Positions 1 to 64,000 of a stretch of 64,000 nucleotides of DNA are shown in pieces. Source of the DNA: Watersipora subatra (Eukaryota; Bryozoa; Gymnolaemata; Cheilostomatida; Watersiporidae); contig NC_088710.1 of the NCBI RefSeq assembly GCF_963576615.1, positions 496,001 through 560,000 on the forward strand, read 5' to 3'. The position numbers and the translations under genes are program-made. Each line of letters begins with the position of its first letter. Position 1 is the first letter of the stretch. The notes under the pieces were generated by a model that did no database searches, was not told where the DNA came from, and saw nothing but the letters and a program-made list of their open reading frames with translations.

Positions 1-3000
1 TTTCTACTTCTCTCTACAACGTGGTTAATCAACCTTCCGTAGAGGCTCTCACACCGTTCAGTCATGAGCTTGTGAAGCTGTGTGCAGTCTATCCAGTAGA
101 AGTGCATGGGGGCATATGGGGGTAGACAGCTAACATCATGAGCCATCTTTTTAAGCCGCTCTATCTCCTTGACAAAGTCCTTCAGAGACCTGCCTTTCTG
201 TATGTATCTGTGTATAGTCTCGTCTGCTTGCTTGGACAGCAGGTATTCGTACTGATTGTATGTGCTTTTGTACCTGTGGTCAAGTGTAGACCAAATGGCA
301 GCAACGAATCACATAGATTAGAGATGTTGTTGACCACTAACACTAGAGGACTCATCAACCAACCACATGAATATAATGGTATCTCCAACCAATCAGTTAT
401 ATAATTCTATAGACTATGATAGATACATACTTTTATACACTATAATAGATATAAAAATCCACAGACTATGATAGATATATACTACTATAGACTACGATAG
501 ATATACACTTCTATAGACTACGATAGATATATACTTCTATAGACTACGATAGATATGCACTTCTATAGACTATGATAGATATATACTTGTATAGAATACG
601 ATAGATATACACTTCTATAGACTATGATAGATATACACTACTACAGACTATGATAGATATACACTTCTATAGACTACGATAGATATATACTTCTATAGGA
701 TATGATAGATATATATGTCTACAGGCTAAGATAGTTTTATCCTTCGCTAGATGATGATATACTTCACCAGACAGTCACATACTTCTCGGGGCCATGATGG
801 TTATTCTCCAAGACAGTTCGTAAAGCATCCTTTGTATTCAGTACCACCTCTTCTTCAGGCTTCACAGAACTTATCACTTGTGATTCCAAGCCTATCAGCA
901 ACATACAAGGCAAAGAGTCTAAACGAGTGTAATCCACAAGTACTTGTGTACAAAGTACTTCGCTTCTGTACACGAATTAGAGCAAACGCATCGCTGATAT
1001 GGATAATAAAAGTACCTTGAAAAAGGAGGCCTTCTGGTCGTGGAAGGGAAGATACACTTTGTATAATGTAGTCAACCAGACCAAACATCATCTCTATGCA
1101 TTCAGAAGTACTCGGAGTAATGACTACCTTCTCAGTTGCATAGTCAGCTCCCTTGTATAACATAATTGGATATTATTAAGTTAAAAGAACAAATATGAAA
1201 CATTACTATCGTTGGAAATAGGTTAGAACATTATGGAGCGTGTAGTAAGGACCAACGATATATATAATATAAACTATATAAACCATATAAACTCTGCAAA
1301 CACAAGCGCCGCATTTGTTTCCTTCTGAAAGAGGTGGAAGTAAAGATGCTGAAGTTTCCAGAGTTTAATGAACTGACAAACTGAAATTTCAAATTGCCAT
1401 ATACAAATGTATGTACTAATGTTTTTATTTCCCTTTTACAACAGCTATACCTATAATGAACAAACCACAAATAAGAATACATTCTGATGCAAAAAGCTCG
1501 GCAGAATGACAAGGTTGAAGTTGAACAGTTAATTGGAGTTCCAGTAAAGGTTTAGCGAGTTTCTGATACGCCGTGATGAAAATTATTGAAAGATGGATTG
1601 ACCAATTGGTCTTTAGCAAAGGTTGTTTATCTGCTACTAATGTACACGCCGATGTAGGTTTTGGAAGAGTAGATTGTGTGATTGTGTAGAGGTAGTTGGC
1701 ATGGGTATATGAGGTAAAGTATAATAATATTTGCAATGTATGACAATGCCTAAGAGAACTTTATGGATCAGCAGGGTAGACTCTATAGTCAGGTGAGTAA
1801 AATTACAAGAGTATCAGTAGTCCATAAGTAGGGTGTTGGTAGTCTAGGAGTAGAGTGTTGGTAGTCTATAAGTAGGGTGTTGGAAATCTAGGAGTAGGGA
1901 TAGTTGGTAGTATATAAGCCGAGTATTGGTAGTCTATAAGCAGAGTGTTCAAATTCTAGGAGTAGGGAGAGTTGGTAGTCTAAGAGTAGAGAGTTAGTAG
2001 TCTAGGAGTGGAGTGTTGGTAGTCTATAAGTAGAGAGTTAGTAGTCTAAAAGTAAAGAGTTAGTAGTCTATAAGTAGAGAGTTAGTAGTCTATAAGTAGA
2101 GAGTTAGTAGTCTAAGAGTAGAGAGAGTTGATAGTCTAGAAGTAGAGTGTTGGTAGCCTATAAGTAGAGAGTTAGTAATCTAGAAGTAGAGAGTACTAGT
2201 AGCATGGCAGACTTTGTCGTTATTTGTAGAGGAAAGCTCACCAGAAAGACAGTGCAGGGCTGTTGAAGTTCAGAGACCGCGTATCCCCTAAATATGTGAT
2301 AGTCACCACTGTAGTTGTTTCCATCAACATACATCTGCATCATGTCAACAAGGTCATCTAGTGATCTCTCCACTGCTCGTCGCAGCAAATTAGACATCAA
2401 TGATGCTACGCTGTTGAAAAAGTTGTCCATCCTCTGTGCTCTTACGGTCTGTTGTAATACACATGTACAATGGTATATTTATAGATACCTCACTTGTATG
2501 TTTCGGTGTTTGATCTCTTTAGCTGTTTGTCTCTTGATGTTTCATACACCTGCCCTACACTTTTGTCTCAAGTTGGAGTAAAAAAAGGTCAATACATTAA
2601 CAGTGTGTTAACATTACATTCATGGACCAACATCGCTGATCAACATCAATAAAGATCGACAAAAATCAGAACGATATAATGATTGAGATAAAATTTGAAA
2701 GATTAATACTGTCAAGCAAGTATTGCTCATGACAAACTGTAGGCCCGATGGTTGACCAGATTGTGCCATCACAAAGCAACGAATAAAGCAGACAAATTGC
2801 ATCCGTCTGAACAAACATTTCCTGCAATGAAATGTTAGAAGAAAAGTAAAAAAGCTAAGCACAATAAAATCATACGATTTCCGAAGTATGGACTACTAAA
2901 AAGACTGCTAGATTTATTAGTTTGAGGGTCATAAATGTATTGTATCACGTATTAGATAAAAAACGATCGATCCTTTGAAATGTCTAAGATCAACTAACCA

Positions 3001-6000
3001 ATGCCACAACTTTACATTTTAGCATGACCGATCTGATAAAAGATCAACACACATTTTTGTAATGATCTGTGGGTCTATAACTAAAATACGTCACTCATCA
3101 GCAATATTTTCAATTCACATTCATCTCTCTTCACCTCACCATTAATATCATGAACCCCAAAATTTTACTCTCCATCTACATTGAAAGAACTTTATACAGC
3201 AGCAGATCTTAGTCTAATATTGGCTTACCACATCTTTAGGCATCCATTCCTCAATCTGCTCTCGTCTCGAGCTGATTATGTTGCAGCACTCATCTATCCA
3301 TTGATCACTAAGAACAGCAGTAGCCTCCTCACAAGATTTTTTCATCAGTTTAACAAGAGAGCTCATTGTCAATGGTACATGCTTCTTTAGCATGGGAATA
3401 TCCAGTAGACGAAAGTTTGCATATCTACAAAATGCATAGCGCATATGGGAGCAAGTGCGTGAAACCAGAGAGCGGAGGGTAGTAAGGAGGGGGCTATAAG
3501 ACGTACTTTGACTCAAAGTGGTAAAGGAGCTGGGTGAGTACCGGGTGTGTCGTGTAGAGCTCACTGGCCATGAACTCCCTCATCTCATCTATTGAGTCCT
3601 GCCATGGATACTCAAACCTACAAGAGAAACTCATGACATTACAAGGTCACAAATATTTGCCATTCGGATGGCACTAAGACAACTGCTATAATTACCTTCC
3701 TGCGCAGTGAGAAGGTTTAGGAGGTAACGATACTCCAACCCTCTCTTGTTCACTCTTGTCAAGTAAGATATAATCTAGTATAGCTTGTCTCACCGCTTTG
3801 TTATAGTCATCACTCATCTCCTACAAAGACACTTGCTCTTCTACATAATCATGAACTACAAGTAAGAATACAAGTTAACTTCGTTTACAAATGAAGAGGA
3901 CCAGGCAACTACCTGTTCCAGGGTTAGTGAGAGGTCATGTGTCCCACCTTATTAACCTCTTTCCTCAATTCCTTAGTTCACTATTTCAGAAAAATTAACA
4001 GAGGTGAAATCAGTAAAAGGTAACAGTTAATAGATGGGTCTCACAGGCTTCATGTGACAACTTCGATTTTGGAGTTATCTGTTCTTACAAGAGAACATTT
4101 TTCTTACACAAACTATTGCATCAACCCTTTGAATGGCTTTCAAATATAGCTTTCAATATATAAAACACATACATTTTAAATAGCCGTCAACTTCCGACCT
4201 GTAGCTACATGTATGTAATGTAAGAAACATGGCAACATCTTACATTTACAACCCAAAACAGTTAAGATTTTCCACAGACCATGCAACAAAATATTGGCGT
4301 AGACCTAACACCCTGGGCCAAATAATTACCAGTTTCATCAGTGTCATGATGTAAAATTTGGATTGTTTTGCACACAAATTGGAATCCAAACCACTTAGCT
4401 AAGACAATGACCTTATGTATCTTGACTAACATGCGATAATAATATTGGTTGGGTAGGTGGTACTAGGAATGACGTCCTAGAGGAAACTGTAAGTAGGTGC
4501 CAATAAATGTTAGTTTTTCAAACCACACGCATGTTAACCAGATGGCTACACATAATATCAGATTGATAGCAACTTTTGCAAACGTCTATGTCACATAGAC
4601 GTCTATGTCACATAGACGTCTATGTCACATAGACGTCTATGTCACATAGACGTCTATGTCACATAGACGTCTATGTCACATAGACGTCTATGTCACATAG
4701 ACGTCTATGTCACATAGACGTCTATGTCACATAGACGTCTATGTGACATAGACGTCTATGTCACATAGAACATGCAAATTGAAGAATCAAAGATTTCAAC
4801 CTTTTGTTCTTGCGCTCTACCAATAACCTTGTTCTGCATGCTAACAATAACCTTGTTCTGCATGCTAACAATAACCTTGTTCTGCATGCTAACAATAACC
4901 TTGTTCTGCATGCTAACAATAACCTTGTTCTGCATGCTAACAATAACCTTGTTCTGCATGCTAACAATAACCTTGTTCTGCATGCTAACAATAACCTTGT
5001 TCTGCATGCTAACAATATTTTGATGAATTGTGCTCTCAATTGTGCTCTCATTACAAATCTGCACATACTCATTGTAAAAAGTTGAACTAATTTGTAAAAA
5101 ACCTGGTAAAGAATTATTGCATGTACAGCTTCACAATACACATTTATAACAAAGGCCTACAACCCATGAATGTGCCTTGTTTGAACCTAACTAAAAAGAT
5201 TTTCTTTGACCACCGCCAGGTTTGTATCCATAATGTGTTGTTTATGGCTTGGAATTTATCATTGCTTGCTATATCTTGTATAGCCAAAATGAACAATGGG
5301 AGACTAATGTGAGACCAATATGAGCCCAATGTGAGACTGATAAGAGCCCAATGTGAGACTGATATGAGACCGATGTGAGACCAATATGATACATGATGCA
5401 ATGATTATTCTTACAATACATAGTTGTATTTCAGAAATCGGTAACTACTGAAAGTATAGGTTAAAGCCATTCAAAGGGTTGACGCAATGGTGTTTTTGAG
5501 TGGTCTCCTTGTGAGAGCTGATAACTTCAAAATATAATTTGTCCACTGAAGGTTGTGAGGCGCTTACCTCAAGAAAGTCAGAGGATGCCTGAGGAAATGG
5601 CTTCCTAAGAGCAGCGGGTACATATTGATACATGGAGTCAATCCAGTGCTGCTGGAGGGGAGCGACCATTTCTCTGTCTATGGCTCTCTCGCATATCTGA
5701 TAGTACCTGTCGGAACGTGTCAAATCTTTGACTAGGCGTGTAATTGATCAAAAATATCTACAAAATGAAAATATCTGACTAAGAGAGAATACCTGGGTAA
5801 ATCTTCTTTTACCGGCGTTGCAGGTCTCGACAAGCCATGTGTAGAAAAATACCAGGGAGGGAACTCAACTGACAGAACAGCCAGCTCTTCTGATGTATGA
5901 TCATTTTCACTTGGTTCAACATCCCTTCGCTCTTCCTCCAGAACGTGATCGAGTGTTGACTGACACTCCCGTCGTGAACTCACCAATTCCCTATGGCCTA

Positions 6001-9000
6001 CATCTGGACATGTAGATGTATTTTTCAGAGTCTGGGGTGGAGTCTCTTGCTGAGGCATCTGATTATCCATCCTAGTCTGATAACCTGACTCAGTTCTTTG
6101 CCGACTCGATCCTGCTGGTAAAAATAAGCAAGATATGCCTGGCTAGCATGGTTAATTAAGGCCACAAGTGTAACTGCCGGAGAGGACCAAAACCTAAAAA
6201 CATTGTGGTAGAAAAGTGAAAGGTAATCTATCATTTGTAGAAGATCAAGAACTTTCCCGACTGTTATTGGGTAACGGCTTTTCATACCAGATGAATCTAC
6301 TTGTAATGAGATAAGGCTATTTAGAATGATTTACTTACAGTTAATATAGAAATAAGTATACCACATTAAGCAGCTAAAAGATAACTCACACTAAAACAAC
6401 TAAAACATAACTCACACTGACGCGAAATGCTATGTAAATAAGGAAATAGCCCAACTGAAACATATATTGCAGTGGGGTGCATTAGGAACTAATAATTTGT
6501 ATTGTTGTTTAAAACCTAAAAATTTGACAAAGTAGATTTCCTTATTAGACTATCTCATTTCACCAGGTCACTAAATGTTGATAGCCTCATGTTTTAGACG
6601 TCGCATGCCTATCATGATGGATGACAAGATCGGAGTAGCACAATGTGAAAGGTCATTAAATATAGTATATATATGGAAAACTAAAGTCTACTCTTAAGGT
6701 AATATTTTATTACAAATAATTTCAGGTTTGACAACTTGCCCCTGGCACATTATGCCCTTTGTCATATAAAGATTTAAAGAGGTATATGGTGAATATTGTT
6801 GTTACCTCACCTTTAATTTGGAACATCAAATTACTGGAAGGGAAACATAGTCAGGGCCCTATGCGAGTCTCCGTTAAGAAGATAAACAATGGTTCATATG
6901 AGAATGCATTCACATATACATTTACATACCACGACTGCTAAGAAATGGTAGAAGGCCCACTTGTTTGGCAGCCTCCCTCTGCGTCAAGCCGTTGGGGTCA
7001 TCAACTGTAATAGGTTGACTCAAGGATCCATCATCCAAAGACAAAGTTAGAGGATTTTTACTCCTCTGTCGACTTTCCAACCTGAGTAAGTAGACAGTAG
7101 TCACGAGTGGGCTTACATATTATTACGAACATAGACAGTGGTCACGAGTGGGCCTACATATTATTACGAATATAGACAGTGGTCACGAGTGTGGGCCTAC
7201 ATATTATTACGAATATAGACAGTGGTCATGAACGCATACCGTTATGAATATAAAGAATAGCCACCAACGCATGCTGTTACGATTGATGCACACGTTTTAG
7301 AATTTAGAAGTTTGGATGGAAAATGTCATTCAGCATTAAGGATCTAGCAGTATTAAATTAATAGCAACTCATAGGACAGATATTTAGACATACAAATGCT
7401 ACAGACTATTTAGCATATCTCTACGCTTCTTGTCATGTACAAATATTAGTCGACTTTTGCCTATTAAAAGTCGCTAATAAAAGGTTTGTGAAGTATAACT
7501 ATGCAACATTTAATTTTTATGTGAAAAAAACCAATAAACAATTGGACACGCTTACATAAAATACATTGCCGATGGTGAATACAGCACTACAAATTTTAGC
7601 TATAATTCATGGGACTACCTTTGGTTTGCCAGGCTAGACCTTGGTAATTCAAAGTGATTGTTGGACTAAGACATCCTAAGGCTAAGGACTAAGACAGGCT
7701 AGATCCTTATGTTCACAACATATTGGAGTCAAGGAAGTAGTTCAGTCAACACAGTATGGGCTTGCGATCTGCTCACAATTGTTGATTGGAATTGGCTGCA
7801 ACCCATTGTTAGAGTCAACACATGTTAAGAATAAACCAATCAGCTTATCACCTTTCCTGCTGATTGGCTAAACCAGTCATCAGCAAACGGTTCTTCTCGC
7901 TAAAAAATCACTGGTAGAGTTGCTACACTGAGTAGAATGAAAAGCAGATACTGGTAGAGTTGCTATACAGTGAGCAGGCGATGTGCAAGCTAAGCTGATC
8001 ATGAAAAAGTATATAATTCACATAGAAAGAACAGCATCGTGTTGGCACAGAAACAAGCCTTAACAGAGAATGAACTTACAATCTCTGTTGGCTGGCAAGC
8101 AAGTCAGTCTTAATCGTTGCAATATCAGAGCGAGAAAGCAGGCCGGTAAGACATTCTTCAGCCTGGGGTGCTGGAACAGAAAACTTGCTCACTCAGGAAT
8201 ACAATGACCTCATACAAGCACCCACACAATGATATATGAGAGCGGATAAATGGGACTAAGGTATGTCCAATCAAGTCGCAGAACACAAATGATGCCATTA
8301 TTTATGTAGAAACATGTATAAACAAAAAAGTCTGTGAAGGTTCTGTTAACAACTAGAAATACTTGTAACATTGCATTGAGATGTTCGACTCTTTAAAAAT
8401 GGCAACCAACCAAAGCGTGTAGTTTCATAAATGGTAGCGGATGTGAGATGCCGAGCAGATGGACTGTAGTTGTTTGCAATTGAGTCACTGACATGTCGGA
8501 AGTGCCTCTGTTCCTTTAAGGGTGCAGCCTGTGTCCACGCACCCCGATCTAATAACTTGGGTCGGTCAGCGAATGCAGGCTACAAATGGGATATTCACAT
8601 CATGGCTTGTGGCTGAAGACAACACTGTAGAGAACTCAGTGATAAAAATCTCAGATTCACTAAACCTTCAAAATGCCATGAGAATTTTACACACCGCAGA
8701 GTAATAAAATTTTTCTATTTGAACTTGAATCAATAGCAGCTTTAGAGTTGCCTTCTCCTGCCTGTCTTTAAGCGAGTGCATATTGAAACACTACCAATCA
8801 CACATCATTACTGCTTTCTGCACAATAATATACTTTATATGAGCGAACAATGCAACCAATCAAACTCAAACTGCATTGATATTTCTAGCGCAGCTAAAAT
8901 TTACAGTTTTTGCATATATTACCTTTTTTGCATATGCTATTATTGCTACTATATGCTGCTATTTTGCATATGCTATTATTGCTACTATATGCTGCTATTT

Positions 9001-12000
9001 TGCATATGCTATTATTGCTACTATATGCTGCTATTTTGCATATGCTATTATTGCTACTATATGCTGCTATTTTGCATATGCTATTATTGCTACTATATGC
9101 TGCTATTTTGCATATGCTATTATTGCTACTATATGCTGCTATTTTGCATATGCTATTATTGCTACTATATGCTGCTATTTTTCATATGCTATTATTGCTA
9201 CTATATGCTGCTATTTTGCATATGCTATTATTGCTACTATATGCTGCTATTTTGGTAATATTTAAAAATGTTTGATGGAAGCATAACTGAAAATAAAAGC
9301 AGTAATAAATTTTATGGCTTTTCGACTTATAGCAATAATAGCAATATAATATTACTTGTAATAATAAACAGAAGTAAGTGATAAACTTATATCAATTAAC
9401 ATTAAGAAACAGTATATCCACAACTGTTATGACAGGACAGGATGTGGTTAGATGACGAATATTCGCCTTATTAGGCTTAATATGTTTCAGATTTTCAATG
9501 ATAACAGAGGATCCTCTACGTACTGTAAAGGTTCTTCTATGTACTGTAGAAGATCCTCTATGTACTGTAGAGGATCCTCTACGTACTGTAGAGGATCCTC
9601 TATGTACTGTAGATGATCCTCTATGTACTGTAAAGGATCCTCTATGTACTGTAGAGGATCCTATACGTACTGTAGAGGATCCTCTACGTACTGTAGCGGA
9701 TCCTCTATGTACTGTAGAGGATCCTCTATGTATTGTAGAGGATCCTCTATGTACTGTAGAGGATCCTCTATGTACTGTAGAGGATCCTCTATGTACTCTA
9801 AAGGATCCTCTATGTACTGTAGAGGATCCTCTATGTACTGTAGAGGATCCTCTACGTACTGTAGAGGATCCTCTATGTACTGTAGAGGATTCTCTATGTA
9901 CTGTAGAGGATCCTCTATGTACTGTAGAGGATATAGTGTGATAAAATACTAAAATATATTTATCGTGGAATGGGGTATGCGATGAATAAACTTGGAGGCA
10001 CCTTTGACGAACCAATGTTGGGGATGTGTGACTGACATGGTAATCACTCTATCAGTGACCCTCGCAAGACTTCAATAAAACAGTTTTAGCATGCATGTTT
10101 TGAATGGGTTTGTTATACAGCAAACCTATCCTATATCGTAGCCTAAAAACATCAAAGTATTTATCATGATCTCAACCAACCACTCTTTATTATGTATCAG
10201 CTTGCGTACGTTTATTTACCACTGATGAACCAAAAGCGAGTAGGTTACCGCGCACCTGTTGTGTACCCAACCAAGAAAAACCTAAAATAACTCTAAATCT
10301 GTGAGAATTATAACCTGACTGCCTTATGAGTACCTCCCTTACATGCCTCTATGTGTAAAGAATCTAGAAGAGCTCTTAAACCAGACTGAATTGTTACAAA
10401 AGCTTCATATGAAAACCATTTGTTAGTCATGCTGTCAGCATAGATTTGTAGTCGACTATGCTAATAGCTGACTAAGTGGTTATATCGACAACAGTTGGCA
10501 TTTGTTCTTGACCTACACTACTGCAATTGCACAAGCAGTACACCACCTCAAAATGCACTACTGCAGGTGTACAAGCGGTGAACCACCTCAAGATGCACTA
10601 CTGCAGGTGCACAAGCAGTAAACCACCTCAAGATGCACTACTGCAGGTGTACAAGCAGTAAACCACCTCAAAATGCACTACTGCAGGTGTACAAGCAGTA
10701 AACCACCTCAAAATGCACTACTGCAGATGTACAAGCAGTAAACTACCTCAAAATGCACTACTGCAATTGTACAAGCAGTAAACCACCTCAAAATGCACTA
10801 CTTCAGGTGTACAAGCAATAAACCACCTCAAGATGCACTACCGCAATTGTACAAGCAGTAAACCACCTCACAATGCACTACTGCAGGTGTACAAGCAGTA
10901 AACCACCTCAAGATGCACTACTGCAGGTGTACAAGCAGTAAACCACCTCAAAATGCACTACTGCAGGTGTACAAGCAGTAAACCACCTCAAAATGCACTA
11001 CTGCAGATGTACAAGCAGTAAACTACCTCAAAATGCACTACTGCAATTGTACAAGCAGTAAACCACCTCAAAATGCACTACTTCAGGTGTACAAGCAATA
11101 AACCACCTCAAGATGCACTACCGCAATTGTACAAGCAGTAAACCACCTCACAATGCACTACTGCAGGTGTACAAGCAGTAAACCACCTCAAGATGCACTA
11201 CTGCAGGTGTACAAGCAGTAAACCACCTCAAGATGCACTACTGCAGGTGTACAAGCAGTAAACCACCTCAAGATGCACTACTGCAGGTGTACAAGAAGTA
11301 AACCACCTCAAGATGCACTACTGCAGGTGTACAAGCAGTAAACTACCTCAAAATGCACTACTGCAATTGTACAAGCAGTACACCACCTCAAATGCACTAC
11401 TGCAAGTGTACAAGCGGTGAACCACCTCAAGATGCACTGCTGCAGGTGTACAAGCAGTAAACCACCTCAAGATGCACTACTGCAGGTGTACAAGCAGTAA
11501 ACCACCTCAAGGTGCACTACTGCAATTGTACAAGCAGTAAACTACCTCAAAATGCACTACTGCAATTGTACAAGCAGTAAAACACCTCAAAATGCACTAC
11601 TGCAGGTGTACAAGCGGTGAACCACCTCAAGATGCACTGCTGCAGGTGCACAAGCAGTAAACCACCTCAAGATGCACTACTGCAATTGTACAAACAGTAA
11701 ACTACCTCAAAATGCACTACTGCAATTGTACAAGCAGTAAACCACCTCAAAATGCACTACTGCAGGTGCACAAGCAGTAAACCACCTCAAGATGCACTAC
11801 TGCAGGTGTACAAGCAGTAAACCACCTGAAGATGCACTGCTGCATGCTTGTTGCAAGCAAAGCTGAAAAACGAGCATATAATGTAATTACAGAGCGAAAA
11901 TGAATTAGGTAGAAATACCAAAACTAACTGAGTGATTTAGGCAAGTACCACTAATAACTTTGAGGATGCTGTCAAGAGTTGCGTATAATACTGGATGAAG

Positions 12001-15000
12001 AGTTGTCTTACTCCGTGATTAGCAGAGTTGACTATATTGTTTTTACAGAGTAAAGCAAGAAATAACCTAGTGGTAGCAGAGTATAAGATAGTCAAAAAAT
12101 AAAACTACCATATGTAAACATTTTTTTCTGGGTGTGAACAGGGGCAAGTAGACTTGGAGTTAGCATGCTGGCACAATTAGTATTGCAAGTTGGTGAGTTA
12201 GCATCATGACTGTTTTCTTTAGTCTAGGGCTAGATATACCTTAGTCTGCCGCATCTAGGGCTAGATATACCGTAGTCTGCCGCCTTAATTCCGAGTCTTG
12301 TGGAATATTAGCAATGGAAATTTCAAAGATGGTACGTAGGCGACACATTTGAACCCAAGACAGAGGGATAGACCTGAACACTGCCATAGCTACACATAAA
12401 ATAAAGGTGCGAGGGAAAAGAGAGTATAAATTAAGACCAGGGGAGTAATAGCTGCAGAAGTGGTTAGAATATCTCTCAAAGCTGATAACAATAACAATCA
12501 GCAGACAATTGATTTTCTCCGAATAGCAGCACCATCTCCTACAGGCTCCGCTATGAACACTTAATAACTTTGTCAAGCATAGCGCTTGCAAGACTTGACC
12601 AGCAATGACAGGTGTAGGACCTCAACTGATCCCTTACAAAATATGTTCAAATGACGAAACTTACCCCCCCCCCTCCCCCTCCCTGGCACTTTGACCTAGA
12701 CCTTTTTAAACAAGCTACTTCTAAAACACTACAGTTATGGTTTACATAGAAAGTTCTAAGCTGGTGATGAATAGAGATCAGTGATCATAGGATACTTTAG
12801 CATGAAAGCTGCCGCGCATTAAAATAATAACTTTCTCAACAGATTCTTATAAATGGTGACAAATAATCAAAGAAAGTAATAGGTTGCAAACAGTTCGCGG
12901 CAATGAACTCATTTTCAGACGTAGAAGATGAAAGGGCGAACAAACAATGGGAGCAGATGGATAGATATTGAGCGAAGAGATAGAGATTGAGCGAAGAGAT
13001 AGAGACGGAGATTGGTTAGAGAAATAGAGACAGAGATTGAATGGGGAGACGGAGATGCAACAGAACGATAAAATGGGGATTAAACAGAAAGATAGAATAC
13101 TAGGCATTGAGAAATTATTAATTATCATCAAGCAGTCAGACAGAGCTGGCTTCAGCTAAATAGGTGTGGCTGTTTTCATAGACCATCTCACCACAAATTT
13201 ATGTACAGTGAGAAAAAAATGAGGGGTTAATAGGTTACTTAAACATTTTACATACACGCAAAATGAGAAACACATAATAGCTAATAATCTGAAGCAAAAC
13301 ATCGTAATCCATTCTGGAACTGGTATAGCTGAGCTCAACTGAAAACATCCTAGAACTGGTATAGCTGGTCTCAACCGAAAACATCCTAAAACTGGTATAG
13401 CTGGTCTCAACTAAAAACATCCTAGAACTGGTATAGCTGGTCTCAACTGAAAACACCCTAGACCTGGTATAGCTGGGCTCAACTGAAAACATCCTAGATC
13501 TGGTATAGCTGGACTCAACTGAAAACATCCTAGAACTGGTATAGCTGAGCTCAACTGAAAACACCATAGAACTGGTATAGCTGGACTCAACTGAAAACAT
13601 CCTAGAACTGGTATAGCTGAGCTCAACTGAAAACATCCTAGAACTGGTATAGCTGGACTCAACCGAAAACATTCTAGAACAGGTATAGCTGAGCTCAACG
13701 GAAAACATCCTAGAGCTGGTATAGCTGGTCTCAACCGAAAACATCCTAAAACTGGTATAGCTGGTCTCAACTAAAAACATCCTAGAACTGGTATAGCTGG
13801 TCTCAACTGAAAACATCCTAAAACTGGTATAGCTGGACTCAACTGAAAACATCCTAGAACTGGTATAGCTGGACTCAACTGAAAACATCCTAGAACTGGT
13901 ATAGCTGAGCTCAACTGAAAACATCCTAGAACTGGTATAGCTGGACTCAACCGAAAACATTCTAGAACAGGTATAGCTGAGCTCAACTGAAAACATCCTA
14001 GAACTGGTATAGCTGGACTCAACTGAAAACATTCTAGAACAGGTATAGCTGAGCTCAACTGAAAACATCCTAGAACTGGTATAGCTGAGCTCAACTGAAA
14101 ACACCATAGAGCTGGTATAGCTGGACTCAACCGAAAACACCATAGAACTGACAAATTACAGCTAGAGAGAATCATAAAACTCAATGAAACTAATTGTTTT
14201 ATAGCTGTTTATAAGACAAAACTGATCCCATCCTAATAATACTTGTACTTAGATCATTTTTGCACCATTATTTTATGTATTTCACTAAGTTTTCACCATT
14301 ATGTTAACAACCCTTCATACCTTGATCCTGATTTTAAACAATGAACATGATGTCATTTACTGGATTGAATGGACAGGAACTTACAACAAACATTCCTACC
14401 TTTCACAAGGATAATAGCGATAACCAGTGTACCCTTTATGCCCTCTATGACGCTGCCTCTTAATTATTACATAAGTTGAATATGTAAAGCAAAGCCGTTG
14501 AATGAGATAATAGAGCTCTGGGTAAACTGGATACATACAAACAGTGACTCAATACATAGCCTTGAAATACAAAGCGACAGATGCATGTTAAAATGCAGGA
14601 AGGCAAGCCCACTAGTAGTACACTTCTGAACCTATTAGTAATGACATATTTCAGCTGTAAAACTTGGAGGTAGAGAGCATTAAATTCTCAAAGTAATCAT
14701 CTATTTCTACAATGCATAAAATTTCAACTTATGCAGTGCTCATGTGAAGGGGTGCAATCAAAACTAAATTGATGTTGGTGATTATAGCATGGGATATTTC
14801 AAGAGTACACTAAGCTACAGTTTACTTTATTTAGAAAAGCAAATAAATTTATCCAGGAATGGATGTGTTCTTCACCAATGTTTTTTTCAATATGTACAGA
14901 GGCACCAAAGCTTGGTTAACCATTTGTTAGCTTTCAGAAGTAAAAGTTCATGCGGTTTTATTGAAGCGATTAACATGAGCCTCGCAGAGTCAGCGAGTAT

Positions 15001-15937
15001 AAATCCATCTAGGAATATGCTTTCATCGTAATATGTTACCCATTGTAGTATGCTATATACAATATATAAATGTGTTCCCACTATAGAATGCTATGTACAA
15101 TATATAAAGGTGTTCCCACTATAGAATGCTGTATACAATATATAAATGTGTTCCCACTATAGAATGCTATATACAATATATAAAGGTGATCCCACTATAG
15201 AATGCTGTATACAATATATAAATGTGTTCCCACTATAGAATGCTATATACAATATATAAAGGTGTTCTCACTATACGGCACTACATAGATACATAAAGAT
15301 GCCCAAACAATAAAGCATCAAACAAAATCAAACCATATGAATAACATACATGTCTATTCTAGGTGTTCAAAATCAGGGGATCGGCACTTTTATAGGGCAG
15401 ACCAATGTTAACAGGTTACAAAGAAGTGCTACAGTCATTGGCTGTAGAGACTTGTTACCGTAACAGCGTATGGAAGTTAGTGCATCATGAAACTAATACA
15501 ATCAAATGATGTAGGCAAACTTATACCTCCTTAGCACTGAGGGGTGGAAGATGCTCGAGAACTGCTTTCCTGTGTTGGGCTTCAAATTCATTTGGTTTTG
15601 CGATGATCGCTGGACCATTTCTTTCCTAGAAATATTGAAGATAAATTATAGCGAATTGTGACACCAGCTCGAGCTTCTCACAAACTGAACAGGAGAAAGA
15701 GGCATCATTTCATAGCAGTAACAGGTGATCGAAAGGTACATAGCTTAATGATCACCATTAGATGACAGCTGCCTGACAGGACATGGCGTGTGATAAAACC
15801 TCGGTCACATAAAAAGCCAGGGTAAAAAAGAGAAGCTTTAACATGGTCAATAAGCAGTCCGAGGATAAATAAGCGGATAACCATGATGATGTGTACCTTT
15901 GGCATCATCATGGTTTCCCAATTAGTTGCTGAGGGTG
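1..15937 (-). CDS. Axonemal dynein heavy chain, N-terminal tail (partial, multi-exon)
   Basis: Force-generating subunit of a ciliary or flagellar dynein arm; this part is the tail that docks the motor and assembles with other chains. Exons in transcript order: 15897-15937, 15527-15625, (12271-12389 tentative), 8080-8162, 6930-7081, 5793-6111, 5568-5706, 3696-3820, 3507-3617, 3229-3424, 2242-2433, 1016-1151, 768-891, 273-1 (runs off the window). From 8162 down to 1 every donor (GT), acceptor (AG) and phase agrees, giving about 616 codons. Family-like segments include AVRQAILDYILLDKSE, NFFNSVASLMSN, the run ending in IIQSVSSLPRPE, EEEVVLNTKDALRTVLEN and, entering the linker (DHC_N2), YEYLLSKQADETI and CLPPYAPMHFYWIDC. 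No AAA+ domain is in the window. The tail resembles single-headed inner-arm chains (DNAH1/3/6/7/12 group), but I cannot choose a paralogue. The ATG ATG ATG in the 15897-15937 exon could be the start, though its frame stays open upstream. Confidence 0.9.
412..735. repeat. Minisatellite, 26-bp period, about 12 copies
   Basis: The core AGACTACGATAGATATA followed by CTTCTAT recurs with substitutions. It fills most of the last dynein intron in the window (274-767). The remainder of that intron shows nothing else. Confidence 0.9.
1780..2195. repeat. Degenerate minisatellite, about 22-bp period
   Basis: The motif GTAGTCTATAAGTAGAGAG recurs with variable spacing, some units being extended. It lies in the dynein intron 1152-2241, just before the donor-side exon at 2242. 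The other half of the intron has no recognisable structure. Confidence 0.8.
2434..3228. other. Dynein intron, no further feature seen
   Basis: AT-rich intronic sequence between the exons at 2242-2433 and 3229-3424. I see no repeat, element or alternative exon in it. Confidence 0.7.
4582..4769. repeat. Palindromic minisatellite, 17-bp period, about 11 copies
   Basis: Each unit is a perfect 16-bp palindrome (ACATAGACGTCTATGT) plus one C, with GACGTC at its centre. The copies are identical except for a C-to-G change near 4745. That change extends the palindrome to 30 bp at 4739-4768. The array lies in the dynein intron 3821-5567. Confidence 0.97.
4822..5013. repeat. Minisatellite, 24-bp period, 8 identical copies
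   Basis: The unit is AATAACCTTGTTCTGCATGC followed by TAAC. All copies appear identical. Because 24 is a multiple of 3, several frames stay open on both strands; these frames are artefacts of the period and not genes. Confidence 0.97.
5305..5395. repeat. Short degenerate repeat, 11-bp period
   Basis: About eight variants of GTGAGACCAAT and ATGAGCCCAAT in tandem, in the same dynein intron as the 17-bp and 24-bp arrays. Confidence 0.75.
6112..6929. other. Dynein intron, no further feature seen
   Basis: AT-rich intron between the exons at 5793-6111 and 6930-7081. Nothing recognisable was found apart from its splice sites. Confidence 0.7.
7087..7245. repeat. Tandem repeat, about 44-bp period, 3-4 copies
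   Basis: Copies share TAGACAGTGGTCACGAGTG and CATATTATTACGAATA, with decay at the right end. The array begins only six bases outside the dynein exon 6930-7081, so it directly abuts the acceptor. The rest of the intron, 7250-8079, shows nothing. Confidence 0.85.
8522..8704 (+). other. Unassigned short open frame
   Basis: A 60-codon frame on the strand opposite the dynein gene, inside its large intron. Its local base composition is more GC-rich than its surroundings. An AG precedes it, but I find no convincing partner exon and recognise no family. It could be an exon of an antisense transcript, a transposon relic or chance. Confidence 0.15.
8930..9254. repeat. Minisatellite, 36-bp period, 9 copies
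   Basis: The unit contains GCATATGCTATTATTGCTAC and then TATATGCTGCTATTTT. The copies are nearly identical. The period is a multiple of 3, so three plus-strand frames read through it; none is a credible gene. Confidence 0.97.
9505..9931. repeat. Minisatellite, 21-bp period, about 20 copies, near-palindromic
   Basis: The core TAGAGGATCCTCTA is itself a palindrome around a BamHI site and is joined by TGTACTG. Each strand therefore reads almost the same and can fold on itself. Open frames on both strands follow from the period being divisible by 3. Confidence 0.97.
10511..11845. repeat. Minisatellite, 40-bp period, about 33 copies, with 7-unit higher-order repeat
   Basis: The unit contains CACTACTGCAGGTGTACAAG and then CAGTAAACCACCTCAAAATG. 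Marker variants (CTGCAGATGT at 10721 and 11001, CTTCAGGTGT at 10801 and 11081, CCGCAATTGT at 10841 and 11121) recur exactly 280 bp apart, which shows a 7-unit block duplication. One unit near 11390 has lost a base. It lies in the dynein intron 8163-12270. Confidence 0.96.
12271..12389 (-). CDS. Tentative dynein exon
   Basis: A candidate exon between the two dynein exon clusters. It has an acceptor after a pyrimidine-rich stretch ending TGTGTAG and a donor GTATAT. The open frame contains LSWVQMCRLRTIFEI and ends in phase 0, which fits the inner acceptor of the 8080-8162 exon. Its 5' side needs one extra base from the exon before, while the 15527-15625 exon ends in phase 0. So at least one more small exon is missing in 12390-15526, or this exon is false. 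Confidence 0.4.
13313..14150. repeat. Minisatellite, 36-bp period, about 23 copies
   Basis: The unit contains AGAACTGGTATAGCTGGACT and then CAACTGAAAACATCCT. Variants include GAGCTC for GGACTC and ACCATAG for ATCCTAG. The minus-strand frames across it (up to about 300 codons) are products of the period. Confidence 0.96.
14151..15031. other. Dynein intron, no clear feature
   Basis: AT-rich sequence between two arrays. One minus-strand frame near 14887-15010 has an acceptor-like AG at its start, but I could not connect it in phase to the dynein exons. Confidence 0.5.
15032..15285. repeat. Minisatellite, 38-bp period, about 6 copies
   Basis: Copies contain TTCCCACTATAGAATGCTAT and ACAATATATAAAGGTG, with A/G substitutions between copies. 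It lies within the dynein intron that precedes the exon at 15527. Confidence 0.92.
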
Positions 15938-17580
15938 CTGTGAAAGAGAATTTTCTTATAATGCTCCTGTCAGAATCAGGCCATGTGGCTCGGACTCAAA
16001 TGCATGCATATTAGTAAATCGCACAGAAAAATTGTTGTATGCAGTTATTCTGTGTCATGGTGCATTATTACGATAAAAACAAGTTCTGTGGTGTACGTCT
16101 ATGTCTAATATTTTCATTAGGAATACCTATATGCTATTCACACGGATCACTAAAAATTTAATAGTGGTCATTGATATATAAAAATGCCTAATTTAATGAA
16201 TTGGCTTCCAATTTGCTAGTTGGTGCAGACCCAAGAGTTTCTTGTAACAATCGTAGTTGTCAACCCGCATATTGCGACAATAATCTTAGTCCTGACACTA
16301 TAAAAGGAGGCAACACGGTTAATGCACTTCTCTAATGTCATGAAGCGAGCGTGCGGTGCAGGAGAGCGACTTTAAGCAACACATGCTGTTTATTTCATGT
16401 AAACAGTTAAAGGTGTTCACCCTTGCGTTTGTGGATTATAATTATTAAATACAATACATACGATATACAAAGCAATCATGTATATCACCAAACTGCCTGA
16501 TAGTCATTCACCAAGCAACTCTCAAGAAGCCAGTAAACAGTATTATGTTTGAGATATGGATTAGAGATAAGATCTACAAGCTTAACTTTTGAAAGCTTTG
16601 TAATGATTTTTAGTTTCAATTGATCTGGTTTATTCATTATTTATTGTGAAAATATCGGTAGATAGCAACAGGCATGTGGCACAGCGGTGATGGAGTGCTG
16701 AAGCACTGAATTTGACAGAATTGCACTTGGTAGGTAGTTGCTGATAGGATAGTATGTACCTAGCAGTTGCTGCAGTGACAACGTTGTTTGCCAAATGAGG
16801 CCGTTAGGATAAGGGGATGTTTAGGGCCAATTCATTCGTGAAAGACAAGCTAATAATCTGCACCGCGATGACCAGAGACGGACATGCGAAGAAAATGCCA
16901 ATGTTTTCACATAAACATGGATACGCAGAAAACTAATTTCAGAATATTGAGTCGATTGGTTTTCTCGAATGAATGAGAAAATCTATACAAGAACTTAATG
17001 TGGCATGCTAATCTCCTTTCAACAAATGCTTTGTCGATTATGCGAAATGGAAATAGTGCGCAATATTAACAATAGCACAGGTAAATAGTGACTGCTAACA
17101 CTAGGTATATACGGTTTCAGTAGGATTGGTAACTGCATCGCGGTCATAAATAGAGAATTGAAAGCTTGAGAATGAAATGCAAACATCCTTAACTATTCAT
17201 AATCAAATGTCACAGCAACTATGAAATTACCTAGCTAGCGGCTATTTAACATTCCGCTATGCTGTAAAACAAGTGTTACATGTAAATAACACAGTAGCTA
17301 CGCTTACCTACAGCACACGCTACTCATCAGAATGATGTACTATTAGAAAACTGACAAATGACCTTAGAGGGGGGGTTTGTAATAAGTAGCTACGCTTGCA
17401 TATTATTCTGATTGCATATTACTCTGATTGCATATATCCGCTACCATATCATGATCAATACTTTTTCACATATTCCCTTCCAGATGTCTTCAACAGGTGC
17501 ACACTCGCCGCTGTATAATCTTACTGTTGTGTACTGCCACTAATATGTGCAGTCGAAGCCATATATACAGTAAGCACCAC
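15938..17580. other. Region 5' of the dynein exons, nothing assigned
   Basis: Should hold the upstream exons or the promoter of the dynein gene, but none can be supported. A run near 16675 (TGGCACAGCGGTGATGG) resembles a tRNA A box, without a good B box after it. Confidence 0.4.
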
Positions 17581-17587
17581 ACAGTCA

Positions 17588-17900
17588 ATGCCAGTACAGT
17601 ACATATCGTATACAGTCAATGCTCTGTACAGTCATCGCCATGTACAGCGAATACCTTGTACAGTGAATACCTTGTGCAGTCAATACCTTGTACAGTCAAT
17701 ACTGTATCAAACCATGTAGAGTCAATACCATGTAGTCAATACCATGTACAGTAAATACCATGTAGAGTCAATACCATGTACAGTCAATACCCTGTAGAGT
17801 CAATAATATGTACAGTCAATTCCATGTACAGTCAATGACATATAGTCAATGGCATATAGTCGATGCCATATGCAGTCAATACTCTGTACATACATTGACT
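17588..17900. repeat. Degenerate repeat around GTACAGTCAATACC
   Basis: About twenty variants of CATGTACAGTCAATACC, some lacking part of the unit. The array is old and irregular, with a period near 14-16 bp. Confidence 0.8.
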
Positions 17901-20900
17901 GCCAAAACAGTATTATGCAGTTTCTTGATGCCAAGTCTGGTCAATTTTAACTACTCATGGTGTTTTTGGAACAATATGGCAACTTATGAATTAAATAGTT
18001 CTGATCTTGATTGTTCAAAATATTACTTTAACCGCAAGGGAAAGAGACCAGCATCGGCTGGTTCTATGCGCTCATCAACTCTACTTGGTTGTTAGGCTAC
18101 AAGCTAGCCCTAACCAGAAGGTGGGTAGAACAAGTCAGTTACAAAACCAAACTAGACGGGTAATCGATATCTAACAGCTCTACCAGAGCTGTTAGACCTA
18201 ATCAAACAATCTCAACTATCCACTGGTAAACTCAGTACTTACTTACTATTGATACAGGATATTGCTATCTCAAATGTTGGCAAACACGACTCATAGATTT
18301 TTCTTGTAGACTTTGAAATTGCAGTAAAACTGTGTGAACGTATAAAGGAATATCTAAGTCTATTATATTTCTAACATGCATGATCTCCAAGTCCGCAGCA
18401 GTTTTTTGGCTAACATTTTTTGTATGCAACTTATAAAGCATCATGCGAAGTCTGTAATTAATTTAGGGCTTGTCAGAAGCAAAGATGGTGTAACTTAAAC
18501 AACCAGTCACAACAATGAACTGATAATAAGACAAAAATTTCAGCTTAGGTAAAAAAGGACAATGAACTATCTGTCACCACTGCAAAAACACAATAGTATA
18601 AGAAATACAAAAAGGAGTAATGCTAATTTTATTTCCCAACTGTGCACTAATTTGATTACCATTGGCATATTTACCTGCTTGGTAGAAGGCATGGCACTAA
18701 GTTCCTTAGTCCATGGTCAACAAATCTTATCCATCATAGTAGCAATGAATATTATACCTGTGCTATAGTGGCTATTGTGTGTTATTGTTGCACAATAGTC
18801 AAGCCTCGTGTAGCGCTTACACACGCTTTTCTTATATTGTATACCTATCGCGTATTATGCAAATGAATGGCTACTCACCAAGGCAACAATCAGTCAATAG
18901 AAGAAGACAATTCCATATAATTTAAGAAAAGATAACTTCTGCAAAAAGAATAAAAGGAAAATTAAGCCACCATGAAGAGATTGCAATGCTACGTACTACG
19001 TGAACAGACATGTGCAGTAATGCTTGTGGTAAAGAAAATAAAATCAAGAATCATGATATGACTAACTGTTCATTTTATGACTGTAATAAGATACAGGTGT
19101 ATCATTGATGTTTGATTTAATGGCGGTTTTGACATAATATAAATAGCCAGCAAATACAAAGATTGGTACATCATGACAAAGAACAGATAGAGTGTGGTTA
19201 TCACGTACGGTCCTCAAGCTGCCGATGAGAAAAGAGAGAAACTAGATATCTAAAGATGGTAGTTCATGGTCTATGTAAAGCTAATGTCAGCATGACTTTT
19301 TACCTTCAAGGTGAATGAAGGAGTAATACTCTAAATGAAAACTTGGCAACCACAATATGAGTTTCTTATAGAGTTGTCACTGTAGCCAGCATCTACACTA
19401 TCAGATCAAAATGTATAAATTTAATCATTTATATATTTTAAAGCACCAAATAGCACTTACGGAAGGACTCCATTGATTTGTTTGTAGTTTACAGGTAAAA
19501 ATAATGCAGTGCAAATTATGCCAAAATATAATATTAGATAGCAGTACCATTATTGTATTTAAAAAAAGGTACAACACCAGAGTTGTTCTTTGCGTACTTG
19601 AATATACATGTAGCAAATTTTGTAATTTCGATCTAGCAGAACGTAAACGTAGACAACTGCGAACCATTGAATCAATGTTTCAGATTTACTTGTTACGGAG
19701 ACTAGGGAAAAAACTCCTAAATACATAAAGGGATGACAACCCATTACTAGAAGAATGCTATGTTAGACGAGTATGTTATCTAACTGATAAGATTGCATAT
19801 AAGAAACTAAACAAGTAATGAGAACAAGAAAGAATGCCAGATTAAAAGAGTGATCAAGCCACAAGATAAAGGCGTTGTTTAGCCTAACTATATGTTTAGC
19901 CAACTGTGGGCATGCTCAATATATCTAATCAAAACTTCAACTTGCTATGTTTTATTGCTACTCATGCTGCATGTTCCTAAATATTGCTGTACACACAGTT
20001 AGCGAGTTGTTTGCTTAGCACCCATATATTATTAACTTCTTATCAGTTCGTATGATTAATAAAAAGCCAAGATTTCAAAATGTGGATACTTGCTTCATAG
20101 TAGGTTAAGCAGTGCAAATCACTCTGTTGACATTTCCCAAACTAAATAGCCTGAAAATGCTACTAAACACACAAAACTTTCGTCAAATGAGAGTGTTAAG
20201 ACTTGAAACACTTAAAAGACACAAAACTAAGAGCAACATAGAGTCATCTTGTCTGTATTTAGTCACCTAAAACCTCAACAAATTTCTCTGGCACTACTCA
20301 TACTTGTTAATATTTCAAAATGAGGTGTGAAACTTCAATAAAATCCTACTAGGCCTATTTAAAAACAAAATTCTCAAACATCTTAGCTGGTCTGCTTAGT
20401 TGTTAGGTGGCATCATTTACGGACGCTAATGAAAATCACCAAAAACATGCTAAATGCCATTACAGCTTTCATGACTGTTGTTTATTGGTTGTAGCTTGTG
20501 GAGTATTTGATTTTCAACTGAATCATGAAACTATGGCCATATCCATCACAAACTATCAATAATGCATAGCTCTATAATATGTAGTCATTTCAAACAACAT
20601 TTCATCTAATGGAATATATTTATTTCATATGCTTGATGATACTGACATCAAAATCAATTTTTATTCCTAAATCCGTGTCCTCTGTAGATTTTGATTTAAG
20701 AGATTGAGCAAAATCCGAAATGAATTTTTGTTTGGAGTTGTGTAAAGTTATAGGCATGGTACAGTAACTGTGGAAAACTTCAGCCATACTCACTGAATTC
20801 CTGCTACCGCTTCAGTAGTTTCCTTATTGGCCACAACAACATACAAAGATAACAATTTTCACAAGCTTGAAAAATGACTAGAAAACTCAAAACTGGCTGT

Positions 20901-21349
20901 CAAGCTGCATGGAAAAGTTTAAATGTTGCACTTTTGACATGTAAACATTTGTCTGTAGGTTATTTGATATAAACTGCTAGATGGTCTATGCAGAGGAAAA
21001 CTCTTCAGTGTTATAGACTGTCGATATGTATGTCATAATCCAGTGACGAGTGGTAACTCTGGTATAACAAAGTTTGATCGAGCTTTCGTCTTACGTCTGT
21101 GCTACATCCTGTGGATGATTATAAGTGATACTGGCCTGCAATGTTCCCAAGGTTCCTACCTCTGATTGCCATGCTGCAATCATTTGTTTAACATCACCTT
21201 TTCGCACACAAGCTTATTATATCATAGCAAAGATGTTCCTTCCTCTTTGAGTTTTTTTCTAATCAGAACATTTGGTCAAGTCGATTATTTCCACATAGCA
21301 TTATTATGATGAGATATATTAGACAGCTCGCTCGGTTTTTTCAGGTTAT
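17901..21349. other. Intergenic, no gene seen
   Basis: AT-rich sequence with only short, unconvincing open frames on both strands. No array or element edge was recognised. Confidence 0.5.
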
Positions 21350-21363
21350 TTAGGTGCCAGCAT

Positions 21364-21412
21364 TGGCAGCTCAGTGTTAAGACAGCTACTTCAACGCTTT
21401 ACGTTCAAGTCA
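21364..21412 (+). repeat. tRNA-derived SINE fragment or tRNA pseudogene
   Basis: TGGCAGCTCAGTGTTAAGAC matches an RNA polymerase III A box. ACGTTCAAGTC, about 35 bases later, matches a B box. The intervening part does not fold as a functional tRNA that I can name, and no terminator is apparent. Confidence 0.5.
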
Positions 21413-21662
21413 GATGAGGCTTCTGCATAGACTGCTTGGCTGGAAGTTCATAGCTTGAAAGGAGATGTTGTAGTAAGTAGCAGCAATGAAGTTAAGGACG
21501 AATGCTGGCACAACGTGCTTGAATATATTTTTATCTTTTTGTTCCTGACCTCAGCACAAGAAGAATGTCAGCCTTGCTTAGCTTACAGCTAAACCTGCAC
21601 ATGTCTGCAATCTGCCAATAAAGCTCACAGTAAGGTAAGTACTTTACAACAATTATACCTAA

Positions 21663-23662
21663 AAACTGCCCACACAGGGCCCAAAGCTTTTTACAGCTCA
21701 GGCACGTAAGGCTGTGTGCAAACAACGAAAACTATACAATAAGTTTAAAAAAACACACTCTCCTGACTTGATGGCCGAATACAAAATTATGAGACGCGAA
21801 AATAAAAAGATGTTTCGCAAAATTGAGCAGGATTATTATAATCGAGTTTTGTACGAACCACTCCGGGCTGGCATAAGCAAACCTTTTTTCTCTTTTATGA
21901 GGCGCACTCAGGGTCGCAAGAACAGCCCCTCCGCCCTACTAGCTAATATGCAATCAGAGTCGGAGATGGTTAATAATTTTAACATGTTTTTTCAAAGTGT
22001 TTTCACAAAGGCAGATGAATTTTTTCCTGAATACGATTTACCGGATACCAGCACCAGTCCAATAATAGTCACTTGTGAGGGCGTGGAGAAAATGATCGTA
22101 GGTCTTGTAAAGGGCAAAGCCCCTGGGCCCGACGGCTTAAGAAAAGAGGACTTCATGGTTGACGTCAGCACAGTGTCAGCAATGCTCACACTGGTTTACC
22201 AATACTCTTTAAATACCGGAAGTTTACCTTCTGCATGGAAATTAGCCAATGTCACACCAGTTTATAAAAAAGGCGATAAGACTCTCGCCGGAAATTATCG
22301 CCCTGTCTCACTAACATCAATAGCGTGCAAGATGCTTGAACACATCATTTTGAGCTATATCAATAAGAGCCTAAATCTTTCCTCGCATCAGCACGGCTTT
22401 AGGCATGGACTGTCGTGTACCACTCAACTGGTCACTGTTGTCCATGATCTTATGGATGCAAATAATGAAAATCAGCAAATACACGCTGCAGTTCTTGACT
22501 TTTCGAAGGCCTTTGATAAGGTATCACATTCTCTGCTTATAGTTAAACTTTTAGGTGCTGGGGTCCATCATTCGATTGTTTATTGGATTCAAAATTTTTT
22601 AAGCAACCGATTTCAAAAAGTTATTATAAACGGTCATGCATCAGCACCCTTAAAAGTCCACTCTGGAGTGCCGCAGGGCTCCGTTTTGGGGCCCACACTC
22701 TTTTTAATATATATTGACAAGGTCGGATCAGTTTTAAAACACTCCACCATCAGACTGTTTGCTGATGACGCTCTTCTGTACAGTCGAATTGATAATCACC
22801 ATGATTGCATAAATTTTCAGTCTGACCTCACTGCCTTGGAAAATTGGGCCTCTGAGTCCAAAATGATTTTTAATGTAACAAAGTGTCAAATTGTAAATTT
22901 TAATTTCACGTCAGACTCTGGCGTCCCAGCTGAGTACAACCTTTATAATACCAATCTGGAAGTTGTGGATAGCTTTAAATATTTGGGCGTGATTATTACA
23001 AATACATTGAGCTGGGACCACCATATAACATCGATTTGTACCAAAGCATTACAGACCTTGGGAATGATAAAACGGGTTCTTTTTAATGCTCCTAATAAAG
23101 TAAAGAAAATCGCATATTTGACTTTATGTAGACCCGCCTTGGAGTACGCTTGTGAGGTCTGGGACCCTTTTTTAGTCAAACACATATCTCAAATTGAATT
23201 TATACAAAGAAGAGCCGTGAGATTTATATGTAATTTGAAAGGAGTTGCTAGCGTAACGGAAGCTCGAGAGAATATCCAGTTGGAAGTTTTAGAGATCAGA
23301 AGAAAACGAGCAAGACTCAACCTTTTAATAAACATTTTATCTAATAGCACACACTCAGCGCTAATTGAAAGTTTTAATTTTTTAATGTCCCAACCACACC
23401 AGTATGACACCAGATCATCTCGGTCTAACGCTCCAAAGGCAATCGCCTGCAACACAAACACATATTTTAACAGCTTCATTCCACGAACTTCTCGGGATAT
23501 TAGATTGGGAGATCATTAGAACAGGAAAGTTTTATTAATTGATGTTTTAAATTCACTTGTTCAAATAGATAAATTTTTATTCTTATACAATCTATGCAAA
23601 CGGTCTCCACTTCCTCCTTTTGAGGTCTCGAGACTCTTTTTAATCAGAATCAGAATCAGAAA
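21663..23662 (+). mobile_element. Non-LTR retrotransposon, 5'-truncated (CR1/Jockey-like)
   Basis: Keeps only the reverse transcriptase half and the 3' end; the endonuclease part is missing. The 3' end is a short tandem tail of TCAGAA units at 23643-23662 rather than poly(A), as seen in CR1-like clades. Confidence 0.88.
21714..23519 (+). CDS. Reverse transcriptase of a non-LTR retrotransposon
   Basis: About 600 uninterrupted residues. Conserved RT blocks in order: APGPDGL, YRPVSLTS, VLDFSKAFDKV (near residue 260), GVPQGSVLGP (near 318) and the catalytic RLFADDALLY (near 348). A C-terminal thumb-like region has ALEYACEVWDPF and IQRRAVRFI. The frame continues upstream to about 21663 and has no true ATG near its start, so this is the remains of a longer ORF2. 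The intact frame and both catalytic aspartates suggest a fairly recent insertion. Clade assignment within CR1/Jockey is uncertain. Confidence 0.92.
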   Translation: MCKQRKLYNKFKKTHSPDLMAEYKIMRRENKKMFRKIEQDYYNRVLYEPLRAGISKPFFSFMRRTQGRKNSPSALLANMQSESEMVNNFNMFFQSVFTKADEFFPEYDLPDTSTSPIIVTCEGVEKMIVGLVKGKAPGPDGLRKEDFMVDVSTVSAMLTLVYQYSLNTGSLPSAWKLANVTPVYKKGDKTLAGNYRPVSLTSIACKMLEHIILSYINKSLNLSSHQHGFRHGLSCTTQLVTVVHDLMDANNENQQIHAAVLDFSKAFDKVSHSLLIVKLLGAGVHHSIVYWIQNFLSNRFQKVIINGHASAPLKVHSGVPQGSVLGPTLFLIYIDKVGSVLKHSTIRLFADDALLYSRIDNHHDCINFQSDLTALENWASESKMIFNVTKCQIVNFNFTSDSGVPAEYNLYNTNLEVVDSFKYLGVIITNTLSWDHHITSICTKALQTLGMIKRVLFNAPNKVKKIAYLTLCRPALEYACEVWDPFLVKHISQIEFIQRRAVRFICNLKGVASVTEARENIQLEVLEIRRKRARLNLLINILSNSTHSALIESFNFLMSQPHQYDTRSSRSNAPKAIACNTNTYFNSFIPRTSRDIRLGDH

Positions 23663-24522
23663 CAGCTGACCAGCGACAATTTGCAATGTTCAGGAGATTA
23701 AACGCACGGAATTACGAAAAGAATTGCTGCTTCTCAGTGACTATTTCACAGTTTTTGTTTGTTTATTATTATGATATTCTCTTGTTAGTTTCTGTTCGCT
23801 CCAAGCGCGGCGATGTAGCCAAATAGTTTTCCCTGCAAATGGTAAAGGTTCGGGTGCAACTATCGCACGCGATAAGCACTCGTTTACCTAACATCGCAGC
23901 ACAAGTTTGCGGGTTGACCAATAGTGTCGATGCTAGTGAATCAGATCAATCAGCGAAAGCGTATTTTTTTTCGTCAGATTAATAATCGACTCGCTAAATA
24001 AATCTGCTGCGATGGTGATATACTGATTAACTGGTCGTAGCTGTACTGAACTCAATAATCACGTACGAAATGATGTTGTGATGATAAGTAGTGTTTTCCA
24101 CAATTACAAATTTGACTTCTACACATAACAAGGTAAAATTTGGTTTATTAGTAGTTATGTAATAATTGGCTACCTGATCAGCGATATTGCGGAATCCCCG
24201 GCCAAGTATATCATAACAAACTGTTAAACATACAAGGCACTCTCACTACACCAACAGTGACAAATAGTATTCTATCTCATCAGAAGTGATTCAGAGGGGG
24301 CAATAGCATTGCCCTATTAATTGTTGCTTATAGATTTAGCACATGCTTTTCTCGTAACAATAGTTTTTCCTTAATAAATAATGCAGTACAGTGATTGGAA
24401 AAACGGCTGCAAATCATTTAATCGCGATAGCTGCATTGTTGGAGCCTTCAGTTTCATATTAAAACATTTTAATTTGAAGATGTTCAATACAATACACTGA
24501 AATCTGTAACATTCATATGTGG
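23663..24522. other. Intergenic, no feature seen
   Basis: AT-rich sequence between the non-LTR element and a MITE. No open frame or repeat worth listing. Confidence 0.6.
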
Positions 24523-24532
24523 ATGCCACACA

Positions 24533-24750
24533 GGCCTGCCAACCCAAGAGTGGGGCAATGCTTGAGATTTGGTTTTGGGGCAATTGATGTATAAATGATA
24601 GATATACAAAATTCTTAAAAAAAAATATATATACAATATATAATATATATATATATATACAAAATCTTACGCATTTCTCACACATTTTCATTTTATCTTT
24701 GGGGTGATTGCGGAAGTCTCACGCCCAATGCATGAGAGTTGGCAGGTAGA
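24533..24750. mobile_element. MITE family A, copy 1 (218 bp, 10-bp target duplication)
   Basis: Flanked by perfect direct repeats ATGCCACACA at 24523-24532 and 24751-24760. The ends are inverted around CCTGCCAAC. It shares the segment TCTCACGCCCAATGC and GAGAGTTGGCA with a second copy at 42460-42808. The target-site length points to a Mutator-like origin. An internal AT microsatellite lies at 24621-24660. Confidence 0.85.
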
Positions 24751-24891
24751 ATGCCACACAACATTAAATAAATGAAAAACACAACACAAGGAAGGGAAGG
24801 CTACAATAGCAAAAATGCTCACGCTTTAAAGGAGTGTACACAGTTATTGACCTCATAGTCTCAGATTAAGATTTGGCGATGTGCCTCTAGC

Positions 24892-25402
24892 GGGAAACAG
24901 TCCCAACATCGACAAGTCCGAACCTAGACAAGTCCCAATCTCGACAGAGGTTGGTCCGAATCTAGACAAAGGTTGGTCCGAACATCGACAAAGGCTGATG
25001 CAGTTTTACAATAATTTAATCTTCAACAAATAATAAATGTCTTTTTGCAGTTCTATCCTCATTTCAAAAAATAAAAATCAAAGCTACTCACTGAAGTTTA
25101 GATTTCAAATAAAACATTTTGCTAGCATAACAGTCAACCATATTTATGATTTTTACTTGTTTTAGCATTCGTTCTATATTTAGGTTGGGCAAAATATTGT
25201 TAGGCCTACATAAGCTGGGGAGTGCTGCATCAAATGGATCACAAGATATTTTTGCGCAAATAAATCTTTTACATATAAATCGCTCGTTTACTATGAAAAT
25301 AGTAGATGGTAAAATAGTAAAACTGCTGTCGAGATTGGACCAATCGTTGTCGATATACAAACTCGTCGAGTTTCAAACCAGTCGAGGTTCGGACTATAAA
25401 CC
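24892..25402. mobile_element. Non-autonomous DNA transposon, hAT-like by target size
   Basis: Direct copies of GCCTCTAGC flank it at 24883-24891 and 25403-25411 (8-9 bp duplication). The ends are inverted around AGTCC followed by CGAAC and TCGAC motifs, with further CGAC-rich subterminal repeats (such as TTGGTCCGAATCTAGACAA). No transposase is encoded. The class call rests only on the duplication length. Confidence 0.72.
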
Positions 25403-25559
25403 GCCTCTAGCCCATGGTTTACTTTTCACAGATAAATATTTACATTTAGAAAGTGCATAGCCTATGGTTTTAAAGCTCATATAAATAATTGATTTTATAT
25501 CTAAAGCATGATCATAATGCTCGCTCTCACACTGCTGATGCCAAAACAATTCGGACTTT

Positions 25560-25603
25560 AACCCTTAAATCAACCGGTCGCTAAGCCAGTTGATTTAAGG
25601 GTT
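25560..25603. repeat. Perfect 15-bp hairpin
   Basis: AACCCTTAAATCAAC at 25560-25574 is exactly inverted at 25589-25603, with a 14-base loop. No larger element edge is visible around it. Confidence 0.8.
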
Positions 25604-26090
25604 TGAAATTAACGGGTCTCATATCAGTGATCTAGAATAAAAAAGGTGAGTCAATTCTTCTTTTGGTGGAAAAGTTAGTTGATTAATAGGAGTATTTGAA
25701 ATTTCCATAACTGAAACAAAATAGTATTTTCTTTAGTTAAAAGATTGGCAACGATGAACATCAAATACTTATGATAAACTCAACTGTGGTTTGACTAGCT
25801 CAACAACAAAAAAACCAAAGAGTCACCACCGTACAGATAAGCTGTCACATACATCATTAGTTTTTTACGGTAAATGCCAAAAAAAGTTTGTACTCAGGTT
25901 GTGACTACCATTTGAAACCTGGCAAAACAATTTTCTTGATTTAGGCAGGTCATAAAAGCGTAGCACTGGTTATTTAAACGCTATCAACAACTTCAGATTT
26001 TATGAATTGATTCCTATATATATCACTTGTCATGTTGCACACAGGTTCTGGTTTGCAAGAATTGCTAATCGAGCTGTTCCTAATCAAGAG

Positions 26091-29000
26091 ATGGCAGCTG
26101 CCATGGTATGTATATCTTATTTGGTTTTTACTTCTTTATCTAGCAAACTAATTGCATGAGCCAGTCTTAAATATATAAATTTTAAATATATTTCTTAAAA
26201 TGTTTCCACTTAAAGTTTTTATGGCAGAAGGTGAATGAGGTGTGACTTGCACAACTGTCACTAATAATAACTGAAAGATGATACATTTGTTCATTCAAGC
26301 CAATCTGTTTCCGTGTTATCAGTTCTAATCTGTTGGTCAGGTGGCTCGGCAGGGCAGAGCTGTAGTGCGCACGATAGCTGAAATGAGGTTCACTGTGAGA
26401 CAGATGAGTTCAAAGTCGGCGAATGAATATCATGAACCTGGAGATCATGGTAAGATTACAAGTTACGTCGCAGTCTCAATACATCGTGATTCGTTGAAGG
26501 TAGTGTCAGTAGACTGTGTTTGAATGAAGATAGATTCAGCATGCTATGAGTAAAAGTGTCTAGTGTCAACACATTGTGATTGGTCAAAGGTATTGTTAAC
26601 ACAACGAGATTGGTCAAAGGTGCTATCAACACATCGTGATTGGTCGAAGATACTATCAATGGAGTGTTATAGATCCAAGATAGTTCCAACATGTTGAAAT
26701 GAGCTATATCTTGTGTCAACACATTGTGATTGGTCAAAGGTGGTATCAATACATCATGATTGGTTGAATGTATTGTCCACACATAGTGATTGGTTAAAGT
26801 TAGTGTCAACTTTTGAATGGTCAGTAGTGCCCATTTCTCAAAGCTAATGTCAATTGTTTTTAGTTATTTAAAGGTTATGTCAGCTCAGTGTTTGGGGTTA
26901 AAGGTAAGCCAATGCATTGTGATTGAGAAATATTAAAGGTTTGGTGGTCAATAGCGGAATGTTTTGTGTTATCAGGTACTAAAAAGGTGTGGCCAGATAG
27001 CGCAGTCTCTTTTGATCCGTATGACCAGCTACGGTTTCCTCTGCCAGGAAACTCTGCTCCGGCCTTGTTCGCGACAGCCAGGCCGCCACTGCTGTCAATA
27101 TCTTCAGCGGATGCAGACGTGCTGCACGCAAGGTCTAGCTATCAAAACCAAGCAGAAGTGTTTGGCCAACATAGACTAAGAGAGGCCATGGTGGTCAGTT
27201 TATCACTGTGTACATCTTTCATCCTTCGTTCATTTCAGTCTGTGAGAGTTCAGTGGAACCCTGGGAGAAGTTTAGGGTCTTACCGATAATTCTACCTATT
27301 TCTGGTGTATTTAATTATATGTACTTTATACACCTACTCATTCTTTAATTATATGTACTTTATACACCTACTCATTCTTTAATTATATGTACTTTATACA
27401 CCCACTCATTCTTCAATTATATGTACTTTATACACCTACTCATTCTTTAATAATATGTACTTTATACACCCACTCATTCTTTAATTATATGTACTTTATA
27501 CACTCACTCATTCTTTAATAATATGTACTTTATACACCCACTCATTCTTTAATTATATGTACTTTATACACCCACTCATTCTTTAATTATATGTACTTTA
27601 TACACCCACTCATTCTTTAATTATATGTACTTTATACACCCACTCATTCTTTAATTATATGTACTTTATACACCCACTCATTCTTTAGTGATATGTACTT
27701 TATACACCCACTCATTCTTTAGTGATATGTGCATTATACACCCACTCATTCTTTAATTATATGTACTTTATACACCTACTCATTCTTTAATAATATGTAC
27801 TTTATACACCCACTCATTCTTTAATTATATGTACTTTATACACCCACTCATTCTTTAATTATATGTACTTTATACACCCACTCATTCTTTAATTGTATGT
27901 ACTTTATACACCCACTCATTCTTTAGTGATATGTGCTTTATACACCCACTCATTCTTTAATTATATGTACTTTATACACCTACTCATTCTTTAATAATAT
28001 GTACTTTATACACCCACTCATTCTTTAATAATATGTACTTTATACACCCACTCATTCTTTAATTATATGTACTTTATACACCCACTCATTCTTTAATTAT
28101 ATGTACTTTATACACCCACTCATTCTTTAGTGATATGTACTTTATACACCCACTCATTCTTTAGTGATATGTGCTTTATACACCCACTCATTCTTTAGTA
28201 ATATGTACTTTATACACCCACTCATTCTTTAATTATATGTACTTTATACACCCACTCATTCTTTAATTATATGTACTTTATACACCTACTCATTCTTTAA
28301 TAATATGTACTTTATACACCTACTCATTCTTTAATAATATGTACTTTATACACCTACTCATTCTTTAATAATATGTACTTTATACACCTACTCATTCTTT
28401 AATAATATGTACTTTATACACCCACTCATTCTTTAATAATATGTACTTTATACACCCACTCATTCTTTAATTATATGTACTTTATACACCCACTCATTCT
28501 TTAATTATATGTACTTTATACACCCACTCATTCTTTAATTATATGTACTTTATACACCCACTCATTCTTTAGTGATATGTACTTTATACACCCACTCATT
28601 CTTTAGTGATATGTACTTTATACACCCACTCATTCTTTAATTATATGTACTTTATACACCTACTCATTCTTTAATAATATGTACTTTATACACCTACTCA
28701 TTCTTTAATAATATGTACTTTATACACCCACTCATTCTTTAATAATATGTACTTTATACACCTACTCATTCTTTAATAATATGTACTTTATACACCCACT
28801 CATTCTTTAATTATATGTACTTTATACACCCACTCATTCTTTAATTATATGTACTTTATACACCTACTCATTCTTTAATTATATGTACTTTATACACCCA
28901 CTCATTCTTTAGTGATATGTACTTTATACACCCACTCATTCTTTAGTGATATGTACTTTATACACCCACTCATTCTTTAATTATATGTACTTTATACACC

Positions 29001-32000
29001 TACTCATTCTTTAATAATATGTACTTTATACACCTACTCATTCTTTAATAATATGTACTTTATACACCCACTCATTCTTTAATAATATGTACTTTATACA
29101 CCCACTCATTCTTTAATTATATGTACTTTATACACCCACTCATTCTTTAATTATATGTACTTTATACACCCACTCATTCTTTAGTGATATGTACTTTATA
29201 CACCCACTCATTCTTTAGTGATATGTGCTTTATACACCCACTCATTCTTTAGTAATATGTACTTTATACACCCACTCATTCTTTAATTATATGTACTTTA
29301 TACACCCACTCATTCTTTAATTATATGTACTTTATACACCTACTCATTCTTTAATAATATGTACTTTATACACCTACTCATTCTTTAATAATATGTACTT
29401 TATACACCTACTCATTCTTTAATAATATGTACTTTATACACCCACTCATTCTTTAATTATATGTACTTTATACACCTACTCATTCTTTAATTATATGTAC
29501 TTTATACACCCACTCATTCTTTAATAATATGTACTTTATACACCCACTCATTCTTTAATAATATGTACTTTATACACCCACTCATTCTTTAATAATATGT
29601 ACTTTATACACCCACTCATTCTTTAATAATATGTACTTTATACACCCACTCATTCTTTAATTATATGTACTTTATACACCCACTCATTCTTTAATTATAT
29701 GTACTTTATACACCCACTCATTCTTTAATTATATGTACTTTATACACCTACTCATTCTTTAATAATATGTACTTTATACACCTACTCATTCTTTAATAAT
29801 ATGTACTTTATACACCCACTCATTCTTTAATAATATGTACTTTATACACCCACTCATTCTTTAATTATATGTACTTTATACACCCACTCATTCTTTAATT
29901 ATATGTACTTTATACACCCACTCATTCTTTAGTGATATGTACTTTATACACCCACTCATTCTTTAGTGATATGTGCTTTATACACCCACTCATTCTTTAG
30001 TAATATGTACTTTATACACCCACTCATTCTTTAATTATATGTACTTTATACACCCACTCATTCTTTAATTATATGTACTTTATACACCTACTCATTCTTT
30101 AATAATATGTACTTTATACACCTACTCATTCTTTAATAATATGTACTTTATACACCTACTCATTCTTTAATAATATGTACTTTATACACCCACTCATTCT
30201 TTAATTATATGTACTTTATACACCCACTCATTCTTTAATTATATGTACTTTATACACCCACTCATTCTTTAATTATATGTACTTTATACACCTACTCATT
30301 CTTTAATAATATGTACTTTATACACCCACTCATTCTTTAATTATATGTACTTTATACACCCACTCATTCTTTAATTATATGTACTTTATACACCCACTCA
30401 TTCTTTAATTGTATGTACTTTATACACCCACTCATTCTTTAGTGATATGTGCTTTATACACCCACTCATTCTTTAATTATATGTACTTTATACACCTACT
30501 CATTCTTTAATAATATGTACTTTATACACCCACTCATTCTTTAATAATATGTACTTTATACACCCACTCATTCTTTAATTATATGTACTTTATACACCCA
30601 CTCATTCTTTAATTATATGTACTTTATACACCCACTCATTCTTTAGTGATATGTACTTTATACACCCACTCATTCTTTAGTGATATGTGCTTTATACACC
30701 CACTCATTCTTTAGTAATATGTACTTTATACACCCACTCATTCTTTAATTATATGTACTTTATACACCCACTCATTCTTTAATTATATGTACTTTATACA
30801 CCTACTCATTCTTTAATAATATGTACTTTATACACCTACTCATTCTTTAATAATATGTACTTTATACACCTACTCATTCTTTAATAATATGTACTTTATA
30901 CACCTACTCATTCTTTAATAATATGTACTTTATACACCCACTCATTCTTTAATAATATGTACTTTATACACCCACTCATTCTTTAATTATATGTACTTTA
31001 TACACCCACTCATTCTTTAATTATATGTACTTTATACACCCACTCATTCTTTAATTATATGTACTTTATACACCCACTCATTCTTTAGTGATATGTACTT
31101 TATACACCCACTCATTCTTTAGTGATATGTACTTTATACACCCACTCATTCTTTAATTATATGTACTTTATACACCTACTCATTCTTTAATAATATGTAC
31201 TTTATACACCTACTCATTCTTTAATAATATGTACTTTATACACCCACTCATTCTTTAATAATATGTACTTTATACACCTACTCATTCTTTAATAATATGT
31301 ACTTTATACACCCACTCATTCTTTAATTATATGTACTTTATACACCCACTCATTCTTTAATTATATGTACTTTATACACCTACTCATTCTTTAATTATAT
31401 GTACTTTATACACCCACTCATTCTTTAGTGATATGTACTTTATACACCCACTCATTCTTTAGTGATATGTACTTTATACACCCACTCATTCTTTAATTAT
31501 ATGTACTTTATACACCTACTCATTCTTTAATAATATGTACTTTATACACCTACTCATTCTTTAATAATATGTACTTTATACACCCACTCATTCTTTAATA
31601 ATATGTACTTTATACACCCACTCATTCTTTAATTATATGTACTTTATACACCCACTCATTCTTTAATTATATGTACTTTATACACCCACTCATTCTTTAG
31701 TGATATGTACTTTATACACCCACTCATTCTTTAGTGATATGTGCTTTATACACCCACTCATTCTTTAGTAATATGTACTTTATACACCCACTCATTCTTT
31801 AATTATATGTACTTTATACACCCACTCATTCTTTAATTATATGTACTTTATACACCTACTCATTCTTTAATAATATGTACTTTATACACCTACTCATTCT
31901 TTAATAATATGTACTTTATACACCTACTCATTCTTTAATAATATGTACTTTATACACCCACTCATTCTTTAATTATATGTACTTTATACACCTACTCATT

Positions 32001-35000
32001 CTTTAATTATATGTACTTTATACACCCACTCATTCTTTAATAATATGTACTTTATACACCCACTCATTCTTTAATAATATGTACTTTATACACCCACTCA
32101 TTCTTTAATAATATGTACTTTATACACCCACTCATTCTTTAATAATATGTACTTTATACACCCACTCATTCTTTAATTATATGTACTTTATACACCCACT
32201 CATTCTTTAATTATATGTACTTTATACACCCACTCATTCTTTAATTATATGTACTTTATACACCTACTCATTCTTTAATAATATGTACTTTATACACCTA
32301 CTCATTCTTTAATAATATGTACTTTATACACCCACTCATTCTTTAATAATATGTACTTTATACACCCACTCATTCTTTAATTATATGTACTTTATACACC
32401 CACTCATTCTTTAATTATATGTACTTTATACACCCACTCATTCTTTAGTGATATGTACTTTATACACCCACTCATTCTTTAGTGATATGTGCTTTATACA
32501 CCCACTCATTCTTTAGTAATATGTACTTTATACACCCACTCATTCTTTAATTATATGTACTTTATACACCCACTCATTCTTTAATTATATGTACTTTATA
32601 CACCTACTCATTCTTTAATAATATGTACTTTATACACCTACTCATTCTTTAATAATATGTACTTTATACACCTACTCATTCTTTAATAATATGTACTTTA
32701 TACACCCACTCATTCTTTAATTATATGTACTTTATACACCCACTCATTCTTTAATTATATGTACTTTATACACCCACTCATTCTTTAATTATATGTACTT
32801 TATACACCCACTCATTCTTTAGTGATATGTACTTTATACACCCACTCATTCTTTAGTGATATGTACTTTATACACCCACTCATTCTTTAATTATATGTAC
32901 TTTATACACCTACTCATTCTTTAATAATATGTACTTTATACACCTACTCATTCTTTAATAATATGTACTTTATACACCCACTCATTCTTTAATAATATGT
33001 ACTTTATACACCCACTCATTCTTTAATTATATGTACTTTATACACCCACTCATTCTTTAATTATATGTACTTTATACACCCACTCATTCTTTAGTGATAT
33101 GTACTTTATACACCCACTCATTCTTTAGTGATATGTACTTTATACACCCACTCATTCTTTAATTATATGTACTTTATACACCTACTCATTCTTTAATAAT
33201 ATGTACTTTATACACCTACTCATTCTTTAATAATATGTACTTTATACACCCACTCATTCTTTAATAATATGTACTTTATACACCCACTCATTCTTTAATT
33301 ATATGTACTTTATACACCCACTCATTCTTTAATTATATGTACTTTATACACCCACTCATTCTTTAATTATATGTACTTTATATACCCACTCATTCTTTAG
33401 TGATATGTACTTTATACACCCACTCATTCTTTAGTGATATGTACTTTATACACCCACTCATTCTTTAATTATATGTACTTTATACACCTACTCATTCTTT
33501 AATAATATGTACTTTATACACCTACTCATTCTTTAATAATATGTACTTTATACACCCACTCATTCTTTAATAATATGTACTTTATACACCTACTCATTCT
33601 TTAATAATATGTACTTTATACACCCACTCATTCTTTAATTATATGTACTTTATACACCCACTCATTCTTTAATTATATGTACTTTATACACCTACTCATT
33701 CTTTAATTATATGTACTTTATACACCCACTCATTCTTTAGTGATATGTACTTTATACACCCACTCATTCTTTAGTGATATGTACTTTATACACCCACTCA
33801 TTCTTTAATTATATGTACTTTATACACCTACTCATTCTTTAATAATATGTACTTTATACACCTACTCATTCTTTAATAATATGTACTTTATACACCCACT
33901 CATTCTTTAATAATATGTACTTTATACACCCACTCATTCTTTAATTATATGTACTTTATACACCCACTCATTCTTTAATTATATGTACTTTATACACCCA
34001 CTCATTCTTTAGTGATATGTACTTTATACACCCACTCATTCTTTAGTGATATGTGCTTTATACACCCACTCATTCTTTAGTAATATGTACTTTATACACC
34101 CACTCATTCTTTAATTATATGTACTTTATACACCCACTCATTCTTTAATTATATGTACTTTATACACCTACTCATTCTTTAATAATATGTACTTTATACA
34201 CCTACTCATTCTTTAATAATATGTACTTTATACACCTACTCATTCTTTAATAATATGTACTTTATACACCCACTCATTCTTTAATTATATGTACTTTATA
34301 CACCTACTCATTCTTTAATTATATGTACTTTATACACCCACTCATTCTTTAATAATATGTACTTTATACACCCACTCATTCTTTAATAATATGTACTTTA
34401 TACACCCACTCATTCTTTAATAATATGTACTTTATACACCCACTCATTCTTTAATAATATGTACTTTATACACCCACTCATTCTTTAATTATATGTACTT
34501 TGTATACCTACTCATTCTTTAATTATATGTACTTTATACACCTACTCATTCTTCAATCATATGTACTTTATACACCTACTCATTCTTTAATAATATGTAC
34601 TTTATACACCTACTCATTCTTTAGTGATATGTACTTTATACTCCTACTCATTCTTTAATTATATGTACTTTATACACCCACTCATTCTTTAGTGATATGT
34701 ACTTTATACACCCACTCATTCTTTAATAATATGTACTTTATACACCTACTCATTCTTTAGTGATATGTACTTTATACACCTACTCATTCTTTAATTATAT
34801 GTACTTTGTACACCCACTCATTCTTTAATAATATGTACTTTATACACCCACTCATTCTTTAGTGATATGTACTTTATACACCCACTCATTCTTTAATTAT
34901 ATGTACTTTGTACACCCACTCATTCTTTAATAATATGTACTTTATACACCCACTCATTCTTTAGTGATATGTACTTTATACACCCACTCATTCTTTAATA

Positions 35001-37904
35001 ATATGTACTTTATACACCCACTCATTCTTTAGTGATATGTACTTTATACACCCACTCATTCTTTAATTATATGTACTTTGTACACCCACTCATTCTTTAA
35101 TAATATGTACTTTATACACCCACTCATTCTTTAGTGATATGTACTTTATACACCCACTCATTCTTTAATTATATGTACTTTGTACACCCACTCATTCTTT
35201 AATAATATGTACTTTATACACCCACTCATTCTTTAGTGATATGTACTTTATACACCCACTCATTCTTTAATTATATGTACTTTGTACACCCACTCATTCT
35301 TTAGGGATATGTACTTTATACACCTACTCATTCTTTAATTATATGTACTTTATATACCTACTCATTCTTTAGGGATATGTACTTTATACACCTACTCATT
35401 CAACTACATACCAACTATAGATGCACTGTAGACGTAGACAGGCTCTACATATAAGTATTCATATGGTGTCATATACATAGCTATTACATTTGTTTCTTTT
35501 TTCTCTTGACTCGAATGTACATGTAAGTTGAGTGAGGCCTCGAACATGGACGAAGCTCTATAAAATCCTTACTGTAGTAGTAGCTGTATTTCTAAATACT
35601 GTGACCTTTTATGCACGCAATTCTCTTGGTTTTTTATACAGTCTGAAGCTTCCGGAACCGATTTAGCTGGAGACATAGAGCTCAAAGTACAAGACTGTCC
35701 AGTACTAATGAGAAAAGGTAGGCAATTCTCAAACAACATAACATGCACTCCTAGTTTATGTATAAAAATTAGTACAAAATAGTTTTTCACTTTTTTCGGC
35801 CTAAACTTGAAATAGAAACTAACAACTACTGTTAAAGGCGTGTGGCTAGGACAAAAGATATATCGATGTACCGTATATAAATCTCAATGTTTGTCTGTCC
35901 GTGTGTCCAGTTATAGAGATAAAGTTTTAGGAATAAAAAATCTGCTGCACACTTGATTTGAACTCAAAATCTCCAGTTTTGCAGACAGGCATTTATCCAA
36001 TACACTACATTGTTCGGCTAGCTTTATTTTGGAATAAATTATGCACATACTTATCACACCTGCCAATCTTTCATAGCTGCACACTTAATACTACAGCTGA
36101 TGTTATGTTTGGAGCCATACCAGAAGACAAATGTGTGCCCATACGTGAAGTAAAAAAGTGTGAACTCGCATGACCAACATGACTATTGCAGTCAGTACAG
36201 AGCTGTTTTAGGCACTGCAGTCGGTACAGTATGAATTACACAGAAATAAGCAAAACATCTTCATTTAAAAGTTAGAATAGTATACGCTGACTTGAAGTAA
36301 ATTTCTATGCCAAAGTTTTTTTGTTACCCGTGCAACGCCGGACATTCACCTAGTTGTACTATGCTAATTAATTGTTACAATAATTTTAGCCAAGCATTGT
36401 TTATCAGCAACATGACAAAGGCACACTCACAGAAGCAAAAGCACACTGAATAATAATTGCAAAATTGTGTACGCAATACAACACATGGTATAACCTGTAC
36501 GTATGTGAAATTTATACAAAAACCTTTTTGGCCCGGTGTAGTCGTGATAAGGATTTATTGGGCAACAGCCAGTCACAGCCTTGTTAAAACAGCAAAGCAA
36601 GTCATCTAAAATTCAGAGTTGTTCACTCTTATCAACAGGAAAGAAAAGACCATTCCCAAGTTAACAACACGCTTACTGTTTCAATCAATTTTATGCCAAA
36701 TACAGTGGGTCCTATTTGCTCACTTGCAGTTCAGCAGCTTTTCTGTCCTCTGCAGATTTCCAACTATTGTTCCCTGGTCACAATGTGATGTCAGGAGACT
36801 TTACCGTGGTGAGTTTGTGCCATAGAACTGTTCAGGACATGTCGGGTTGGTCAGAAGAGGTGGAGGAAGAGCGGGATACTCTCATAAGTCTTTATTCTGA
36901 GACAGCTAAGGAGCTTTGCTTCGTGCTTCGTAACAACGGATTCTGGGCAGACTTCATCGACCCCTGCTCTGGCAAACCAGTTAGTACATATCTCTGTAGC
37001 CTGTCTTGACAAACTGTTGTTTTGCGGAGTTGTCCCCCGTCAAGCGGGCGAACAACACAACAGCTTGTCACAAAACGTACTACACCTGATGCATCAGCTG
37101 CAATTATAGGGAGTTGTTCTCTTCCGTCTTGCGGCTTGGTTGCGATGTTATGTCGGTCGCTCCATTGGTAATCATAACGAATTTCGCGCAAAAATTTATG
37201 TGGAAAAAAATAAGACTACAACGTTTAACCAGCGACCAGTCTCTGCGGTAAACTTTAGTAGAACCTGAGAACTTAGGCAACAACAGCGACTAAACATGTC
37301 GTTATTTGTGCGCTCAGTCAGTTTTATTTCTATTTTTGTATCAGTCAGTTTTATTTGTAAACAACCAACAGTTTTTGGTTAAACGTTGTAATCTTATTTT
37401 TTTCTACATAATTTTTTTGCGCGAAATCAGTTATATTACCAATTGAGCGACCAACATAACATTGCAATCAAGCCGCATAGATGGAAGAGAACAACTCCCT
37501 ATAAGTGCAGCTGATGCATCAGGTGCAGAAAGTCTTGTGACAAGCTGTTGTGTTGCTCGCCCGCTCGACGAGGGACAACACCGCAAAAACAACAGTCTGT
37601 CAAGACAGGCTAATATCTCTGTTTAGTTTTGTTTACGCCCTGATCCGATAGCAATCCGTTCGTAATGCTCTTTACTGTCTACTTGCAGCATCTCGGACCT
37701 CACACGACTGATAGTATGTTCGAGATTGATGAACGTTATAGACATTTTGGATTTGAAATTGAGGACTTTGGTTGCTGCAAAGTAATAAAGCACCACAAAT
37801 GGGGCAGCAAGTCATTTGTTGGCTGCGTATTTACCAATGCACCTGTTGATTCATCTATTCTTCTCGAATTGACAGAGTTCACCGAATCTACACTGGACTG
37901 CTAA
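26091..37904 (+). CDS. MMADHC: Cobalamin trafficking protein CblD (MMADHC)
   Basis: Adaptor that works with MMACHC (CblC) to route vitamin B12 either to mitochondrial methylmalonyl-CoA mutase or to cytosolic methionine synthase. Coding exons: 26091-26105, 26341-26449, 26976-27190, 35642-35717, 36756-36979, 37689-37904; all phases agree and give 284 residues (human about 296). The start ATGGCAGCTGCCATG leads into an arginine-rich, nearly acid-free presequence (MAAAMVARQGRAVVRTIAEM). Diagnostic matches: KVWPDSAV, PLPGNSA, CPVLMRKDF, GWSEEVEEERDTL, FWADFIDPCSGKP, FEIDERYRHFGFEIEDFG and CCKVIKHHKWG, the region carrying the cobalt-binding cysteine known in the human protein. Exon 3 could end 2-3 bases differently (GTGGTC or GTCAGT donor). 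Intron 3 holds a giant minisatellite; intron 5 is nearly all transposon. No AATAAA was found in the kilobase after the stop. Confidence 0.95.
26550..26812. repeat. Degenerate repeat in MMADHC intron 2, about 28-30 bp
   Basis: Copies share ACATCGTGATTGGTCAAAGG. The units have drifted, with several insertions between them. The minus-strand frame over it has no protein character. Confidence 0.8.
27311..35402. repeat. Giant minisatellite, 34-bp period, 238 copies, in MMADHC intron 3
   Basis: The unit is TTAATTATATGTACTTTATA followed by CACCCACTCATTCT. Common variants are AATAAT, AGTGAT or AGTAAT for AATTAT, GTGC for GTAC, and CACCTACTC for CACCCACTC. From the first unit (27311) to the last (35369) the distance is exactly 237 x 34, so there is no net insertion or deletion. 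Rare GTGC markers at 27933, 28171, 29225 and 29973 recur at 30449, 30687, 31741 and 32489, each exactly 2,516 bp (74 units) later. The last kilobase carries more substitutions, as at the edge of a homogenising array. Confidence 0.98.
35863..36353. mobile_element. Possible Helitron-like non-autonomous element with tRNA-like part
   Basis: Begins TCGATGTACC after an A and ends ACCTAG before a T, preceded by CCCGTGCAACGCCGG, a decayed short hairpin. That is the Helitron end pattern. On the minus strand, TGTATTGGATAAATGCC (35988-36005) and GAGTTCAAATC (35954-35964) resemble pol III A and B boxes, so a tRNA-derived SINE is the alternative. It sits in MMADHC intron 4. Confidence 0.45.
36997..37612. 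mobile_element. MULE-like foldback element in MMADHC intron 5
   Basis: Two long inverted arms of about 235 bp (36997-37230 and 37377-37612) surround a 146-bp centre. The outermost bases are TAGCCTGTCTTGACA on both ends. A 9-bp target duplication ATATCTCTG flanks it at 36988-36996 and 37613-37621. Long arms with a 9-bp duplication are typical of Mutator-like elements. It has no coding capacity. Confidence 0.93.
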
Positions 37905-38889
37905 GGCTGTTAGCTACCATCTCTATTATTTGAAAAGTTTTTTGTGAAGACTTAATCTTGTTTAACAAGTGCTGATTGTTGGTTTTTTAGAAACCATAAC
38001 TGTTATTCAATCTATTTTGGCAAATCAGTTCTAATACAATACACAGTTGTCACAGCTTTTTTCACTCTTTGGTGATTCGACTAATTGCTATGCATGCCAA
38101 CAGCCAACGTTGTTATTTATGTATGAAAAGCTGAGATGTCGTGTTTTTACTCTTCAGACGGTAGGAAAGACGTCGCTTTGCAAGAAATTAACATAAAGCG
38201 CCCAATAGCATTGCCTAAAATTTTGAGTTGTCTTCTACTTTGCATGCAGTCTTCACATGCGAGTTAACGCTCAATGTAAATATAGATTAGAATTTGCGGT
38301 AGTCTGAGGTGACGCCCCAGCTTTATTCAAAGCCAAAGTTTTCGGACCTCGTTTGATTACTGCATGAGGATTTTATTATCTATAGCCGAAGATCAGCAGT
38401 AATAATCTGGTTTGTATTTCTCATCTCTAGTAATTGTCATTCCAGCATTTCATTGAATAGATATACGTTTAGTCATTGCTCCGTGTGTGAGTACGTTGCT
38501 AATAATAGTTTTGCTTGTTTAATTTTTAGTTTACGGATTGCAAGAAACGCGCCTTCATATACACTCTTTGAATTCGTTCAAAAAGATTATGCTGATACTC
38601 AGTCTTGATTTGAGTAACTGAGCATTGTTGTTTTATATTTGATGTACAGCTCTAAAAGAACACATTGCAGTAAGTTAGGTAAGCGTAATGCTCTGCTGCA
38701 TCTGTATTTACTTGGAGATACTCCAGTTTTTTAGTCTTGGGTATGTTTATATTGACATCATTTGCAAGAACATCGCTTGGTTAGTTGCTTTTTGGTATTT
38801 TACTAGATGGACTCTGCTGTACTAATTCCGGTGAAAGTAGTTTAATACGTTTTTGTATAGGCATAGTCTAGGGCTTGCATGAATCTGCA
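37905..38889. other. MMADHC 3' region, no other feature seen
   Basis: Presumably 3' untranslated sequence and spacer. No canonical AATAAA is visible, so the transcript end is not located. Confidence 0.5.
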
Positions 38890-38894
38890 GTCTG

Positions 38895-39126
38895 TGTTGT
38901 GTATTCACTCACCACAAGTTCACCCTTGTGTAGCAGGGGAGAATGCCCCTTGTACACTCTTTTCCCTCTCTATTTAGTTATTCCTTAGCTTTATCAATAA
39001 GCTGAGAAAGCTACATAATCCTGCAAGCCTGTGTGAGAGGCTTTGCCTCCCAAAGCCTATCTGGCTTTCTTAGCCCAAGTTCCTGTAACATAGTCAGACG
39101 CACAAGAGACATCTGCATATACAACA
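38895..39126 (-). repeat. 3' LTR (232 bp)
   Basis: Starts TG and ends CA. It matches the other LTR with about a dozen differences, so the insertion is not brand new. Confidence 0.93.
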
Positions 39127-39531
39127 TGCCCTTTTTTCTTTGAAGGCTGAACATAGCACCTGTAACTTTTGGGGTTCAAACTTAGGTTTAACCACCAATC
39201 ATGTTGGGAGGCAACAAGCTTTGTCTGACATGCATGTACATGTAGGACCTACTATCCTCTGGTACTCTAATAGAGCCTGCATCATCATGAGCTCGCCAAT
39301 GTGTTAAACGGGAGCTTAGCAATTGTACATGAGCATGAGGGTAGCCTGTAAACCGGATGTTAACCAATACTAAAATCAAAAGTGGCCTTAACTGTATGGG
39401 TGGAGTCATCCTCTCCCATACTTACTCCCCGAGCCATAGTGGCTCTCGCAAGTTTAACCTATCACCTTCAGCTCTAACCTGCAAGTCCTGAGCACATACT
39501 TGTTCCTGTTTTACCTGCTCCCGTGTCGTGA

Positions 39532-40191
39532 CTAGGTATCGGGGTCACTTTCTTTAACTGACATCATCGGGTGATCTGAATCACATATAGGGTATATCCC
39601 AAACTCCTCCTCAGTGCCTGACATTCCATCCATCAAGGCCTCTGCATCACCGACCGCTTTAACCCCAGAAGACTTTTCCTGGGTTACCATGCCGCCTCTT
39701 ATGGCATAGCTAGCCTCTTGGCTAGTACAGGTTACTGTCAAGACAGGAACCTCTACACCTCCCTGTTGTGAGGTGGGGGGAGCCAAGTAGGCCTCCTCGC
39801 CGACAGACAGCTGGTTGCCTGTAGGTGGTTTTGACTGAGCCTTACTAGCCTTTTGGCTAGACCTGGTTACTGACAAAGCAGTTCCTTCTGCACCTCCCTG
39901 ATGGGAAGTGTGGGGAGCCAAGTGGGCCTCCTCTCCCACAGACAGCTGGTTGTCTGTAGGTGACTTTACCATAGCCCGGAGATCAGGCAGTCTAGCGTCC
40001 TTCAGAACCTTGTCCTTCAGGGTAGCCAAGTTTATCAAGGCAGCCTTGAACTCCTGCTCATTCTCTACGGCCGCAATAGCTGTCCTGTACTCCTCCATCC
40101 TGGACCTGTGTTCAGCAAGGGCATTTTTACGCTGTAGGATAACCTCACGTGACATGAAACCAGACTGAACCTCATAAAGGAAGCTGCTCAC
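39532..40191 (-). CDS. Unassigned downstream frame of the LTR element
   Basis: A 219-residue frame with a charged, helical N-terminal part (LAEHRSRMEEYRTAIAAVEN) and two near-repeats of about 45 residues sharing NQLSVGEEA and LAP. I do not recognise it. It may be an extra gene of the family, or sequence captured when the pol region was lost. Confidence 0.5.
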   Translation of the reverse strand: MSSFLYEVQSGFMSREVILQRKNALAEHRSRMEEYRTAIAAVENEQEFKAALINLATLKDKVLKDARLPDLRAMVKSPTDNQLSVGEEAHLAPHTSHQGGAEGTALSVTRSSQKASKAQSKPPTGNQLSVGEEAYLAPPTSQQGGVEVPVLTVTCTSQEASYAIRGGMVTQEKSSGVKAVGDAEALMDGMSGTEEEFGIYPICDSDHPMMSVKESDPDT

Positions 40192-40243
40192 CTGATTCAG
40201 AAAAAGTTGCAGCTTACCCTGAGCTGTCTCTGCTCAGCTGGTG

Positions 40244-41002
40244 CTACGACCATGCACCTTTGTTTGCGGAACAGCTTTTTTGGAGCTGATACCATCTCTC
40301 ATTGATAATTTTCCATTTTCCTTTATCTTTTCTATCAGACATATTTGTCAAGTTTTGCACGTTGCCATCATCTGGAAGATGCCAACGTGCACCAGCAGTA
40401 ATAGGTCTAGGAGGCAACTGTGTAACTGGCTTAAAACCTTTTGTACACAATGCATTTAAAGCAGCTAATAGTTTCAGCTGCATCAACACATTTATGCCCA
40501 AAAAGTTTTTGCTCAATCCTTTTATAACATGAACCTGAGTGACCATAGATCTGTGTCTACTTTTCAACTGAACCTCCGCTTTACCTACTACCTTTAACTC
40601 AGAACCATCTACTGCAGTCAAAACAGTTGATGGCGCTTTTAACTTTAAGCCTAAGCTGTTGGCTGCTTTTTCGGTTACTGTTGAAATCTCCGCCCCTGTA
40701 TCGAGCGCAAAATCAACCTCCATATCATTTACCTTTAAAGTTCTGGTTATTTTATCATCTAGCCGTTTAGGACTAGAGGAAAACCTCACACTCCTACTAA
40801 GATGAGGGGAACGTGTGTAGTCCCTGTCTCTAGCTGAACCTCTGTCCATATTCCTGTCACTTTCGCTACTGCTACTCCTATCATAGCGATACCTGTTAAG
40901 ATCCTGTTTCTGAGAGTCTTCAGAACCATTCCTAGCACAGTCAATACTAGTATGGCCTTTCCTATTGCAAGTAAAGCACTTAGCATCAAGACAACTGCGA
41001 AG
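40244..41002 (-). CDS. LTR element zinc knuckle and aspartic protease
   Basis: A clean CX2CX4HX4C zinc knuckle (CFTCNRKGHTSIDC) lies at about 40938-40979. A preceding knuckle is broken by a TAG stop and has lost its histidine. About 60 codons later comes an aspartic protease with the active-site motif DFALDTGAEISTV and a later FLGINVL, as in retropepsins. The protease would process the gag polyprotein. The frame ends at 40244 where a reverse transcriptase would be expected to follow. Confidence 0.85.
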   Translation of the reverse strand, partial: LRSCLDAKCFTCNRKGHTSIDCARNGSEDSQKQDLNRYRYDRSSSSESDRNMDRGSARDRDYTRSPHLSRSVRFSSSPKRLDDKITRTLKVNDMEVDFALDTGAEISTVTEKAANSLGLKLKAPSTVLTAVDGSELKVVGKAEVQLKSRHRSMVTQVHVIKGLSKNFLGINVLMQLKLLAALNALCTKGFKPVTQLPPRPITAGARWHLPDDGNVQNLTNMSDRKDKGKWKIINERWYQLQKSCSANKGAWS

Positions 41003-41060
41003 CTAGTACTGCCGACTACCACAGTTGTAACATTTATCACTTTTAGGTGAAAGTTCACTC

Positions 41061-41888
41061 TTACACTAGTGCACCAATTGTGTCTATCAGCACTAGAATA
41101 CCTAGAAGATCGAATAGAGTTTCTATGCCGGCTTCTACATTCATGTCTAATAGACTCATGACCTGAAGTTCTACACCCAGCCTTGGGGTACCTGTTCTTA
41201 GACCTATTATCATAATAGTCCTCACACTCCTTCTGAGAAGTTCTATGAACTTTTGCACCTTCACTATAGTAACGAGTAGTGCTTTTAGTTTTATTTTAGA
41301 TTGCCTAGAAACAATGGCCGCTACTTCTGAAACTTCTGTACCTCTAGCTTTAGCCTTGGCATCTTTTAGTACTGCTTCTGAATCACGAGCAAGTTGCCTA
41401 GCTCTGAGAATGTCACATAACCTTGCCCAATCTAAATTCTTTTCCTGCATCAATTGCCTACATAGCGTTGACTCTCTGAGTCCATTAACAGCTATCGCAA
41501 GAGCACAATCTTTCCTGTTATCATCAACATCAAAGTTTAAATTCCTGCAGAGTTTCTCAACCCTTATCATATACTCCCTTTCATTTTCATCACATGTTTG
41601 AGAACAAGTAACGAATTTCATAACCTTAACATATATTATTTCCTTTCCACCATAAATTCCATTTAAGTGATCTATGGCCTGCTCATAAGTAGAATCATGA
41701 AACTCTAAACTAAATCCTACAGACTGTAAAGCTTCGTGGCCATCTTTACCTATAGCACTCAATAGTGCAAGCAGCTTAATGCGACCGCTAAAGTTAACCT
41801 GACCTCCTTCAGCCTTACCCATTTGTAGAGTGGTAACTTCTACACAAATTAAATTCTGACAGCCAAGACTTGTAAGAATTAGCTGCAT
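41061..41888 (-). pseudogene. LTR element gag, frameshifted
   Basis: A capsid-like region, with LDWARLCDILRARQLARD as its clearest segment. The frame fits only the middle. Near 41845 the N-terminal part continues in another frame, and near 41290 the C-terminal part leaves for a third. So the gag reading frame is broken by at least two small indels. Confidence 0.75.
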
Positions 41889-42215
41889 CCTTAGAGATAA
41901 TAACTAACCTGGGAAAGTCATTGACATTAAACCTGCCATCGTTAAAAATAACGAAGGCAGCTATCTCGATTACTGCACAAAAGTAATTAAAACATATACC
42001 CTCGCTCTTCCTGAAGCGAATAGGTAATTAATCCTGTAGCAAATCACTGAACACTATCACTTCTCCTTAAACTACTGTCGAATGTCCACATGACGATTCG
42101 AGCATTGCACACTGTCCTTCTTACACCACGCTCAAATGTCCACGCGACAATTTGAGCATTAAACGCTGGCAACACTATCACTGTCTATGACACCATGTCA
42201 TTGCCTACGACACCA

Positions 42216-42448
42216 TGTTGTGTATTCACTCACCACAAGTTCACTCTTGTGTAGCAGGAGGAAGAATGCCCTTGTACACTCTTCTCCCTCTCTATTTAGC
42301 TATTCCTTAGCTTTATCAATAAGCTGAGAAAGCTACATAATCCTGCAAGCCTGTGTGATAGGCTTTGCCTACTAAAGCCTATCGGGCTTTCTTAGCCCAA
42401 GTTCCTGTAACATAGTCAGACGCACAAGAGACATCTGCATATACAACA
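42216..42448 (-). repeat. 5' LTR (233 bp)
   Basis: Same termini as the 3' LTR (TGTTGTATATGCAGATG in transcript sense, ending ATACACAACA). One difference is a small insertion around the GCAGGAGGAAGAATG segment. Confidence 0.93.
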
Positions 42449-42459
42449 GTCTGTTGCCA

Positions 42460-42808
42460 GACCTGCCAACCTTGGAGTGGGGAAAGGAGTGAGAGTCTAT
42501 TTTGGGGGCAATGAAAACGCGAGGATATGATAAGTGAGGTAAATTTTCATAGCGTATAAAAACACCACAGCCAAAAATAATATAACTCCATATGGAAACG
42601 ACATGTCGTGGAGGAGGTTATTGATAGATGAGAATGCCACAAATATGTTTATAGATAGTTGTTTATTAGTAGTAAGTATATGATTACTACTTGAAGATTG
42701 GGGCAAAAAAACAGGGTTGCTCGGGTAAAAGGGGTAATTGCGTGAGATGCGTGAGGCATGGGGCAATTGCGTGAGTCTCACGCCCAATGCGTGAGAGTTG
42801 GCATGTAT
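42460..42808. mobile_element. MITE family A, copy 2 (349 bp)
   Basis: Same ends and the same conserved segment as the copy at 24533-24750. Target duplication GTCTGTTGCCA (42449-42459) versus GTCTGTTGCTA (42809-42819), one mismatch. Its left duplication overlaps the LTR element's right target duplication. Confidence 0.82.
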
Positions 42809-42819
42809 GTCTGTTGCTA

Positions 42820-43797
42820 AGCTGGTGACACAAACGTTAGGCCTATAAACAGTCGCCATCGCCTCTCACTAAACTTTAAACTTTAAAGCCTTTAAACTTT
42901 ATATTTGATTATTGAATTTTATAGATTGTTTAAAAAGTTTAGGGGAAAGTTAGCTTTAAAATAAAAAATCTAACTTGCACGATCTTATATTATCAAAATG
43001 ATTATAAAATTAAACACAAAGTGACCTCCTTGGTAAAGCTACTAGAATAATAGACTGACAACATTTGGACACAATTGAGCAAGTTGTGATTAAAGATGTT
43101 CCAACGTTTATTAATGGATAGCAAAACAACAATTATTGCAATGGAATTGTGGAGTTTTTCAACTATTTTTGACGATTTTCATTTTTAAATTTCAACTTTA
43201 AAAAATCAAAATAATTTACTATTTTGCAAGGTGTAAGCCTAATAACTGCAAATTTCATATAAACAAAAAAGTTTAAAAGTGAAATGAAAATAATTCTGCT
43301 TGTTCCTTTTAAACCAAATCAAAACTTCTGTGCAAAGCCAACTATTAAACTTAGTATTGGAGACGATTTTTGTAGTCTTCAGCGGTGCTCTGGCACCTTT
43401 TGAATAAATTAATCTTTAATCTATCTATATACGGTATATATATTTCTCAAAGTCCGTCTGTGGACCCGTCTGTAGGTTTTTCGGCTATAGCTATTATTAG
43501 AACACCTGAGCTGGACAACAATGCAGACTCAATGTCATAGCTTACCGTCATTGGAAGCCTAACCTTATTAACTAGCTTAGTGGAGTTTTCCATTGGCAAT
43601 ATGCCAGGCTACTAGCTTGAAAGGTGCAGTTGTTTGACAAAATTTTAAAACCTATCGCAACCCTCGGAGTACTCGTGCAAGTTCTGTAGTAGCTGTAGTT
43701 CTGTGTACTCGTAGCTGGAAAAAAGTAAAAGTAACTCGGCTGCGGAAGGAAATGAACATGTTACTATCACAAACAGTGGCAAATCCAACGTTTTTAA
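42820..43797. other. Intergenic, no gene seen
   Basis: AT-rich. At about 43425 there is a run (ACGGTATATATATTTCTCAA and then GTCCGTCTG) that resembles the left end of the Helitron-like element at 35863, so it may be another decayed copy. Confidence 0.5.
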
Positions 43798-44457
43798 CCC
43801 TTTCACTGAAGTAGACTCATTTATGCGTTTTCTATAGTCGACCGCGTAGACACATTTTTGTGATTTTACCAGCAATTGCGAGTAACTGAATTTTGTTATT
43901 CGTTGATAACATAACCAATGGTCTTTAGGACTTTTATGGTAGTGACATTGTTGTCCTAAGATTTCTCTATAAAATTAGCCTGAAGTTTAATTTTAAATCT
44001 TTGTTTGAGAATTTCCAACTTAAAAACGAAGATTTTTCGTGCAAGTTCATTAGATGCGTTCATGTTAGAAAACAAATAACTACTTATGTTGATGACATTA
44101 TAGCCGATTCAGATTTTTGTGATTACACAGATAATTAAAGTACAGTGTAGCAATAGCAGCACTGACTCTGATGGTGGTGAAAGTAATGGTTTTGTAATAA
44201 TAAGGAACATTGTAGAGGATCGTTTTAGCTTTGTAGCTTCGCATTGCTTTATCAATGCACAAAGTATAGATACAATGAATTTTTTTGCATAGCAGTGCTT
44301 GTTAACATGTTGGCAAAAGGAAATATATAACCAAAATAAACGTTCTAGATGGAGTTTGAAATTAAAAAAATATTGTATACATATCATGAAGCAATATCGG
44401 CAAATTGGTTGGCAGTATGCCGATAGCTGAATTTGTACATGGACGCAAGTGAAAGGG
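43798..44457. mobile_element. piggyBac-like non-autonomous element
   Basis: Ends CCCTTTCACT are inverted on both sides. The left end is preceded by TTAA (43794-43797), the right followed by TTAT (44458-44461), probably a mutated TTAA. Frames inside are fragments. TTAA targeting and CCC ends are the piggyBac signature. Confidence 0.7.
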
Positions 44458-44504
44458 TTATGTAGTGAAGATGTGGCAATTCATAGACAATACAACATTG
44501 AATG

Positions 44505-45833
44505 AACAACATATAGGCCAGTATCATTAACTAGCGTATGTTGTAAGTTATTGGAACATATTATCCATTCCCACATAAGTGCCCACCTAGATAAATATGA
44601 TATCCTTACAGATGTGCAGCACGGATTTCGTGCTAAACGATCCTGTGAAACACAGCTTATTTGCACAATAGATGATCTAGCTAAGAACTTTGATAGAAAT
44701 TTGATTACAGATATAATAATACTGGACTTTTCTAAGGCGTTTGATTGTGTGAATCATCGGAAACTGGTTTATAAAATTCGAAATTATGGAATACACGATC
44801 AAGTCTTAAACTGGATAACATCATTTTTAGAGAATAGAACTCAAGTAGTCGAGGTAGAAAATGAACTGTCAAATATTGTGCCTGTAACTTCTGGTGTGCC
44901 GCAGGGTTCGGTGCTCGGACCATTGTTGTTTTTACTTTTTATTAATGACCTTCCTGATAAGGTAAATTCTCAGTGTAGACTTTTTGCAGATGATGCCCTG
45001 GTATATGCCACAAGAGATCAAGCCAATACATTGCAACAAGATATGCATTCACTTGAGGCTTGGGCGAATCTCTGGCAGATGAGTTTTAATCCAAAGAAAT
45101 GTTACCACCTTTCAGTGGGAAAATCCCATCTCATGTCAAATAAAGAGACTTCTTTTTTCTTATGTGCCCAAAAACTAGAAAGCGTCTTATCTAATCCGTA
45201 TCTCGGAGTAGAGCTCCAGAGTGACTTAAAATGGAATAAACACATTTGCAAAATTGAATCTAAAGGGAAGCGATTAATTGGGATGCTTAGAAGGGTACTC
45301 CGAGATGCGGATGCTCGAACTAGAAAGGCTGCATATACATCCTTGGTAAGACCAGGCCTTGAATATGGGTGCGTGGTTTGGGATCCACATCTTAAAAAAG
45401 ATATTTTATCATTAGAGCAGACACAAAACCTAGCACTGAGATTTATTTTTAAGAAAAAAGGAATTACTAGTTTCACTAATTTAAGAGAGAATACTTCTTT
45501 TGAATCGCTGGAGGAGAGACGATCCAGACTGCGTAAAAATATTTTTGGTAGAATCGTCGGAGGCGATATTGATATAAATGTGGGAGTTAAAGTCAGGGAA
45601 AGTGGTTCTGATAAAGAGGAAAGGCCTCCTGCATTGTCTACTCGATTTGGGAAGTATTACTTGCCCCACATTAATACTGATCAGTTAAGATATTCTTTTT
45701 GGCCTCGGACGGTGAGGGAAGTTCGTGCCGAGGTTGAATAGCTAGCTTGCTCTTTTAAGCTGAGTTCCGCTCTTTTGTTTTTTACCTCCATTGGAGGGTC
45801 TTTTGCGGAAAATTTTTATCTGATCTGATCTGA
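44505..45833 (+). mobile_element. Second non-LTR retrotransposon, 5'-truncated
   Basis: Starts abruptly inside the RT at the YRPVSLTS block. It ends in a short tail of TCTGA units at 45818-45833. It belongs to a different family from the element at 21663, although both end in simple repeats. Confidence 0.88.
44551..45741 (+). CDS. Reverse transcriptase C-terminal part (non-LTR)
   Basis: 396 residues without a stop. Motifs: HGFRAKRSCETQL, ILDFSKAFDCVNH, GVPQGSVLGPLLFLLFINDL, the catalytic RLFADDALVYA (near residue 143), then LEYGCVVWDPHL and the C-terminal tail. The frame is open a few codons upstream, to the truncation point. It lacks the endonuclease and the N-terminal fingers, so it cannot retrotranspose by itself. 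Confidence 0.92.
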   Translation: MEHIIHSHISAHLDKYDILTDVQHGFRAKRSCETQLICTIDDLAKNFDRNLITDIIILDFSKAFDCVNHRKLVYKIRNYGIHDQVLNWITSFLENRTQVVEVENELSNIVPVTSGVPQGSVLGPLLFLLFINDLPDKVNSQCRLFADDALVYATRDQANTLQQDMHSLEAWANLWQMSFNPKKCYHLSVGKSHLMSNKETSFFLCAQKLESVLSNPYLGVELQSDLKWNKHICKIESKGKRLIGMLRRVLRDADARTRKAAYTSLVRPGLEYGCVVWDPHLKKDILSLEQTQNLALRFIFKKKGITSFTNLRENTSFESLEERRSRLRKNIFGRIVGGDIDINVGVKVRESGSDKEERPPALSTRFGKYYLPHINTDQLRYSFWPRTVREVRAEVE

Positions 45834-47320
45834 ATGATAAGGACTCACCTTTTTGATGTATAAATTTAGTCGATGAGAACAGCGTTTTTTCCAATGGCCC
45901 CAAGAAACAAACATTCACATGACCTTCTCGGTACACGCTGGCAGTAAATATTAATTACGTGTAAATTACTACTCATTAATTTATTTTTATGTAATGAGTA
46001 GTACATTTGTATCACTGTATAGGCACCTTTGTATAGGCCGCAGAACCCAGGACGGTGCTTTTTAACATGACAGCAACTTTGCTGTTTAAAACAGGACAGT
46101 GGCGTTGGGCACTGTAAAGAGGCGTGCTAACCGGAGATTTCGGTTAATGCGCCCTAGCGGTGAAAGAAAAACAACAGAATCGCCGCACATTTATATAAGC
46201 CGCTTGGCTCAAATCATCAAACAAAAGTAGCGGCTAATAGTCCGAAATCACGATATTTACTACATACTCATATTAATTCAGTTGGCTTTGTATGACCGAA
46301 TGGAAAAAGAAAGATCGCTCTAATATTTATGTACTACACTACCCACTACACGACCGAGATTCGTACGACAAAAAAGGAAAGACCGCTCTATAAGGCGGAC
46401 ACATACATACACAGACAACGATTGCCGTTTATATAGTAGATAAGCATGTCTAAGAGGGTTGGCTTTGCATAATGTATAGGTTTTTAAAAATGCACTTTTT
46501 ATTGTGGTTTAGGTTTAACATAATTTTGTAACATTTTGTTTTGGTAGTGTCGAGGCTATGCATTAGAACTTGCTATTAGAAGTGAGGAGCCCAATTTGTG
46601 CAGTAACGTTTCACTTACTGCATCAGGAAGCGTTAATAGTCTCGCTTATAACTGTTTAGTCAGGGTTTAGTCACGAGTCAAAATTATAAGTGCCATTGTT
46701 TTTCGCTTTGTTTCTAAAGTGTCTAATAATGCAGCATGCATTTTAATTTCAGCATGCATGCAATTCATTTTACCTTCAAAATTCCATAGATCAGTATTTG
46801 ATGTCATCTCTGTGAACGAGTAATCCTATCTGCGCGGTTTTGTTAAATTGCTAAATGCTAAATTGTTATACGAAATGATGTTCTCCATATGTAACATGTT
46901 CTGTAACAGTATAGCTCCTGCCAACTAGCATTTTCCATAATCAAAGCCTCAGGACACTTGAATTTAAGGTTGTGATCAAAGTAATAATATTGTGATAATA
47001 ATAATGTATTACTGTTAATAAACGTACATGTATTTACTGTATATACAGTTTTCATGTACTTGAAAATCAACATTCTGTTTTCACAGTATATCTTGTCAGG
47101 AATCGTCAGACCTAGGTGTAATCTTGGTCGTATCTATTTAAAAAACTGCTTTGGTTTCTGCAGGAAAGGAGGACACAACTCCTTGGATAAGCAGTTCAAC
47201 TGATTGTTCAGCTGTACTTACACATTCAGTATAGAGTCCATTCATGCTTTCGGTGGCCTGAGACCGAAGAAATTGTCTTTTGTTATCCTTAATTTGTTTA
47301 CTGACATTGTTTAAAGACGG
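45834..47320. other. Intergenic, no gene supported
   Basis: Around 46385-46445, on the minus strand, TCTACTATATAAACGGCAAT may be the start of an interspersed repeat whose far end I cannot place. At 47161 a good acceptor is followed by twelve codons and a stop, too little to call an exon. Confidence 0.4.
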
Positions 47321-48127
47321 CCAGAGAGTTTAGGCTCAGCCATGGTTAAGGTCAGAGAGTTTAAGCTCACCCATGGCTGAGGTCAGAGAGTTTAGGCTCA
47401 CCCATGGCTGAGGTCAGAGAGTTTAGGCTCACCCATGGCTGAGGTCAGAGAGTTTAGGCTCACCCATGGCTGAGGCCAGAGAGTTTAGGCTCAGCCATGG
47501 TTAAGGTCAGAGAGTTTAAGCTCACCCATGGCTGAGGTCAGAGAGTTTAGGCTCACCCATGGCTGAGGCCAGAGAGTTTAGGCTCACCCATGACTGAGGT
47601 CAGAGAGTTTAGGCTCACCCATGGCTGAGGTCAGAGAGTTTAGGCTCAGCCATGGTTAAGGTCAGAGAGTTTAAGCTCACCCATGGCTGAGGTCAGAGAG
47701 TTTAGGCTCACCCATGGCTGAGGCCAGAGAGTTTAGGCTCACCCATGACTGAGGTCAGAGAGTTTAGGCTCACCCATGGCTGAGGTCAGAGAGTTTAGGC
47801 TCACCCATGGTTGAGGCCAGAGAGTTTAGGCTCAGCCATGGTTAAGGTCAGAGAATTTAGGCTCACCCATGGCTGAGGTCAGAGAGTTTAGGCTCACCCA
47901 TGGCTGAGGTCAGAGAGTTTAGGCTCACCCATGGCTGAGGCCAGAGAGTTTAGGCTCACCCATGGCTGAGGTCAGAGAGTTTAGGCTCACCCATGGCTGA
48001 GGCCAGCGAGTTTAGGCTCACCCATGGCTGAGGTCAGAGAGTTTAGGCTCACCCATGGCTGAGGCCAGCGAGTTTAGGCTCACCCATGGCTGAGGTCAGA
48101 AAGTTTAGGCTCACCCATGGTTGAGTC
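47321..48127. repeat. Minisatellite, 31-bp period, about 26 copies
   Basis: The unit contains CAGAGAGTTTAGGCTCACCC and then ATGGCTGAGGT. The variants AGCCATGGTTAAGG and CATGACTGAGG recur in order, suggesting block duplications of about 6-10 units. Confidence 0.96.
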
Positions 48128-48200
48128 GCTGCTGTTATGGGTAATTTATGGTATTTTTATTTGAGTGAACTTTGTGACAGTATTAATCGAGTGGGCCTCA

Positions 48201-49940
48201 TGTTTAGAGTATTGCTACCAGTCTTGTAGGTGGATGCAATATGAGCACTGTGTTTAGAGTATTGCTACCAGTCTTGTAGGTGGATGCAATATGAGCACTA
48301 TGTTTAGAGTATTGCTACCAGTCTTGTAGGTGGATGCAATATGAGCACTATGTTTAGAGTATTGCTACCAGTCTTGTAGGTGGATGCAATATGAGCACTA
48401 TGTTTAGAGTATTGCTACCAGTCTTGTTGGTGGATGCAATATGAGCACTATGTTTAGAGTATTGCTACCAGTCTTGTTGGTGGATGCAATATGAGCACTA
48501 TGTTTAGAGTATTGCTACCAGTCTTGTAGGTGGATGCAATATGAGCAGTATGTTTAGAGTATTGCTACCAGTCTTGTAGGTGGATGCAATATGAGCACTA
48601 TGTTTAGAGTATTGCTACCAGTCTTGTAGGTGGATGCAATATGAGCACTATGTTTAGAGTATTGCTACCAGTCTTGTAGGTGGATGCAATATGAGCACTA
48701 TGTTTAGAGTATTGCTACCAGTCTTGTAGGTGGATGCAATATGAGCACTATGTTTAGAGTATTGCTACCAGTCTTGTAGGTAGATGCAATATGAGCACTA
48801 TGTTTAGAGTATTGCTACCAGTCTTGTAGGTGGATGCAATATGAGCACTATGTTTAGAGTATTGCTACCAGTCTTGTAGGTGGATGCAATATGAGCACTA
48901 TGTTTAGAGTATTGCTACCAGTCTTGTTGGTGGATGCAATATGAGCACTATGTTTAGAGTATTGCTACCAGTCTTGTAGGTGGATGCAATATGAGCACTA
49001 TGTTTAGAGTATTGCTACCAGTCTTGTAGGTGGATGCAATATGAGCACTATGTTTAGAGTATTGCTACCAGTCTTGTAGGTGGATGCAATATGAGCACTA
49101 TGTTTAGAGTATTGCTACCAGTCTTGTAGGTGGATGCAATATGAGCACTATGTTTAGAGTATTGCTACCAGTCTTGTAGGTGGATGCAATATGAGCACTA
49201 TGTTTAGAGTATTGCTACCAGTCTTGTAGGTGGATGCAATATGAGCACTATGTTTAGAGTATTGCTACCAGTCTTGTAGGTGGATGCAATATGAGCACTA
49301 TGTTTAGAGTATTGCTACCAGTCTTGTAGGTGGATGCAATATGAGCACTATGTTTAGAGTATTGCTACCAGTCTTGTTGGTGGATGCAATATGAGCACTA
49401 TGTTTAGAGTATTGCTACCAGTCTTGTAGGTGGATGCAATATGAGCACTATGTTTAGAGTATTGCTACCAGTCTTGTAGGTGGATGCAATATGAGCACTA
49501 TGTTTAGAGTATTGCTACCAGTCTTGTAGGTGGATGCAATATGAGCACTATGTTTAGAGTATTGCTACCAGTCTTGTAGGTGGATGCAATATGAGCACTA
49601 TGTTTAGAGTATTGCTACCAGTCTTGTAGGTGGATGCAATATGAGCACTATGTTTAGAGTATTGCTACCAGTCTTGTAGGTGGATGCAATATGAGCACTA
49701 TGTTTAGAGTATTGCTACCAGTCTTGTAGGTGGATGCAATATGAGCACTATGTTTAGAGTATTGCTACCAGTCTTGTAGGTGGATGCAATATGAGCACTA
49801 TGTTTAGAGTATTGCTACCAGTCTTGTAGGTGGATGCAATATGAGCACTATGTTTAGAGTATTGCTACCAGTCTTGTAGGTAGATGCAATATGAGCACTA
49901 TGTTTAGAGTATTGATACCAGTCTTGTAGGTGGATGCAAT
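48201..49940. repeat. Satellite-like array, 50-bp period, about 35 copies
   Basis: The unit contains TGTTTAGAGTATTGCTACCA, GTCTTGTAGG and TGGATGCAATATGAGCACTA. Copies differ by only one or two bases (GTTGG for GTAGG, TAGATG for TGGATG), making this the most homogeneous array here. No length change is seen. Confidence 0.98.
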
Positions 49941-51353
49941 ACATGCTCGATGTGATCATGTATTGATGCACATGGGCATAAACTGCAATCTTGGCAAACC
50001 ATCAAGAAGTTAGCCTAGCAATAACTGCATAATATTATAATATTACCACGTAAAACATTAAAATTACTTTGTTGAAATCATAGTCTGGTTGGACAATGTG
50101 AACTCTTTCTGCAAGAACTAAAAGGTGATAAAGCGAGGTTGGAATATCAAGGAGTTCGATAGTTTTGTCAACTTGATTGGCAGAAAGCAGAAGTTGATCA
50201 GCAGGGCTGAAATTCTGTGAAATTCAATGCAGTCGTGTGATTGAGGATGGATGGGTGAAGAAGATCAGACTAGTGAATCTAGAATGAGCACCAGTAGTAA
50301 TTACTAAAGTCCAACAAGATTAGACTTTGGGCATCTCTAATCTTCAGCTTTACTTTGTTTCTGTTAAGATTATGGCTACCCTCTGCGGTTACCCTCTGCG
50401 TTTGGCTTGTTCTTAGTGAGACTCTGGCTATCATTCTCATAAGCTTTTGGCTATCCTAAATTGATGGTTTAACCTGCCGTGTTGTATTGCTTCAGTCGAT
50501 GGATTAGCTTCTTTTGGTGTAGGCATACTATATAATACACACTTAAGCCAAATAGCAAGGATTTATTTCTGGTTTGGTTTTGACTAAAATGAGTACTATT
50601 TGTTTTTAGGTAATTCTGATTGTTATAGATTTTTATACATATTATACTGTTCATCAGAGCCACAGGGTGTAATCTTTGGTTCTTGTAGTCGTTTCTGTTA
50701 TAACACTGCAAGATATTTGTTATTGTTTGTGGTGCCTGATTCTGTAGCCACTTATGCTTGTAGCCCATATGCTGTTGTTTAGTCTGTTTCCATTTTCATT
50801 CACCTCCGTAGCCTTATGTATATTTGGTTGTTGTAGCGATCTGTTTACAAATCTCATATACATATTTGGTTCATGTAGCTGTATATGTAAATAGATGTAG
50901 ATTTATATTTGCTCTTAGTTTGCAGCGGCATCTGCAAAGTGATTTTATTCTTCAGATTATTGTCTTAAAAATTATGGTGTTGGTTGTTTCAGCTATCTCA
51001 CTTTATTTAGCAAGTTGGGTCGCATAATCACAAGGTTAGGATGCAAAATCACTTTGCAGCTAGTTATTTTAAATTACACTAAAAATGAGTTAATTTCTTT
51101 CTCATCTCGTAAGGGTTTATTAAAAAGTTGTAAAATTGCTGTGTGTTTACTATATCTTAGTCTGATTGATACAATTTTTACCTTCTATTATATAAGCAAT
51201 AAATGTATTTTAACGACATTACAGTTGAGGTGTGTTGTTAACACCTCAACTGTAGTGGTCACAAGTACGTGTAGTGAATGTAATAAGGACTTTATTGGTA
51301 TCAGTTGCAGAATTACATATGGCCTGTAGCATTGCAAGCTCATGACAGATTGA
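49941..51353. other. Upstream region of the PDP gene
   Basis: No gene is seen. It should contain the promoter and 5' untranslated part of the phosphatase gene, but no TATA box stands out. Confidence 0.5.
51221..51253. repeat. Perfect 13-bp hairpin upstream of the PDP start
   Basis: ACAGTTGAGGTGT is exactly inverted after a 7-base loop. It ends 100 bases before the ATG, so it may be in the 5' untranslated region or promoter. Confidence 0.75.
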
Positions 51354-54300
51354 ATGGCGTTGAGGAGATTCATTCCACTCTGCTGTCCAAAGTCCAACCG
51401 AACATTCTTCACGTCGGCCTGTAGAAGCTCTGACCTTGACTCTCCACCTATCCAAGAATTCCCGAGACTGAGCAAACATCAGGTATCTGCCATCCTCCAG
51501 GCCAATGAGGTCAGCGTAGAGATCAACCATGAGGCTGTCCTCAGGTTGGTTATCTTCTCTCTTGTCCCTTTTTTTCCATTTGCCTTTTCCTCTTTCCTTG
51601 TGCTTTTTTACTACCCTCTTCTGCTTTTTGCATCTTCATTTTTATTTAGTACTTTTAGTTATCTAGTAACATCTCTGTATGTATTCATGAAGGAATGTGA
51701 GGCGTCCATTTACTGCCTTTTAGACATCCTGTTGGGCATGATCGCAACTCAATATGCTCAACTCGGTGAGACTCGAATATCTCAAGTCAATGCTGTATCA
51801 GGTCTTTTTCACCTTCAGGTAGCTAATGTGTCTCCTTCATGGATCAGTTTCACTAGAGGTAAATTTGATGAGTTGGTACACTTAGGAGAGGGTTAAGGTA
51901 TGGCCACAGGTAATGATTTTTTGTTCATTCTGACCGAAATAACGAAATAAACGAAAAACACAGAATTATTTGGCCGAAACTCACAGCATTGTCTTAGTTG
52001 TGCATGCACACCGAAATCGTCAACAAAACGCTTTTAATTGGCTAAACAAATTATTAACGGGCACGATTCTAGCAGCTTTTGCAATTTATGTAGTCAGAGG
52101 CGCATAACGCGACTCGCAAAAAAATACTAACGCGATTTGCTGTAGTAATTATGATGCAACTGACTTGATTACGCTAAAGACTGCAACTCTTTCTACAATG
52201 GAATTTTTGCTGCTAAAAAGAATTTGTTATTATTAAAAAAGAAACGATCTGTAGCCATGGTGTTCAAACGATAAAAAATCGACAATTGCGCAATCTAGGC
52301 AGTTTCATCGTATGTACTATGTAGAATTGCCCTGGTACTTTTATTGTGTGTCGTAATACATGTCTTACACTACATAAATTGTAAGTAAATTTTATCTAAA
52401 TTTTTAGATGCTTTGTTTAGATGCTCGCTAATAATTTGTTTAGCCAATAGTTTCGTTTAGTGCACATCTCTGATTCTGTGAATTTTGGCCATATAATTCT
52501 GTTTTTCGTTCATTTCGGCCAGAGTGAACGGAAAAATGGTTACATGTGGCCGTACCTTTAGACAGCCGTTAGTGAGCGAATGGTTCTATCGGCTCTTTCT
52601 GCTGCGCAGTTTCCAAGGCTCAACTCTGTTTCCTCCTTCACAGGTTTGACAATAGTAGACTGGCTGCCAACAGCCCCATAGAGGACCGCCACTCCGAAGG
52701 CTACTGCAATGACACCGATGGATTCCTTTTTGGAATATTTGATGGACACGCCGGGGTGGCCAACGCTCAGGCGGTTAGCGAGCGTCTGTTCAGCTACATA
52801 GCTATAAATCTCCTCAACCCTGCGCAGCTTGAATCTTTCTGTAAGAAGATGAGCAAGGGGGAGGAGGCTAATCTCGTTAGGTTTCTCACACATGGCAACA
52901 CCTACTTCAACAAGGTTGGCAAAGGAGGAAAAATTAATGTTGGATGCTCCGGCATCCTGTGTCAATGTAATAACACAACCGTAATGCAGTATTAGTTTAT
53001 TTGGTAGGAGTTGTCTACTGTCTATAGATCATAGTATTAGTTTATTTAATAGGAGTTGTCTACTGTCTATAGATCACAGTATTAGTTTATTTGATAGTTG
53101 TCTACTGTCTATAGATCACAGTACTAGTTTATTTGGTAGGAGTTGTCTACTGTCTATAGATCATAGTATTATTTTATTTGGTAGAAGTTGTCTACTGTCT
53201 CTAGACCACAGTATTAGTTTATTTGATAGGAGTTGTCTACTGTCTATAGATCGCAGTATTAGTTTATTTGAAAGGAATTGTCTACTGTCTATAGATCACA
53301 GTATTAGTTTATTTGGTAGGAGTTGTCTACTGTCTATAGAGACGCTATTGTCAAGTATGGTATAGAGCTGCTGTCTACTATTGAGGAATGGGAAGAACAT
53401 TTCAACATGGAGCAAGCGCTATACTCTGCATTCGGCAGGCTTGATAAAGACATGGAGTATGAGGCCTTCCCTCATGGGCACCATAGACTGAATGCTGAGC
53501 TGCTCGCCAATGCTTTGTCCGGTACGCGACGATTCCTATTCTTAACTAATAGCGGCAACACTGACCCTCAAATGATCAATAAATCCAATTACTTGGGTTT
53601 GCCCCTCTGCACTAAATGTTTTATTGATGACAACTTCATTTTCATTTAAAAATGTTCTACCTTATCTTGTACTTGTGGATTTATCTTCCTTGGGTCAAAG
53701 TGGAAACAACTACTAATCTTTTACTTGCACATTGACCAAGGGAAGCGCTGTCAATGTCAAAAGCTTAGAATTTGAACTAAATGTATTGTACTAGAAAAAA
53801 GAAAGGGTACTGCTGGTTGTTGAAAAAGTAGTTGTCAGCAGGAATTGACAGAGTATAGTGTAAATGAGAGTTGTTTGAGATGATATAAAATAAATTTGTG
53901 GGAGCATCATCATCATCTGGAAACAAAGGGGCTGCCAAGTCCATTTCATTTACATCACCTACAATATCTACTAAAAAATTCTCCGAATCGGATGATTTGT
54001 TGTTATTAATTTGAGTAGCGTGTTGTTGAACATTAGCATTTGATGTTGATGGTTGCTGTGAGGACCTTCTATTTATCCTCTTATTGAGCTGTAATAATTG
54101 AGAGACACGTAGACGGCCACTGCGTCGGCGACGACGTGTTGTTCTGGGAAGTTGTATGTCCATGGTAGTTGTCAAGTTGTTTTGAAATTAAATTCAAAAA
54201 GTAATTTATGCAAAACAAAAGGTTGTATAAAAATCATACCTAATCTACTACTATCTCAAACCTATGTTTTACAACATTAAAATAAATATTAATTAGCGCT

Positions 54301-57300
54301 GTAGGCCTAACCTACTGTAATGTAAGTAATTTAACAACATCAATAATGAAACATGTTTATTATACCTCTGAAATGCAATATTAGAAGTGAAATGGCAAGC
54401 TGCTGTGTAATATACACAGTTTGAAAGTTGGTTGTGTTGAATGTAGAATGGTTTTGATAGCTGTAACAAAGCTTTTGATCTGTAACAAAGCGAGCATCAG
54501 AATTCACACGTCTGGAAGTTTTATGCAAACTGGAGCAAAATAAAAAAATGTTCTCGTCATAAAGGGGCATTGTAGTTCGGCCCTAGCTTGTACATAAGAT
54601 GTAAAGAATTTTGGCTTACGTTCTAAATAATTTAATGAAACCTTCGGTAATTGGACAAAAAAAACATTGGCTGATAAACAGTGTACCACAATTTCGTATC
54701 TGTAAATCGGTCTACGCCTCAAACGGTCTACGTTTATTACAGAAACCTTCGGATAAATAAATTCAAATGATTATTCTTATAACTAAATCTTATAATAATT
54801 TTATAAAATCGAATAATTATTCTTATAATTAAATAAGTTTATGTGTTTTGTATCGTTATTATACATGTATGTACTTAAACGACTCCATTAAAAAATGGTT
54901 AAATTCGTTGATGAGATTTTGGTACAAGGGTTTGCGACGGTGTTGATGAATAATTTTCGTGAGTCGTGTGCGCATATGCATTTATCATAAATCTCCCAAA
55001 CAATCGCTTCGCTCATGTTTGGTCGTGGGATAACCTAATAAACATATTTACATCAAGACGGCTAGGTAGTCTGGGCTTTTAATGTGTGATTATATGTGGC
55101 TAGCCCTTGACAACTGCAAGCTTGTCTAGGCGAGCGTTATGTAAAAGTCAAGGTTCGATGCCTTACAACTACAGTCATTTGCGAAATTAATATTGATAGA
55201 GGTTGAAAGTATGTTATTAACGTGTCTTTGTAACTGTTGGCATGTCGGATGACATCTATTGGCAAACAAACATTGTGGATACATGCTATAGGGTGCTGCG
55301 CTGTGGCTGCTCATGTCGATGGGCCACACTTGCACGTCGCCAACTCTGGAGACTGCTTCGCTCTCTTGGGTACTTTGAAAGAGGACGGATGTTGGGAGGC
55401 TAAACCTTTGAGTGTGCCCCATAATGTGGAGAATAATGCAGAACAGGTTAGAGGAGAGAACTTGGTTATCATTATGTTCTAGCCAAATCTGTTCAGGCGT
55501 AATGGCTATTCTAACTCTCCGTACAATGAATTGTTTGTTAATTCTCTCTATTGAAATGTCTATTGTATTTGTAACTCTCTCTACAGTCACTTGTTTTGTT
55601 TGCATTTCGTCCAGCACCGACTATATGAAGCCCACCCAAATGAAAAAGGAACTGTAATTAAAGATGGCCGCTTATTGGGAACTTTGGCTCCTACTCGTGC
55701 CTTTGGAGATTTTAGGTGCTCTATCATTTTATTATTATGTTTAGTAACAGTATGTAACTTGTGACTTGTAACTTGTGACTTGAATTTAGAAATTAACTGA
55801 GAGCTTTTTAAAATGAGCCCTAGTAATACCCACAGAACACTGTTATAGGTTGTCTGTAGTAATTGACTATAGTATTAAAGCGTATGGTGGTGAGTTTATT
55901 TTCTAGTAACAGCAATCTACTGGTATGAATACCAAAAAACTGTCTCTATCGTATTTCTACATCATGTTAGTTTTTAAGTGTTTCTTTTCGAATTTAATAT
56001 ATCAGAATTGGCTCACGCAGTTCTTGCAGACTGCGCTAGCACCAAATTCTTCTTTTACCCAGATTAAAAGTTGAAAAACTGTAAAAATTATCTATTCTCA
56101 TAAGGAAACATTTAATGACCTAACAAAAAATGCTCTGCTTTTGTAAATACAGATTTTTAACTTTTAGATAATCCTTTTAGATAAGCAAAAACCAGGTTTT
56201 TTAATAAACGTATAATAGCATAACAGCTGTTTTCGGATTGGACTTGGTAAATATAACAATTCTTTGTGTCCATTTTTGTGACTTGAAAATTTTGATACTA
56301 TGTATTTAGTTAAAATTGCACAGAAGTGTTATTGTATCATCAACTTGTAACACCATATGCTGCCAATTGTGCATTGGTTCTGTTAGCCTTCAAAGTCTAT
56401 ATTTAATGCTGCCAATTGTGCATTGGTTCTGTTGGCCTTCAAAGTCTGTATATTTAATGCAATCATCGTTACAGATACTGATTCATGGATACAGTATTCA
56501 TGTCTATTACAGTATTCATGTCTATGTCTATTACAGTATTCATGTCTATGGCGGTGCTATTTCTTCTCAACGACGGTAGAAACTACAGGAAGTAAGAATT
56601 TGCCGTTTTCAAGCTGAATACAAGCAATATTGAGCATTTATTTTTGTAGGTTTAAATTACCAGCGAGTCGTCTGCGAGAAGTAGGCAAGATGCTAAGGTC
56701 CAAGATATACACTGGGGAGGAGTTTCGGGCCCTCCCCAATCATTACTTTGATCCTCCGCAATACTATTACACACCCCCTTATGTAACTGCCTTGCCTCAA
56801 GTTCACTATCACCATCTCAGACCCATAGATAAATTTCTTATTCTCGCTACGGATGGCCTCTGGGACAAGTTCCCAAACAATGATGCTAAGGTTGTACAGC
56901 TCGTCGCTGATCACATGGTTGGAGCCCAGACTATTGCCGACTTTCAGCTACCAAAAGATCGAAAATTAGAATTGGGGGAGCTGAATGACCTTTTAAACAT
57001 CAGGAAGGTATGTAGTCGATTCATTTACTTGTTGTTAAAGACAAGTGTGGTTCTCTGTATTTGTGATTATGAACCCTCGAGGAACATGCTGACAAACAGT
57101 CAAAGTTTAGATCGGTTGCGTCTGAACAGATGATTGTTATAACCTATTGGAGTATATACTTACATAGAGTTATAACCTATGGAGTACAGTGCACCCTCAG
57201 GAGACGATTACCCTGACATACGATTGTTTCACCTTACGAAGTGGAACAGAATGATTTTCTTACCTCGCCATACGAATCTTGTTTCACCATACGAATTCAA

Positions 57301-60300
57301 CAAAATTTTTGCCCGAGTTCAAATTTGGCAGTCGGTGTGCTTATTATGTACGTCAAAATAACAAAAACATCGCAATGCTGTTCACCGAAAATATTTTCAC
57401 AACACCTGAAAGAGACACGATGATCGATTATTCTTAGTTCGGCAATTCTCGTGTCTAAAACGGTAATATTTTCCCTTTAGAAACTGGTAGCAAAAATGGA
57501 ATTGCAATCCCTTCAAAAAGGCAGATTCAGTGGTCAGACAACTTCTCTTAACCCGCTAACAAAATTCCGCTTTATTACGGAAACTTTATCGTTCAGGCTT
57601 CTTTACCGAATTACATTGAAAAAAGTTTTAATAAGACTGGCTAAAGTAATATTAAAAATGACGCTGGAAACTAATAGGTAATAAAATTTTAGTGATGAAA
57701 AGTTGACATTCAGTAAAATAGATAAAAATACATAATAAAACTTAGCTTTAAGTATGGGCTTGGTAAGCTAAACTTATTTTAAGTAAATTCAAAGTTTATG
57801 TTATACGTACGTCTGTCTTGAAAGTAAGAACTCCTCACGGTATGTACCGCACATACCAACAATACATTTTAATGCAGATCATAATCAATCAATACGATAA
57901 ATACAATAAAATTACTGTATGTAACTATAGTTAATAAGGTTAACATATTATTTTGTCATTATCTTTTAATATGTAAAGCACTCATCTAAAATTTAAACGA
58001 TTTTGCGATGGGAAGTTTGCATTATATAATTACTATGGTTGCTATACCCCTACATACGATTTTTCCACCATACGATGCCAACCCTGGAGCGGATCAAAAT
58101 CGTGTCCTGAGAGTGCACCGTATATGGTTACATAGAGGTAAAACGGTTCCATTTAATCACAAACAATGCGCAGCTGCATTTTGATACACCTCTGGCAGCG
58201 GTCTGGCAGCAGTCCGGTTGTCATCGAGTGTTGTATACAGAGTATTGCAAAGTATCTCGTGCAGCCCTTACTTCTCCACACTAGAGGAACCAGCCACTGA
58301 GTTTTTATAAGTATACATTTCATCAGATAGATCTACAAGTTATAGTGAATAGCGTAGTACAAAGGAAAGGATATATCTATCGAGTGTAACTCTTGATGTA
58401 TTTCTCGACTCCTTTCGTTGTGTCTATGGGTTTCCTTTTGGTCTGGTTAGCCTGAGGCTATGCCCCAGTCGATGGCTATAACAAAATTTACTACATTTCT
58501 GTTGCGAACAATTATAGCCATTGCTTTTTTTAAACACTAAGTACATAAATTACAGGTAATTTTGCACTAACGGGATGTTAAAAAAATGTCAGTATTAAGC
58601 TAGACGCTACAGCAGGGTTTTGACCATTACACAAAACTGTACCTAGTATTGATAAGTGCTTCCTGATGCCCAGATGGTTACATTTACATCAAATTTCTGC
58701 CTGGATCTCTATGTAGCTGCATTAGGAGTGCAGAGGCAGTAGTAAGCACGTCACAGCCATGCAGTATAATTGCATTACGTACTTTTACTGCTGCGCAGTA
58801 CACAGTATACAAGAAGTACAACTATTTTTAATGCGCATGAAGCAGTATTGGTGCAGTAGGGGTATTGCCTACTGTACAGTGTGTAGTGCTTGGTGCAGTG
58901 AGGCGTTGTTAGCATTCTGCAGTGCTAGTCATAGGAGGAACTTTTTCGTTACACTCTACATACATGCACAAAACATTTTCATAAAAACACAGTTGACTTT
59001 GATGCAACCACAACACAATTGCAAGATGTTGTTTCCATTTAAACCTGAGTATGATTGGCAAACAAGTTGAACACAATGGGCATGTTGCGGTAAGACTGAA
59101 ATGAAAATCTATTATGGTTTTAATAGACAATGTTAATGAGAGCACTATTATTAGTAATACTCCAATTTCATTGGAATGGTGAACTGCCAGACTCCCTATT
59201 CCCAAGTGATATGGCAGTTGAAGCGTAAATTCGATTAGTCGATGGTAATTACTGGAGGCAATCTGAGCTGAAACTGTATGTAATTCAGTTTCGTTTTAAA
59301 CTTTCAAACATCATCGATTGTGTTGAGGACTTGAGGCAGCGTGCAGTAAGAGTGAAATTGAGGTACAGACACTTGGAAGGTGAGTTTTATCCACAGCGTT
59401 GATCCGCAGCGTTGATCCGCAGCGTTGATCCGCAGCGTTGATCCGCAGCGTTGATCCGCAGCGTTGATCCGCAGCGTTGATCCGCAGCGGTCATCCGCAG
59501 CGGTCATCCGCAGCGGTCATCCGCAGCGGTCATCCGCAGCGGTCATCCGCAGCGTTCATCCGCAGCGTTCATCCGCAGCGTTCATCCGCAGCGTTCATCC
59601 GCAGCGTTCATCCGCAGCGTTCATCCGCAGCGTTCATCCGCAGCGTTCATCCGCAGCGTTCATCCGCAGCGTTCATCCGCAGCGTTCATCCGCAGCGGTC
59701 ATCCGCAGCGGTCATCCGCAGCGTTCATCCGCAGCGTTCATCCGCAGCGTTCATCCGCAGCGTTCATCCGCAGCGTTCATCCGCAGCGTTCATCCGCAGC
59801 GTTCATCTGCAGCATTGCGATGCCGCCGGCAACCACCGGCGGTCCTCGGCGCATACGTTCCCATTTCATCGCTAATAGCCTGCGGCATGTCGCCGGTGCT
59901 TTGCGACGTATATGGAAACCCGGCTTAATGTGTCATGAAAGTAAATGCACAATAGATTACAGTGGGCATTTTGCAGTAGGAACGCAATGGCAGTAGGAGT
60001 AAATGTCTCTGCGCATTTAAAAGTTGTAGTGCACTGTAAAACCACTGCGTACTGCACTGCTATGACATAGTACAGTTGTAATTCGTCACGACCCTGTCCC
60101 ACAGGGAGTTTCACAAGTTTTGTGGTGGATTGAGTATCTCAGCAACACACAAGTAGAGTAGCCCTTGTTATTTCTGTTTATTGAACTGAGGTATTGGTGT
60201 TCAAGTAACCGCATGTATATAGACATAGCGATACTAGAATTCGATTGTATTCTGTGTCATTATATTGTTGAGCAGTTTTTTTAATGTAAAATTGCTTTCC

Positions 60301-62215
60301 ATAGAATTATCTCCCTTTCATTCATAAAAATATCCTCCTTTCATCCATAGAGTTATCCTCCTTGTATTCATAGAGTTATCATTTTTGCATTAATAGAGTT
60401 ATCCATCTTGCATTCATAGAGTTATCCATCTTGCATTCATAGAGTTATCCCTCTTGCATTCATAGAGTTATCCATCTTGCATTCATAGAGTTATCCCTCT
60501 TGCATTCATAGAGTTATCCCTCTTGCATTCATAGAGTTATCCCTCTTGCATTCATAGAGTTATCCCTCTTGCATTCATAGACTTATCCATCTTGCATTCA
60601 TAGAGTTATCCCCTTTCATTGAATTTAGCAGATATCTCGAATCTTTTACTGCTGGCTGTTAATAAAGTTGATCACTTGAAAAGTAACAGCTACAGTGGAA
60701 CCTCGGTTCTCGAACACAATCCGATCCAGAAGGTTGTTCGAAAACAGAGTTGTTTGAGATCCGAAACAAGTTTTCCCATTAAAATTAATGTATGTAAGTT
60801 TTAATTCGTGCCAAGTAGATTTAACAACTTTGGTATTGAAGTATTTTTTAACATTTTACACCATAAACTGTATTGCATACTATAAATAAAAACGGGTAGA
60901 TATAGATTGTGTTTGATTTTGATAAAATTTTATCTATGATGATGAAAACAGAAAACAAAAAGTAAACATTTCGTATGCTTTGCTCGTAAAACGTTGAAAA
61001 CATTAAAGGTTACGACACTATACCAAAAATCGCAGAAATTGATAATGAAGCAGGGAAAAATGCAACAGATCAGTTACATCAAAAATCATGTAAAAACGAA
61101 AATAGAAACTGCATTGGCACGTTTACTTCACATCAAATTTAGGGTAACTCGACTGAAGGAGTTGTGTTCATAGAAAATCTCTTCGGTAGAGGCGTAGTCT
61201 CCTCCTGGATGGCTCTTTTTAGTAAAGGATTTATGACGCGAAACTGCTCCCTTTGTTTGAGAACCTTCCTGTTTCTGAGAACAAATGTTTAATTCCAATG
61301 CGCATGCTCCGGTTTGGTCGAAAACCAAATTTATGGTCGAGATCCGAGACGAACAAATCTCCATCTTTGGTCAAAACCCGAGTTGGTTCGAGAACCGAGG
61401 TTCCACTGTACTATTTTATTATTTTATAAGGAGTCGTTGTTCTATTTCAGCAACAATGTAGTCAGGCAGCTGTGTCCTTGACCTTTTTATTAGACTAAAT
61501 TATTTGTTTAGAGTTGTGCGCACTTACAACTTACTGTACAATCAATGAGGAAGAATAAGCAATAATGTAAGCGAAAGGTATCACTCGTATCGTGTGAAAG
61601 TCACTGCCTACATCGCAATCGGGTACAAAAGTTGGCCCAAATCCACAGTCTGTAAGCTTACGTGTAGATTTAGGGTGTCACCTTAGCGACTACAACTTGT
61701 CTCTGCTCGTATATCGTTACATTATCACACTCACCTTTTAATTGAGTAAACTGATGGTTTACCTTTAACAACTTATACCTGTAATGTTGGTGTATTATTG
61801 GATTGTGTCAGCTTAGCTAGCCTCATTACTCTTCTTTATCCTCCGGTCGTTCTCTTTATATCTAGAGGTCATGAGGGTTATGCTCTTTACAAACCTTTCG
61901 ATATTTTCATTTATCAAAAATCTATTTTAAAACCAATTTTAAAACCAATAGCTAGTTTTATCATCGAGCGCCTACCTGATTACAGCAGCATTATTATTGC
62001 AGTCGAACATTGCAAAGAGGGCAGAAGATTCCAACTGCGCTACTCACCTAATTAGGAATGCCATCGGACAGACCGAGCTTGACATCAGCCATGGCAAGCT
62101 ATCAGCGATGCTAACTTTACCCGGTAATGTTGTGCGCCACTTTAGGGATGACATCACAGTTACTGTCGTTTACTTTGATGAAACTTACCTTAAGCGTAAC
62201 CTCAAGGTCACCTGA
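51354..62215 (+). CDS. PDP1: Pyruvate dehydrogenase phosphatase catalytic subunit
   Basis: A PP2C-type, Mg2+-dependent phosphatase of the mitochondrial matrix. It dephosphorylates the E1-alpha subunit and so switches the pyruvate dehydrogenase complex on. Exons 51354-51544, 52644-52914, 53323-53521, 55292-55446, 55615-55715, 56650-57007 and 62003-62215 join in phase to 495 residues (human PDP1 about 537). It begins with an arginine-rich presequence (MALRRFIPLCCPKSNRTFFT). Metal-binding motifs are all present: LAANSPIEDR, FGIFDGHAGVANAQAVSERL, AHVDGPHLHVANSGD, DGRLLGTLAPTRAFGD, FLILATDGLWD and the terminal RDDIT. The third exon's acceptor (GGTAGGAG at 53315-53322) was chosen because it alone keeps the phase and matches the family. 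Whether it is PDP1 or PDP2 cannot be decided; invertebrates often have one gene. Confidence 0.95.
51893..52561. mobile_element. TIR element in PDP intron 1
   Basis: Imperfect inverted ends of about 90 bp. The left end begins AAGGTATGGCCACAGGTAAT; the right end inverted begins AAGGTACGGCCACATGTAAC, followed on both sides by CTGACCGAAAT or CTGGCCGAAAT. The target duplication could not be fixed, so the class stays open. It takes up over half of the 1.1-kb intron. Confidence 0.72.
52987..53343. repeat. 45-bp tandem array containing copies of the exon 3 acceptor
   Basis: Eight copies of TTTATTTGGTAGGAG joined to TTGTCTACTGTCTATAGA. The last copy is the real acceptor plus the first 18 coding bases of PDP exon 3. 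The first seven are followed by TCATAG or TCACAG and the next unit. Some copies have AATAG or GAAAGGAA in place of GGTAGGAG. Confidence 0.95.
53777..54175 (-). other. Unassigned 132-codon frame in PDP intron 3
   Basis: Antisense to the phosphatase. It has a basic run (TTRRRRRSGRLRVSQL) followed by a glutamine- and asparagine-rich part and an acidic stretch. That resembles the N-terminal leader of some transposon proteins, but I recognise no family and see no continuation. Confidence 0.25.
54176..55291. other. PDP intron 3, remainder
   Basis: AT-rich, no repeat or element recognised. Confidence 0.6.
55716..56649. other. PDP intron 5, small duplication
   Basis: Two adjacent copies of a roughly 60-bp stretch containing TGCTGCCAATTGTGCATTGG lie at 56357-56460. 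A few CAGTATTCATGTCTAT copies lie at 56490-56550. Confidence 0.7.
57187..58120. mobile_element. pogo-like non-autonomous element in PDP intron 6 (934 bp)
   Basis: TA target duplication at 57185-57186 and 58121-58122. Inverted ends: CAGTGCACCCTCAGGAGACG on the left, CGGTGCACTCTCAGGACACG on the right. It carries repeated CCATACGA subterminal motifs. No transposase frame is present. Confidence 0.82.
59393..59815. repeat. GC-rich minisatellite, 13-bp period, about 32 copies
   Basis: The unit is GTTCATCCGCAGC with G or C variants (GTTGATC, GGTCATC) grouped in blocks. It is CpG-rich inside an AT-rich intron. A stem CCGCCGG with CCGGCGG follows at 59824-59843. Confidence 0.96.
60310..60612. repeat. 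Minisatellite, 23-bp period, about 13 copies
   Basis: The unit is CATAGAGTTATCCCTCTTGC followed by ATT, with more divergent copies at the left end. PDP intron 6. Confidence 0.95.
60693..61408. mobile_element. pogo/Tigger-like MITE in PDP intron 6 (716 bp)
   Basis: A perfect 23-bp inverted end starting CAGTGGAACCTCGGTTCTCG, with TA duplications at 60691-60692 and 61409-61410. The sequence of the ends matches the CAGTGGAACCTCGG type known from pogo-like elements. It differs from the neighbour at 57187. Confidence 0.9.
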
Positions 62216-63379
62216 TAACGATCTTGCTGGGATTAGCAGCCAGGTTCTTATCGGGAGTTGTGGCTCCCTGTTGGTTGTTTGATAATTTCAATCTCTGAAT
62301 GTGTATTCATATAGTGTCAGGTTATGTGAGGAGAGTCTCCTTTTGTTTCTTACTCTTGAACAAGGTCTGGAGAGCTGTTGTAAGTAGCACCTGCTCGCTC
62401 TTGCCAATCTCATGTCCCTTTTGGGTTGTTTTTCTTCTCTAACTGTCACTATTTATAGATGATTGCAATAAATTTTTCTTTTCTATTCTCTCCTTGAACA
62501 CTGCTAGTGTAGGCCAAGTATTGTCTCTTAGTTAGTCATCTTACGCCTCCATCTGTATTGCTGGAGGTTCATCACTCACAACAGATGTGAGGGTTGGTTA
62601 TACCTTCCAAAGTGCCAATTAATCTCATTTATACCTCATGCGCCGTCCGTCCGACTGTAAGTTATTAGTGATGTAAATACTATCTTCTGCTACTTCTGGT
62701 AGCCTGCAATTAGCCTTTCAATAATAATAATATGACTTGAGACATGTACATATATGCTTCAGAGAGTGTATCAGAGGATGTTTCATAGAGTATTCCATAG
62801 AGTACCGCATTCATTACTTACAAAATCTGATTGCTTTTTTTAGCCTAAGACTTTCGTTAGAGAGAAAGGGGATTCAACTCTTGGCTTACACGATCTCTAC
62901 TCGATCTCTGATTAATATGTTAGTTCATTCCACAGGCTCATGAATAATCAACAAAGTTGATACAAATGAAAAACATTCACATTGTTGCACAAGGGACAAG
63001 TTTCACTGCATGTTCTGCATATTATTGACTTGATAACATTTGCTTGAGAAAATATCCATATCTTCTATATAAGCCTTTGAATATCGAGTCTAGTCTTTCA
63101 ATTCTATCATATTGCATAAGCCAAGTGTTACAGGGCAGTTTGTCAGCAGTAAACATCGGCAAAATAGTTTGTTATGCACATTTGAATTGGATCAACCATT
63201 CTCACACGGTTTTGTTGCTGTATATGTGTGAGCCCTGCCTCGATCATCACAATAGTGACCGCAGGCACCGTGTTATGCAATAGCTAGCCATTGCAGCATT
63301 TATAATCGTCTTTCCTCTTGGATGTCATCTGTCGTCATAACTTTATCGGATGCGGTCATGCAGTGAATGAGAGCGACCG
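62216..63379. other. PDP 3' region and spacer
   Basis: Apart from the polyadenylation signal at 62467 I see only AT-rich spacer without open frames of note. Confidence 0.5.
62467..62472 (+). promoter_or_regulatory. Polyadenylation signal of the PDP gene
   Basis: AATAAA, 250 bases after the stop codon, followed by a T-rich stretch. Confidence 0.6.
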
Positions 63380-63387
63380 TATATAAA
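63380..63387 (+). promoter_or_regulatory. TATA box for the secreted-peptide gene
   Basis: TATATAAA, about 30 bases before a likely start site near 63410 and 122 bases before the ATG. The spacing suits a short-leader, strongly expressed transcript. Confidence 0.65.
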
Positions 63388-63501
63388 CACTTTGGTCACG
63401 ACATTAGTGGACACACTGCTTTCACTCTGTGAACTAAGGAGCTGCACCAGAATACACCAAACTGTGCAAGGACTGAGGAGAGAGAACCTGATCTAGCAGA
63501 C

Positions 63502-63969
63502 ATGTATCTATTGCTTGTTTTTAGCGTCGTCACTCAGTTTACACTCGAGACTTCCTCAGCCACCCCCATACATTCAAGTGAGTCTTTGAAGAGACCTTGT
63601 CTCACATCTGTATGCTGTCGCTAGAGCTACATTCCACCGGTTAAAGAGATAATTTTACTATAGCAATTCTGCAAGATTTATATTCGTGTTGAACACTAAA
63701 GGTATCATTATTTGTTATAACTGTGTACAGTGTCTTATCGCTTATATGATGTGATCAGTTTGTTTTCTCAGGTAGCGGTGTCCCAGCATGTACAGATTCA
63801 TTGCGAGGCTGGTTAACAGAACAAGAAACCAGCCCAGTCTATTTAACGTGTTCCGGGTAAGTGTATGTAGGTAAATACATAGGTAAGTGCTTCAATTTCA
63901 GTTCTGTCCCCAAATAAGATAGACCTATAAGCATACATTTTATTATTGTTTTGCCCTAGGAGGCTCTAA
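63502..63969 (+). CDS. Candidate small secreted peptide, 56 residues, three exons
   Basis: Exons 63502-63577, 63772-63856 and 63960-63969 join in phase and end in TAA. Exon 1 encodes a signal peptide (MYLLLVFSVVTQFTLETSSA) and leaves in phase 1. Exon 2 encodes a short mature part with cysteines at 32 and 52 (ACTDSLRGWLTEQ, VYLTCS). Exon 3 adds only three codons. All four splice sites are good (GTGAGT, TTTTCTCAG, GTAAGT, TTTTGCCCTAG). I recognise no family; the size suits a peptide hormone, defence peptide or other small secreted factor. A different third exon beyond the window edge would make it longer. Confidence 0.5.
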
Positions 63970-64000
63970 GTAAAGGGAGTAGCTAGTTGCAGTAGACCAT

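Follow-up and report, generated by a model that had tools for sequence, protein, structure and literature searches.

A single-locus 34-bp minisatellite with an exact 74-unit duplication in an MMADHC intron of the bryozoan Watersipora subatra

How 238 consecutive copies of a 34-bp unit came to stand in unbroken register within one intron, with a block of 2.5 kb present twice over without a single difference, and how far such an array departs from what is usual in its own genome, are the questions raised by this locus. The window, by which we mean the whole 64,000-nucleotide stretch of DNA that was analysed, corresponds to C3:496001-560000 in assembly tzWatSuba1.1 of the bryozoan Watersipora subatra, which has a genome of 783.7 Mb (GCA_963576615.1; PMC12902671). 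Coordinates are those of the window unless a chromosome is named, and the principal features are collected in Table 1. The TRF program reports the array as 238.0 copies at period 34, with 96% matches and 0% indels, and cutting it from its first base yields 238 units of 34 bp, or 8,092 bp in all. The preliminary description of this DNA, which had counted 238 units of exactly 34 bp with no net indel, is confirmed by both procedures; the limits that it gave, 27311-35402, denote the same array but lie one base too late.

Table 1. Window coordinates of the minisatellite array, its internal blocks and the MMADHC exons
Feature	Position	Strand	Basis and remarks
MMADHC exon upstream of the array	26976..27193	+	Splice sites by eye and homology; donor possible at 27191, 27194 or 27242, each giving phase 0
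Minisatellite array (238 units of 34 bp; consensus TTTAATTATATGTACTTTATACACCCACTCATTC)	27310..35401	+	TRF; unit cutting; genome match count
First copy of the 74-unit block (units 14-87)	27752..30267	+	Unit-string comparison
Second copy of the 74-unit block (units 88-161), identical to the first	30268..32783	+	Unit-string comparison
Older partial copy (units 174-211), 38 units	33192..34483	+	Differs at one position from units 106-143 and likewise from units 32-69
Right edge (units 213-238)	34518..35401	+	Unit typing; 11 types in 26 units, 6 rare-type units, 3-unit H-B-E repeat within units 221-235
MMADHC exon downstream of the array	35642..35717	+	Splice sites by eye and homology
MMADHC exon	36756..36979	+	PF10229; the Pfam match begins at 36719, 37 bases upstream, within the presumed intron
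Terminal MMADHC exon, containing the stop codon	37689..37903	+	PF10229

The units fall into 19 types, lettered A to S by abundance with the rare types tied, and 213 of the 238 belong to only six of them (59, 54, 31, 30, 30 and 9 units); 12 of the 34 positions of the unit are variable. The + strand is poor in G, with a GC skew of about -0.69 and a GC content of about 27% in three 2-kb windows inside the array. When the genome was searched with a 23-bp part of the unit, 237 matches with up to two mismatches were found, all on one strand, and as the array alone accounts for 237, a second locus was not found at this tolerance. The consensus unit contains TAA and its length of 34 shifts the frame from one unit to the next, which places stops in each + frame; with these stops, and with its place inside an intron of the spliced gene model described below, the array reads as non-coding.

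The host gene is MMADHC. Matches to the MMADHC family PF10229 occur in the window at 36719-36979 and 37689-37871, and these were the only two found genome-wide in the profile search. The two exons that flank the array matched no Pfam family by themselves at E<=1, and against PDB the short one gave no match at E<=10 and the other one spurious match (E 1.3); they count here only as parts of the spliced model. That model, with both flanking exons included, aligns with residues 54 to 293 of the CblD chain PDB 9mrs_D (E 1.7e-51), which we take to be the human protein, and with positions 31 to 271 of PF10229 (E 1.2e-66). The location in an MMADHC intron that had been proposed from the letters alone is thereby supported, as is the claim that the array forms almost all of that intron, which runs from 27191, 27194 or 27242 to 35641 (8,400-8,451 bp) and of which the array makes up 95.8-96.3%. 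In the last MMADHC intron (36980-37688) there is an apparent long imperfect inverted repeat, seen by eye at about 37013-37200 versus 37390-37610, which is perhaps a MITE-like element.

The array would presumably be carried in the MMADHC transcript and then be lost by splicing. Its sense strand holds the acceptor-like sequence CATTCTTTAG 51 times, as might be expected if the array were under selection, for example as an MMADHC enhancer or a splicing element, but a scan of the whole array found neither a GTRAGT donor nor an AGGT ratchet site, and many other arrays, with units unlike its own, occur both in the rest of the window and in the genome stretches that were sampled; we therefore consider a selected function most improbable. 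With both of these motifs lacking, exon formation inside the array looks unlikely. Recursive splicing through the array was also considered and was rejected, there being no AGGT in it.

The perfect register had been called unusual for an intronic minisatellite, and this part of the preliminary description did not survive comparison with other arrays of the genome. Among 33 arrays in the window and 48 fetched stretches with 85% match or more, 7 copies or more and a period of 10-100, 27, including that in the MMADHC intron, show 0% indels by TRF (a rounded figure). The array has at least 14 point-mutation events, a lower bound since each extra allele at a position was counted once, and given these, an array free of indels would arise with a probability of 0.03 if the substitution:indel ratio is taken as 4, 0.17 if 8 and 0.39 if 15. 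The register is thus ordinary for W. subatra, however striking it looks when taken alone, and a conspicuous array of this kind needs to be judged against its own genome.

The internal order of the variant units is another matter. Units 14-87 are identical to units 88-161 in all 74 positions, forming a tandem block of 2,516 bp, and when the array is shifted by this length 2,559 bp match without a mismatch (27734-30292 versus 30250-32808). The motif GTGC occurs in units 13, 19, 26, 57, 79, 93, 100, 131, 153 and 199, of which eight pair at a distance of 74 units (19-93, 26-100, 57-131 and 79-153) while 13 and 199 are unpaired. These are the four matched pairs from which a duplication of a 2.5-kb block as a whole had been deduced, and both the pairs and the duplication hold. 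A further 38-unit stretch, units 174-211, differs from units 106-143 and from units 32-69 by one mismatch in 1,292 bp, although it lies at a shift of 68 units from the second block copy and of 142, not 148, from the first. Since there are only 2.02 copies at 74 units and the next copy is found at 68 or 142, the array is not periodic at 74, and the term higher-order period, applied earlier to the 2,516-bp spacing, is too strong even though the duplication itself is confirmed. The structure is that of one 74-unit duplication, recent to judge from its identity, and an older 38-unit partial copy, and not that of a regular higher-order period.

Chance arrangement of the same units does not approach this result: the longest exact unit-block repeat was 13 units in 500 doublet-preserving shuffles and 10 units in 1,000 simple shuffles. 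(A first-order Markov null was dropped when it fell into a two-type loop, and the shuffles were used instead.) Shorter repeats are present as well, with exact tandem duplications of 2, 3, 5 and 8 units in addition to that of 74, and with the 14-unit string of types DCBBAAEFGADCCB starting at units 50, 72, 124, 146 and 192. Unit sites 7 and 26 occur in all four gamete combinations (68, 33, 61 and 31 units), a pattern that either recurrent mutation or exchange within units could produce. Among the 25 indel-free arrays examined for such structure, the 74-unit block is the longest block repeat, and eight arrays, again including this one, have a block repeat that was reached by no more than 5% of 200 simple shuffles; as the remaining 17 have no significant block repeat, block duplication is not demonstrated as a general process.

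Two other routes to such an order have to be weighed. If replication slippage alone, by one or a few units per step, had built the array, runs such as AAAA and BBBB and the tandem duplications of 2-8 units would be its natural products, but for the 74-unit step it is already contradicted by 74 variant units repeated in order with no difference in 2,559 bp, where doublet-preserving shuffles reach 13 units at most, and as a complete account we give it hardly any weight. The earlier verdict of exchange and not slippage is nevertheless overstated for the array, in which exact duplications of 2, 3, 5 and 8 units are found too, so small growth steps also occurred, by slippage or otherwise. Rolling-circle amplification, or re-insertion of an extrachromosomal circle, is expected to leave precisely an exact whole-unit tandem copy, and could have made the block copies in this way; against it stand the number of copies, which is only 2.02, the different spacing (68 units) of the older block, and the failure of the unit to occur elsewhere in the genome at up to two mismatches in 23 bp. 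An origin from a circle appears very unlikely to us.

An exact duplicate might also be a product of assembly, if a false duplication, a haplotype switch or the collapse of a longer exact repeat had created or altered the 74-unit block copy or the number of units in all. The preliminary description had warned of this, justifiably, given that the mean HiFi read is 5.8 kb by the tabulated figures (5.33 million reads totalling 30.93 Gb) or 6.0 kb by the text (2.20 million totalling 13.30 Gb), in both cases shorter than the 8.09-kb array (PMC12902671), and for this reason the total copy number may be wrong. The reported k-mer completeness of 69.65% for the primary and 61.25% for the alternate assembly, beside a further figure of 98.05% (PMC12902671), implies high heterozygosity, which again favours an artefact, and from these three values we derive a heterozygosity near 2.4%. 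At this level some 61 differences would be expected between two average alleles over 2,559 bp, whereas the block copies show none (upper 95% limit about 0.12%). A haplotype switch, which should have left about that number of differences, is disfavoured by this contrast, and the duplication must be either very young or kept identical by conversion. If contigs built by hifiasm are strings of overlapping reads, the junction between units 87 and 88, which is absent from a single-copy version, must have been supplied by some read. At the mean lengths given, many reads should also exceed the 2.56-kb exact repeat, the older block copy has a mutation of its own, and the primary assembly has a reported QV of 63.2 (PMC12902671). 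On balance we think an artefact unlikely, though it deserves to be kept in mind; the alternate haplotype has been deposited as GCA_963576605.1 (PMC12902671).

The reading that we prefer, and consider probable, is that of a single-locus, non-coding minisatellite which has grown within the MMADHC intron by homology-dependent tandem duplication of blocks, is neutral, and is spliced out. Homology between units would lead to misaligned exchange or repair synthesis, by which blocks of anything from 1 to 74 units would be duplicated in tandem; candidate pathways are unequal exchange, between sister chromatids or homologues, and template switching during break repair. The array is read from one assembled allele, from which we infer exchange, and on one allele crossing over, break-induced copying and conversion are inseparable. 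The latest large event would be that of 74 units, young enough for it to be expected still to be polymorphic, although gene conversion between the block copies could have kept an older duplication identical. Retention of the 34-bp unit length would follow from the preservation of register by homologous exchange together with the small number of independent mutations accumulated. Homogenising exchange with quiet array edges is a known model, and the last 26 units are the most divergent, averaging 1.81 differences from the consensus where the three remaining segments average 1.00, 1.11 and 1.20, and they contain 6 of the 13 units whose type occurs only once or twice, as expected if exchange homogenises the interior.

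On chromosome 3, where the array lies, a telomere-like end is about 0.52 Mb away. Among the 22 ends of chromosomes C1-C11, inspected over 300-400 bases each, 11 carry a telomere-like repeat, 10 do not and one consists of N; the repeat is (CCCCAAA)n at the left ends of C1, C3, C4 and C8 and (TTTGGGG)n at the right ends of C3, C4 and C7-C11, never in the reverse orientation. The genome has no match to (TTAGGG)5 and a single one to (TTAGGG)3, while a 32-base CCCCAAA pattern matches 1,181 times on the forward and 3,257 times on the reverse strand, the first 100 of these matches, which are those listed, all lying on C1. TTTGGGG is thus a probable non-canonical telomere repeat in this bryozoan, and its presence at both ends of C3 would place the array about 0.52 Mb from a probable telomere. 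The main text of the genome note (PMC12902671) contains no word beginning with 'telomer', and a literature search for an AAACCCC telomeric repeat found ciliate papers.

Tandem arrays are abundant around the locus: TRF reports 41 rows in the window, some overlapping, and at the loosest setting arrays account for 26.5% of its length. When 38 consensus units, drawn from the window and from 47 of the fetched stretches (C50:10001-20000 left out), were compared with one another by BLAST, no two arrays shared a unit family at E 1e-3. Array cover was compared between 10 interior stretches at least 5 Mb from an end (100 kb in total) and 34 that lie no farther than about 1 Mb from one (90 kb), leaving out the window, L026 on C50, and L017-L019 in the first 2 Mb of C3. 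Under strict criteria (at least 85% match, at least 7 copies, period 10-100) arrays cover 935 of 100,000 bp in the interior (0.9%) and 18,668 of 90,000 bp near ends (20.7%), or 8,668 of 80,000 bp (10.8%) when the all-satellite stretch L014 is removed, and with or without L014 a difference of this size was reached in none of 5,000 permutations of the stretches. Under loose criteria (at least 50% match, at least 3 copies) the enrichment has p = 0.018, and 0.13 without L014; only 10 of the 34 stretches near ends contain any strict array at all, against 2 of the 10 inside. The places were picked by hand and the stretches were of 1, 2 and 10 kb near ends but of 10 kb inside, which weakens the permutation, and we regard the data as suggestive of an enrichment of young minisatellites towards chromosome ends, a gradient that is likely but not established. 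Stretches L014 (C2:1000001-1010000) and L026 (C50:10001-20000) both consist over their whole 10 kb of tandem satellite, with units of 83 bp and 98 bp respectively.

Several other features of the window may be noted. A probable second intron of this sort, at 52967-53339 with splice sites placed by eye, would be almost all minisatellite (45-bp units, 52987-53340) and would lie between presumed exons of a PP2C-type phosphatase (PF00481 match at 56618-57130); the open frame at 52576-52992 has no Pfam match over the cut-off. The presumed acceptor, CTATAG, stands at the end of this array, most of whose units contain the same string. Five further arrays (4817-5017, 8926-9254, 9506-9932, 13310-14150 and 59389-59813) are each crossed by three or four open frames, which would encode repetitive hypothetical peptides. 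Long open frames at 21663-23519 and 44506-45741 contain an RVT_1 reverse transcriptase domain (E 9.5e-38 and 3.1e-35) and by reading appear LINE-like, and a frame on the minus strand at 40247-41002 is part of a retroelement: it matches a gag-type aspartyl protease (PF13975, E 5.2e-09) and, below the cut-off, a zinc knuckle.

Minisatellites, or VNTRs, consist of head-to-tail units of about 10-100 bp in arrays of 0.1 to tens of kb. With 238 head-to-tail units of 34 bp at a single locus, not dispersed and non-coding by the model, the array belongs with the minisatellites on all defining features but length polymorphism of alleles, one allele being known. Alpha-satellite-type DNA is built of higher-order repeats, blocks of variant units repeated in order; the Watersipora array likewise has variant-unit blocks in repeated order, but it has no regular period over many copies and is one locus of 8 kb, not a set of multi-copy arrays, with 2.02 copies and irregular spacings of 74 and 68. 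A closer likeness is to the TRACT repeat, a 30-bp VNTR in an intron of human CACNA1C that extends over 3-30+ kb, has sequence variants within its units, and has been length-typed in populations and linked to expression, as described in a preprint (PMC13131567). The Watersipora array is of the same intronic VNTR kind, with kilobases of variant units of about 30 bp in an intron of its host, although the animal, the unit and the gene are different and it is known from one allele. It also resembles human D1S80, CEB1, CEB25 and HRAS1 in being a single-locus minisatellite near a chromosome end. Mutations at the subtelomeric D1S80 fit a one-step change in 6 of 7 instances (PMC3356730), in contrast to the 74-unit step seen here, and CEB1, CEB25 and HRAS1 are GC-rich (PMC3486850), unlike the present array with its low GC content. 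Literature searches on bryozoan minisatellites found no earlier description of such a setting, and those on sponges and subtelomeres yielded nothing on the locus.

The array is therefore a single-locus minisatellite of a known kind, one that seems to be common in the W. subatra genome; its most interesting parts are set out here, of which the exact 2.5-kb duplication and the location near a chromosome end are the ones meant. A broader proposal, which we put forward tentatively and hold to be possible rather than probable, is that the distal megabases of Watersipora chromosomes may be a zone in which unrelated minisatellites continually arise and are enlarged by block duplication, rapidly enough that whole introns (those of MMADHC and the presumed PP2C-type gene) are turned into arrays, the chromosome ends carry the non-canonical (TTTGGGG)n, and subtelomeric recombination would be the engine. 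To our knowledge, concentration of minisatellites near chromosome ends, and the filling of introns by them, have been described mainly in vertebrates, and the occurrence of such arrays here, if true, would extend this feature to bryozoans. Provided that the identity of the 74-unit copies does reflect a recent duplication, the locus would be a ready marker for large-block minisatellite mutation in a colonial invertebrate.
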